Source: Geosiphon pyriformis (Eukaryota > Glomeromycota > Glomeromycetes > Archaeosporales > Geosiphonaceae). From it: a stretch of 64,000 nucleotides of DNA. Both the position numbers and the translations under genes were made by a program. The stretch lies in contig JAAOMT010000226.1 in assembly GCA_016748015.1 (NCBI GenBank), positions 478,604-542,603 of the forward strand, read 5' to 3'. Positions 1-64,000 of the stretch are shown in pieces. The notes beneath the pieces are model-generated. The model was given only the letters and a program-made list of their open reading frames with translations. It did no database searches and was not told where the DNA came from. The first letter of the stretch is position 1. Each line of letters starts with the position of its first letter.

Positions 1-2928
1 GTAAAGATAATAGTTGGAATAAGTTTTTTTTCTTTTTTTTTTCTTTTCCCTTTTTCTTCCAGATAGGTATAAATGATAGCATGTTGTGTTTTTATTCAGC
101 CCACAAAATTTGGTAGGTTTTTTTTTTTCTTTTCAAACTCAATTAATAACTGCTTGTTAATGGTGGTCTTAAAATAATCATAAGTGGTTAATATTCAAAT
201 GTTCTGACTATTTTGACTCAGTTGTAATTCTTGGGTGTTTTAGTTGAATACTACATTGGTTTTGAACAGCCAGTTATTATCAACAAGAGCTTGGTATTGG
301 ATAGCTTTTATTATCAATACTTTGATTAGTATTGTAATACTGTTGATTTTAAACAGAAAGTTATTAATCTCACCAATAGGCATTTTTGTCACTTTATTAC
401 CAGTAATAATTCTGGTGCTAGCAGTATAATCAACTTAGTAATCTAATTAGTCTATAAATTGTTATGTAATAATACTGTTTGCTAAATTATTATTAAGAAT
501 TAGCTTGATAGAATGACTATCAACTTTTATGTTAGTGATTATTATGGTAATTAATTTGGTGTTAAGAATAACTCTATTAAATAATGATGTTTTGTTGTGT
601 TCTTTGAGTTCAAAAGAAAATATAATAATAAGTAATTTATCTTCAATAATAATTGCTGGTAAAATGTTGTTGGTAAATAGTTGAGTTTAATTGGGTTTCT
701 GGTTGTTATGTTGGGCATTTTTTGGGGTAATCAGAAGACTTAAATAGTTTTAAAAATTCAGGTTTTGGGCATAGTTAGTTTTTGAATTTTGCTGTTGTAA
801 TCCAGATTGTTGGGCTGCTAAACTGGAAATCAGTGAATGCATTACTATTGCTGATTTCCAATTTTGGCAGATTTAAGTTATTCTTAATCTTTGGCTTCTA
901 TTAGAAAATAAGTTCTGGAGTTGGATTTGAATTTGTTAAGATTGATACATTATTTGGAACTGGAATGGTTGATAAATTACTGGTATTGAGATTTGATAAA
1001 TTGATAAATTAATAACTAATAAATTGGTTGCATTAGTAGTAAATAATACAGTTGATAATAGTATTGTTCAGGTATTTAATTATTAGTGTAGTTTGGGTTT
1101 TGAAATCTGCAATCAGAGTTTTAATATTGATTTATCAATCATTGATTATTCAATTTTAGGTGATAATTTATTCTTAAGTGCCTTTATTTACTACAATAGT
1201 GGCAATTATATATCTCTTATTGCCATTGTTGATTAGTCAATAATAATGGTATTGAATATGACTGATTCTGAAACTGATTTAAATTTCCTTGATTCTTATG
1301 ACATTGTAAAGATTAATAAATTGCCTGATTGTTAGTTAAGTATTTCTCAATTTTTTGATTAATGGCTTTGCCAAATTGTTTCAATTTGGTATTCAATTTA
1401 GATAATCTATTCATTACTAAATTAATGGCTTAGACATAGTTGGCTTTAAATTTGGCCAATTCAAAATCTTGGACATATGTGACTGCATCTTAGAATGTTT
1501 GTAAGTACAATAGGCATATGTATTATAGAAAGCTACTATACAGACTGTAAATAAATTGATTCAAAATTTGTGGTGCTGTGAAATAATTAGTGTTAATAGC
1601 TTAAATTTGGCACAAATTTTTATAAAAACATCTTAAGTAAGTAGTAACTGCTTTTATATCACTTTGTTTGATGATAGTAAATGTTATTATCAAGCAATTA
1701 ATACTATTATTATTGCTAAAATATCTCAAAAATTCAATTTTGAATTTATTGAAGTTTTGGGGTTTTTGAATCAAACTTTGATACTATAAGTTGGCAATAT
1801 TTTGAAAAAAATATGAGATAGCTTGAAAAACTCTAGCATTATCTCAATTATTAATAGTAATAACTTTAGTAATGTTATTTAACCAAACTTGGACATTGTC
1901 TTTCTCGCTATTGAATTTTTCTAATTTAGTGATTGGTACATATGTCATTAGTGCTATAATTGGTTGTTGTTGTAATTATAGTTGAAATGATTGTTGTAAT
2001 AGTGGTTAAAGTTGTGATTGCAATTATTGTTATTGTGTGGCAATTAAGCAACTGATAATAGATCAATTACAATTACTAGAGTTAAGTTTTGGAGAACAAT
2101 AGAAATAGAGTTTGGATTGTTTGAGTCTTGCTGGGCCTAAACAAATGGAGTTTGTATTTTTAGGTTTTTTAGGATTAGGTTTTGATAATTAAATTCTTGA
2201 TCTTTGTTTTTTTTTTCTTTGGAGTCAGTTCTTTCCTAAAAACTAGCAGCTACAAAATTGGGTTGGGATAGTGATGATTAAAATCTTGATGATATTGGAG
2301 ATTATGATTTAAATTTTTTAAAGAAATTACCATAAGTTTTTAATAAATCGGCTTTTTTTTGTTGGCTTTAAAATATTATTCTTGCTGATGGTGTTTTTGC
2401 TGATGATAATACAACTTTTGATGGTATATTGATAGTACTTTTAGGCATGTGGTAATAAAATAGGTGAATAGATAAAATGATTCTTGGTTTCTTCCAAGTA
2501 AGTGGTTGTATTTTTTTTGGTATTATTGCTGGTGTTTGCAATTTTCATTTGTCTGCAAAGTAATAAAAAAATTTTATTGAGTGTAATTCCCAATTTTTCT
2601 ATTTATTTCTGTGATTATTAATGTAAACAGATAGTTTGGGAAACATATGGTGCTTTAGAATAATTCATTGTTAAAGCTATTAAGAATGGCTTTTAGATCT
2701 TCTTAGACTTCTATATAAGATTTAATTTTTTTGTTGACATAAAAATTGAAAGCTAATTCTGCTGGCCAATTGTTACTTGTCAATCTAAGATGACTTTGAT
2801 AGTGCTAAAATAAGAATTTTGTAAATCTTAAATAATTTTCTCTTATACTTTTTTAGTTTGCCACTTTTCTGAATAGTTGTTACTAGTTCTGGTTCTCTGT
2901 TAGATTATACCTTACAGAGAGCACCAAA
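1..2928 (-). pseudogene. LTR element E0, gag and protease part (left edge cut)
   Basis: This is the internal region of a minus-strand Ty3/gypsy-type element, recognised by collinearity with the nested B element at 49221-52030 read in reverse. It starts at a primer-binding site beside the LTR (2917-2928), then gag, with the core near 1350-2000, then the protease region near 300-500. The reading frame is full of stops and no open stretch longer than about 60 codons is meaningful. Everything 3' of the protease (dUTPase, RT, integrase) lies outside the window. Short open stretches on the plus strand here are shadows. Family assignment is firm from the sequence; there is no intact product. Confidence 0.75.
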
Positions 2929-3847
2929 TGTTATAAATAATTATTTGAAATATTAGTACAAATAATAAATTCATAACTTAGTGCTTAATAGCTTGGTAAT
3001 ATTGGTAATATCTGAAAATTTTTATAATCTGAAGGTTTTGGTAAAGTTCTTTGTATAATATACAGAGATTTAATAATTGTTTTAATAGTCTTCTAAAATG
3101 GTTATTTCATCAAATTTTTTTTTCAGCATGGTGGCCAGTTTATTCTGACAGCTATGTTCTTCTGATAAGTTATTCTTAATTTTCAAATTCTATATTCTTA
3201 TTTCTGGGTTTTTTATCAGACTATTCTTAATGTTAAATTATTTTATGCTTAATTTTTTTAATTAATTTAGTAAATAACAAAGAAACAAAATAAAAAAATA
3301 AAAAAAATTAATATCTTATCAATAGCCATGATCAAGAACTATTGGTCCAGTGTGGTCAAGTGTTGGATTCTATCAACATGGAATATTAATAGAGTAAAGA
3401 TAATTAATATTTCTTAATTAATAATAATAATATAGATTTAGGTAATAATAGATATTTTATTGATATGTAATTGGATTTTGCTTCAAGTTGTAAAAAACTA
3501 TCTTTTAAAGAAAGGAGTATAAGATAATTAATTGTTTGTAAGTATTAATTCTAAAATAAATTTTTTTATTTATTCTGTTTCTAATACTCTTACTATATAT
3601 ACATATTTTTTGTTTTATATGATTTCATATTTTCTTAAACAATGTATCCTAATTTACTAATATTGCTTATATTGTTGAACAGTGTATCACAATTTACTGA
3701 TATTGCTCATATTGCTAAGCAGTATGTCATAATTTGCTAGCAATATGTTATAGTTTTTTGATATTGTGCTTATGTGTTAAGTACTATTCTCCTATTAATC
3801 TATTTTTCTATCTGTTTTTCTAGCTTTTTTTTATATGAGTAATAACA
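2929..3847 (-). repeat. 5' LTR of element E0 (B-type)
   Basis: The LTR begins TGTTATAAAT directly beside a primer-binding site (revcomp TTTGGTGCTCTC) and ends GAGTAATAACA, giving TG...CA ends. On the minus strand it carries the TATATATAG box (about 3591-3602) common to the B-type LTRs, and upstream of it an imperfect short tandem array (about 3640-3770) rich in GCAATAT/ATATTGC. The right end sits inside the thumb region of a LINE reverse transcriptase, so the element inserted into that LINE. The second LTR is outside the window, so a target duplication cannot be tested. Confidence 0.75.
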
Positions 3848-5212
3848 TTAACAAAAAAATGAACATCTGAATAAGCCTTAGTCATACTTGATTTGAATAA
3901 CCCATTAGTTAAGAAAAAAATTCCCAGATATTTGTATACTTTGCCTTTTTTGGCAATTAAAATTAACAAACTACTGATTTTTAAAATACCAATCTTAATA
4001 TCTTAATTGATAGAAATAACTACTATTTTCTTATTGTTGATTAAAATATTATTGATCATAAAAAATTTACTGGTAATGTTCAAAGCATATTGTGTAAAAG
4101 TCTGACTATTTCAAATTTAAATAGTATTATCAACAAATACACCAGCTAAAAAAAAGAATAATATTCTACTACTATTCTTAATTCTGTCAGTTTTTGCCAT
4201 AAAATTAGAATTGATTTAGTATTTACACAAATGTTCATGCTATTTAACTTTACACAAAAATAGATTGTAAAAAATTCTTCAAGAAAGAAATAAGAAAACT
4301 TCACTCTAATTTAATTTATCATGCATTCTATAGTTATTTGAAAGACCAAAATCTGTTATTACTCTATTGACTCTATCTTTATATATGTTGTCAAAAAATC
4401 TGATGAATCTTTCATACATTTTGATTTGCCACAAATTAGTTCTTAAGTAATGCTAACTAACTGAATCATATGCTTTATACATATTCTGTAGAATCAATTA
4501 CTGATCCAATGATAAACACAGGAAACTGAGTAGATGTATTCTTTAAAACCAAAAAATTATCATTTCGAAAAACATCAAACTTGCTATATGCAGATAAAAT
4601 CTAATCAAATAAAACTTTAGAAAGAATTTTTCTTGCAGTTTTAATTAAAACAATAGGTTTAATGTTTATCAAAACTCCATTCAAATTATAAGATTTAGGA
4701 ATTATTGAGACTTATGCTTTTCTTTACAAAACAAAAACACCACCAAAAAACAAATATATATTCAACAATTTCAAAAAACACTTTACCACTTTATTGCCAT
4801 TATGTTTTCAAAGTTTATTAGAAATTTCAGATAAACCAGCAGCTTTGCCATCAAGCAGACTGTTAATTATTAAAAGCAATTCTCTTATATTAATCTCCTA
4901 TATCATATTAGTAAAAGCATCATTATCTACATAATTTAATAACACATATTGGTGAGCCCAAAGATTAGATATTACTAAAAACACAGTCTATTTTCTTGTT
5001 TAATTCTTCATAATTTTATTAACATTGAGCTTTACTTCTTCTAATTTAAAAACCAACTTACTATTCACTACCAAGTAATTTAGTACCACTTTGCAAAACA
5101 GTTAATCCAAAATATTTTTAATTATATTTTCTTTATTATAATTAAAACTTTCTATGCACTTCTTAATAGTCTTTCTGATAGATGTTTTCTTAGCCAATCT
5201 TAACTTATATAT
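3848..5212 (-). pseudogene. LINE ORF2 reverse transcriptase remnant
   Basis: Minus-strand translation across frames and stops gives an ordered LINE reverse transcriptase: a KAYDSV-type motif A near 4463-4485, then a block rich in FIRFF/NIYKDRVN, and an active-site box reading FVDN (expected xDD) near 4121-4148, then a thumb with YLGIF near 3915. The second Asp of the DD pair is Asn, a G-to-A change on the coding strand, so the enzyme is dead even apart from the stops. The 5' half of this LINE (endonuclease, ORF1) resumes at 15050, on the other side of element A1; the 3' end is cut by the E0 LTR at 3847. Confidence 0.75.
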
Positions 5213-6150
5213 TGTTACCAAAGGTTTTTGGTTTCTTTTCTTAAATGTTGTTAATGCCTATTGGTTGTGAATTCACATTTTTCTGGAAGTAGTTGGATCT
5301 CTGTTAACTGAATTTATTTTCAAATTATCTCTTATAATTTGAACTGCTAAATTTATAAGTAGAATGGCCAATTTCATACCAGTTGTTTTGTGTAATTACA
5401 TTGTAGTAAATGTCAACTCTTTCTCAGGAATTGTTTGTCTAAAAACTTACTAAAAATGTATAGTTATTTTGCTATAAAAGTCAACTCTTCTACAGGAATT
5501 TTGTCTGTAGGCTATTCTAATAATTATAATAAGGAAAATAAAAAAAAATAAAAAAAATATAAAAGAAATAAAATTGTGTTAAGAGAAACGTTTTCTATTC
5601 AAGTCTGAAATTACTAACAGATTACTGAAATTGATAGCTAATTAATTTCAAAATATTAGTTGTATTAAGAAAATTTCAAGCATAATAATTTAAAAGATTT
5701 GGTTTTCAAATATTTAATTTTTATTTAAGATGTGTAAAAGGTAATTTGTTTTAATTAAGATATTTAAAGTAAAATACTATAATAAGATATATTTTCTTGA
5801 AAAAAAAAGCTCTTTTTTTATACAATTTGTTATAGTACTAATCTTTGAACTTGCACTTTTTTTTTGCTCTAATTTTAACAAACTACAAATTATTTCTATA
5901 AACTATTGATTATTTCGGCCAATTTCTGCTAATTTTGGCAAATTTTTAAATATTAAATAGTTTAGAATATTGTGTAATTTAATCATCTTAATTTCTATGA
6001 TACAAATTGGATTATTAATTAAATGATAATATTTGATAATTTAATTAAATAATAAATAATAATTGAAATGATAATAATATATACTAATTAATAATAGAAA
6101 TTAAAAGAGTAATTTTATGCTAATTAATAGCTAAAATTCTATTGGTAACA
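5213..6150 (-). repeat. 3' LTR of element A1
   Basis: The ends are perfect inverted repeats, TGTTACCA at 5213 and TGGTAACA ending at 6150. It matches the LTR at 14090-15049 along its length, with a C/T- and G/A-rich set of differences. The CpG-containing motif GAAACGTTTTC (near 5587) is kept although CpG is otherwise almost absent from the element. Confidence 0.9.
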
Positions 6151-6837
6151 TAATTTTTTCCTTAAGACTGAGCTTTGTTAAAGTCCAAACACTATCTGTA
6201 ATATTAAGATAATGGTCCAAAATAATTAAAGTAATTTAGTCTGAAAATTGTTAAAATTTCAGTTCTGTAAGCTTTTCAATGTATTAAATCTTTATTAAGT
6301 GAAGTATTGGATTTTGTAGGATATTTTTACAAGTATTGAATAAATTATAAAGTCTAAATGCTATTCTAAGTTTGTAGTAAATGTTTGCTGGTTCAGCTGC
6401 TGTTTTAAATTTATTGTAAATTTGTTTTTGTATAGCTTTAGAAGTAAGATTTGTTGTTGTAAGTTCCAGTTTTTGTTTATAAAGTGTTTTTCCAATATAA
6501 AAATATCTATAAATAAGAGTATGTTTAGTGTTCTGTTCATTTAAAAATAATAGAAGTTTTTGTTAAGTTGTGGTGTTTGGTGAAATGTTAATAAGAGCAA
6601 ATAAGAGGTTTTCTTTTAAAACTTGTTTTAAAAGTTCTGGTAGTTGACTTTTAAAATAACTTCTTATGTTTTTTTTATAAAGGTAATAATTCTGTGAATT
6701 GTTTACTACTAGGGCTGTGGTCTCTTTCTGAATATAATTAATTTGACTTCTATTAATTATTATAGATAAGCAGAAAGTGTTTTTAAGGCTAACATTAATT
6801 TTTGGAATATTTGTTGAATATTTCGGAAAATAATTAT
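6151..6837 (-). pseudogene. A1 integrase C-terminal extension (degenerate)
   Basis: This corresponds to 43154-43841 of A2, where the same reading frame is better kept. It lies between the integrase and the 3' LTR, ends over the polypurine tract (TTTTTTCCTTAAG on the plus strand, 6153-6166) and has several TAA/TAG stops in A1. In A2 and in the nested B element the equivalent segment shares a pattern of conserved positions, so it appears to be a real domain. Function unknown; see the A2 and B entries. Confidence 0.55.
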
Positions 6838-6945
6838 GATAAAAATAACTAATTAAGAAATAAAATTTTAAAAAAGAATAAAAAAAATTATTTTTGGGTA
6901 TAGAGTTTTATTTGTTTTTGGGTTTAAGTATTTCTTGTAATTATT

Positions 6946-8200
6946 TACTATTTTTGTTTTATGTTTTGTGTATTTTAAAGAGATTATTATAAATATGTTA
7001 AATTAAGTATTCAAGTTTGGTTGTTGTTTTATTATAACTATTGGTTCTAAATTTTGAGGAATATTTTCAGAATTAATTAAAGAAGAATATATACCAATTT
7101 GTGGAATTAATGATTCAGGATTGTTTCTGAAATGATAGTGTTTCAATTAATCTTTATAAGCAACTTTTGCTAATATTTTGTTATCAAGTCTTAATTTATA
7201 GAATCTATTGTTTAAGATTTTATGAATATAAAATGATCTATTTTATTTATGTTCAAATTTCTCATTCTATTGTTTTTCAGCCTTAGTTCTATATAAGAAA
7301 ACTTTATTTTCAACTTTAAATTTGTTGGTAACTGGTGGTAGTTTGTTGTCATGCTTTTTTTTGTTGAGCTTGAAAGTATTCAATATAAGTGGGTGCTATT
7401 TGTTTTTTTCCTTCTAATATACTAAAAAAAAATGTAGACTTTTCTTTAAAGTGTTTTTTGAAAGTTTCTTTCATTGATTGGTTGCACTAAATATGTTTTC
7501 ACTGTGAAATTAATTGGTAATGTTGCTGTTTTTCTATAAATAAAATCAAATAGTGTGTGTTTTGTAGTATTTTGTTTTAGTGTTTTGTATGCTAATAACA
7601 CTGATAAAATACATATATTCTATTACTGTTCAAAATCAGTTGAGACTTTGGCTAAAAGTTTACATAATGTTCTGTTAAAACATTCTACAAATCTATTTGT
7701 TTGAAGGTAATAAGATAATAATAAAGATCTTTTAATATTAAATTATTCACAAATTTTTTGTATCAAGTTGTTTACAAAATGTGTTCTTTGATCAGATAAA
7801 AGTTCAATTGAACATCCATATCTACAAATAATGTCTTTATAGATGAAATTTGCTACTGATTTTGCATTTGTTATTTGGATGACTTTAGCTTTAGACCATT
7901 TGGTAAGATAATCTACTGCAACTGCAATATAACAATTTTTTTGGGTTGTGATAAATAATGGTCTAACTAAATCAATTCCAACTCTGTTAAAAAGTTGTTC
8001 AACTTTGATTGGATTTAAAGATTCTGTAAGACAAGTTCCTTCTCTTCTTTGACAACTATTACAAAATTCTATATATTATTAAATGTTTTTTTGCATATGA
8101 GACCAAAAATAATGTTCAAGAGTTTTTTGAATTGTTTCATCTCTTTTCAAGTGTACTAAAGAAGAATCTGTATACATGTTATATAGGATTGTTTGTTTTT
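6946..8200 (-). pseudogene. A1 integrase
   Basis: The region aligns with A2 integrase (43950-45200). On the minus strand the zinc-binding N-terminal part (a CxxC pair near 8050), the catalytic core with the equivalent of the TKWPEA block (near 7885) and the DQ.THFVN block (near 7790) can be followed, broken by many stops. A segment near 7995-8010 is present here but deleted by about 10 bp in A2. The protein would insert the cDNA copy into the genome; this copy is dead. Confidence 0.75.
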
Positions 8201-8434
8201 TTATTTTCTTGTATTAATCTGAATAATTGGTTTGTATTTCTGCAATTTTTATAATAAATTTTGTTGTAGTGTATGAAATATTGTTTTAATTAATGTTGTA
8301 ATTGATGTTTTTTACTTGAAAACCAATTTTTTGGCATAATAAGAGTCTTCAAATAGTTTTTAATGTTGTTGTAATTTTTGGAATCTATTGTTGTTTGGTT
8401 ATTTTGTTGGTAGGTTGATAACTTGTAGTGAAAT

Positions 8435-8770
8435 TGTTGTTGGTATTAATTTAGTCTTATTTTTGAAAGACTATTAACATTGGTGTATAATTTTCTTGGT
8501 TTGTAATATACAATATATTTGTAGTCTGCTAGAAAATTATTCTATTAGAACTGTTTGGCACTTTGTTTAGTTTTTTTTTTATTGAGCCATTTGAGACTAA
8601 TATTGTTAGTTATGATATTGAATTCTTTTCTGTTCTTCAAGTATTGTTGAAAGTGTTTAAGAGCCCAAATAATTGCATAGTTTCTAATTCTGTTAAGCCA
8701 TATTTGAGTTCTGTTGATTTGAGTGTTTTACTGACATAAACAATAAATTGTCCCTGGCTATTTTTATCCA
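8435..8770 (-). pseudogene. A1 RNase H
   Basis: Aligned with the open RNase H stretch of A2 (45439-45765). The A1 version keeps the order of the domain, between RT and integrase, but is broken by stops at positions where A2 has Arg, Gln or Trp codons. It would degrade the RNA strand of RNA-DNA hybrids during reverse transcription. Confidence 0.7.
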
Positions 8771-8804
8771 GTTGTAATAGGATGGCACCAAATGCTATAT
8801 GTGA

Positions 8805-10012
8805 AATATTAGTAATTAATTGGAACTATTTGTTGAAGTTTAAATAAGTAAAAACAAGAGCTGTTGTTAATTTTGTTTTGAGAGTTTCAAAAGCTTTCTG
8901 TTATTTTTCAGTCCATTGATATGGCACATTTTTGTTGATGAGATAATTAAGTAGTTTGGCAATTTTTGAGAATTCTTTTATGAATTTTTGATAATAGGAG
9001 ATTAATCTTATAAATTTTTGTAACTCTGTGGTATTTTTGGAAGTTTAAAAGTTTTTGACAGCACTGATTGTTTTAGGATTTGGTTTGACTCCATTTTTGC
9101 TAACAATATATCCAAAAAAAATTAAATTTGTTTTTCCAAAATAACATTTTTCAATATTCAACTTCAATCCTGCTTTTTATAATTGTTAAAAAACTTCTTA
9201 TAAGTAGATAAAATAAGCTTTAAAGCTTGGTGAGTACATATTAGTATTATTAAAATAGACAACTACTGATTGCCATAAGAGTTCTTTATATACAATATCT
9301 ATAAGTTGCTAGAATGTTGCTAATGTATTGCAAAGTCCAAAAAACATAATATTAAATTCATAGTTTCCTTCTTAAATAGTAAATGCTGTTTTGAGACAAT
9401 TTTTTGAATCTATTTCGACTTGTCAGTATCCACTTTCTAAGTTTAAAGTTAAGAAAAACTTGGCTTTTTCTAAAGCATTTAGCATATTATCAATTCTTAG
9501 AAAAAAATAGGCATCTCCAATTGTCATACTGTTCAGTTGGCAATAGTCAATGCAAAATCTGATTTTTCGATTTTTTTTAATTAGAACTACTGGTAAAACT
9601 CAAGGACTTTTTGATAGTTGAATCAATCTATTATTGAGCATTCTTTGAACTTCTTCTCTAATGAATTGGTGGTTGGCAGATGGCACTTGATATGTTTGTT
9701 AACATTTTGGTAGAGTATCTTCTGTGTGAATCTGATGTTAAACAATATTGGTTTTTCTTAGATCATTGTTGTTTTTGGCAAATATTTCAGCAAATTCAGC
9801 TATTAGCTGTTTTAATTGTCTTTGTTGTTAGGATTTTAAGAGGCCCATATTGATTCAATAAAGTTTTTTTTCTAGAACATAGTAGTTTTTAGTAATTAAA
9901 GTAATGTTTGAATTTAGAAATAAGATATGTCTTATAATTTTGATGAAATTAGAGACAATCTAAGAGTTTTTATCTTGAAAAATGTTGCTATATATGATTC
10001 TAATTTTTAATT
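8805..10012 (-). pseudogene. A1 reverse transcriptase and connector
   Basis: Aligned with A2 45814-47016. Recognisable minus-strand blocks include a DYCQLNS segment (expected DYRQLN, the Arg codon changed C-to-T) near 9535-9555, the MFFGL/NTLATF segment near 9320-9350 and the region of the YFDD box (near 9250). Stops are frequent, many at TAA or TAG where A2 has CAA, CAG or TGG. This is the polymerase that would copy element RNA into DNA; not functional. Confidence 0.8.
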
Positions 10013-10285
10013 TATTTAATAAAACAATAGAGTAGTTGTTAGGATTATTAAATATAACTTGAAATTTCTTTATTTTTTTTGGTATATAGACATTTAAAAT
10101 TAAGATTTCATGTTTTAAACAGATTTGTTTATTAGATTCAAAGATTTGTTAAATGGTAGTAGATTTTGAGCAAGTATAGATTTCGTGATATTTTTTAAAG
10201 AATAATATAGTAATTGGTTAAAGAAGTTAAAAAATCTGGTGGGATTTATTCTGTATATTAAGAGCTATATTTACTGGAACTGTGA

Positions 10286-10897
10286 ATCATCCAGTTAAAC
10301 CAAAACTTTGTATTCTTCTTTTACTTTTGCCTAATTGTTCTCTGTTACTAATTGATTATAACTCTAAAATGTTGATTAAAGATAGATAAATTGCTTAAGC
10401 AAATTTTTCAGTATGTTCTATTCTGAATTGTTTTTCAGTTTTATTTTGTAGCATAATAGTGATGTTTTCAGTATTCTGTATCTATAACTGCTCCTCTAAC
10501 ATTGATTTTTTTGCTTGCCAATGATAATCTGGACACAATTTGAATTATTGCTTTTGGTGGTATTTTAAGAGCAATTTTAAAGTTAATTTTTTTAAAAATT
10601 TTGGTTAAAAGACCAAAGTATTTTTTCCTAAGTATCATAGATCATATCCAACATCTATATTATGAGCTTTTTTGGCTTAATTCCTTGACCATTGTTGTTG
10701 AAATATTTGAGTTGAAAGCTGATTGATTTTCAATAAGATAGATTAGAATTGTTGCAATTTCTTTTTTTGGTTTAAGTTCTTCAAACTCAATTTCCTTCTG
10801 GTCATCTTTGCTAGATAAGAGAATGCTAAAAACATAGCATTCTGAACACTATTTATTATTACAAAACATGATGTATTCTTTACATAATTGAATGTTT
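10286..10897 (-). pseudogene. A1 dUTPase domain (degenerate)
   Basis: Aligned with the open A2 dUTPase (47290-47901). The five-motif order typical of trimeric dUTPases can be followed on the minus strand, including the AGYDL-like start near 10640-10660 and the GFG segment near 10300. Stops and substitutions have destroyed it. It lies between the protease and RT of pol, the same place as in the other elements here. Confidence 0.7.
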
Positions 10898-11620
10898 ATT
10901 TGCTTTAATTATTGAATTTGAGCTTTTTGGGTTGAATAAATGTAACTTGTGATTTGGTAATATGTTTCTACTTTATTTTTATAGTTAAATTCAGCTAATT
11001 CTATTGTGTATTCAATGTATTCAGCTTTTTTTATTTGGCAAACATCTTTTTGTATGGCTTTATTGATTAAAGCCATTGTTAAATCAAAAATTATTTCAGC
11101 ATCATAAGAATAGTGGTAGAGTTTGTTGAGAGCACTGTTGTATGCTGCATTAAAAAATGTTCCTCTTCTGACTTTTTTCGAAATTAATAGGACATATTGG
11201 TAGGTTTGATCACATATTTTTCCTCTTATTGCAATGTCAATTCAGTTGTATTCTTTTGGTAACATATTTCTACATGTAAGATAAAAAATGTTGTCCTATT
11301 TTCTACTTTATTTGGAGTATCCAATTGTTCTTTATGGTATGCTTTACAGTAGTAACAAGTGCATGTTTTATATTTTTCTTCTGAAAATATGCATGCTTCT
11401 ATTAATAAAAGTTTTTTTTACAATTTTTATATTTAAGTGAAATGTAAAGTAGTTGTTTCTGTGGTTTTGGTGTAGAATATTAAACAACATTCTATCTTTT
11501 GGTTTCTTCAAAGATTTCTTGTTCTGTTTTTTTAGCCCAATTGGATGTTGATCCAAGAGCCATATATGTTTTAGTAATTGGTATTTTTTTTTTCTTTAAA
11601 TTTGAACATTGAGACTTTTT
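10898..11620 (-). pseudogene. A1 cysteine-rich segment
   Basis: Between protease and dUTPase, the minus strand holds several CxxC pairs separated by charged linkers, best seen in A2 and in nested B. In A1 the pairs are visible near 10850-10870, 11260-11290 and 11400-11430 but the frame is broken. A zinc-ribbon-like or zinc-finger structure is suggested by spacing only. Confidence 0.5.
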
Positions 11621-11639
11621 TAGATTATTTATTAAAAGT

Positions 11640-12215
11640 ATCACAGATAGCAGGTACTCTGGTGTATTGTCTTTGGTATGAAATTTTTAGTTCTTGGATA
11701 TTTCAATCTAAATTTGCATTGGCCTTAAAAAACCAATTTTTTCTGATGAAAGCTTAATATTAAGGTATATTTATGACTAAAACTTTTATTGGAATGATAA
11801 TTCCATTAATAATAAATAGGAAGTTGTTAATTTTTTCTACTGAAATTTTTTTTATATCATTAGCTATAACAATTACAGTTTGAGCTGGTCTGTTAACAGT
11901 TTATTTAAGTTGTTGTATTAGTTAATAGATAATAATACTACCAATAGATCTACTATCTAGAATTAAATGGATTGGTTTTTCTTCTACTTTAGCTTTAGTA
12001 TACATAATTGTAATTGCTTTTTGTTTATTGACTGCTGTATTACTAAGCAAGAATAGTGATTTATTGGTTTCAAATTCGAATAGAAATATATCTAAAAGAT
12101 TGGGATTTTGGACAATTTGAGTTGGTAAAATAGTATTATTAAAAGAGTTTGATTTTGGTACTGTAACTTTATCTTTAAAAAGTGTAGTCTGTTGAAAATT
12201 TGATTCTTCAAACAT
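11640..12215 (-). pseudogene. A1 protease region
   Basis: The stretch 11922-12215 is the longest open coding-strand stretch in A1 (97 codons) and contains LILDSRSIGS, a retropepsin-like active-site loop in which the expected DSGS reads DSRS (Gly to Arg, G-to-A). It continues leftwards with stops. It would mature the polyprotein. Confidence 0.7.
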
Positions 12216-12479
12216 TGTGAGATAACTGGATTAAGTGTAATAGTAATTGGGTTTTTGTTAACCAAAATTTCGAAAAACTAACTGGTTGTTTGAGTTAATT
12301 CTGTTGTTATTATTCTAAAATTGATTTTGAAAGGTAAATTGGTTGTGGTAAACCAATCTTCAAGCAGGTATTTGATATTATTGAGTAGATAGTAATTGAT
12401 ATTGCTGAACTAGTAAAGGCTGTTGATATTGTTGTTGTATTTGTTGTAAAGCAGATTGATAATAATTGTTTTAATTTTG

Positions 12480-14044
12480 TAGTTTTAGTAGATAATAAGT
12501 TTGTAATAAAAGTTGGTAATAGGATTATTGTAGTAAAAAATAATATTGATTACTTCTGTTTTGTTGGTCTCATTGTAATTTTCTGCAATCTTGTTTCTAA
12601 TGTTCTGGAATTCTACAATAATAACAGCTTTGTGGTTAATTGTTGAATAATGAAAGGTAATTGTTTTAATTTTGTTATTGGAATGGCTGATATTTTTGTG
12701 GTTGTTGCTGTTGTTGTTGGTTGGTAAAAAAATTTTCAACCTTTTTTGTAAGTTGGTCAATTTTCTCTTTAGCTGTTGAGCTGGTTTTTCTAATTGCCAG
12801 ATTTATAAGCTTTATATGGTTTGCTTTTTCTATAACCATTTTATAATTCTTTACATATCAGATGGCTGTAGTTAAATCTGCTGAAGCATAGAAATAAACT
12901 TTCCTAATTAGTTAGTTTTTTAATCCTGCTATAAACTAATCCAAAATCTGGGTATTAGAATAGTATTTATTGGTTTCTAATTGTTAAATTCATTAAAGAA
13001 GTTTATTGAACCTCCTAAAATAGGTCATAACAGTTTCAAATGTTTTTTGTTTGATGTTGTGAAAGCAATTTTAAAGAGTAATAGAGGTGTTGTTGTTAGT
13101 AAATTGTTGTAAGAAAACATATTTAAATGCTTGCCAGTTTTCATAGAATTCATCTAAGTTTTCAAATCATTCTTCTGCTATTCCTCAAAGAAAATAGAGA
13201 ATAGCTTTAAGCATTCTTGTAGCATTCTATCTGTTTATATCTTTTGCTTTCTGGACTTTGTCAAGTCGTTTTTGTAGACTGGTATTATTATTTTTACCAG
13301 TGAATTCAGAAATTTTTGCAATATAAGCAGTTGCCATTTTTTTCGTTTTTGGTGGTTTTTTCTCATTCTGATTCAGTTTTTTCACTTTCCAAGTTCTCTG
13401 AATAATTACTTTGGTTTTCTTATAAGTAATCAAAAAAATTGGTGCTGGTTAATATTGGTTATTGTTGTTAATTAGAACTTTTAGGTAACTGAAAATCTTT
13501 TAGTCTTGAAAAATGGATAAGTGGTGAATTTGGTGTTTGTAGTTAAGCAAGTAAAATTGGAAATAGTATAATAGAAAGTGGTAATTTGAAATTGGTTCTT
13601 TGTTTAGGTGTTTGTAAATGTTTGGCAATTGTTTTTAATGTGATATAAGTTATATGGCTAACTCAAAGTATCTTCTTTTGTTTTCTGTTGTTGCTATTTT
13701 CTGGTTCTAATTCAAAGTTAAGAGAATATTTGGACTGTACTGGATATTTTTTTTTACAATTAAATAATATTAAAGTTGAGTTTTTGAAAGTAGATATCAA
13801 GTATTTCACTGTTAAGGTCTTTAGTTTTCAGGTGTGAATAGTACAATAGATTGTTGTAAAGATTGCTTCTAACTTCTGAAATGTTGTAATTTTCAAAAAA
13901 ATAATTGTTGATGCAATTCTCAATATATTGGTATAGTAATTTTTTAAAAATTTCAATTCCGTCTTAGATGTTGAATTTTTGCTTGCAGTGAGTATAAATC
14001 AACTGATAATACTCTAAAGTTATTGTGTCTGGTGTAGTTGCCAC
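12480..14044 (-). pseudogene. A1 gag
   Basis: Aligned with A2 gag (59700-61221). The start corresponds to the A2 ATG, about 45 nt inside the 5' LTR. The 13227-13433 stretch carries the KIxEFTG..N core seen in A2 and B. A Gln/Asn-rich segment follows towards 12500. Gag would form the particle that packages element RNA; this copy has stops throughout. Confidence 0.7.
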
Positions 14045-14089
14045 TTTGAAGTTGTTATTGTTGTGTTATTTCTATAGAAGAGCACCAAA

Positions 14090-15049
14090 TATTACCAGAA
14101 GTTTTTGGTCTCTTTTTTTGAATGTTGTTAATGCCTATTGGTTGTGAATTCACGTTTTTCTGGAAGTAGTTAAACTTCTGATAAATGAATTTATTTTCAA
14201 ATTATCTCCTATAATTTGAACTGCTGGGCTTATAAGTAGAATAACCAATTCTATACCAGTTGCTTTGTGTAGTTATATTATAATAAATGTCAATTTTTTC
14301 TCAGGAATTGCTCATCTGGAAACTTACTAAAAATGTGTAATTACTTTGCTATAAAAGTCAACACTTTTATAAGAATTTCATCTATATGTTACCCTAATGA
14401 TTATAATAAGGAAGGTAAAAAAAAATAAAAGAAATATAAAAGAAATAGAATTGTGTCAAGAGAAACGTTTTCTATTCAGGTCTGGAGTCACTAACAGATT
14501 ACTGAAATTGGTAGCTAATCAATTTCAAAATGTTAGTTGTGTTAAGGGAATTTCAAGTGTAATAATTTAAAAAATTTGGTTTTTGAATATTTAATTTTTA
14601 TTTGAGATATGTAAAAGGTAATTTGTCTTAATTAAGATATCTAAAGTAAGATACTATGATAAGATACATTTTCTTGAAGAAAAAAGCTCTTTTTTTATAC
14701 AATTTGTTGTAGTACTAGTCTTTGAACTTGTACTTTTTTCTTTGCTTTAATTTTGGCAAACTAAAAATACATTTCGGCAAACTACAAGTTATTTCTACAA
14801 ACTATTGATTATTTCGGCCAATTTCTGTTAATTTCGACGAAATTTTGAATATTAAATGGTTCAGGATATTGTGTAATTTAATCATCTTAATTTTTATGAT
14901 ACAAATCAGATTATTAATTGAAAAATTATATTTGATAATTTAATTAAATAATAAGTGATAATTGAAATAATAATAATATATACTAATTAATAATAGGAAT
15001 TAAAAGGATAATTTTATGTTAATTAATAGCCAAAATTCTACTGGTAACA
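14090..15049 (-). repeat. 5' LTR of element A1
   Basis: Begins TATTACCAG (a C-to-T form of the expected end on the minus strand) next to the primer-binding site (plus strand AGAGCACCAAA, 14079-14089) and ends CTGGTAACA at 15049. It pairs with 5213-6150. It keeps GAAACGTTTTC near 14463 and the TTTCGGC motifs near 14775-14840. Confidence 0.9.
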
Positions 15050-16270
15050 ACATTTTGGACTTTTTGTAGTTTTTATAAACTAATAACAAATGTTTAATAA
15101 TGTTAGGCAATTTTATACCATTCTGAATTATGTTCACGATCTTGAAAGCTTTATTATCATTCAAAATTGACTATTTTTTAACAAGACAATCGAATCCAAA
15201 CATATTACTTAAGCTTAATCTCTTACTTACCTTGGCAATAAACAATTCTTATTCATAAAACTTAGAAAACAGTCTGTTTTTTAAACACTGAAACTCACTG
15301 AATCAATGTTTAGAAAATATTGCATTAGCCAACTCCACTATTATTTTCTCCAGCAAACTTTACATAGTATTCAAATTAATATTAGCTTTAGCATCTGAAA
15401 ACTTATTTTTTACTGCCAAAAGTTTGGTAAAAGAATATTCTCTGAAATATATCTATTTGGTATTATTTGTATTCTTAATTTTGAACTTCCAATTATCTTT
15501 ATTAGCTTGCTTGTACATATCATTTAAACAAACATTCAAAAAACCACTCAAACCAATTAACATTAGGACAGTCTTGTAATTAATGTTAAAAAATATAAAT
15601 ACAGAATTAACACTATAATCAAAAACTACAAATAATAAGCTCTTATTTACAAAAATGTAATTTATAACTTTTTCAACATCTCTTAAGTTGTTTCAAGTTA
15701 ATACTTTGGCTAAAAAATGTCTACCAAATAAGTTGATCAAACTTAAATCCAAACAGAATTTAAAATTCATACTTTTTTCAGACTTATTTTTGTTAAAATT
15801 TTTATCTAAGACTACAAAAGTACTAAAGTTAACAGCATTAACAATAAAAAATTTAACTCTAAAGTCTGACCAAACCAAGTCTCAATAAAAACACTAGCAT
15901 ATAAATCTAAAACCACTAACTGAGAGTTTGCTCTTAAAAAAAATTATATTGAAATAATACAACTAAGAACTTCTTCTATCTTTAAAAAATGTCAAGCCAA
16001 GAAATTGTTTATAACAATAATTATACCAGCACTGAAAAAACTCATTTCCAAACCAGATATAAAAACTCATACTTTATCAAACTTATTTGCAATCTATGGC
16101 TTAATACTAGATCTTAGCTTTATTTCTGTTACAAAAAAAACCATATTCCTTAATTTAATATGTTAACAAACAATATTTTTTACTTAACAAGAATGTTGAT
16201 ACTCCAAACATTGCATGTGGCAAATTTCCAGACCAAATTACTTATTGAAAAAAAAAGACACCAAAGAACT
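15050..16270 (-). pseudogene. LINE endonuclease part (5' of A1 insertion)
   Basis: Minus-strand translation gives an APE-type LINE endonuclease N-terminus: an ATCNV-type first strand near 16210-16225 and a VTEIKLRSS block (expected TETK) near 16100-16130, followed by a KFDKV..FISGL stretch. This is the start of ORF2 of the same LINE whose reverse transcriptase lies at 3848-5212; A1 separates the two. It would nick target DNA. Frame is broken by stops and shifts. Confidence 0.65.
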
Positions 16271-16282
16271 TAAATTAGTATA

Positions 16283-18110
16283 CAACTAATCTAATCTTGT
16301 CAAAACTGTATTAATAGAAATTTCAAGAGCCACCATTTTAAATTTCAATTCATCTATCTTGGTGGTTAGAATCTTAGATCTACTTATATCCAAATTTAAA
16401 ACCATATTATTTGCAACTGAAAGAAAAAAGACAGATAACATAGGTGAGTTATCCAAAACCATATTTAAATTCAAATTTGATTCTGAAAAAACAGACACAG
16501 TAAGAGAAAGAGATTAAAAAACAAATACTAAGAACACCAAATTCATAATATTCAATTTTTGCAAAATGCTAAATACTTGATTAGCCAACAGCTTCAAGGA
16601 ATATTCTAGAAAAATCAAGCAAACACTAATAAATAAATTATTTTAAACAACAAATAAACCTTTTTTATTATGTAATGTATTAGAAAAAGAGAAACCAAAA
16701 TCAGAATCAAAGCAAATATTTTTAGAAAATATAGCAAACAAAACCATTTGGACCCAAAATTTGCTATCAAAGGTAGCAGAATAAGAAATAGGAACACTTT
16801 TTCTTATATATAATTTGGCTAACTAAAGGCAATCTGCATTTAAAACTATTTTTTTAAATGGCTTTGAAAGCTTAAGAGTAGATACATCTGTTATATTACA
16901 TTCTAAAGCAAAATGTTTGAACTTTTCATATTTTTTATATCAAACCAAATTTATTTTAATTCATAAAAATTTTATACTACCAAAAATTGGCTTTGTGTAA
17001 AAGATAAACTCTAGCTTTTCATTTAATTTAAAACTAACTACAGCATAGTGCACTTAATTGTTAGTTTTAAATAAGTGATTAATAACACAGATTTTTCTAC
17101 CAGTTCCTTCTAACAGAATACTTAAATCATAAGTTGTCATTTCTATAAGCAAAATAAACAGAAGCACTTTGAATTAATTCTTAAACATCTAAATATCTCA
17201 ATCTTTTATGGTCTTTGCCATATGTAACGAATCTTTTTTAATAAAAAATGACTACTTAAAAACCAGATATTTAATTTGTTCTAATTTAATAAATTCTATC
17301 ATAGTCTTTTGTTATAGCCCAATAAATTGCATTTTAATAAACATATTCTGATCATATTTAACAACTGTAATAACAATTATTTCTTTTGGCATGTTCATGA
17401 AAATTTTTTTAATTATCACAGCTCAATTTAATTTGATTTCTTGTTTTTTGAGATTACTATTTACTTTTATGTTTTTTTTTTGGCCAATAATGCAGTCTTC
17501 TTCATGTTTTTTTCTAATATAAACATAAATTTAATGATTTTCTCAAATTTTGAAAAAGTAATAGCCTTTCCAAAATTATTGATTATTAAAAAAAACTTTC
17601 TAATTAACTGAATTTTTGAGATTACTAATTTGTTTTCCACAGTTAAAAATTAATATCTAATGCAAAAAATTTTCTAACTATCATTTTAATCTAATTTTTA
17701 ATTATTTTTGAATCAATCCATCTTTTGTTAAGAGAGATAAATAGGCAAAAAGAGAGAAAAATCTCTTTATTATCATCTATATTAAAGACCAAAAAGCCAA
17801 TTGAAGAACCAACTACAATATCAATGTTAATTTTTTTTACTTTAGGTGTATTTATTTTAGAATTTGATTAAACTTTATTTTTATTACTAGTATTATCATT
17901 TGTATTTATACTAGCAAATTAGTCAGCAATCTTTTTTGAATTTCCAAAACTTAAATCTGCTTTATTATTAAAATGTTTGATATTGTCAAATGATGACTTC
18001 TGCTTTTGAGCCAAGTTTTCACTAATAGAACCTAAAACTACAACTCTAACTAACTTTTTTCTAACATCAAAACCACTTATAATAACAGTCAGTTTAACAA
18101 TAAAAGAGTT
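16283..18110 (-). pseudogene. LINE ORF1 (gag-like), minus copy
   Basis: The minus strand carries a degenerate LINE ORF1. The best-kept piece is the C-terminal 70 codons (16286-16498), ending LEISINTVLTRLD, which is paralogous to the end of the plus-strand ORF1 at 34365-34709 (EISVNLVLAKLD). The N-terminal block with SLNKRWIDSKII is seen near 17690-17740. ORF1 proteins of this kind bind RNA; a CCHC knuckle is expected near 16900-17000 but is not convincing here. The 5' end of the LINE is near 18215, matched by the start of the plus copy near 28496. Confidence 0.65.
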
Positions 18111-18215
18111 TAATATTTAAAAAATAGTGAAATATGCAATAATAAAACAGAAAAAACTTCTTTCAAAATTCTGAACTCTTTTTTAAGAATTTATAATGAA
18201 GGAGAAAAAGAAGTT

Positions 18216-19380
18216 TTTTTTTTAAATTACTTTTTAATTATTTTATTATTATATAATATATATTTTTTTTGCTTATTAGCATATATATTAATTATAACAA
18301 TATTTTATAATATTTTTAAAATATTTAATAAAGTCAATATATAGTTTTTAAGCAAATTATTAAATTATTTTTTTTAATAAAATATTTTACTTATTATATT
18401 ATTATTTTATTAAATATAAAGTTTAAATTTTTAGTTATTGTTTTAAGTAATAATAATAATATATTATTGAAAATTGTTTTTTTTTAGTTTTTTGAATTAA
18501 CAAATTTTTAAAAAAAATTTTTTTTTTTTAATGTTTTATAATATAAATACTTAAAAACTTTTAAAGTTTTTATGTTTGTTAAGATAATAATTTTTTGTAA
18601 TTATATATAAAAAAAATTTAGATAATAATATTAAAATTAAAAGCCAAATATGAAAAATTATATTTATTAAAAGTAATTCATAATAATTTTATAAAAGTAT
18701 TAATAATATAAATTTAAATTATTTGCTTAATATTAATTTGTTTAATATTAAATATTTAAGTTATTTTGGTTTGTTTATAGTTTTAAAATTTTTTTTAATA
18801 TTTTTAATATATAAAACTGCATTACATGTAATTTGTATAAGTTTATAAATTTATTGTATAGTGTTTAATAATGTCTTAACATAAGGTTAAATGAATAATT
18901 ATGTATAAAAAACACATAATTTTGCTTATTGTAAAATATATGTGTTTTATATATATAAATAACAAAAAAATCTTACTTTATAAAGAAAAATTATTAGGTG
19001 TTTTTAATTAAAAATATAGATAAGTATTTATAAACTTAAGTCCAAATAATTGGTTATGTGTTAAAAATGCATAATTTAGCTTTATAGTAATTTTATTATA
19101 ATTAAGATAATTAATGAAAAGATCACATTTGGTTAAAACATTAATAATATAATAAAATTAAAAAATTTAATATGTATATTAATACAATAATAATTCATCA
19201 AAAATACATAGATAAATATATAATAAAAAACAAATTTACCAAATATTTTATAATAATAATAATAATAATAGTTAATTAATTTTAAAACTGATTTCCTTAT
19301 ACACTTTATTATTGAATATTTGATTTTGGTATAATTATTTCTTAAATTCCTGTTCTTTAAAGCCTGTTACCAAACACGTA
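18216..19380. other. AT-rich filler without a gene
   Basis: About 1.2 kb of extremely AT-rich sequence with long A and T runs and essentially no CpG. No coding signal, no clear terminal repeats. A short trinucleotide run (AAT) lies near 19250-19270. It is the transition from the LINE to the gene island. Confidence 0.6.
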
Positions 19381-20428
19381 AAAAATTTATTTTAAAATCT
19401 TAATTAAATTTCGGTTATCAAACCATTTTCAACGTGTCTAACTTAAATATTAACCAACTATTCAATTTGTGGTTGATTCAAAGGGTTCAGTTTATTGAGA
19501 ACATTGTTTTATTTCCAATAACTCTGGTTTCAATTAACATGTTGAAGTTGAATGTCCTTAAACACTTTAAATCGATATGTATACACATGACAACCAGATA
19601 TCTGAAAAAGTTTTCAAGTTAGGAATCATCATTTCATTTGAAAAAGGAAGAGGAAAGTTTAAGATAACCAACGGAACTTCAATTTTCAAACGAATCTTGT
19701 GACACGTTTCAAGAATCGGTGATCTTTTTAATTTAAAATAACATAAAACTTAACAAGTTTCTGTACTAGTTTTTTGTTGTTCATAATTTTTTTTTCAAGA
19801 GGGCGTTAAAAAATATTTCGAAGGATTCTAAGGAACAAACGGTTTATCAAAAAATTCCGCTATGATCAATAGATGATGAAATAAGGTTGAGGCTAAACGG
19901 GTGATTCTAGAGATTCTTGAAGCCAAGCCTCATCCAGACTGATGCAAGCCACAAGGCTTGGACATTTCGAAATAAAAAGTCGCGGCTTTAAAAATAGTAC
20001 TTATAAGAGGGGTTAGATTAAATTTCAAATTATCCCTAATCTATATGAACCCAACAGATATTTCGCAAAAAAGAACAGATGGGATATCTTTTATCCTTTC
20101 CGACCAATTTTTAAGGGATCCAATTCCGTTATCCGAACTCCGAGTAACATACATTATGTGATAATCAAGGTTAGATCAAATATAGCTGTGTGATATCAGG
20201 AAAGTTTCAAATAGAATTCTCTTGATACCCAGAAGTTCTGGATTAATTGATCTAAAGACAGATTTTCATATTTGGTGAAACATTATATATTTCTGGGTAA
20301 TTCATTGCCGGACCTTTAACAACCAGACACATTTTTTATGACCAATTGAATTAATAAAAATCAAATGATTTCTTTGATGATGAATATATATAAAACTTTT
20401 AAATAAAAAAGACGCATTGAAAATTTCA

Positions 20429-20429
<1 letters not shown>

Positions 20430-20474
<45 letters not shown>
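20430..20474. repeat. (TTA)n microsatellite
   Basis: A near-perfect run of TTA/ATT units, separated by 17 non-repeat bases from the longer array that follows, so both probably derive from one array. Confidence 0.95.
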
Positions 20475-20491
20475 TCCTGATATCACTTTAA

Positions 20492-20601
<110 letters not shown>

Positions 20602-21267
20602 CACTAAGTTATAAAAGGAAAATTTTTAAGAATAATTTGGCAAGAATCTACTTTTATTCCTGATATATACCTTTTTTTGTGTGTAATCTATAACGTAACG
20701 TTTATTTTGGTTAAAACTGGACAAAATTCATCACAAGCATTGTCTGTGTTCCCCTTGATTTCATCCATCCAAGCACGTTGTTTTTAGTGTCGTAATTTTT
20801 TTCCTGCATGATGCAAGTAGTTGGACCATCAATTGATTCTTTTAAACACCAAAAATATATATGCAAAGCTACAATCTTGAATTTCTTTCTATTAGTCATT
20901 TCTGTATAACATTGTTTTTTTATTAAAAAAAAAAACCCTAAAAAATTTTTGCCTTTAACAAAAATATTAAAAAAAGCTCGTCATTTTGGAAGTGTTCTGA
21001 ATTTACATGATCATATGATCAAATTAAATTAAATACAAAAAAGCAAAGTCACCCCAAGCCTTTTTATTTCTAAAATTTTTCGTCTATATATTGAATTATC
21101 ACAGCTAATCATTTGACAAATAAATCATAACAATTGATATCACTCTAAGAAAAAATTGGTGTGATTGATTGATACAAAGCTAACAAATGGGCTAATTTTA
21201 GCGAAACACAAAATAATCAACAGTTATTATTACCCTTTAGGAAAAAAAAATTTATATTCTAAAACAT

Positions 21268-21303
21268 TTTATTATTATTATTATTATTATTATTGTTATT
21301 ATC
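21268..21303. repeat. (ATT)n microsatellite, short
   Basis: About ten ATT units, one interrupted to GTT, about 540 bp upstream of the glycosyltransferase start codon. Confidence 0.85.
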
Positions 21304-21785
21304 ATTTTTACTATTATTAATATATAAAAAAGGTCTGAAAAAATTTCCTCGTGATTTTTCTCCTTAGTGTTATTGGCTTTTCTACTATTCTTTATATTAC
21401 CGAAATTGTAAATCAAATTTTCCCCAGTTCAAACCATTGAAACTATACACACTATCTTTTCCTTGGCCTTTCTTCTTGTTTATGAACGTTTTCTTTGAAC
21501 TCCCCGAAATTGCAATTTTTACTCCGACAACTCTTCTCCTCTTCACTGTGTTCGTATGCTCATAGAATTAATAGACCACGGGTAATAAGATCTCTTTTTT
21601 CTTCTATTAGGTAGTCTCTTATTAACAGCATATTAATTATTTTTTTTTTGTTAATTTTTTAAAAAATAAAACTAATAAAACTTTGCTTTCATCCTTTTCT
21701 TGCTCTTTGCCGACTACTTTTTTCTATTCCTTTATTTCTAGTTTTGTTGCCTAATCAAAATTTCTTAACAGAGCTCAAAAGACTT

Positions 21786-21794
21786 TTATATAAG
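21786..21794 (+). promoter_or_regulatory. TATA-like box of the glycosyltransferase gene
   Basis: TTTATATAAG lies about 50 nt upstream of the start codon at 21840 and is followed by an A-rich leader. The spacing suits a short 5' untranslated region. No transcript data, so the role is inferred. Confidence 0.4.
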
Positions 21795-21839
21795 TTTCAT
21801 TAAAAGAAAAATAATCAGAAAAAAAAATTTAATTCAGTC

Positions 21840-23955
21840 ATGTATCACCTTTTTGAGCTCGTTGCTCCCGCCACTGCTCTTGCTGCAATATTACTTTTAC
21901 CATTCGGGCCCATCCTGTTTCCACGAACATACATCATATTCCTATTTATTTACTTCACAACCTTCCTATATATCTCGATAAATCACTTCTTCAAGTTTTG
22001 TATCACCGTTGGAAATATGAAAAGAAATATTCGACAGTGGAACGCTACTCAAGCTTTACGCGACGCTCAAGACGATAAAAATGGTGTTTCTTTAAAAAGT
22101 ACTGGCTCTAGTAACAGTGGTCGAACTTCACCTTCAGGCACTACAAGAAGTGGTTATACACCTGTCACGAACATGGTTGATACTTTGGACGAGAAACAAT
22201 ATGGCGAGATGGAGAGTGCTCTGACTTTATGCGAAGGTGACCGTTATATTCACGCTTTCGTCATTCCAAATTACGAGGAACCTGAACCATTATTGAGGGA
22301 TACTATCAAGAGATTGGCTCAACATAGGTAACGATTAATTCACAAAAAGATTGGACGACTTTCTAAAGAACCTTTATGATAAATTTCTAAACATCAAACT
22401 GGAAAACTTTACAATCCACAAGGAATTCTGAATCTTATTGAGGATTGCTAAGTTTTAGTTATATTTGATTATTTCATTTTTATTCTTTCAATAAGACTGA
22501 TCAAAAGACATCTTAAATGTGTTTTAGGAACTCAAATGATACCTACGTCATTGTACTTGCAATGGAAGCATCCGAGCAAAATCATGACGAAAAAGCTGCG
22601 AATTTGAAAAATACTTTTGAAGGTAGTTTTCGGGAATTCATAATAACGGTACATCCAAAAGATCTCCCTGGAGAAAGCCGTGGTAAGGGTAGTAATGTCG
22701 CCTACGCTGCACGAACGGCTTGCGCTGAACTGGTGCGAAATGGTTTTGACAAAAGACATGTTGTATTCACGATTACGGATTCTGATTCCGCCATTCCTGA
22801 ACTTTATGTCCGTCACGTGGAAAAGGCTTTGATAGAAGCTGAGGATCCCTTTGCCACTATATGTTCGCCACCAATCTTTTTTTCAAGGAATGCCTTGGAC
22901 GTTCCCGCCGCTGTTAGAGTAACGGATATAATGTGGTCTATAATGGTCATGCAAAATCTAAGCAATGGTAGAGGATTATCTTTCCCTTGTTCAACCTATA
23001 GTTTAAGCATGGTAATTATCATTAATTACTCTATTTTTACATCATGCCAAAGTTTAAATTGGAATATCATAATAATCCTTCCATTCTTTATATTCCAAAG
23101 GTTCTTGCAGAAAAAGTTGGATTTTGGGATACAGATCAAGATGCTGTTGGAGAAGACTTACACATGTGGCTAAAATGTTTCTTCAAAACAAATGGTGCCG
23201 CACGGACCGCTCCTATATTCGTGCCGATAAATCTTACTAATGTTCAAACAACGGGCTATGTATCAAATTTACACGCTCGCTACATTCAAGCTAAGCGACA
23301 TTATAATGGGGTTGCTGATGTAGCTTATACCCTGAAATCCACATTCAAAGGGGATGGTCGTCAATCTTCTTTCGATACGACATCTCTCCTATCGGGACCT
23401 CCACCATCACCAACATTTTCCAGCTCTAATAATAATAATAATAATAGTAATAATAATCGATCATCATGTTTAATGTCATGTTCCATTTTTGACAAGCTTG
23501 TGGTTGTTTTTCATGTACTTGAGGCACATATGATTCCGGCGACATCGGGCTGGCTCATGTTTGCCGCGGTTCCTCTCACACAATTCTTTTTAATATCCGC
23601 TTATTCGCCACTCTCTATATATTATCCAACTTTCCAGAACCCGATCGTCACTTCAGAGTTCTACGCATTCATGTTCTCACTGGTTCAAGTTATTGGCTTT
23701 CTATTACCGGTCCCTTTACTTCTTATGACAGTGTTATACGAAGGTTTACACCGTACAGTAGATGCCGAATTGTTCCGAAAAAGTTCGACAGAAGGACGAA
23801 CATGGAAAAACATTGCAGATTATGCATGGCTCCCAGTGAGCGCATGGCTATTTATGACTTTGCCAAGTACTTTGGCGTGTATGAAACGGTTAAGAAGGGG
23901 GGAGGAGAAATATATTGTGGCAAAAAAGTTTTTCACAGAAGATCAGACAAATTAG
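21840..23955 (+). CDS. Family-2 glycosyltransferase, membrane protein, 3 exons
   Basis: Exons 21840-22327, 22528-23011 and 23101-23955 join in frame to 608 codons; both introns (200 and 89 nt) are GT-AG. Residues 1-55 form two likely membrane helices, 81-115 a Ser/Thr/Gly-rich loop. The GT2 fold starts at 140 (FVIPNYEEPEPLL); D247-S-D249 fits the metal-binding DXD, G341-E-D343 the GED acceptor motif, and Q387-AKRH the Q..RW-like motif of processive enzymes. Residues 434-443 are Asn-rich. Three C-terminal helices follow (about 474-499, 511-537, 566-586). It probably transfers a sugar at a membrane, perhaps for cell wall or surface glycan; donor and product cannot be read. The intron 2 acceptor could instead be at 23052, adding 16 residues; 23101 fits the VLAEKVGFWD strand better. 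It is intact, CpG-containing and the only clear host gene here. Confidence 0.88.
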
Positions 23956-24067
23956 AAAAAACTTTAGGTGGGTGTTTTGAAATTTGTTCAAAAAATGGAT
24001 TTTTGTGGATTTTTATTAGGTTACCTCTGTATACATAGTTTGTGTTTTTTACAATTTTGGTTCTTCC

Positions 24068-24152
24068 TTTAACTACTACAATTACTACAACTACTACAAT
24101 TACTACAACTACTACAATTACTACAATTACTACAATTACTACAATTACTACT
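24068..24152 (+). repeat. ACTACAATT/ACTACAACT minisatellite
   Basis: Short units built from ACTACA plus ATT or ACT, repeated about ten times in the 3' flank of the glycosyltransferase gene. Likely in or just after the 3' untranslated region. Confidence 0.85.
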
Positions 24153-24180
24153 TTAGAGTGGCATCATAGTAATGCACAAT

Positions 24181-24186
24181 AATAAA
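24181..24186 (+). terminator. Candidate polyadenylation signal AATAAA
   Basis: AATAAA lies 226 nt after the stop codon at 23953-23955, just beyond the minisatellite. It is the first exact hexamer I see downstream. Use is unproven. Confidence 0.3.
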
Positions 24187-25860
24187 TCAACACACAAAAC
24201 AGGACTCTAGGTCAACTTTTCTTCACTATTTATTGTGGGATTTTGAGCAATTCTTTGATTTTAACGTTTCAATTCTCAATCCTGTTGAAATCTCTGTCCT
24301 TTTATTAATGGATCCACTCGACTATTTGTAATTTTTAAAACAAAAAAGTATTTTTCATTTTTTTCAAAACTTGATGATTACTTATTGCCCGTTTTTAAAT
24401 TAATTTTTTATCACGAATTCCTAACTTTACTACCATCATAAATAAACCATTACCACCATCACAATCATCAAATTAACTCACCCTTTGCCGCTACAAACAT
24501 ATTTTCTCTTTCTCTCATCTTTTGATTCTCCCGCTGGGAAGAAAAATGCCACAAGAAACAATGAATAATTTTAAGAAATACGCTTGCATTCAATCCAAAT
24601 CAATTGGTCAATGGCAAGGTCAAATTCGATCACACCCAATATTTATGACCATCCCTTAACTTAAACGAAAAAAATCTCCGATTTGAAGCACTCTTTTTTG
24701 ACTTGAAAATATTTACTCTGATCTTTACCCAAAGAGGTTACACTTGGACTCTTTAGCCAAACATTTATTCGTTCTACCCAATAGTCTCACGTCATATAAT
24801 CTCGTTGCTATTGTGTAAAATTACACCTGTTAAAAAGATTAATATATACACTATATAATCAAAGTAAATATTGATTCACTAACTGTTCTTGGAATCCCGT
24901 CGAAGAAGTTCATCGTTCTTTTTTTTAAGATGGTCAAAATTGGCTATTTTTCCGACGGAAATTTAATCACAAAATTTGAAGTTTTTGAATACCTGCATAC
25001 ACAAACAGCTCAGAAAATCAGTAAACTTTACCAGCACATTATTAAAATCTGTGAAATGATAAAAAAGGCTGGCAAAAATACCAAATTGTCGCTTATGGTA
25101 GATGGATTGTTATGAGTTAACAAGCTTAAAAGAATAAATGAGAATCTAGGAAATAACATCGCTGCAGCCTGGGCTAGACTGGTAATGATCCAATCATGTT
25201 TACTCGTGTTATACTGTTTGTATGTGGTTTGCGGGGTGATCATACGACTATAGAATGTCAAAACTTTTTATTATTGAGTGAATCGTTTCTTTTTGATATT
25301 CCACGGTAGTCGTGTGAAAATTGTTGAAAGATTTTTGTTTCATTTACTCAAACCATTTATTTTGATTGAATTATTGAAGGAATTTCCGAGGTAAAATAGG
25401 TGATAGGTTTTCACTTGGGAAATTTCATTGACTAGGGTTTGTGAAGCTCGGAAAAACCATCAAAGGTTTGAATATTTTGCGACATGATTGAATGAATGCT
25501 ATTCAGACAGCTTTCCTTGTTTTCCGTGAACCTTATTTTAGTTGTACTGGACCCGAGTCATGAGAATATGGGATCTTGATGGGGATGATCCGCTGTTGTG
25601 AAACGCTAAGCTTGGCAATTTTTGTCCTGTCAAAAACCTGTCCCCAAACTTGTCTAGCCAATTGGCCTCTTTATTTAAAGTTTGTGTTAACTGTAATGTG
25701 ACTCAATTTTTGTGATTATTGGGAATTTTTGACGTTTAAACACATTTATTGCCGATTATAGCAAGAAGACAATGTATTCGTGAAGCTGAAGTGTCAGATG
25801 CTTTGAAACGGGTTCAGAGTTTAAAATCTATAAACGTTACCATTTTTCAAACACACAATA
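24187..25860. other. Downstream flank of the gene island
   Basis: Mixed-composition intergenic sequence with CpG and no transposon match that I recognise. The only candidate gene is the short frame at 24930-25115. CpG and complexity drop sharply near 25860. Confidence 0.5.
24930..25115 (+). CDS. Possible small protein, 61 codons, unrecognised
   Basis: ATG to TGA frame preceded by a pyrimidine-rich tract. The product is Lys/Ile-rich (MVKIGYFSDGNLI start), has no signal peptide, no membrane segment and no domain that I know. It lies in the CpG-containing island, where a real gene is more plausible than in the flanks. Coding status is doubtful; a shadow or untranslated sequence is at least as likely. 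Confidence 0.18.
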   Translation: MVKIGYFSDGNLITKFEVFEYLHTQTAQKISKLYQHIIKICEMIKKAGKNTKLSLMVDGLL

Positions 25861-28339
25861 TTAAAATTTTGAATAATGATCAAAGAATTTTTTGTTCGAA
25901 ATAATATTTAATAATGTGTTTTCAATATTTTTTTGATATCTAAAAAAGTTTACTTTTGTGGTTTGATTTATAAAAATAGTTGAACCAACTAATAAAATAA
26001 GAAAAAATTTTCAAATCATCAAATTATTTGAATAATTAAATGTTTTTGTTTGTAAATATTTTTTAAAATAATAAAAATTATAATTGATTACAATATTTTT
26101 TTCATAAAAATAAATAATTAAAAAAACATTTTTTATATTTACATTTAATTTAATTATTGTTATATACATATATTTTGTTTTTATAATTTAAAATAATTTC
26201 ATTTTTATTTTAAATATTTAACTACTTTGAATTTTTTGACTTTTTTAATTAATGTTTAAAATCATAAATAATTTATTTTGTTAAAGTAGTTTTAAATATC
26301 TGTTTATTATAAATATACTTTTATATTATTTTTATATTATTTTTTTATAGATCATAATTTTTTTTTCTGTTGCAATTTACATATTATATAATTTGCTATA
26401 ATTAATTATAATTATGAATTAATTTTTAAAATCACAAATATTATTGATATTTTTTTTATTTTAAATTAATTATAACTTTTAAATAAAAAAGTAATTATTT
26501 CAAAAATATGCTTAATTTAGATTATTATATAAATAAAACATATCTCTATATTTATAGCTAAATTTATCTAAAAAATTACCAAAAAAAAGACCAATTTTAC
26601 CAAAAATCTAAGTTTTATAACAATAAAATTAACTAAATTAAACAGAATTTATAACTTAAATTTAAATAAACATATTTTAAATTAATATATCTTGACAAAA
26701 AACACATACAATAAAAAATAACAATTTTAATATAGTATATTAACTAATAAATTAATTGAATTTTTTTTTTAAATATAAACAAATTTAAAAATATGTTTTA
26801 AAACCCAAATATTTAAATTTTAATATTTATAATAATATTAATATTTAAAAATTTTTTATTAATATTTAACTTTTTTATAAAATATTGGTTTTAATAACTA
26901 TTTTATTAAAAAAAATTGGTTTTAAAAATAACAATAGTAAACTATAATATTAATTAATAATAAAAAATTAAGAAATAAAACAAATTTAATTATTAATTTA
27001 AAAAATGAGCCACACTTAATATAAGATCTTATATAGTTTTATGATTTTAGGTAATAGTTAGACTGTATTCATAAAACAATTAATAAAAAAAAATTTAAAA
27101 ATCAAATTATTAATTTTAAAAACTTTTTAAAAAAAGTTTAATAAGTTTAATTTTAATATATATTTTAAAAACAAACAATAAATAAAAAAATTAAAATCTT
27201 TAATAATATTATTAAACTTAATATTATATAATAATTAAAGAATTAATAAATTTACTATATTAATACTTAATAATATTATTCAATTATCATAATATTATTC
27301 AATTATCATAATATTATTCAATTATCATAATATTTTTAAATAATAGCAATTTATTTAACTAAATTAGAAATACACAAAAAAGCATAAGTAAAGTTTTTAT
27401 ATAATTATAATAAATACTATTTACATTAGAATAATTATGTAAATTTACAATAAATTAAATTCTATAATCAAAAATTTATTAATAAATTTATTTATATAAG
27501 CAAATTTTTATTTGGCAAAATAAAATTAAATAAGCTTTTAATAAAATAATATATATTTTCAAAAACTATTTTATTATTAGCCATGAAAAAATTCTTTTAA
27601 ATATTAATTTATAACAAAATATTTAAATTTATAGTATTATTAATAAGTAATTAAGTTAATTATTGTTTATATTATCTAAATAACTTTTTATCTTAATTTT
27701 TATTATAAATAATATTGTAAATATGCATTTTTTTAATTCAGTAATAATTACAAAAATCAAAGTTTTATTTTACAAATATTTAAAATTATTTAATTATTTA
27801 AATATAAAAATTAGAACATATTTTAATAATAAAATAATAACTTGTAATTTAACTAAAATTAATAATATTAAATTATAAACATTCATATTAATACTTATAC
27901 TTAAATTTAAAAAAAATATACAAATATTTTTTTAATAATATCTAATAATCTAAATTTTTAATAAATCTATTTGTATAAATAATTATTTTATTCAAAAAAC
28001 ATTTTTTAAACTATTTAATATAGTTTTAAACTATTATAAACTAAATAAATTTTTATAAAATAATAAAAATAACAAATATAAATTTCTATTAAATAGCTTA
28101 TTTATTTTAAAAGTTATTATAATATTAAATTATAAAAAACTGATTTTTTTAATTAAGTCTTTTTCAATAACAAAATTTTTTTAAATTAAAACAATAATTA
28201 TGTCTATTTAAAAGTTAATTAGCAAAAATAATATCATATTTTTTAAGAAAATAAATTACTTTAAAATAGATTAAATAGTTTAATATATTTAAAATAAAAA
28301 TTTTATTTATAAAATAAAATATATTTAAAAAATTATTAA
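25861..28339. other. Extremely AT-rich block
   Basis: About 2.5 kb made almost only of A and T with essentially no CpG. No gene is visible. It may be a transposon eroded beyond recognition, as judged from the solo LTR at 36824-37863, which is nearly as AT-rich and still alignable. Confidence 0.6.
27272..27328 (+). repeat. 19-bp tandem repeat, 3 copies
   Basis: Three exact copies of AATATTATTCAATTATCAT in a row, inside the AT-rich block. Exact identity in a region otherwise without repeats points to recent slippage. Confidence 0.95.
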
Positions 28340-28495
28340 TATTATTAATAAAAAATTAAGTTATTAATTAACATAAAATTATTTTTATATTTTTATTATT
28401 AATTAATATATTATTTTAATTTATTACTTATTATATAATTAATAATTTAATTTATATAATACATAATTATAATTAAAATATAAATATATAACCAA
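28340..28495 (+). repeat. A-family LTR fragment
   Basis: The first about 150 bp of an A-type LTR read in sense direction, with the run TTATTAATTAACATAAAATT and following blocks matching the reverse complement of 14900-15049. Nearly all C and G have become T and A. It stops where the plus-strand LINE begins, so the LINE probably inserted into it. Confidence 0.6.
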
Positions 28496-29204
28496 ACTTC
28501 TTTCTTTCCTATATTTCAAATTTTCTAAAAAGCATATTTTCGAAAAAAAGTTTTTTATTTTTTCTTGTTATTTCTTACAACCATTTTTCAAGCAAATAAT
28601 TTTTTTGTAATAAACCTGATAATTGCTTTAGATAGTATTATATCTAAAAAAAATACTTAAAAAAATTCTTTATAATTCTATTAAAGATTTAATTTTTCCA
28701 AAAGCAAAAGATTTTTGTTAGTAATATTAAGTATTTTAAAGATGAAAAAAATATTTTTTTAGTTAAATCTGGTATTGGTAGCAATATATATTTGAATATG
28801 AATAGTAAGTTTAATAATAATAGAGATAATAATATTTTATTTGGTGTTAGTAGTAGTTTTTTTCTTGATTTAGTAGCAAATACCTCTAAAGCTAAGAAAG
28901 TTAATACTAGTTTGATTTATGATTTCCTTATTGATTTAATTGATTATAGCATAAATAAAAACAAAAAACTTTTCTCTTTTTTTTTTAATATTTCTCTTGA
29001 CAAAAAATAAATTAATTCAAAAATTGTTAAAACTCAATTTGAAGTACTTATCAAAAAATATTTTGCTCTTAATATTAATTTGTCTGTAATAAAAAGCAAA
29101 TTAGCTATATCAAAAACTCAGATAATTAAAAAAAAATTTTTATTAGTTAATGGTTTTAGGAAAGTAACTACCTTCTCAAAATTTAAAAAAATCATTCAAG
29201 CATA
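28496..29204 (+). pseudogene. LINE 5' end and ORF1 N-terminal part
   Basis: The 5' end matches the start of the minus LINE near 18215. ORF1 is readable from about 28741; 28792-29010 is open and reads NSKFNNNRDNNILFGVSS, then ISLDKK and a TAA where related copies have Trp, then more ORF1 to 29204. ORF1 is cut at a TA by the pogo-like transposon and continues at 33469. The order and wording match the minus copy (ISLNKRWIDSKII). Confidence 0.7.
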
Positions 29205-29405
29205 CAATGAACTCTCTCTATAGTCCCTCTGGTTATAGTCACTATCTTCTTATAATCACATTTTTTTAAAAACCAAAACTATTTATATATAATATTATCT
29301 TCTTATAGTCACTTTTACTATATATATCTCCTTATAGTCTTTATCTTCACAAATATGATAACAAAATATAAGTAATTTCTACTCTCTATAGTCACACTAT
29401 AATCA
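29205..29405 (+). repeat. Left TIR and subterminal TATAGTCAC-like repeats
   Basis: After the TIR, variants of TATAGTCAC or TATAATCAC occur about seven times within 200 bp; the right end (33390-33468) holds two or three more. Such subterminal repeats commonly bind transposase. A stretch at 29348-29370 (CACAAATATGATAAC) resembles the right end at 33424-33440, so the left end may be a composite. Confidence 0.65.
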
Positions 29406-30479
29406 TATGATATTAGATATGAACATCAGATGTCATTTCATATTTAATCAGACATATACAGTCAGAAAATTTTTCCAATTGTCAATGGAAATCATTTTTT
29501 TTATGGTAGTAAAAAAAATTAGAGAAGTTTCTGAAAACAATTGTAGAATATTAAACAAAATTTCTCAAATATTACAATATTCAATTACTCTTCTTTATAA
29601 GCTGCCACTGCCATCAGAAAACAATGATAGAACTATTATATCTGGCTTGTTGTTTGCAAGTATTATAAGAGTTTTAATAATAGTTAACATATGGTACAGT
29701 ACTGCTGCTCTTGGTGCTTTAGAGATTGATAGTGCTTTAAAGGCTGGTAGTGCTTTGAAGACTGTTGTTGCGAGTATTAATGAAGTTACTCTGGATCAAA
29801 TTTTGGCTAATAAGATTACTTTTTCTCCGTATTGGGAGAAAGAATTAACAGATCTACAAGTGAGAATAATGGCCCAATAGGATCCTTCAGGAACAAGTTT
29901 GTTAATGGTACATTGCTCAAGCAAATCAACTGGGAACGGAATTCAAATTTACCTTTTCTTAAAAAGAAAAATGTGACCAATAATAAAACTCAGAGCATAA
30001 GAATTCCGATATATATCCAATAAATACATTTTCACACCAACTTTGACATTTACAATTAAAAAAGAGCTCTATACTAGCAATTATATTCATTATTCGACCA
30101 ATATTTAGTATTAGCAAGTGAAAGTTTGACTAATAGTTTTAAAGATGTATTAAAAATCAACTTTTTTGGGGCAAATAAATCCGTGTTGAATGCTTTTCAT
30201 AATCCAAACATAATCACACAGAATGGAAATTCGGACCTAGACTCAACATATCATGATTTAAAAATGCCAATTATAAATAGTAATGCACCCAACCTAAAGT
30301 AAACAAAACTGTACACAATACAATATATTTCTAACTTCTTGAAGAATATTTATTAGGCTGTCACACAATTAACTTGATAAGCTTTGAAAACATGATTACT
30401 TAAAAGAGGTATTAGAGAGTTAATAATAAGTAATAGTTGTAATTTTATTAACAAATTTATATTTTTTGATGATCTGCTT
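29406..30479. other. Left interior of the pogo-like element, no clear gene
   Basis: A 157-codon open frame (29407-29880, plus) exists but shows no domain that I recognise; its second half has a repeated ALK/ALE pattern (GALEIDSALKAGSALK). Composition is less AT-rich than the flanks. It may be part of the extra gene or of an older insertion. Confidence 0.35.
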
Positions 30480-31287
30480 CTTTACTTGTTACTGGAATTG
30501 GTTTCCAAGTACCTAACAATGTTTTTTTAATTTACCTTGCTTTAAAAAAGTCTATTTTTTTTATTCGTGCAATTTCACTGAATTTTTTCATTTCTTCGCT
30601 TAATATCTATTCATGGCCAATATCATGAAAAACATGATTAGAGACATTTGGATTTACAAACTGTGTCTTTTTTATCTGAATTTGAAATTGATTTGATTCA
30701 GCAATAAAGCTAGGACATGTATGAGACCTGTATATTTTACTTTTAGAATATCTGATAATATTAAAGAGGTTAGTATGCAATCTCTCAAATTTGATACAGT
30801 TACATGCTGCAATTTCCCAATGCCATTGTGAAAGTGTAGAAAAAATTAATGATTTGAGCATTTTGTTAATTTTTTCAAGTATTGCATCATGGCCTTGATG
30901 TTGATTTAAAAGTTTAGATCAAGAAATTACAATTCTTTTTTGAATCAGCTTACAAACTTCAGACTTTAATCATAGCCATTGTTTTTTATCAGCAATTTTA
31001 ATTAATTAGTAAATAGGATGGCACTGAGCAGACCAAATTAGTACAAACATTTGTCTAGCTGCAAGTCTTAATGAAGACCTATTGAAACAAACTCCAGTGT
31101 GAAAGTTAATAATTGCTTGTAAATAAAAAAAGACTTGTTTATACTTTAACCTGAATATAAGATCTGTTTTATTTTGGGCCCATTCTAAGTAACCTTCAAC
31201 AGATAGATTTTCTTTAGAAACAACATATGGCCATATTAATTTGGAAGCCATTGTATGCCTATATATATTACATATCAAATTCCACAA
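30480..31287 (-). pseudogene. Unrecognised conserved-looking protein inside the pogo element
   Basis: Two open stretches (31006-31287 and 30607-30861) are in the same minus-strand frame and are joined through three stops (TAA, TGA, TGA), two at likely former CGA (Arg) codons, so they form one protein of at least 250 residues. It starts near ASKLIWPYVVSKENLSVEGY and has a region rich in Arg/Trp/aromatic residues; the C-terminal part includes HEIAACN-like and FHDIGHE segments. I do not know the family; the style resembles repeated hypothetical proteins of mycorrhizal fungi. It is antisense to the transposase. It could be cargo, a captured host gene or a nested element. Confidence 0.5.
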
Positions 31288-31767
31288 CTTATGATGATCA
31301 GAACATTTTTTAAAAAACTGCAGTTAACTTTTACTCTGATATTCCTAACATTGTGCAAAGTATTTTATATCAATATTCCAATTGATATAGACATTGCTGT
31401 GTTTGAAAGGCTTAACAACATGACATTGTGCTATCTTCTATGCAATTATGTAAGTATGTGAAGGATCAAATTGACAGCCTTCATTATTGATCATCAGTTA
31501 GGGGTAAGAGGCAAAGAGTGTTGCAAATGCATTATTGAAATTAGGTTTCTTTTTACCGAGAATCTGTCATTTGCATTTAGAATTCTACAGTTGGATTAAA
31601 ATCTTCATTTTTATAATTTGGCCACTTTTTATAATCTGAGACACCTTATATGACATAAGACACCTTACATGTTCGATTAAATATAAGACAAAATGATGTT
31701 TGAGACATAACAGATACATTAACACATTATAAAAGCAAAATGCAATAAAAAGTGTGTTTTTATTAAC

Positions 31768-33327
31768 ATGCCAAAAAATACAAACCAAAAGTAAGCAGCA
31801 ATCTCCTTAAAGACTAAAAAGGCTCTCTGTCAGTACAAATTAAAGCATCCTAACTACTCAGCAAATAGATTTATCAAAATATTTAATCTAAAGATTGATC
31901 ACTCTACTATAACAAAGATACTCACGAAATCAGACCGATGGATTAAAAAAGATGTATCTGGCAACTCTAGTCAATTAACAAAAGACAGAAAAGAGATGTT
32001 TCCAAAGATAAATAATGTACTGAGAAAATGAATGCTTGGAGCACTAGCTACTAACTGCATTCTTACTGGAAAAATTTTACAAACAAAAGCTCTCAAGTTT
32101 GCTAAAAAGTTTCTGAAAAAAAATAACTTTAAAGCATTAGATGGTTGGTTAGAAAAGTTCAAAAAACATCATAATTTGCACCACATTAAGATGTATGATA
32201 AAGCAAACAGTACCTCCTTGGAAATTTTACCAGAGGAACAAGAGAAACTGTGTGAAATTATCAGCAAATATGATCTAAATAATGTTTACAATGCTGATAA
32301 GACAGCATTATTCTTTAGAATGCCACCAAATGCAACTTTGGCAACAAGATCTATCTCTGGCACCAAGTGTAATAAGAGTCAAATTACCATACTTTTTGCT
32401 TATAATACAACAGACAGCATCAAGTTGTAGCCTTTAATTATCAGCAAAGCCACAAAGCCATGATGTTTTCACAATATTAATATAAATGCACTTCCAATCA
32501 CTTATCATTACAATACAAAAACATGGATGCAAACTGATATTTTTAGTAAATGGCTTAATTTATTAAATGAAGAAATGCATTGTAAGAAAAAAAAGATTTT
32601 GCTATTGCTTGATAATGCTGGTCTCCATGGTAGAAAATCTTCCATATTATCTAATATTATGATTAGATACTTACTATCTAATACAACATCTCATTTACAA
32701 TCATTAGATGCAAGAATTATTGCATCTTTTAAGGCACAATATCGAAAGTTGTTTTTTTTCTATTTTATTAATCAGTATAATGACAAGATTTCAATATCAA
32801 CAGTAACATTAAAGAATGTGGTTGACTTTTTAATTGATGTGTGGTTAGCAGTAACAACAACTACAATCCAAAACTGTTGGTGTCATATGGGAATTCTGAA
32901 TAATAGTTAAATGCCAATTCATCTATTAGATATTGAACAAGAACTTTTACAAGAAGTACAAGTTCTTATTGAGCATGTTGATATTGATAAGCTATTGGCA
33001 ATAGACTTCATTAATATTAACAAGTTTGAACCATTATTTACTTATGCCTCAGAAGATGAAATTGTGGATCTTATTAACAACAAGTATAGTTGAAATTCTA
33101 ATGCAAATGAAGATTTAAAAAGTGAAAATAAAGATGAACTTTTGCTTTTGCTATCTACACATCAAGGTAAAATTGCACTTGAAAATACATTGCACTATTG
33201 TGAAGAACAGTATAGTGAAAAAGTTGATTTAGACTTTTTTAAAACTTTGAGAACATTAATTCATAATACTGTTCTCAAAGTTCAAGAAGAGAAAAAACAG
33301 TTGCAAATAGATAGCTTTTTTAAATAA
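31768..33327 (+). pseudogene. CENP-B-like (pogo/Tigger) DDE transposase
   Basis: One frame of 520 codons with six in-frame stops and no frameshift. N-terminal helix-turn-helix (ALCQYKLKHPNYSANRF, then STITKIL), a CENP-B-type second DNA-binding domain (DGWLEKFKKHHNLH), then the catalytic domain: NADKTALFF (first Asp, about 32292), LLLLDNAGLHG (second Asp, about 32600) and LQSLDARIIASFK (third block, about 32700). It would cut and paste the element at TA. The stop at 32029-32031 is TGA where relatives have Trp and the one at 32461 is TGA where Arg is expected. All stops can be explained by C-to-T or G-to-A. Confidence 0.88.
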
Positions 33328-33468
33328 AATATATATAATTGGTTATTATATTATACATGTGATATATAGATCATGTAATAAGATATTAATCATTTTTTAT
33401 AGTCCTATCTCTCTATAGTTACCACAAATATGCTAACCAAAAGGTGTGATTATAAAGAAAGTTTACTG

Positions 33469-34986
33469 TATTTATATTAAAAAAAGTATAAAAAAAGTCA
33501 TATCATTGGCTGAAAACAAAAAAATTATTATAAACAACAATATTAAAAAACAAAAAGAGCACTCAAATCAGACTGTGATAATTAAAAAAAATTTTATAAA
33601 TATGCCAAAAAAAATGATCATCACTGTAATATTTAAGTTTAGTTAAATTATGTTAATTAAAATTCAGCTTATTAAAATATAATAAAAAGCTGTGGAAAAG
33701 TTTGCCAAATCAAATTAAGCAAATCAATTGGCTTTAAAATGGTCATTTCTAATTAAAAAAAATTCAGTATATATGGCCAAGACTATAAAAAATTGAGATA
33801 TTTGGATGTTTAAAAATTAATTTAAAACACTTTTGTTTACTTTGCTAGTGAAAAAAACTGCTTATAATTTTGGTGTTTTTGTTAAAAAAACTAATAAAAA
33901 AACATGTATTATTAATAAATCATTTGAGAATGACAATAAAATTTACTGTATTGTTATTAATTTTAAATCAGATAAAATACTGAAATCTGCTTTTTATACA
34001 AAACCAATTTTTGGTAGTGTTAAACTTTCTTGGATCAGATTAAATTTGGTTTATTGTAAAAAGTATGGATGTTTTAAACATATTTTTTTAGAGTATGAAA
34101 TGTTTGATTTTCTTATTTTTTTGTTTATAAAAGTATTTAAAAAGATTGTTTTAAATAAAAATTGTTTTCGGTTAGCCAAATTGTATGCCAAAAAAAATGT
34201 TTTTATCTTTTATTCTGCTGCTTTTGATGACAAGTCATAAGCACAAATAGTCTTGGTAGCTTCTGTTTTTAACAGTTTGTTTTTTGGTTCTGGTTTTGAT
34301 TCTTCTTTTTTTGGTGCTTTGAGTTCTAATAAAAATTTTTTTTTATCTTACCAAATAATTTTTTTTGAATGTTCATTTGGTCTCTTTAAAATGCTTTTTG
34401 AAGCTTTTGACAAATCAAGTATTTAGTATTATAAAAAGATTAAGCTTTGTAAATCTGATATCTTTGGTACTTATTTTTCAATTTTTTTTTTCTATTGTAT
34501 TTGTATTTTTAAACTTAAATTTAAAATTAAATATAGTTCTGGATAACACATATATATTGTTCATTCTCTTTTTTTTAGTTGTAATTGATCAGACTTCTAA
34601 TTTGGGTTTAAGAAAATTAAAGATTCTGATCATTAAAATAAATGGCTTGAAAATGAAAATAATTGCTTTTGAAATTTCTGTTAATTTAGTTTTGGCAAAA
34701 TTAGATTAATTATGTTCTGGTTTAGGCTTTTTAACAATTTAATTATCTTAATAAATAATTTGGTATAAAAATTTGTTACATGTAATGTTCAGAATATCAA
34801 TGTTTCTGCAAAGCAAAAAAACATTGTTTATTAACATACAAGTTTAAGTAATATAATTTCTATTATTATGAAAACAAAATTAAGATCTAGTGTTAAGCCA
34901 TAGATTATAAATAAGTTTGATAGAGTGTAAATTTTCACAACTGGTTTGAATAAAGATTTTCTTAATGCTAAAATAACTGTTATCAT
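33469..34986 (+). pseudogene. LINE ORF1 C-terminal part and start of ORF2 endonuclease
   Basis: ORF1 resumes right after the pogo element. 33833-34240 is open and contains a TCIINKSFEND block and a CCHC-like knuckle reading CKKYGCFKHIFLEYE, in which the last Cys is Tyr (G-to-A). 34365-34709 is the C-terminus, paralogous to 16286-16498. After it the endonuclease start is readable (FVTCNVQNINVSAKQKNIV near 34758-34815, then KLRSSVKP-like), up to 34986, where a B-type LTR begins. ORF1 binds RNA and the endonuclease nicks the target; both are inactive here. Confidence 0.75.
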
Positions 34987-36008
34987 TGTTATCTAAGTAA
35001 AAAAAACAAATCCAAAAGATATTAAAAAAACGTAATTAGGAAATATAATAATATGCAAAAAATATAATAACATAAAATAACACAAAATAATATGTTATAA
35101 CTCAAGATAATATAAGATAACACAATAATATAAAATAACACAGAATAACTAGCTATAACATAAAATAACTAGTTACAGTATAAAAAAAATAAAACAACAA
35201 CAAAAATAGTTAGCAAAAGTTAATAATAATAAGTAATTGAAAAACAATCTTATAAAACTAGAAATATGTATAAAAATAAGTAATTTTAGCAGTGAAAAAA
35301 AAACAAAGAGACAGAAAAAATAGTCAAATAAAAAATATATCTTTTATCTATATTTACTAAATTTACTTTACTTATATATCTATATTATTTTAAATAATAA
35401 AAACATTTAAAACCAAAAATCACTTATTTATAATCTTTGAATCTCATGTTTAAACCAAATTACTTATTTTCTTACTTTTATTTTAGTCAAATACTCTTAG
35501 CATAAAAACATCTCAAACAAATAATAACTTGAACCAATTACTTTTGATTATAACAATTAACAATACTAATTTCTTTTTTTAGTTTTATTTTTTATTTTTT
35601 TTTATTTTTTTTTTATTTTTTGTAAAGTGACAATATAAAAAAATTAACTGTCTAAGAATAAACTTTATAATAGTCTGGTAAAAAAAAAAGCTTCTTCTAA
35701 GATTGAATATTAAAATTATCTTGTTAGCTTATTAGAAAAATAAAAAGACAGTGCCAAATCTTAACAACTGTGCTTAACTAGCTCAGAAAAAATAACTTAT
35801 ATATACAAATTACAATACCATGAAACTATATTTTTGTGTTTTATAATCAAAGAACTCTGCAGATAAATTCACATCTATTAAGATATCTTCAAAAATTAAT
35901 AATATTAATATATTATATAAGTCTACAAAAGAAAACTTTTAAGCTTTTCTTACCCAAATTTAGAGCACCAAATATTATTATCATATTCCACCAAGTTTAT
36001 TTGTAATA
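34987..36008 (+). repeat. B-type LTR of a broken element (C)
   Basis: Starts TGTTATCTAAGTAAAAAAAAC, like the LTR at 63369, and ends TTTGTAATA right before a primer-binding site TTTGGTGCTTTC. Its early part has an array of ATAACACAAAATAAT-like units (about 35030-35180), shared in reverse with 62700-62890. It sits in the LINE endonuclease region. Confidence 0.7.
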
Positions 36009-36823
36009 TTTGGTGCTTTCTGTAAGATTATAAAATTTATAAAGACAAAACATCCCAGAAATTCACAAAAATAGTGACTATTAAAACTATAGAAAAAAAT
36101 TACTTACTATATTAAAAAATATTATTTCAACACTTTAGGAAAGACTTAAGAATACTATTAAAAATTATTACTGTAAAGAGCAATTTTTGTCACTATTTGC
36201 ATGTCAAGATCGACTATTTATTAAGCCAAACAACAGATACAGAAAAACTTGAAGAACAAATTTATCAAAAATTATTAACATATTTAATAGCAACTACCAC
36301 CTAGATTATAGCCAAGATCTTTTATATAATTGATAAAAAAATTGAAAAATACATGACAAAATAATATTCTTAAGTAAAAAAAAAGACAATTAACAAAACC
36401 CAACTCTAAAAAATTCAAGTCCAAATCCAATAATACAACATTTACACAAAAAAAAGCTTGACTTACAGTTAACAAAAAATCAAAATTTTTCTTACTAACT
36501 ACTCCTTTATATTATTAGATACTGAAAAGTAAAATTCTATTTAACTAATTTACAGAAACACAAAAACTTTAAAAACTTCAAAAACTCTATAACAAATATT
36601 TTCAAGATTAAATTATTATTATTTTTCAATTAAATACAAATTTAATTTCTATATTAATAAAAAATTTAATATAATATAAAAAAAACAGTCAACATAAAAA
36701 TTATAAGAACTAATTTTTACAGAATTAATAAAAATACTTTAATTACTATTAATTATATAGCTTTATAACTACATTTGCAGACATTTATTTAACAATTTAC
36801 AAATACATTAAAAAAAATTGCAT
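36009..36823 (+). pseudogene. Internal remnant after LTR C
   Basis: The first about 100 bp match the start of nested B (primer-binding site and gag leader, 49221-49290), mutated towards A/T. Beyond that, identity is lost. A 63-codon open stretch on the minus strand (36284-36475) is not assignable. No functional gene. Confidence 0.45.
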
Positions 36824-37863
36824 TGTTATCAGCCGAAATTTGAAATATTATTTAGCATAAAATTATTCTTATAATTTTTATTATTAATTAACTTATATTA
36901 TTATTTTAATTTATTACTTATTATTTTATTAAATTATTCAAATTATTATTTAATTAATAACCCAATTTGTACAAAACACAAATAAAACCAAATTGTAATA
37001 ATTAGATCATATAATATACTAAATTATATAATTTTCAAAATTTGTCAAAATATTTAATAGTTTACTAAAATAATTTATAGTTTACAGAAATAACTTATAG
37101 TTTAATAAAATGTACTTTTAATTACTAAAATATTAAAAAAAAAGTGCTAAATTATAGAATAGTATTATAACAAATTGTATAAAAAAGAGCTTTTTTTTTA
37201 AAAAAAATATATTTTAATTAGAATTTATCTTAATTAAAATTAATATTTTTTTTAATATCTTTTATACAAATTAATTCCAATAAAAATTATTTTAAAAAAC
37301 ATAAAAATTCTTAATTATTTTTATTGTAAAAATTAATTATTCTATACTAATATTTTGAAATTAATTAGCTATTAATTTCAATAACTGTTAATAACTTTCA
37401 AATTCGAATTTAAAATAACTTTCTTAACATATTTTTTTATTTCTTTTTTTTAGTTTATTTTTTTTATTTTTTTTATATTATTAAATAGCTTATATTCAAA
37501 AATTTTTGTAGAAAAATTAATTTTTACAATAATAACTACATATATTTTTAAAGAACTTACAGATAAGATTTTTTTTTAAAAATTAACTTTTACAGCAAAA
37601 TAATTACATATATTTTTAAAGAGCTTATAAATAATTTTTTTTGTAAAAGAATCAACTTTTATCACAAAGTAACTATATAAGTAATTAATACAAAATTGGT
37701 TATTTTATCATAAATTTAATAGTATATATAGTTTAAAATATAAAAAAATACTTTAGAAAAAAAATTAACTTACTAAAGATTTATTAACTTCTATTAACAA
37801 TAAAATTAATAGCAAAATAGCATTAACAACATTCAAAAAATAATAGAAAAATTTCTAATAATA
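36824..37863 (+). repeat. Solo A-family LTR, strongly eroded
   Basis: Starts TGTTATCAG and ends TTTCTAATAATA, aligning with the reverse complement of A1/A2 LTR ends. Interior landmarks align in order, e.g. GCATTAACAACATTCAAAAAA near 37820. Almost every C and G of the A2 LTR is T or A here. The sequence after the end is not a primer-binding site, so it is solo. Flanking tetramers (GCAT, CTAT) do not match. Confidence 0.65.
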
Positions 37864-39940
37864 CTATTTATTACAAAAAACTTATAATTTAGTCAAAATA
37901 CACAAATATTAATTACAATACCTAAAAGAATAATTCTACTATTATAAAAAATAACTCAAATTAATTCATTATTGAAATTATTATATCATTATATATTTAA
38001 TAATATTATTCAGATTCCATTAAAAACTGTATTTATATTTATATTAAAACCAAAACTTATTTTTTAATATTATCTTAAAAACAATTACTTATTAAGAAAA
38101 TATAAAAAATTTTTTAAAAGATTTTGATCACAATTAGCTATGTCTATTTTATTTTAATCACTATTATCATGATCCAATTTTAGCTATAATCATTAATAAA
38201 ATAAAATAAAATAAAATAAAAATAAAAAAGTTAAGATTAGGAAATAAGAAAAAAAAACATGATTTTAAATTTAACTGTATTCTAAATTCTAGTAATTTAA
38301 ATCTTAGAAATTAATTAAACTCTGATAAATTCGACTATATTAGTAAATACATTACTAGTATTATTTATTTACTTAATATTTACTACTGTTACAGGTTGGA
38401 GTAACAAGCTAACAGATAGCAAGAGAGAACAAAATTGTAGAATAATGAAAGAAATCAAAGAGAATTTAACTTCAAAGAATGAATTGAATGAGTATAAATT
38501 CAATGTGCAAGATCAGTCTTATAAAATATCTTAGTTACTATACTTTTTAAAAGATAACCAGAAATCTGAAGATAGAAAAATAGTCTGTACTGTTAACAAA
38601 TAATCACACACTAGTATAATTCTATGTCTTATATTAGTATACTTAGAATTTAATATCAGGTATCAGATGTACTCTTCAGTCATGTTTTATTCAATAATTT
38701 TCAAATACTACAATTACACATTTTAGGAAAAGGGTAAAGAATAACCAACAAGTGATTTTTTATTCCAAAATGTTTGAATACTTGAAGATAAGTAAAAAAA
38801 AATTTAGTGATAAAAGAAAGATTAAGATAAAAGTTGTTATTTTATTTATTTAATTTCTCTAATTGTTAAATTAAAAAAGTTTATTAACAAAAAAAATAAT
38901 GTCTAAATTTAACTAAATAATACTATTATTGTCAATAATTAGAATAATATTAGAGTCTTATAAGTGATTTTATATTTTTTAAGATATGATTGACTTCTAA
39001 TATCAAAGTTTCACTATAAAATTAATGTTATTTAATAATTTTAAGATTATATTTTTACAATATATTAGCAATTAAAATAGTATTATCTAATTATAAGAAT
39101 ATTTTAATATTATTAAACAAAAAAACAATAAAACAGTTATTATTTACTTAAGATTATTTTATTAATACTTATACCAAATTTAAGCAATTAATGTTAACTA
39201 TTAAACAGTACTATAAATTTTAAACCAATTTATTAAAAAATTACACAATAGCATTTTTTAATAAATATATTTATACTATTTAACAGATATTTAAATAGCA
39301 ATTATATTAATCCAAGATTTTAAATTGGTTAAACTCAAAACAAATTATATTCAAATCATAAACTTAGTAATAAACAAATTATCTAAACTAAATATTAAGT
39401 TAAAGCAGCTTAATAATAACATTAATCAAAAATTAGAAAAATACTTAGTTAATATTCAAATTATATATCAATTTCTATAATATTATAATATTATGATTTA
39501 AGAATTTAGCAAAAAAATTATAAAATAATATAAATTATTTAATTATAATATATTACAATAATAATCTTAGAAAAATAATAATTAACATAGTAATAAATAC
39601 TATTTTTCAATAGTAACAAGTATTAACTTGTAATAATAACAAATATTAATTGATAATAATAGCAAATACCAAATTAAAATATCAAAAAAAAGTATTATAA
39701 TATGTTTTTTTGTAAAACTACAAATATATATATTTTTTTAAGATTTAATAAATACTGTTCAACTACTATTTAGAAATTAGGAACAAACTAAGTATTTTAA
39801 TACTAAATATAGTTTATGTGCTTTTTATATATAATTAGCTACTCAAGCCAATTTAAATTATACTATATTAATACTTTAGAAAAAAACTTATCCAAAAAAG
39901 ACATTTTTTAAATAATTTTAAACAATATAGTACTATTACT
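37864..39940. other. AT-rich stretch with one less AT-rich island
   Basis: No gene recognised. Near 38195-38225 there is a short AAAAT run. Between about 38390 and 38780 the sequence is clearly less AT-rich, with no terminal inverted repeats that I can establish and no coding frame; it could be a short non-autonomous element. The rest resembles the block at 25861-28339. Confidence 0.5.
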
Positions 39941-41870
39941 AATTAATTCAACCAACTATTTAGCTATTTTTAAGGCATTAGTTTTTATACCAACAGGTTC
40001 ATGTTTCCAAAGTGACATTAAATTAGAAAACATATTATTATTAACAGAAAACAAACTTACATAAGGGCTGGATATATTAATGTTCTTATAACTACACTCA
40101 ATTTTTAAAGCAACTATCTCTTATTTTAATTTATCAACAGTTTTGTTAAAAGTACTTAAATATACTAAAACTTCATTGACTTTAAGACTAAAAGTACTAC
40201 TTAAAACCAAATTTCTATTAACAAATTGTTCAAATATAGTGACCAAAAAACCAACTGGCTTAACAATAGAATTAACCAGAACAGAAAACTTGGTCAACTC
40301 AGATTCCAAAAAAATTAACTTAAAGAAACCACAAAATCAACAACTATTGTATTAGCAGGAAAAACTAAATCAACTGAAAGACAAAAAACCAAAAAAAATA
40401 TAGAAACAACAGCTCTAGCATAAAATTTGTTGCCAACAACATGAAAAACAAAAGTCTTGAGAATTTTAAGAGAGAAAAGTAAAGACATTTTACAATTTAA
40501 AACCAAATAATTTGAATCTTGATATTAAAAATAGTGCCAATTTTCAGAAGTTTTTTTACTAAATACAGTATTTTTTCAATGTACTAGTCTTGATAATTAT
40601 AGCATTCAAATCAATCTAAGATCCAAACATAATCAAAACAAACCAAAAATAATAACCAAAATCAAAAAAATGAAAAATAAAACATGTTTGACCACTAATT
40701 TAAGAAATTATATTACTGATTTTAAAAGCAATACAGCCAAATAGAAAGTTAACCAACTTGGTTTTAAACCTATCATAAAATATAATAATCTTATTTTAAT
40801 TTACCAAAAAAAGAATCTTAATACTATTTTTATCTACTAAAACTGGCCAATAATTTAAAGCAAACATAGCAAAGTCCAGTTTCTTAAAATAAATAATTAC
40901 ATATTATTAAACACTAATAAGCTTTAGCACCATATAGACAATCTTACTAAACACATTAAAAGCTGTTTTAATATTAGCAACAGGCATATTCAAAAACACA
41001 TCATATAGCATAACAGCAGCAAAAAGATAACCAAACTCAGAAATTACCAAAAACTTGGCAATTTTAAGAGTGGCTAAACAAACAAAGCTTGTAAGTTTAA
41101 CCAAAAAAACAGTTTTCAAAGATTCTTAAAAAGCAAACTTTACACAAAAAAGCTTTATATTGTTCTTTAATATTGATTTCACATTTAAAAAACCATGTAT
41201 AAACTAAAAAACAGTTTTAACATAAGCCAATTTGATCTTAAAAATAGCACCAAATACCAAAGTAAAAAATATTCATTCAGCAAATCTTTAACAATTAGTA
41301 ATAGTTTTTTAAGTACTATCAATAACAGCATCAGAAACTAGTAAAGAAAATAATTTAGTTTTTATCTAATCAGTCCAGTTCTTAAAAACAGATAATTCTA
41401 TAGAAAATAATTATTTTGCTTTTAAAATCAGCAATGATTTACTAAAGAAGACCATATTTAATAACATAGTCAATGGTTAATTTTGGTCTATCTTAAATAA
41501 TATATTAAATAATACAATAGAGATTTTATCTAAGATCTCATTAAAAATCACAAAAAAGTTTGGTGTAACAATAACAGAGATAAGTAATTGCTCTTATTTT
41601 TTTGAACTTTTGGTTTTATTAACAACATCTGGTATAGAAACTATGAAAAAAAAAACCAGCTTGTTAACTAGTCTGTTATTAAAAAATTTTGGGCTCTTTA
41701 AAGAAGTAGAAAGAACACTAAAACTAATTTAAGTATGTTTTTTTGAGAAAACTTTGACTTGTAAAAAACCAGCCAAAGATAAATAAAATGTTTTAATAGT
41801 TATTAAAAACAGCTTTTCATAATTACTGGATAAAAAAAAGACTTTTAAAATATTGTTATGAGTAAACTTG
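39941..41870 (-). pseudogene. LINE ORF1 (second LINE family), minus strand
   Basis: Degenerate ORF1 of a LINE different from the 33-34 kb copy. The best piece is 40907-41119, reading ANIKTAFNVFSKIVYMVLK, an RNA-binding-like block; it is followed leftward by a VVYFEKLD-like region and by 40121-40309 (ESELTKFSVLVNSIVKPVG...). The C-terminal block LMSLWKHEPVGIK is near 39990-40030. A zinc knuckle is expected between but not intact. No downstream endonuclease could be followed left of 39940, so the copy is truncated there. Confidence 0.65.
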
Positions 41871-42184
41871 GTGGGATAGAGAAATGGTAATGTTTAATGC
41901 TCTCAATTATTGGTAATGCATGTTTTATGTAATTCTATTAACTTAGTTTTGATTATTAGTCTTTAAAAGTCTTATTTATTGGTTGTAAATTTACCTATTG
42001 AGTTTTTTGGTTATAAGACACAAAAATTTGGCTTTCGCTAATTACAACTTCTTTAAAAATATGAGCTATCTTTTCTGAGCTAACAAGTGCAGTTATTAGG
42101 ATCTAGCATTGTTTTTTGGCCCTTTTGGTAAGTTAACAAGATAATGTTAATATTTAAAACTTAAGAAGAGCTTTTCTTTTTTAC
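41871..42184. other. Left flank of A2
   Basis: Likely the 5' leader of the LINE whose ORF1 lies to the left; no gene. The tetramer next to A2 is TTAC, which does not match the right-flank tetramer CCAG (62236-62239). Confidence 0.4.
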
Positions 42185-43153
42185 CGTTACTGGAGATTTT
42201 TGGTTTTTTTTCTTGAATGTTATTAATGTTGATTTGCTGTGAATTCACGTTTCCAGGAAGTAGTTGGACCTCCAGTAACTGAATTTATCTTCAAATTATC
42301 TCCTATAATTTGAACTACTGGGCTTATAAGTAGAATGGCCAATTTTTTGCCAGTTACTTTATGTAATTACATTATAGTAAATGTCAACTCTTTCCCAAAA
42401 ATTGCTCATCTGGAAGCTCACTAAAAATGCGTAGTTACTTTGCTGTGAAAGTCAACTCTTCTACAGGAATCTCGTCTGTAAACTACCCTAATGATTATGA
42501 TAAAAAATAAAAATAAAAATAAAAGAAATATAAAAGAAATAAAATTTATCAAGGGAAACGTTTTCTATCCAGACCTGGAGTCATTAACAGATTACTGAAA
42601 TTGGTAGCTAATCAATTTCAAAATATTAGTTGTGTTGAGAGAATTTCAAATGTAATAATCAAAGGATTTGGTTTTCAAATATTTAATTTTTATTTGAGAT
42701 ATGTAAAAAGTGATTTGTTCTAATTAAGATACCTAAAATAAGATACTATGGTAAGATATGAGAAGATATATTTTCTTGAAGAGAGAAGCTCTTTTTTTAT
42801 ACAACTTGTTATAGTACTAGTCTTTGAACTTGCACTTTTCTCTTTGCTATAATTTGGGTGAACTAAAGATACATTTTGGCGAATTTACAAGTTATTTCAC
42901 TGAACTATTGATTATTTCGGCAAATTTTCATTAATTTCGGCGAATTTTGACTATGTTAAAAGGTTCAAGGTATTGTGTAATTTGATTATCTTAATTTCTA
43001 GAGTACAAATCGGATTATTGATTGAGTAATGATATTTGATAATTTGATTAAATAATAAGTGATAATCGAATTAATAATAATGTATGCTAATTAATAATAG
43101 GAATTATAAGTGTAATTTCATGCTAATTAATAGCTAAAATTCTACTGGTAACA
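42185..43153 (-). repeat. 3' LTR of A2
   Basis: Starts CGTTACTGGAG (expected TG changed to CG) and ends CTGGTAACA. It matches 61267-62235 closely, with scattered transitions, e.g. AAACGTTTTC here versus AAACATTTTC at about 61640. Contains TTTCGGC motifs near 42915-42950. Confidence 0.92.
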
Positions 43154-43841
43154 TAATCTCCTCCTCAAGACTGAGCTCTGTCAAAGTCCAAGCACTATCT
43201 GTAATGTTAAGATAGTGGTCCAAGATAATTGAAGTGATTTGGTCTGAAAATTGTTAAAATTTCAGTTCTGTAAGTTTTCCAATGTATTGAACTTTCATTG
43301 GTTGGAGTATTGGATTTTGTAAGACGTTTTTACAAGTGGTGAATAAATCATAGAGTCTAAAAACTGCTCTAAGTTTGTAGTGAGTGTTTGTTGATTCAGC
43401 TGCTGTCTTAAATTCATTGTGAATTTGTTTTTGTATAGCCTCAAGAGTGATGTTGGTTGCTTCAAGTTCCAGTTTTCGTTTGTAAAGTGTTTTTTCAATA
43501 TGAAAATATCTATATATAAGAGTATGTTCATTGTTCTGTTCATTAAGACATAGTAAAAATTTCTGTTAAATTGTGGCATTTGGTGGAATATCAATAGGGG
43601 CAATTAAAAGGTTTTCTTTTAGTGCTTGCTTCAAAAGTTCTGGTAATCTTTTTTCAAAATGACCTCTTGTTTTTCTTCTATAGGGGTGGTAGTTCTGAGA
43701 ATTATTTACTATTGGGGCTGTAGTTTTTTTTTGAATGTAATTAATTTGACTTCCATTAATTGTTATAGATAAGTTAGGAAGTGTTTTCAAAGCTAACATT
43801 AATTTTTGGGATATTTGTTGAATATTTCGGAGAATAATCAT
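43154..43841 (-). pseudogene. A2 integrase C-terminal extension, unknown domain
   Basis: One minus-strand frame from 43841 to the LTR with two stops (TAA for likely CAA near 43567, and TAA near 43257), about 228 codons. It has a basic N-terminal third (QNYHPYRRKTRGHFEKRL), a helical middle with a possible coiled coil (ELEATNITLEAIQKQIHNEF) and a C-terminal third (AVFRLYDLF, IGKLTELKF, DQITSIIL) ending LSLEEEIML over the polypurine tract. The same arrangement (AIYxIHIAFQDRL, LGKIINTQFEEL, QITQVIL) is found in nested B after its integrase. A frameshift separates it from the A2 integrase, but in B it is fused. Function unknown; perhaps a targeting or packaging domain. Confidence 0.6.
43157..43166 (-). 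other. Polypurine tract of A2
   Basis: On the minus strand it reads GAGGAGGAGA, three bases before the 3' LTR. In A1 the same site reads AAGGAAAAAA. It would prime plus-strand DNA synthesis, and it is also read as coding sequence by the C-terminal extension (Glu-Glu-Glu). Confidence 0.75.
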
Positions 43842-43949
43842 GATAAAATTAACTAATTAATGAAAAAGAAGAATAAAGAAAATTATTTTTGGATATGGGG
43901 TTTTATTTGTTTTTGGGTTTGTGTGTTTTTGTAATTTATTTATTATTTT

Positions 43950-45200
43950 TGTCTTTGTGTATTATTAAAAGGATTATTGTAAAATTATATTGAATTTAAG
44001 TGTTCAAGTTTGGCTGTTGTTCTATTATAATTATTGGTTCTAAATTTTGGGAAATATCTTCAGATTTAATTAAAGAGGAATGTGTACCAATTTGTGGAAT
44101 TAATAGTTCAAGATTGTTTCTGAAGGGATAGTGTTTCAAACTATCTCCATGTGCAACTTTTGCTAGTATTTTGTCATCAAGTCTTAACTTGTATGATCCA
44201 TTGTCTAGAATTTCGTGAATATAAAATGGTCCATTCCATTTGTTTTCAAATTTTCCACTCCATTGTTTTTCAGCCTTAGTTTTGTGTAAGAGAACTTTAT
44301 TTTCAACTTTAAATTTGTTGGTTATGGGTGGTAGTTTGTTGTCATGTCTTTCTTTCTGTTAAGCTTGAGAATGTTCAATATGAGTTGCTGCTGTCTTTTT
44401 TTTTCCTTTCAGTGTACTAAGAAGAGTGTAGGCCCTTTTTTGGAGTGTTTTTTGAAAGTTCTCTTCATTAATTGGTTGTACAGAGTATGTTTTCCACTGT
44501 AAAATTAATTGGTAATGTTGCTGTCCTTTCATAAGTTAAATCAAATAGTGTGTGTTTCATAGTATCTTGTTTTAGTATTCTGTATGCTAGTAACACTAAT
44601 GGAATAAAGATATCCCATTCCTGCTCAAAGTCTGTTGAAACTTTGGCTAGAGATTCACACAATGTTCTGTTGAAACATTCTACAAGTTCATTTGTTTGAG
44701 AGTGATAAGATAATGATAGAAATCTTTTGACATTAAATTATTTACAAATTTTTTGTATCAAGTTGTTCACAAAATGTGTTTCTTGATCAGATAAAAGTTC
44801 AATTGAACATCCATGTCTACAAATAATGTCTTCATAGATGAAATTTGCTACTGATTTTGCATTTGCTCTTTGGATGGCTCTAGCTTCAGGCCATTTGGTA
44901 AGATAATCTACTGCAATTACAATATAACAATTTCTTGATTTGTGATAAGTAATGGTCTGACTAAATCAATTCCAACTCTGTCAAAAAGTTGATTGGATTT
45001 AAAGGTTCTGTGGGGTGAGTTTTTCTTCTTTTTTGACAACTATTACAAGATTCTACATATTGTCGAATGTCTTTTTGCATTTGAGACCAAAAGTAATATT
45101 CAAGAGTTCTTTGTATTGTTCCATCTCTTCCCAAGTGTGCTAAAGAAGGATCTGTGTGCATGTTGTATAAGATTGTTTCTTTTTCATTCTCTTGTACTAA
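43950..45200 (-). pseudogene. A2 integrase
   Basis: The zinc-binding domain is open at 44961-45161, with His residues in HTDPSLAHLG and the pair CNSC. The core follows with VDYLTKWPEA (first Asp, near 44900), LLSDQETHFVN (second Asp, near 44800) and LVECFNRTL (Glu, near 44670); 44468-44662 is open. All three catalytic residues are present. A deletion of about 10 bp near 44985 (relative to A1) and other shifts break the frame. It inserts element DNA. Confidence 0.85.
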
Positions 45201-45438
45201 TCTGAGTGGTTGATTTGGATTTCTATGATTCTTGTAATAGATTTTGTTGTGGTGTATAAAATATTGTTTGGATTGGTGTTGTAATCAATGTTTTTCACTT
45301 GAAGACCAATTTTTTGGCATGGTAAGAGTCTCTAAATAGTTTTTGATGTTGTTGTAGTTTTCCAAATCCATTGTTGTTGATTTTGTTATTTGTTCTGCTG
45401 TTAAGTTTGTTGGTGTTTTATTGGTGTTAATATTGGTA

Positions 45439-45800
45439 TTAATATTGTCTCATTCTTGAAAGGCTGTTAACATTGGTGTGTAGTTTTCCTAATTTGTGAT
45501 GTACTATATATTTGTAGTTTGCTAAAAAATCATTCCATCGAGACTGTTTGGCACTTTGTTCTTTTTTATTTTTATTGAGCCATTTGAGGCCAATATTGTC
45601 AGTTATGATGTCAAACTCTTTTCCATTCTTCAGGTATTGTTGAAAGTGTTTAAGAGCCCAAGTGACTGCAACAGCTTTTAGTTCTGTTGAGCCATATTTG
45701 AGTTCTGTTAGCTTGAGTGTTCTACTAGCATAGGCAATGACTTGTTCCTGGCCATTTTCATCCAATTGTAATAGGATGGCACCAAAAGCTATGTGTGAAG
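45439..45800 (-). pseudogene. A2 RNase H
   Basis: Starts VTDASHIAFGAILLQ (first Asp), then STELKAVAV (Glu), DIITDNIGL (Asp), and ends HTNVNSLSRMRQY, where the usual NADALSR has Asp changed to Asn. It is open for 108 codons. It degrades RNA in RNA-DNA hybrids. Confidence 0.85.
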
Positions 45801-45813
45801 CATCAGTAACTAG

Positions 45814-46650
45814 TTAGAACTGTTTGTTGAAGTCTGGGTAAGCAAGAACTGGGGCTGTTGTCAATCTTGTTTTGAGGATTTCAAAAGCTTTTTGTTGTTC
45901 TTTTGTCCATTTGTATGGCACATTTTTGTTGATAAGATAATTGAATGATTTGGCAATTTTTGAGAATCTTTTTATGAATTTCCGATAGTAGGAGGTTAAT
46001 CTTACAAATTCTCTTAGTTCTATGGTATTTTTGGGAGTCTGAAAGTTTTTGACAGCACTAATTGTTCTAGGGTTTGGTTTGACTCTATCTTTGCTAACTA
46101 TGTGTTCAAGAAAAATTAAGCTTGTTTTTCCAAAGTGACATTTCTCAATATTTAACTTCAATTCTGCTTTCCATAATTGTTGAAAAACTTTTCGCAGGTA
46201 AATAAGATGGGCTTCAAAGCTTGATGAGTACACATCAGTGTCATCAAAGTAAACAATTACTGATTGCCATAAAAGTCCTTCATATACAACATCCATAAGT
46301 TGTTGGAATGTTGCTGGTGTATTGCAGAGTCCAAAAGGCATAATATTGAACTTATAGTTTTCTTCTTGGGTGGTGAATGCTGTTTTGGGTCTATTTTTTG
46401 GGTCCATTTCAACTTGCCAGTATTCACTTTCCAAGTCTAAAGTTGAGAAGAACTTGGCTTTTTCTAAAGCATCTAACATGTTATCAATTCTTGGAAGAAG
46501 GTAGGCATCTCCAATTGTGACACTATTCAATTGTTAATAATCAACACAAAATCTGATTTTTCCGTTTTTCTTTTTGACAAAAACTACTAATAAGGCTCAT
46601 GGACTTTTTGATGGTTGAATCAATTCATTATTGAGCATTCTTTGGACCTC
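45814..46650 (-). pseudogene. A2 reverse transcriptase
   Basis: 238 codons are open (46530-45814). Motifs: FSTLDLESEYWQVEMDP (first Asp kept), MPFGLCNTPATFQ, and VYFDDTDVYS, the polymerase box with FDD. Upstream the frame holds EVQRMLNNELIQPS, a stop at the Trp of SPW and KNGKIRFCVDY then a stop at the expected Arg of DYRQLN. A thumb and connection region (HIVSKDRVKPNPRTI, YYRKFIKRFSKIAKS) follows. The polymerase residues are intact, so this copy could have been active before the stops. Confidence 0.9.
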
Positions 46651-47289
46651 TTCTCTAATAAATTGGTGGCTAACAAGTGAAACTTGATAGGCTTGTTGTT
46701 GTTTTGGTAAAGCATCTCCTGTATGGATTTGGTGTTGAACAATATTTGTTTTTCCAAGGTCATTGTTGTCTTTTGCAAATATATCTGCAAATTCAGTTAT
46801 CAATTGTTTCAATTGTTTTTGTTGTTGGGATTCCAAGAGACTCATGTTGATTTGAGAGAGTTTTTCTTCCAAAAGATGGTAGTTTTCAGTAGTAGAAATG
46901 ATGTTTGGATTTGGAAATAGTGTATGTCTTATAATTTCGATGAAATTAGAGACAATTTGAGGGTTTTTATCTTGAAAAATATTACTGTGTATGATTCCAA
47001 TCTCTAGTTTGTTCAATAGGACAATGGGATAATTATTGGGGTTATAGAATGTAACTCAAAATTTTTTTATTTCTTTGGAAATATAAACGTTTAGAATTGA
47101 GATTTCATGCTTCAAACAGATTTGTTCATTGGATTCAAAGATTTTTTGGGTAGTGGTGGGTTTTGAGCAAGTGTTAATTTCGTGATGTTCATCAAAAGGT
47201 GAAATGGTAATTGGTTGGGGAAGTTGAAGAATCTGATAAGATTTATTCTGTGTATTGAGAGCTATATTTACTGAAACTGTAAATTGTCA
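46597..47289 (-). pseudogene. A2 linker between dUTPase and RT
   Basis: 139 codons open (47016-46597) ending in the N-terminal RT segment (KQQQAYQVSLVSHQFIREEVQ). The upstream part (LPQPITISPFDEHHEI) has no domain that I recognise; it joins dUTPase to RT and contains LITEFADIFAK, typical of the start of gypsy RT. Confidence 0.7.
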
Positions 47290-47901
47290 AGTTGAACCAA
47301 AACCTTGAGTTCCTCTTTCACTTTTTTCCAATTGTTCTCTGTTTTTAACTGATTATAACTCTAAAATGTTGATTAAAGGTAGATAAATTGCTTGGACAAT
47401 TTTTTTAGCATGTTCAATCCTGAATGGTTTGTCTGTTTCATTTTGTAACATGATGGTAATGTCTCCAGTATATCCTGCATCTATAACTCCTCCTTTAATA
47501 TTAATTCCTTTGCTTGCCAATGATGATCTGGATGCAATTTGAACTATTGCTCCAGGTGGAATTTCAAGAATGATTTTGAGATTGATTTTTGTCAAGGACT
47601 TTGGTTGGAGAACCAAAGTATCTTTTCCTGGATATCTTAGGTCATATCCAGCATCAATTTCGTGTGCTTTTTTTAGTCTGATTCCTTGGCCATGGTTGTC
47701 AAAATATTTAAGTTGTAGAGATGGTTGCTTTTCAAGAAGATAGATGGGAGTGGTTGGTATTTCTTCTACCAGTTCAGATACTCCAAATTCGATTTCATTT
47801 TCATTATTTTCCTTTGGCAGGGGAATGCTAAGAACATAACATTCTGGACACCATTTGTCATCACAAGGCATGATGCATTCTTCACACAATTGAATGTTCA
47901 T
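47290..47901 (-). pseudogene. A2 dUTPase domain with zinc-ribbon-like N-terminus
   Basis: 182 codons open (47901-47353). It starts with CEECIMPCDDKWCPEC, a CxxC..CxxC pattern, then an acidic linker, then the five trimeric-dUTPase motifs in order: IDAGYDLRYPG, ASRSSLASKG, GGVIDAGYTGDIT, KKIVQAIYLPL, and after a stop (TAA at 47350) RGTQGFGST. All catalytic residues of motifs 1-4 are there. It would hydrolyse dUTP to dUMP, keeping uracil out of element cDNA. The location, between protease and RT within pol, is the notable point. Confidence 0.9.
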
Positions 47902-48354
47902 TTGCTCTAATTGTTGAATTTAAGCTTCTTGAATTAGGTATATGTGGCTTGCAATTTGGTAGTAAGTTTTTACTTCATCTTCATAATCAAATCCAGCTAA
48001 TTCCATGGTATACTCAATGTATTCAGCTTCTTTTATTTGGCAGACATCTTCTTGAGTGGCTCCATTAATCAATGCCATTGCTAGGTCAAAAATTATTTCA
48101 GCATTATGAGAGTGGTAAAGTTTATTGAGAGCACTGTTGTATGCTACATTAAATGATGTTCCTCTTCTGACTTTTTCCGAAATTGATAGAGCATATTAAC
48201 AGGTTTGATCACATATTTTTTCTTTCATTGCAACATCAATCTAGTTGTATTCTTCTGATAACATATCTCTACATATAAGGCAAGGTGTGTTGTTCTATTT
48301 TCCACTTCTTTTTGGAGATCCAAATTGTTCTCTATGGTATGCTTTGCAAAAGTA
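47902..48354 (-). pseudogene. A2 cysteine-rich segment, 3' part
   Basis: Follows the nested B insertion. It contains CLICRDM and CDQTC pairs and a helical stretch (AEIIFDLAMALINGATQEDV) before the dUTPase. With 58521-58650 it forms one segment with four or more Cys pairs. Confidence 0.6.
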
Positions 48355-48358
48355 ACAG
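48355..48358 (+). other. Target duplication ACAG, left copy
   Basis: ACAG precedes nested B and is repeated at 58517-58520 immediately after it. Joining the flanks restores the A2 sequence as in A1 near 11355. A 4-bp duplication fits the A1 flanks too. Confidence 0.9.
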
Positions 48359-49220
48359 TGTTACTTATAAAAATATAGGGAATATATATTAGCATAGTTA
48401 TTAACCAATCAGAAATAGACATAGTAAAATGTAGAATTCCAGGATTTCTCTTAGGAATTGCAGGATTTCAAGAATTCCAGGATTCTCACAAGGAATCACA
48501 GGATTCTAGAATTCCAGAATTTCTCTCAAAAAAATTGCAGAATTCTAAGAATTCCAGGATTCCTGTTGTGAAGAATTGAGAAATTGAGAAATCTCAATTA
48601 TGTATATATAGTAGTAGAATTAAAAGCTAAAAAAAGAGACCTTCAAGTTTAGATTTTATTTAGACAACCTTCTAAACACAATAAATAACTATTTGGTATC
48701 TCAAACCTAATTCCACTATTAACACTCTATGTTGATAATAATTGATACTTAAACACACTAGAACAATAGCTTTTGATCACGGCTATTGATGGGATATTAA
48801 CTTGCAAAATTGTCTTGGTTTATTTATGATTTTCTTTTATTTCTTTTATTTATTTTATTTTGATTTTATTGTTGTGCACTAATTGGTTGAATAAAGTGCT
48901 AAATTACTAACATCAAGAATTGTCTGGTAAAAGACTTCTGTGAGAGAGGATAGGACATGTACAGAAGATACAAAATACTTACCAGAGGATTGCCGGCCAT
49001 TACATTAAGAAAAAAATTAACAGAATTGCGATTCTAAGAAGCTATGGATAAAACAACTATTGAATCTCTGTCCATTATACAAAAAACTCAACCCGAAACC
49101 TTTAAATACAAAATCTTCAGATACAAAACCTTCAGATTAATAACATCAATGCAAATAACTTTTAGCACCAAGTTACAGGTTTGTTATTTGATTTAACATC
49201 CCAAATAATCATTTGTAATA
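48359..49220 (+). repeat. 5' LTR of nested B
   Basis: Starts TGTTACTTATAAAAATATAG and ends TTTGTAATA (expected ...ACA). An imperfect array of GGATTCCAG/GGAATTGCAG units (48433-48560) precedes TATATATAG at 48603-48611. It pairs with the LTR at 57681; the many differences are largely C/T and G/A. Confidence 0.93.
48603..48611 (+). promoter_or_regulatory. TATA-like box in B LTR
   Basis: TATATATAG followed by TAGTAG is conserved in all B-type LTRs seen (3591-3602 on the minus strand, 48603, 57925, 63606), just after the variable array, so it is the likely U3 core promoter. Confidence 0.5.
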
Positions 49221-49236
49221 TTTGGTGCTCCCTATG
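49221..49236 (+). other. Primer-binding site of nested B
   Basis: TTTGGTGCTCCCTATG follows the LTR; TGGTGC is complementary to a tRNA 3' end GCACCA. The same site occurs after all B and A LTRs here (TTTGGTGCTC or TTTGGTGCTT), so the families share one primer tRNA. The tRNA was not identified. Confidence 0.7.
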
Positions 49237-51400
49237 AGGTATAATTCTACAAAAAACCAGCACCAACAACCCCATTCAAAAGTGGCAGAATCAGAAAACA
49301 TCAGAGCAAACCATCTAGGATTCACAAAATTTTTATTTCAACATTACTGTCAATATTTGGGATTAACCCATAATCACATATTAGCAGAATTAGCTTTCAA
49401 TTTCTATGTCAATGAAAAGATTGCCTATCTGTTAAGAACATCCATGAATATTGAATCAGCGAGAGAAACTTTTTACAACAAATTAATTCAAAACACCAGC
49501 CTACCCATAAATCATAATTTCGCATCCATTATTACTGAGATCAACAAAGAAATTGAACACCACATACAGCAAAGATACCCAATTACTTACACAAGTAAAG
49601 GCAAAGGAAAATTACAAACACCAGCAGTAACATCTCAAAGAATACAACCATCCACTTGAAAGAAAACTAGAATTAAGTCCTCAAACAACCCATCCTACTA
49701 CTATACTCCTGGAAGTGCCATCAATATATCATTAACAGATGCGTCTGCATCAAATGTGACATCAACATTTGGATGTTTCCCATTTCAAAGTAAACAAAGA
49801 AAAAAAGATTTACTAGGACCATACGGCGAGTATTTTAAAGGATTTAAATCTCAATCGCTGATGCCATCAGGATTTCAATCACCACCACCTCAACCAAATT
49901 TCGGAATCATGAGTCTGTGGAAAATTACTGAATCAGAAAGAGGACAAGAAGTAGAAGAGGAAAAAAAATCTAAGGATCACAAATTTACTTACCAAAACCC
50001 GATCCTAGAAAACCCAGAAAGTAAAACTCCGAACTTTCAAACCCAGCCAAATTTAGACAATCAGAAAAACAACACTCCGAATATTCAAACACCACCAAAT
50101 CAGAACAATCCAAACTTCAAAGTAATTAATCAATACTTACCTTCAGTTATCGTCATTGATCAACCACCCGTTGAACCAATTGGCCAGCCCATCCAACCAC
50201 AGAACCAACAAAATCAACAACTGCTACCAGTACCACCTCAACAACAACAACAACTTCCACCACCACAGCAACAACAAATGGCTTATGCACCCATCACAAA
50301 ACTTGACAAATTCAATAGTGAAGAAGACGATGTCCAAGTCTGGTTAAATGACATAGCCAAAGCCATTACAGCCAATAATTGGGATGATGCTAAAGCAATG
50401 CAAGCAATCCCTTACTTTCTTCAGAATACCACTGATGCATGGTATCAAAGTCTTGCTGTCAAATCCCAAAATTTTAATGGATTCAAAACTGAATTCTTGC
50501 AGTACTTTAGCAACAATAATAGTATCAACAAATTAGCCAACACTTTTACAATGATCAGACAAGGAGACACTGAAGCAGTCACTACCTACTTGGAATGTTT
50601 CTATAAAAATCTACGCCAAATACAAGCCATTCAAGCCAACTATTTCACAGCACCACAAATTTTAAATCAATTTATTAGAGGATTGCACAGTAGCATTCTA
50701 CAATGAGTACATCCAATGCACCTAGTGAACCTTCCAACCACAGTCACATATGTTAGAGATTTTGAAGCAGCTAAACTAGAAGCTAATCATGCTCAAGCTG
50801 TAAATCTAGCAATAAATAGATCATCTGAATTGGATTCCAAATTGAAGCAATTCAGTGATTCAATTAATCAGAAATTAGAAGGATACTTAGCTGACAATTA
50901 CATGATTTATCAACCTCCTCAACAGTGTAACAATCAGAGAAACACAAATCATTTCCAAAATTAGTCATGTCCATTGTCATCATCCAATCAGTTGTGGCAG
51001 CCAGAGACATGTGTCTGCCACAACTGTGGTAAACAAGGGCACATCAAAGCCAACTGCCATACTTATAGCAATCCATGATCGGGAAATCAATATAGAAACC
51101 CCAATTGCTGGTTCCAAATTCCGAACCATTACCTGAATCAAGACCAATACCAACCTACTTACCTGTCTATAATGTACTAACCAATTTATCAACCACCAGT
51201 TTATCAAACTCCAGTTTATCAATTGCTGCCACAAGCAATTTATCAGGTGCAGTTACAAGTAATATATCAACCACAGCCACCAGCAATCTATCAAACACCC
51301 ACTATTCAAACACCACCAGCAAACTCAGCTCAAATGACATCAAGGAACCCAAGATCAAGGATCACCCAAAACTGGAGATCAGCAATAGTTGTATATCAAC
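49234..51400 (+). pseudogene. Nested B gag with zinc knuckle
   Basis: The first ATG (49234) overlaps the primer-binding site. The N-terminal 140 residues are followed by a Gln/Pro/Asn-rich stretch (about 50000-50280), then the gag core (VQVWLNDIAKAITANNW, about 50329; FKTEFLQYFSNNN, about 50485) and a CCHC knuckle, CHNCGKQGHIKANC, near 51018-51058. Stops: TGA at 49658 and 50704, TAG at 50963, TGA at 51077, TAA at 51178. Related copies have Arg at 50704. The protein would package RNA. Fused in frame to pol. Confidence 0.85.
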
Positions 51401-51559
51401 TGATCCCTAGCTCTTCTTACTAGTAATCAAGATCTTGTCAGTGGAATTCGGGCACCGGTCCCACCCAAAACCCAAATTTCCAATACTATTTAAGCCTTCG
51501 GGTGACTCCAGAAGATGCCACCTTCAGCAATTAGGGAATCAAACAACAACAACCACTTA

Positions 51560-52000
51560 TCAATAATATCCCACCTGCTACAATTACCAAAAATAAATCT
51601 TTGGATGCCATTTTTCCATTCAAACTCGAGGAACTATCAAATACGCTATTATTCAGTGGAGTAGCACTTGAAGAGAAACCGATTACAGCCATATACACTA
51701 ACGCCAAGGTCAATGGCCATTCCATCAAATTAATCCTTAACAGTGGTTCAGCAGGCAGCATTATCACATGACAACTTATGGATCAATTAAGTTGCCGAGT
51801 TGATCGTGCTGTTAGCACCAAGATTATCACCATGGATAGAGCCACCAAAATCCCAATTGGCAAAATCAATGACTTCTTAATTGAAGTTAATAGCATCATA
51901 GTACCCATCAAAGTTTTGGTAATAGAAGCCACCCAATACTAAGTGTTAGTTGGTAATAACTGGCTATTCAAAACCAACACTGTGCTCAATTAAACAACTC
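51560..52000 (+). pseudogene. Nested B protease
   Basis: A retropepsin-like domain with ITAIYTNAKVNGHSIK before the active-site loop LILNSGSAGSIIT near 51730-51768. The expected catalytic Asp (DSGS) is Asn (AAC for GAC). Later VLVIEATQY then a stop, then VLVGNNWL, the second-half flap-type motif, near 51945. Stops are TGA or TAA. It would mature the polyprotein but is dead by both defects. Confidence 0.8.
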
Positions 52001-52009
52001 AAAAACTAG

Positions 52010-52965
52010 TACTCAGCCAGAATGGTTGACACATACAAGTACCAACAATGTGTAGTCACTTCAAAGCTATCAACACCACAGCACCACTAATTAATCTCAA
52101 AGAAGAAAAACCAAAACCTACCTGAGAAGTGTATCAAGTCTTGTGGGCTGACAAAGAACACAACGAGCTACTGCCAATACTCTCATGAGATAACAATGGC
52201 AAAGAAAAACAGAAAAGAACAGAACCTACCTGGAATGCAGACCAAGTTTGGGACACCAATCACAACTTAGAAGAACCACCAATTTGGAGATGGGATAAAA
52301 GAGAAAAAGAAAAAGAAAAAGTGAAGGAAGAGGAGCCACTACCAACTGCCAGTTACATCCCTTATACATATACACCACCACAATTATTGAGCTATCATTG
52401 ACTAAAGCTTATATGCATTGATTGTGGCAAAAAATTGTTGTCAATAGGCACCTGCTGTGGCGATGACGAGGAATACCAGATGGCAACTAAGTTCTATTGT
52501 CACACATGTCTCATCGAATGCTTTGAAAGACCAAAACAAATGAGAAAATGGGATAATACACTATGTTTAGCATGTGGGAAAACTTTCCTCAACAAAGGAA
52601 TGTGGAATGACATTCCTGGAAAAGAAGAAATGTGCAATAAAACCTGCCAGTATATAATACTAATCAATAATTAGGTATGCAAAGGAACACCAATTGATAA
52701 CGCCTGGAAATGAGCATTATAATGATTGGAAGGATATCCATATGACAAACATGAACTTTGAAGAATGGCGAGTGCAAAGGCAAAAGGTGCAACAACCAGT
52801 GAACTACTAGAAATCAAAAACAACCCCCTATCTTTGCCTGAACCTGAATACATCCTAATGTTTGACATATTTGACAACATTGAAGATGATTCGGAAGAAT
52901 TCTATGAACACTATCAATGGTTGGCATCTACTTGAGAAGAACAAAAGCAACAGTTAGAAGAAATA
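52010..52965 (+). pseudogene. Nested B cysteine-rich segment
   Basis: Between protease and dUTPase. A charged linker with two parallel PT-W/stop-E-VYQV units (52118 and 52223) shows TGA exactly where the second unit has TGG. Then CIDCGKKL (52411), CCGDD, CHTC (52500), CLACGKTF (52567) and CNKTC (52633), pairs of CxxC that suggest zinc ribbons. A2 and A1 have the same kind of segment. Role unknown. Confidence 0.7.
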
Positions 52966-52971
52966 AACACT

Positions 52972-54099
52972 CGACTATGTGACCACTGTTTGATTTCATG
53001 TGATTTCCAATATTGTAATGAGTGTGACCTCATTTACAATCCGTCACTATGCATGATCTACATAATCCCAGAGGAAGAGGAACCAATCAGCAGCTGTGCA
53101 TCAGAATTGGAATCAATTTTTAATCCCGATTTAAACTCTGATAACGATGATGATAAAAACACTAGTTCCAGCTCTATCCAATATGGCAATATCAATAACA
53201 ACAATTCCAATTCAGATTTAAACTCCGATCCAGACTATAAACAATATATTGCACTCCCTGATCTCGCCAAAAAACAGGAACTTAAATGGTTTAGCAATAA
53301 TAATGAAGGTATTATGCCAGAACGTGCACATAATACTAATGCCGGGTTTAATCTGAGATATCCAGGAAAAAAGGCCATCCAATTGGAACCACATTCACAC
53401 ACCTGCATTGATTTGAAAATAGCACTGGAAATTCTGGCAACAACAATAGTTCAATTAGTATTTAGGAGTAGTCTAGCGAAAAGAGGGATAAATATAAGAG
53501 GAGGAATAATTGACATGGGATATGTAGGAAATATTATTGCCATGCTACAAAATAACTCAGAAAAGGCCTATATTATAGAGCCAAACAAAAAGATAGCACA
53601 GGCAATATTTCTGCCTCTGGTTAAAGTAGCTCAATTAGTGTCAGTAAGAAACAGAGAAAAATTAGGGATAACAGCAAGAGGGATACAGGGATTCGGATCC
53701 ACAGGTAGAATAGATATACCAGTCAATATGGCAGAGGAAGAAATTGTTGGCCAAGAAGAAATTGTCTCAACTGGTCAAGCAATTTCTATTGCACTATATG
53801 GCCAGTACATGTTAGCAATAGAAAGGAGAATGAAAGATCAAGCACAGATTTTTGAAGCAGAAGCAACCCTTTGTAAATCAGGAGAGATTGGACTTATTAA
53901 TCTCCACATATCTGCCAAAAGCCACAATCATATCAAAATTCTTATCTACAATACAATAGAAGATGCCATCACAATACCAAAAAGAACTATCATTGAATAC
54001 CTAAGCACTGAATTAAAAGATCAACCACCAAGCATTATTCCAAATTTTCCACAGCTTTGTGGATATGTGGATATTACATCACAAACAATATATGGATGA
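52972..54099 (+). pseudogene. Nested B dUTPase and following linker
   Basis: Open for 369 codons (52990-54099), the longest uninterrupted frame in the window. It begins CDHCLISCDFQYCNEC, then an acidic linker, then dUTPase motifs: NAGFNLRYPG (motif 1 with Asp changed to Asn twice), FRSSLAKRG, GGIIDMGYVGN, NKKIAQAIFLPL and RGIQGFGSTG. The motif 3 Asp is kept. It is followed by about 120 residues to a stop before RT. The N for D changes are G-to-A. It probably was active once. Confidence 0.88.
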
Positions 54100-54171
54100 A
54101 ATAAATGTTATTTGCTCCAACCAGAACAATTGGAACAAATGAACATGGGAAACTTAGACCCACTTTAATGT

Positions 54172-55221
54172 ATGCAGCTTAAAATATTGCTTAATAATTT
54201 CAATAACATTTTTGCCAGCAAAAACAAATTTGGCAGAACTGATATCATCCAACACCAGATCAAAACTGGAGATGTGATGCTAATCAAACAAAGAGCATAC
54301 AGAATACCACTAACCAGTCATGAAATCATCCATCAAGAAATCAACCAAATGCTTGACAATGGTTTAATTCAGCCATCAATGAGCCCATGGTCATCACCAG
54401 TAGTACTTGTCCATAAGAAGAATAGAAAAATCCGATTTTGTGTAGACTACAGGAAACTCAATGATGTAACTTGGGGAGACAGCTATCCAACTTCATGGAT
54501 ACAAAAACTATTCGATGCTTTTGGTGGAAACAAATAGTTCTCAACGTTAAACTTGAATAGTAAGTACTGACAAGTAGCCATGGATTCAGCTGACAAAGAA
54601 AAAATGGCATTTACCACAAGAGAGAAAAACTTTGAGTTTGAAGTTATGCCATTTGGCTTAACCAATGCTTCAGCTACATTCCAACAGCTAATGGAAATTG
54701 TGTATACTGGCTTATTGTGGAAATCAGTAGTTGTATACTTGGATGATACCAATATGTTCTCAAAAACATTCAATAATCATTTACGTCATTTCCAACAAGT
54801 GTTCGAAAGACTACAATGAGCAGGATTAAAATTGAATGCAACAAAGTGTTTTTTTGGCAAAACAGAACTAAAATTCTTGGAACACATAGTTAGCAAAGAC
54901 AGCATAAAAACAGATCCAGAGAAAATAGAGATAGTAAAGAACTTTCCAATACCAACCAACGTAACTAAGCTGAAATTATTCTTGGGATTTGTGAGCTATT
55001 ATAGATGCTTTATAAAGAACTTTTCAAAGATAGCACAATCACTCAATGATCTTCAAACCAAAAATGCAAAGTATGAATGGACTGAAACCCAGCAAAAAGC
55101 ATTTGACATCTTAAGAAGAAAGCTTATTCAAGCTCCAGTATTGATCTATCCAGATCATAGTAAACCATTTATTATTACCACTGATGCATCAAGTCAAGCA
55201 TTGGGAGTAGTACTATCTTAA
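54172..55221 (+). pseudogene. Nested B reverse transcriptase
   Basis: Frame continues: EINQMLDNGLIQPS, SPWSSPVVLVHKK, IRFCVDYRKLND, then a stop, FSTLNLNSKY then TGA where Trp is expected, KMAFTTREKNFEFEVMPFGL, and YLDDTNMFS (polymerase box, intact). The first catalytic Asp (FSTLD) is Asn. HIVSKDSIKTDPEKIE, GFVSYYRCFIKNFSKIA follow. Four stops lie in the domain (54535, 54568, 54817, 55219). It would make cDNA. Confidence 0.9.
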
Positions 55222-55560
55222 AGAGGATTGGATGAAAGAGAACATCTAGTTGCATATACTAGCCAAGGTTTGACTCCAGTCGAAAAAAACTATAGAACAC
55301 CAGAATTAGAACATCTAGCAATCTATTGGACAGTTATAAAATAGAAAGAATACTTGAGCCAAAAGTTTGAGGTGTACACAGATCACAAAAGATTGACATT
55401 ACTTCAAAAACAAGAATTTGGTGATAAAAGACAGTCAATATGGAAAATGGCTCTTTCAACATATACTTATACTATACATTATAAAAAAAGAAAAGACAAT
55501 GGAAATGCTGACAGTTTGTCATAAATGAGACAAATCTAAGAACATTTCAACCCAAAAACA
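55170..55560 (+). pseudogene. Nested B RNase H
   Basis: TTDASSQALGVVLS (Asp), TPELEHLAIYW (Glu), VYTDHKRLTLL (Asp) and GNADSLS (Asp): all four catalytic residues are visible, with a TAA at 55219, TAG at 55345 where Trp or Lys is likely, and TAA at 55522 at the expected Arg of LSRM. Still in the gag-pol frame. Confidence 0.85.
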
Positions 55561-55749
55561 TAACAAAACCAAAAAAATACTCACGAAAATATAACAAAAG
55601 ATGAACACACAAAAATATCAACAACTTTAACATTATATAAACACTCAACAATTCAAGGAGAATTTATCTCAACCAAAACAAAAGAGAATCAAACAACAAT
55701 CCAAATATTTTATTACTCACCAAAATATATTTTATCAGAAAAATAGAAA

Positions 55750-56880
55750 AGATTCAGATCAATCAACCAGAGTAATTACAGAACCAGAAAAGGAGACAAT
55801 ACTGTTCAACATGCACTCAGATCTAACTGCAGGACATTTTCATAAAAAAACAACCATGAAAAGAACCAGAAAGAGATACTATTGGTCATCAATGTATCCA
55901 AACATCATCCAATATGTGCAAAATTGTGATGCTTGTCAAAGAAAAGAAGGAACAAGACCCAGCAAACCATTGAGACCAATCAAAGTGGAACAACCATTTA
56001 ACTGTATTGGAATTGATTTAGTTGGACCATTAACAATTACCAGCAGAGGCAACAGATATATTGCAGTAGCCATAGACTATATTACTAAATGGCCAGAAGC
56101 CAAAGCAATTCAAAGAGCAGATGCAGAATCCGTTGCCAAATTTGTCCATCAAGATCTGATTTGTTGACATGGATGTCCAAAAAAACTATTATCAGACCAA
56201 GGAACCCATTTTGTGAATAGAACATTAACAGAACTAAGCTGAAGATTCGAAATTAAGAGACCACTATTATTATCATACTATCCACAAACCAATGGATTAG
56301 TTGAAAGATTTAATAGAACATTGTGTGAAGCAATAGCAAAACTCAGCCAAAAAAACCAGGACAAATGAAATTTGTTCATACCATCAGTATTATTTGCTTA
56401 TTGGACAATGAAGCAAGACACCACACAAGCAACATCATTTGAATTAATATATGGTAGAACAGCAACATTACCAGTTGAGATAGAGGTTAACACATATTTA
56501 ACTAAACCAATAACAGAAGAGAATTTCCAAGAAACATTGTTAAGAAGAACATATGACTTAATGGAAACATTAAAAAACAAATGAAGAAGAGCAGCTGATA
56601 ATATACAAAAGTTACAAAAGAAACAGAAAAAAAAACATGATAATCAACTACCAGACAAACCAGTTGAATTCAAGATTGGAGACAAAGTACTCTTACATTG
56701 TACCAAAGCAGAAAAACAATGGAGTAGAAAATTTGACTCCAAATAGGATAGACCATTTCACATAAAAGAAATTCTAGGGAATAGAGCTTATAAATTAAGA
56801 CTGGATAACAAAATCTTAACCAAAGCAGCACATAGAAATTGACTAAAACCATACCATAACATCACACCACTATCTACCAG
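55750..56880 (+). pseudogene. Nested B integrase with GPY/F-like end
   Basis: After a single one-base frameshift near 55750. Zinc-binding HSDLTAGHFH..CDAC (55814-55935), core Asp in AIDYITKWPEA (about 56080), LLSDQGTHFVN (about 56190), Glu in GLVERFNRTL (about 56300). All three catalytic residues are kept. The C-terminal RPFHIKEILGNRAYKLRL (about 56750) is GPY/F-like. TGA stops at 56166, 56241, 56368 and 56583. It would insert element DNA. Confidence 0.9.
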
Positions 56881-57680
56881 TAATATTTCACAATTAGGAG
56901 TACAGAAGATACTAGTCTAACCAGAAGAGATTCCACGAGATCTGGAATCAATCATCATCATTGACAACAACACGTTAAATTAATTCATCAAAAAAATATA
57001 TAAAGACATGATAGATGTGACAAGAAATATCAGAAAAATATAAATTACAGACAACATCCACTCACTAGCACAACAACTCTTTCAATTGATTCAACACCAA
57101 GAGATAAAAATTACAATTAATCAACAAATCATCTAATATCAAGACACTAGAAAGACATCATTACATAGAACACAGAAGAAAACAGAAAATACTATTGACA
57201 AAATTATTGCGAAAGTAAAATTAGCAATAAAAGAGTCAACAAAAGAGTCACTATACTAAGAGTTGACTAAAGAAACTTGGAATTGGTGGATACAACAATT
57301 TCCAAGAAACTATTGTTATTTTTACTTGGGACAATACATGAATATCCAGAATCTATATACAGATAAAACAAAGCGATTATTCGACACAAGAATACTATAA
57401 CAATTAGAACATTTTTTGGAAAAAAACAACTTATCCACACAGGCCCAAGCCATATACTGAATACACATAGCATTTCAGGATCGACTAGAAATCTTACTCA
57501 ACAAAGCAATGGATACAGTTACCAGTAATCAATTAGGAAAGATTATCAACACTCAATTTGAAGAATTACAGACTCAAATAACACAAGTAATTCTCAAAAA
57601 TGAAATTTAGGAAATACTTTAAAAAAGGGAATTAACAGAGTTAGATTTCAATGGAGCTCAATATTAAAAAGAGAGAATAA
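56881..57680 (+). pseudogene. Nested B C-terminal extension of pol, unknown domain
   Basis: The integrase frame continues past the GPY/F-like region for about 260 codons, crosses the polypurine tract and enters the 3' LTR. It has an acidic start (PEEIPRDLESIIIIDNN), a helical, Gln/Lys-rich centre and an end with AIYxIHIAFQDRLEILLNK and LGKIINTQFEELQTQITQV. These last blocks line up with the end of the A2 extension. Stops (TAA, TAG, TGA) are at likely Gln or Arg codons. The conservation across two families argues for a real, unclassified domain. The last blocks are also seen in remnant D (TGAQF, stop, KKRDNI near 62940; here NGAQY, stop, KRENNV). Confidence 0.6.
57666..57680 (+). other. Polypurine tract of nested B
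   Basis: AAAAAGAGAGAATAA runs up to the 3' LTR start at 57681. It overlaps the end of the pol frame. It would prime plus-strand synthesis. Confidence 0.7.
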
Positions 57681-58516
57681 TGTTACTCATAGAAATATAG
57701 AAAATATATATTAGCATAGTTATTAATCAATCAGAAATAAATATAGTAAAATGTAGAATTCCAGGATTCCTTTCAGGAATTGCAGGATTCTAGGAATTAC
57801 AGAATTCTCACAAGGAATCGCAGGATTCCAGAATTCTAAGATTCCTCTTAAAGGAATTGCAGGATTCCAAGAATCCCAGGATTTTTATTGTGAAGAATTG
57901 AGGAATTGAGGAATCTCAATTATGTATATATAGTAGTAAAATTAGAAACTAAAAAGAGAGACCTCCAAGTTTAGATTTCATTTAAACAATTTTTCAAACA
58001 CAATAAATAACTATTTGGTATCTCAAACCTAATTCCACTATCAACACTCCATGTTGATAGTAATTGATACTTAAACACACTGAAACAATAGCTCTTGATT
58101 ATGGCTATTGACAGGATACTGACTTGCAAAATTACCTTGGCTTATTTATGATTTTCTTTTATTTTTTTTATTTTGATTTTATTGTTGTGTACTAATTGGT
58201 TGAATAAAGCACTAGATTACTAATATCAAGGATTGCCTGGTAAAAGACCCCTGCAAGAGGGTAGAACACGTACAGAAGATATGGAATACTTATCAGAAGA
58301 TTGCTGGCCATCATGCCAAGAGAAAAATTGACAGAATTGCGATTCTGAGAAACTACAAATAAAACTACTATTGAATCTCTGTCTATTATACAAAGAACTC
58401 AACCCAAAACCTTTAGATACAAAACCTTCAGATTAATAACATTAATGCAAATAACTTTTAGCACCAAGTTACAGGTTTGTTATTTGATTCAACACTCCAA
58501 ATAATCACTCATAACA
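57681..58516 (+). repeat. 3' LTR of nested B
   Basis: TGTTACTCAT to CTCATAACA, pairing with 48359-49220. It keeps the TG...CA end that the 5' copy has lost. The array of GGATTCCAG/GGAATTGCAG units is at 57755-57890, and TATATATAG at 57925. Differences to the 5' LTR are mostly transitions and go both ways. Confidence 0.93.
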
Positions 58517-58520
58517 ACAG
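58517..58520 (+). other. Target duplication ACAG, right copy
   Basis: Second copy of the ACAG next to the 3' LTR of nested B; see 48355-48358. The A2 sequence continues after it. Confidence 0.9.
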
Positions 58521-58650
58521 ATACAAGTTTTATATTCCTCTTCTGGAGAAATACATGTTTCTATTAATGAAAGTTTCTTGTTGCAATCTTTGCATTTAAG
58601 TGGAATATAGGGTGGTTGTTTTTATAGTTCTGGTGTAGAATATCTAACTT
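58521..58650 (-). pseudogene. A2 cysteine-rich segment, 5' part
   Basis: The minus strand reads CKDCNKKLSLIETC then EEEYKTCICC, directly before the insertion of nested B. Joined with 47902-48354 it gives a Cys-rich stretch similar to 52411-52645 in nested B (CIDCGKKLLSIGTCC). Confidence 0.65.
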
Positions 58651-58654
58651 TTTT

Positions 58655-59300
58655 CTATCCTCTTAATTCTTCAAAAATCTTCTGTTTTGTTTCTTCAGCC
58701 CAATTGGATATTGATCTAAAAGCCATGTAGATTTTAGTAAATGACATTTTTTTCTTCTTTTCAAATTCAAATATTGGGGCTTTTTCTGATTGTTTGTTAA
58801 AAGTACCACAAGTAGCAAGTACTATGGTGTATTGTTCTTGGTATGAGATTTTTAATTCCTGAGTTTCCCAATCCAAGTTTGCATTGGCCTTAAGAAGCCA
58901 ATCATTTCCGACCAGAGCTTGGTATTGGAGTGCATCCATGACTAGAACTTTGACTAGAATGGTGATTTTATCAATAGTAAATAGAAAATTGTCAATTTCT
59001 CCTACTGGTGTCTTTTTTATATTATTTGCTGTAACAATTACAGTTTGGGCTGGTCTGTCAACAGTTCTTTAAAGCTGTTGCATTAACTGGTAGGTGATAA
59101 TACTTTCAGCTGATCTATTGTCTAGAATTAATCAGATGGATTTTCTTTCTATTGTAGCTTTAGTGTACATGGCAATGATAGCTCTTTGTTCATTAGCTGC
59201 TGTATTACTAAGCAAGAATGGTGATTCATTTGCTTTAAATTCGAATGGGAATATATCTAAAAGATTGGCATTTTGGGCAATTTGAGCTGGTGAAATAGTG
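58655..59300 (-). pseudogene. A2 protease region
   Basis: 94 codons are open at 58655-58939, with LVGNDWLLKANANLDW and a C-terminal tail containing the YMAFRSISNWAEE linker. The active-site loop lies upstream near 59105-59130 and reads LILDNRSAES, expected DSGSAGS, so Asp is kept but Ser, Gly and Gly changed by G-to-A. A TGA precedes it. The protease would mature the polyprotein. Confidence 0.75.
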
Positions 59301-59699
59301 TTGTTGGAAGGGTTTGATCTGAGTGCTGCAACTTCATTTTCAGAAAGTGCAGGTTGTTGAAAATCCGATTTTTCTGGTATTGTAAGATAACTGGGTTAAG
59401 TATGATAGTAATTGGGTTTTTGCTGACCAGAATTTCAGAGAACTAACTGGTTATTTGGATTGATTCTGTTGTTGTTATTCTGAAATTGATTTTGGGATGT
59501 GAATTAGTTATGTTGAACCAATCTTCTTGCTGGTACTTGATATTGTTAAGTGGGTGGTATCTGATATGGCTGAATTGATAATGGTTGCTGATATTGTTGC
59601 TGTATTGGTTGTGGAGCTGGTTGATAATAACTGTTTTGATTTGTGGTCTTGGTAAATAATAAGTTGGTGGTGAAGATTGGTAATAAGATTGTTGTGGTG

Positions 59700-61221
59700 A
59701 AGAGTAACGTTGATTACTCCTGTTTTGTTGGTCTCTTTGTAATTTTTTACAATCTCATTTCCAATGTCCTGAAATTCCATAATAATGACAATTTTGAGGT
59801 TGGTTATAGGATGGTGATCCAAAATAGTTTTGGTTGTGTCGTTGTGAGGGTTGATATCTTTGTGGTTGTTGTTGCTGTTGTTGTTGGTTTGTGAAGTAGC
59901 TTTCAACCTTCTTTGTGAGTTGGTCTATCTTCTCTTCAGCTGCTGAACTGGTTTCTCCAATAGCTAAGTTGACAAGTTTGGTGTGGTTTGCTTCTTTTAT
60001 AGCCATTTCATAGTTCTTTGCATGTCTGATGGCAGTTGCTAAGTCTGTTGGTACATGTAGATGGACTTTCTTAATCAATTTGTCTTTTAATCCTGCTATA
60101 AACTGATCCAGAATCTGAGCATTAGAATAGTAGTCATTGGTTTCCAATTGTCAAATTCATCGAAGAAGTTTGTTGAATTTCCCAAGATAGGTCATAACAG
60201 TTTCAGATGTTTTTTGTTTGATATTGTGAAAGCAATTGTGGAGAGTGATAGAGGTGTTGTTGTCAGTGAATTGTTGTAAAAAAGCATCTTTAAATGCTTG
60301 TTAGTTTTCAAATAGTTCTTCTAAATTTTCAAACCATTTTTCTGCTGTTCCTTGGAGAAAGTAGGAAATTGCTTTGAGCATTTTTGCTGCAATCCAACCA
60401 TTTGCATCTTCTGCTTTTTGAACTTTGTCAAGCCATTTTTGAGGACTGGTATCATTGTCTTCACCAGTAAATTCTGGAATTTTTACAATGTAAACAGTTG
60501 TCATTTCTTCTTTGTTTCTTATGATTTCTTCTGGTTCTGATTTAGTTTCTTCAATTTTCAAGCTTTCTGAATGATTACTTTTATTTTCCTGTAAGTAATC
60601 AATGATATTGGCACTTGTTGATATTGGTTCTTGTTGTTGAATAGGATTTCTAGGTGACTGAAAATCTTCTGGTCTGGAGAAACGGTTAAGTAGTGAACTT
60701 GGTGTTTGTGGTTGAACAAGTAAAATTAGAAATAGTGTAATAGAAAGTAGTAATTTGACACTGGTTCCTTGTTCAGGTGTTTACAAGTGTTTGGCAGTTG
60801 TCTTTGGTAATATTGAAGTGTTTGGAGTGGTTCTTAAGTATTGTTTCACTTTTTGTTTGTCTTTGTTGCTTGTCTTTGTTTCTGATTCAAAGTTAAAAGA
60901 GTATTTGGGCTGTACTGGGTATTTTTTTTCACAATACTCAATAATATTAAAATTAAGTTCTTGGAAGTAGGTAGCTAGTGTTTCACTGTTCAGGTCTTCT
61001 GTTCCCAATTGTGAATAGTGCACTAAATTATTGTAGAGATTGCTTCTAACTTCTGAAATATTGTAGTTTCTAAAAAGATAATTGTTGATACAATTTTCAA
61101 TGTATTGGTATACTGATTTTTTGACAACTTCAATTTCGTCTGAGATGTTGAATCTTTGCTTGCAGTGGGTGTAAATTGACTGATAATACTCTAAAGTTGT
61201 TGTGTTTGGTGTGGTCGCCAC
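59700..61221 (-). pseudogene. A2 gag
   Basis: Starts at the ATG 61219-61221, 45 nt inside the LTR end. Open at 60781-61221, 60301-60561 and 59755-60147, all in one frame. The core has VKIPEFTGEDNDTSPQKWL (60440-60500) and KAISYFLQGTAEKWFENL. A Gln-rich run (NQQQQQQQPQ) precedes a knuckle reading CHYYGISGHWK then stop then DC: the second Cys is Tyr and an Arg is TGA, both transitions. Gag would package RNA. Confidence 0.85.
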
Positions 61222-61266
61222 TTTGAATTTGTTGTTGCTGTGTTATTTCTATGGGAAAGCACCAAA

Positions 61267-62235
61267 TGTTACTGGAGGTTTTTGGTCTCTTTTCTTAAAT
61301 GTTATTAATGTTAATTTGCTGTGAATTCACGTTTCCAGGAAGTAGTTGGACCTCCAGTAACTGAATTTATTTTCAAATTATCTCCTATAATTTGAATTGC
61401 TGAACTTATAAGTAGAATGACCAATTTCTTACCAGTTACTTTATGTAGTTATGTTATAGTAAACATCAACTCTTTCCCAGTAATTGCTCATCTGGAAGCT
61501 CACTAAAAATGTGTAGTTACTTTGCTGTGAAAGTCAACTCTTTTACAGGAATCTCATCTGTAGGCTACCTTAATGATTATAATAAGAAAAAAAAAAAAAT
61601 ATAAAAGAAATATAAAAGAAATAAAATTTATCAAGAGAAACATTTTCTATCCAGACCTGGAGTCACTAACAGATTACTGATATTGGTAGCTAATCAATTT
61701 CAAAATATTAGTTGTGTTGAGAGAATTTCAAATGTAATAATTAAAGGATTTGGTTTTCAAATATTTAATTTTTATTTGAGATATGTAAAAAGTAATTTGT
61801 TCTAATTAAGATACCTAAAATAAGATACTATAATAAGATATGAGAAGATACATTTTCTTGAAAAGAAAAGCTCTTCTTTTATACAACTTGTTGTAGTACT
61901 AGTCTTTGAACTTGCACTTTTCTCTTTGCTATAATTTGGGTGAACTAAAGATACATTTCGGCGAATTTACAAGTTATTTCACTGAATTATTGATTATTTC
62001 GGCAAATTTTCATTAATTTCGGCGAATTTTGACTATGTTAAAAGGTTCAGGGTATTGTGTAATTTGATCATCTTAATTTCTAGAGTACAAATCGGATTAT
62101 TGATTGAGTAATGATATTTGATAATTTGATTAAATAATAAGTAATAATCGAATTAATAATAATGTATGCTAATTAATAATAGGAATTATAAGGATAATTT
62201 CATGCTAATTAATAGCTAAAATTCTACTGGTAACA
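61267..62235 (-). repeat. 5' LTR of A2
   Basis: TGTTACTGGAGG next to the primer-binding site (plus strand AAAGCACCAAA, 61256-61266) and CTGGTAACA at the end. Same length as the left LTR. Confidence 0.92.
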
Positions 62236-62929
62236 CCAGGCTATCATGAAGTCTATTCTCAGACAATTAATTTTACTATGTTGCCACTCCACCAAGAATA
62301 AAGAAAAGAAAAGAAAGAAAGAAAGAAAAGAAAAGAATTAGTATCATCAATTGTCATGATCAAAAGCAACTGGTCTAAATTGTTAATAATTCAAGACAGT
62401 TATATTAAGAACATCTGTCCTAAAACAAAAGTACAAAACAATAGTTAATTCATGTAAATTCTACAAAGTTTAAGAACATAAATTTGTGATTCTGATTTCT
62501 TAATAATTAATTTATTTCAGAAGATAAATATGAAATAGAATAAATAATAGAAAGAGTAAGAATATTTAATTCTTGTCTAATGATTTGTATCTCTTTTGTC
62601 ACTTTTTCTAACTTTTACAACTATTCGTTTTTTATTTATTCTTTTGGTTTTATAAGATTGCTTTTGATTGTTTTGTTATTGCTAATTATTGTTTTGTTAT
62701 TTCTGTTATTGCTTTATTCTTTTATATTATTTTTAATTATTCTATGTTATAATGTATTATCTAGTGTTCTTACATATTATTCTGTGTTATCTCACATTGT
62801 GCTGCATTATCCTGTATTATCCTAAATTATAATGCATTTATCTAATGTTATTGTGTACTATTCTGTATTATGTTATATTTTGGTCACATTTTTTTATAAC
62901 TTTGGATCAGTTTTTCTACTTGGATAATA
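62236..62929 (-). repeat. Truncated B-type LTR of remnant D
   Basis: Read on the minus strand it starts TATTATCCAAGTAGAAAAAC just after a polypurine tract, then has an array of ATAACACAGAATAAT-like units (62700-62890) shared with LTR C. The stretch near 62345-62385 (CATGATCAAAAGCAACTGG) matches E0 LTR 3328-3350. Its other end was lost where A2 meets it. Runs of AAAGAAAG at 62291-62336 are simple repeats. The 81-codon plus frame at 62580 is a hydrophobic translation of this repeat, not a gene. Confidence 0.6.
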
Positions 62930-63368
62930 TTATCTCTCTTTTTTTAGAATTGAGCTCCTGTAAAATTGTATGTATCTGTTATTATAGCTTTATTTGTGTT
63001 GTGTTTGATGATTGTGTTGAATATAATTCTTTGTAGATTTTCGAATTGTTAATTGGTTATTTGTTCTATATTGTTAACTGTTATAGTTTTTATAGATCAA
63101 TACAACAATATATTTGAACAATATTAGAAAGCAGTGTATAATCAGTATATTGCTTTGTAATATAGGGTCAGATTGCTTTTCTCTATGAATTTTTTTACTT
63201 GTTGTATTGCTTTTTTGTTAAAAGTTTTCTGGCTGAGGTCTCTATATAGTGTCTTTAAATCTAGTTGTTTACTAATTTTGTAGAACCAATATGCTGAAGG
63301 AAGTTTTTCTTTCTATTTTTGGGTATTGTTTAGTGTTTATTCCCCTGTTTTGGAGAGATTGATCTCAT
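62930..63368 (-). pseudogene. C-terminal end of pol of remnant D
   Basis: On the minus strand the last residues before the LTR read TGAQF, stop, KKRDNI, matching NGAQY, stop, KRENNV at the end of the nested B pol extension; the polypurine tract is AAAAAAAGAGAGATAA. The rest is degenerate. It is cut at 63368 by the LTR that follows. Confidence 0.5.
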
Positions 63369-64000
63369 TGTTACTCATAAAAAGAAAACAGATATAGAAA
63401 AATAGTAGGCCAATAAGAAAGTAGTAGTTAACACATGAGCACATTGTTCAGCAATGTAGAGCAATATCAGAAATTACAACACATCACTCAACAATGTGGA
63501 GCAATGTCAAAAAAATATAGCACATTGCTAAGCAATATGAGCATTGCTTGAGAAATTATAGCACATTGTTCGAGAATATGAGCAATCTCATAAAACCAAA
63601 TTATGTATATATAGTGGTAGCATTAGAAGTAAAAAAGACAGACTTCTCAGTTTAGATTTTATCTAAGTGATCTTTTCATCCACAAATATCAATAAATAAT
63701 TATTTTTTATCTCAAATCCACTTCCATTATCAACACTTCATGTTGATAATAATTGATACTTAACCACATTGGAACAATAGCTCTTAATTATGGCTATTGA
63801 TGGGATACTAACTTGCAATTGCTTTTGTTTAAAATTCATTTATCTTCTTTTATTTTCTTTGTTTTACTAAAATTGATTAAGGATTAAGTGCTGAGATACA
63901 GACATCATAGGACTGGTAAAAGACCTGTGAAACAAGGGTAGAACACTCATAGATTTGGGAATAGCTTACCAGGAGAATTACTGGCCACCATGCTAAGAAA
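63369..64000 (+). repeat. B-type LTR, cut by the window edge
   Basis: Starts TGTTACTCATAAAAAGAAAAC. Four imperfect units of about 37 bp with AGCACATTGTTCAGCAAT (63430-63590) come before TATATATAG at 63606. Downstream it matches nested B LTR 48620-48990 closely. Its array motif resembles E0, not nested B. Confidence 0.8.

Follow-up and report, generated by a model that had tools for sequence, protein, structure and literature searches.

RIP of the Neurospora type targets duplicated sequences longer than a few hundred base pairs. Geosiphon pyriformis is a soil fungus of the Glomeromycotina that harbours cyanobacteria. A C-to-T decay of transposable elements at CpG has been tied to Masc2/Dnmt1 class II and attributed to deamination of 5-methylcytosine (5mC), according to PMC4352252. 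Defence of the RIP type is regarded as restricted: a k-mer based RIP screen of fungi presents the ascomycetes as unique, and its main text does not name Geosiphon (PMC12543289). In Gigaspora margarita, RIP signatures are described as undetected (PMC8647823), RID is recorded for the AMF clade (PMC8298701), and a 2026 review places the group among those where 6mA largely replaced 5mC (PMC13297926).

The window analyzed here is a stretch of 64,000 nucleotides from contig JAAOMT010000226.1 of G. pyriformis. It includes element B, an LTR retrotransposon of the Ty3/gypsy type that is nested inside an older retrotransposon, A2 (Table 1), and possesses LTRs, gag, RT, RNase H and an integrase located 3' of the RT. 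The two LTRs align with 88% identity (48359-49211 to 57681-58507) and are flanked by the 4-bp sequence ACAG at 48355-48358 and 58517-58520, interpreted as a target-site duplication. For the protease expected between gag and dUTPase, the sole match fell short of significance (E 0.16). Scans of the window for tRNA and Rfam families returned 0 matches each.

Table 1. Positions of element B, its neighbours and the control regions in the window.
Feature	Position	Strand	Remarks
5' LTR of B	48359..49220	+	3' end placed by homology to the 3' LTR
3' LTR of B	57681..58516	+	termini TGTTA...TAACA
gag-dUTPase-RT-RNaseH frame of B	49234..55536	+	no frame change, stop-laden
Retrotrans_gag domain (PF03732) in B	50407..50688	+	E 1.7e-9
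dUTPase domain (PF00692) within B pol frame	53305..53706	+	E 1.8e-19
Reverse transcriptase domain piece (PF00078) in B	54571..54813	+	E 1.6e-12
RNase H domain piece (PF17919) in B	55078..55218	+	E 9.2e-15
Family-wide frame break in B	55537..55600	+	stops common to the family rather than decay of this copy
Integrase frame (+1) of B	55601..56940	+	8 decay stops in the window copy
Integrase_H2C2 in B	about 55781-55945	+	domain match
Element A2, left part (Ty3/gypsy with dUTPase), host of B	42186..48358	-	LTR 42186-43153
Element A2, right part	58517..62235	-	LTR 61268-62235
Element A1, related to A2	5215..15056	-	LTR pair 100 transitions, 9 transversions
Control: host glycosyltransferase gene	21804..24038	+	CpG observed/expected 0.98
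Control: AT-rich DNA adjoining the gene	24300..28000		GC 0.20, CpG observed/expected 1.05

The gag-pol frame of B contains 32 stops between 49234 and 55750 (15 TGA, 10 TAA and 7 TAG), and each of the other five frames has 130-162 over the same region. Three of the 32 mark where the family itself ends this frame: 55537, a stop in 19 of the 20 aligned rows, and 55561 and 55744, stops in all 20; another, at 55522, is present in 10 of 20 rows and is ambiguous. Before 55500 there are 28 decay stops (29 with 55522) and no change of frame from 49234 onwards, in agreement with the roughly 28 in-frame stops of the initial annotation. The one frameshift which that annotation counted is not decay but family architecture, because the break is present in all 20 rows. 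Here frame 0 is closed by the first two of the shared stops, frame +1, which carries the integrase, is closed at 55526 and 55592 in 20/20 rows, and frame +2 has a stop at 55602, again in 20/20. Downstream of 55592 the integrase frame has no stop site common to more than 10 of the 20 rows, and the ATG at 55601 opens it in 17 (ATA in the other three).

Where an original codon was visible to the initial annotation, the decay stops had been read as former CGA, TGG and CAA codons. At 27 of the 28 sites, one or more of the other copies carry such a codon or CAG: 8/8 in the pol half (19 copies compared) and 19/20 in the gag half (four compared). Two of the stops tell against a C-to-T origin, as the codon most frequent in the remaining copies is an A>T transversion away. 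In the 20-row alignment over 52936-55500, 46 sites hold 195 stop instances, of which 194 are explicable by C>T/G>A alone, provided that 58 of them, which are separated from the most frequent sense codon by both a C>T and an A>G, are the two outcomes of CGA.

Transitions predominate in the comparisons between copies. In the 20-row pol alignment, all pairs together show 87736 transitions to 5676 transversions (15.5:1) and 134 substitutions per gap. Of the biallelic columns, 752 are C/T and 809 A/G versus 87 with any other pair of letters; the 104 columns that hold three or four letters do not enter this count. In all, 1561 of 1862 C/G columns (84%) are variable. Over 3.66 kb of gag, the closest relative among the aligned copies, L025, differs from the window by 449 transitions and 4 transversions; these 453 substitutions are accompanied by two gaps, of 6 and 31 nt. 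Three more divergent copies have 2, 6 and 6 gaps in gag, as counted with MAFFT, under which the many 1-nt gaps given by default blastn settings are absent. The hypermutation by C-to-T conversion proposed earlier is strongly supported, and an even mixture of transitions and transversions is not what the family displays (15.5:1 for all pairs, 449:4 for the closest gag pair).

The scarcity of indels noted in the initial annotation is also seen against 19 copies over 4.0-4.8 kb, with 0-5 gaps per pair versus 449-599 substitutions. These were drawn from the best-scoring 20 of 39 others among 40 scored (2862 candidates at first look), a choice that favours gap-poor copies. The LTR pair of B, which was not selected by score, has 94 transitions, 5 transversions and 3 gaps (90:5 with 5 gaps under other gap costs). 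Ratios for the LTR pairs were 94:5, 65:1, 100:9 and 45:6, the last from A2. A younger family, represented by 8 pieces of 1 kb, gives 1472 transitions to 33 transversions over all pairs with no gaps, and its singletons consist of 84 C>T/G>A, 2 T>C/A>G and 3 transversions.

The changes affect cytosines in all contexts and on both strands, in the order CpG, pyrimidine-C, purine-C, without preference for CpA. Conversion in B by 3' base is 0.661 at CpG, 0.156 at CpC, 0.123 at CpA and 0.119 at CpT, and by 5' base it is 0.203 after T, 0.190 after C, 0.107 after A and 0.106 after G. About 17% of pyrimidine-C versus about 8% of purine-C are converted in B, and about 66% of CpG cells, compared with 26% in the younger family. 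Within CpG in B, TCG is the lowest of the four (0.618), followed by ACG (0.663), CCG (0.701) and GCG (0.762). Methylation of the plant-like CHG type was considered and rejected, with CAG at 0.097 and CTG at 0.099 in B versus 0.129 for CAH and 0.126 for CTH.

Classical Neurospora RIP, which would be RID-dependent, CpA-preferring and triggered by homology, shares with B the C-to-T changes on both transposon strands and their absence from the gene loci examined. It is nevertheless very unlikely here: CpA is converted about as often as CpT and far less than CpG, the composite RIP index is negative (-0.73 in B, -0.57 in A2 and -0.22 in A1), and a duplicated gene locus is untouched. The initial annotation had offered a RIP-like process or deamination of methylated cytosine; the second is the best explanation, and the first, in its classical form, finds no support in the missing CpA preference, the index of B or the spared gene duplication. 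APOBEC-like deaminases have a 5' pyrimidine preference and change one strand. Editing of the retrotransposon cDNA by such a single-strand cytosine deaminase before insertion would suit the pyrimidine preference in B, which itself encodes a dUTPase. However, the two strands are nearly equal within each context (CpG 0.659/0.663, YpCpH 0.153/0.175, RpCpH 0.073/0.087), and the two LTRs of an element, which derive from a single cDNA, are 94:5 apart with changes in both directions; we regard such editing as an extremely improbable source of the bulk of the changes. Ultraviolet damage at dipyrimidines would likewise favour pyrimidine-C, and Geosiphon lives at the soil surface. Yet tandem CC to TT changes are not in excess (63 and 92 seen in B versus 67.4 and 118.9 expected; 1 and 6 versus 2.1 and 3.4 in the younger family), the chief target is CpG and gene loci are spared, which leaves ultraviolet light scarcely credible as the source.

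The decay is directed at transposons, whereas the gene, the AT-rich DNA adjoining it and the duplicated gene locus are free of it, as judged on the window and the loci examined. CpG observed/expected is 0.13 in A1, 0.17-0.19 in A2 and 0.22 in B, whereas the glycosyltransferase gene reaches 0.98 and the AT-rich DNA 1.05. Elsewhere in the genome this gene has only microsatellite-like DNA matches, and no repeat was seen in the AT-rich control within the sequence examined. The duplicated gene locus, a single locus on the same contig in pieces of 911 and 234 bp with 90% identity and perhaps under selection, shows 40 transitions, 17 transversions and 4 gaps in 911 bp, and no CpG excess (6 of 74 CpG changed versus 34 of 285 non-CpG). 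Plain neutral decay driven by a mutation bias towards AT across the genome would accord with an AT-rich window, in which stretches go down to 10% GC. It is highly improbable given the CpG retained in the AT-rich control and the 40:17 spectrum of a gene duplication of equal identity, from which (at 50:22) the transposon pairs differ with Fisher p from 0.017 (A2 LTR) to 5e-17 (gag pair). As a separate observation, the unannotated locus L051 (GC 0.11) is likewise depleted in CpG.

The changes struck every copy independently after insertion. Among 18 rows, 776 transition columns have an r2 of 0.0598 versus 0.0587 permuted and 37 stop sites 0.0613 versus 0.0594, while transversions remain linked (0.2296 versus 0.0495), a result that depends on 18 columns; the stops therefore arose copy by copy. 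Transition columns less than 200 nt apart are slightly linked (r2 0.065). Mosaicism of the assembly was excluded as a source of the zero linkage, since the transversion columns keep theirs. The sharing of stops hints at inheritance from a source element that was itself a pseudogene: 37 of the 46 stop sites in 20 rows are common to 2-9 copies and one to 15. Recurrent hits give such sharing, however, and it is no more uneven between pairs than in permuted data (variance 1.74 versus 1.94). With stop sites unlinked and transversions linked, inheritance of the stops has next to no probability.

The mutation had been placed shortly after insertion, and the data do not bear this out. Load rises with transversions from the younger family to B, with B exceeding the former 3.6-fold at CpG, 2.5-fold at YpC, 2.9-fold at RpC and 3.4-fold in transversions (95% CI 1.1-16.5), the last being 1.9 if biallelic columns alone are used in both; the private transversions number 141 or 67, depending on how three-letter columns are treated. 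The changes are not patchy (variance 1.07), and runs by strand are no more than weakly positive (combined z 2.2 over 20 rows, two rows above 2). Copies of the younger family carry private loads of between 4 and 27 changes (chi-square p 5e-7), which fits differing ages and also episodic hits. A2 hosts the nested B and is therefore older, yet its LTRs bear half the load, with 0.159 versus 0.319 transitions per C/G site (Fisher p 7e-6). This pair breaks a simple clock; either the exposure of the elements was unequal or the A2 LTRs were homogenised.

An episodic, RIP-like enzymatic process on repeats, for instance in a hidden sexual stage, and with a CpG/YpC instead of a CpA preference, would agree with this doubled load of the younger element. 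It would also agree with the independent hits on both strands of each copy, the weakly positive strand runs, the RID recorded in the AMF clade (PMC8298701) and the nearly constant load per B copy (0.139 +/- 0.011; rho -0.06 with private transversions). Against it stand the lack of patches, the load that tracks transversions between the two families, albeit with a wide interval, and the unhit gene duplication of 90% identity on the same contig. We consider such a process rather unlikely.

The decay of B is probably due to cytosine methylation and deamination acting steadily on transposons, as far as its sequence footprint can tell. B was inserted into the older element and then decayed almost purely by C-to-T changes on both strands. 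Transposon chromatin may carry dense 5mC, in CpG plus non-CpG contexts, deposited by the cytosine methyltransferases of the genome. Steady deamination of 5mC to T, badly repaired, would yield the changes and turn CAA, CAG, CGA and TGG codons into stops, and indels would be rare because only the cytosine chemistry is accelerated. Cytosine methyltransferases are encoded: PF00145 has 10 matches in the genome, spread over about 7 loci, among them a DNMT1-like gene, BAH-type DNMT relatives and a BAH-less DNMT of 540 aa. PDB searches with pieces of the BAH-DNMTs gave 0 matches. The heavy load outside CpG would not be accounted for by a system that purely maintains CpG methylation. We tentatively raise a further possibility, namely that the Glomeromycotina, for a long time described as asexual, possess their own system of mutation directed at transposons. 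In transposon chromatin it would turn cytosines of every context into T, favouring those with a 5' pyrimidine, through methyltransferase-coupled or enzymatic deamination, continuously and without meiosis, and would have been overlooked by indices built on CpA.

This is a Glomeromycotina genome with strong C-to-T decay of transposons in spite of a negative composite RIP index. If the pattern is general, negative results obtained with such indices in early-diverging fungi have to be repeated by alignment, and divergence would overestimate transposon ages, so that old bursts may be younger than they appear. The footprint fits cytosine methylation in a group that PMC13297926 lists as largely having 6mA for 5mC.

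Compared with known systems, B shares with Neurospora RIP the C:G to T:A changes on both strands, the stops, the few indels and the sparing of the gene loci examined. It differs in that Neurospora RIP prefers CpA, gives a positive composite index and hits duplications, whereas the one gene duplication here is unhit. The RIP screen described in PMC11105155 uses the composite index, which is negative for the heavily mutated B. The RIP-like TpCpG pattern of Microbotryum, as cited in PMC4352252, has in common with B the CpG target and a 5' T raised overall, but inside CpG there is no 5' T preference in B. The decay linked in PMC4352252 to Masc2/Dnmt1 class II shares CpG as the top target, a Ti/Tv far above 2 and BAH-type DNMT relatives; relative to the pattern described there, Geosiphon differs in its heavy non-CpG hits, its 5' pyrimidine preference and its place in the Glomeromycotina.

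The hypermutation that the initial annotation proposed for element B, a Ty3/gypsy LTR retrotransposon nested in the older element A2, is real: the spectrum is dominated by transitions, runs C-to-T on both strands and is directed at transposons (TEs). It represents a transposon-directed cytosine decay following insertion. The frame starting at 49234 contains 32 stops up to 55750, against 130-162 in each of the five other frames. Three of them belong to the family-wide frame end and the one at 55522 is common to 10 of the 20 rows (aligned copies) of the pol alignment, leaving 28 before 55500, the number first estimated. A single frameshift had also been counted as decay. However, the first-frame stop at 55561 and the integrase-frame stops at 55526 and 55592 are present in all 20 rows, and the break is therefore part of the architecture. 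An integrase-frame ATG follows at 55601 in 17 rows (ATA in three), and the integrase, set off by the break at 55522-55601, is possibly a separately translated frame, which is unusual among Ty3/gypsy elements.

Features of the elements and of neighboring DNA in the window
Feature	Position	Strand	Remarks
A1, related to A2	5215-15056		
Inverted repeat pair	16011-17523 / 33471-34983		70% identity, 309 transitions : 122 transversions
Glycosyltransferase gene	21804-24038	+	
AT-rich DNA	24300-28000		GC down to 10% (26001-28000)
A2, Ty3/gypsy, hosting the B insertion	42186-62235		
A2 LTRs	42186-43153 / 61268-62235		
A2 dUTPase (PF00692)	47356-47919	-	within pol
Element B	48359-58516		LTR ends TGTTA...TAACA; 4-bp ACAG at either flank
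B LTRs	48359-49220 / 57681-58516		
B first half	49234-52894		about 71-78% like the window's own in 14 of 20 copies
B pol half	52894-57680		about 88% alike in the copies collected
B dUTPase (PF00692)	53305-53706	+	within pol

The gag, dUTPase, RT, RNase H and integrase domains of B were found as pieces, and the sole protease match was non-significant (E 0.16). The pol-borne dUTPase of B and A2 would be suggestive next to cytosine deamination. From the identities of the two halves, gag modules seem to have been exchanged between B sublineages. The inverted repeat pair is older. The glycosyltransferase, as a joined query, matches a Geosiphon pyriformis protein at 96% identity over 87%, and so does a methyltransferase of the same contig along its length.

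To collect copies of B, 1.4 kb of pol served as the DNA query, and 40 of 2862 candidates, the window included, were scored; the others are 87-90% identical. The pol alignment consists of the window and the best 20 of the 39 other scored copies, minus L015. All pairs of rows gave 87736 transitions, 5676 transversions and 698 gaps, transition-dominated and gap-poor as had been suspected, though indel rates are underestimates because the best-scoring copies carry few gaps. Columns with at least 18 rows comprise 752 C/T and 809 A/G against 37 A/C, 34 A/T, 12 G/T and 4 C/G. These counts are biallelic and leave out 104 columns in which three or four letters occur; only 206 C and 95 G columns are invariant. 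The closest pair in the gag half (the window and copy L025) differs by 449 transitions and 4 transversions. Comparison of the window with three other gag copies gave ratios of 483:85, 537:66 and 537:123, and the transversions in these farther comparisons reflect older differences between sublineages. The LTRs of one element are identical when inserted; the pairs now differ by 94:5 in B, 65:1 in the L025 copy, 100:9 in A1 and 45:6 in A2. A younger retrotransposon family was obtained by an RT-domain search (150 of 6000 candidates scored) and then a DNA search (40 of 2815 scored, copies 93-96% identical). The query piece and seven other pieces, 1 kb each, display 1472 transitions, 33 transversions and zero gaps over all pairs, and the singletons are 84 C>T/G>A, 2 T>C and 3 transversions.

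Linkage among copies was analyzed in 18 rows, the shorter L012 and L018 being left out. Mean r2 is 0.0598 for 776 transition columns (0.0587 permuted), with 0.065 for those less than 200 nt apart, and 0.2296 for 18 transversion columns (0.0495 permuted). The few transversions thus hold family structure and the C-to-T changes hold almost none. Inherited stops or C-to-T changes would be linked, so these changes arose copy by copy, separately. Inheritance of the stops from a pseudogenised source was rejected, since linkage at the 37 stop sites is close to permuted (0.0613 vs 0.0594) while transversion linkage is kept.

The converted fraction per cell (one C/G site in one row) in B, counted without columns above 60% T, is 0.661 in CpG, 0.156 in CpC, 0.123 in CpA and 0.119 in CpT; by 5' base, it is 0.203 for T, 0.190 for C, 0.107 for A and 0.106 for G. 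The younger family gave 0.262, 0.070, 0.047 and 0.044 for CpG, CpC, CpA and CpT. Both strands are closely alike within each context, with G>A slightly higher outside CpG. CG occurs in one or more rows at 126 sites, whose cells comprise 405 CG, 906 TG, 814 CA and 201 TA. In B, neither an elevated CHG context nor a surplus of tandem CC-to-TT was found.

CpG observed/expected is 0.13 in A1, 0.17-0.19 in A2 and 0.22 in B, and 0.98 in the glycosyltransferase gene, 0.68-1.03 in seven methyltransferase loci and 0.69 in the younger element L053. Unannotated stretches range widely (1-5200, 0.04; 15300-20300, 0.37; 28000-34000, 0.16; 34000-42000, 0.08). Ten of 11 microsatellite-flanking loci display 0.59-1.18, and L051 (GC 0.11) 0.12. 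The AT-rich DNA adjoining the gene has a normal 1.05 despite its low GC, and its AT-richness has a cause other than TE decay. A cytosine methyltransferase locus occurs twice on the contig of the window, about 32 kb apart (L031, C318:788280; L035, C318:820713), and the second copy, altered at conserved positions, may be a pseudogene. This duplication (911 bp, 89.8% identity) differs by 40 transitions, 17 transversions and 4 gaps, and its CpG positions (6 of 74 changed) did not outpace the remaining C/G (34 of 285); another piece, of 234 bp, gave 10:5. Against this control, a single locus that may be under selection, TE pairs are distinct, the p values spanning 0.017 for the A2 LTRs to 5e-17 for the gag pair.

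B copies carry an even load (0.139 +/- 0.011 per copy), without correlation to private transversions. Between families, load does follow transversions: the ratio of B to the younger family is 3.6 for CpG, 2.5 for C preceded by a pyrimidine and 2.9 for C preceded by a purine outside CpG, and 3.4 for transversions (95% CI 1.1-16.5; 1.9 with biallelic columns only in both). The hits possibly came in episodes, but B rows display no patchiness of changes (variance 1.07) and strand runs are at most weak (mean z 0.48, combined z 2.2, with 2 of the 20 rows exceeding 2). A2 must predate the nested B, yet bears half its LTR transitions per C/G site (0.159 vs 0.319, p 7e-6), which speaks against a clock; gene conversion or unequal exposure would account for this discrepancy. 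Private C-to-T changes over eight younger copies range from 4 to 27 (L053-L058, 4-9; L059, 18; L060, 27). We read the tempo as steady decay with exposure differing by element.

Ten PF00145 matches, in about seven loci, were found in the genome. Two of the proteins, by motif, presumably resemble DNMT2, one is DNMT1-like from its PDB relatives, and one locus encodes a DNMT of 540 aa that lacks a BAH domain and has relatives in several Glomeromycotina. A query joining pieces of two other loci matches BAH-bearing Glomeromycotina DNMTs at 25-48% coverage; this domain set is that of DIM-2/Masc2 in the excerpt of PMC4352252.

Our limited, mainly open-access literature survey found no such spectrum reported for Geosiphon or any AM fungus. 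As far as this literature goes, the host group, the mixed CpG and pyrimidine-C spectrum and the invisibility to the composite RIP index are new. The index of B is -0.73, and a screen of the type applied to early-diverging fungi in the excerpt of PMC11105155 would thus miss it. In the excerpt of PMC12543289, k-mer signatures of repeat-directed mutation are confined to ascomycetes, and that of PMC4352252 attributes CpG-type TE decay in basidiomycetes and truffle to 5mC deamination. Compared with these systems, the mode in B appears more like methylation-linked decay than RIP.
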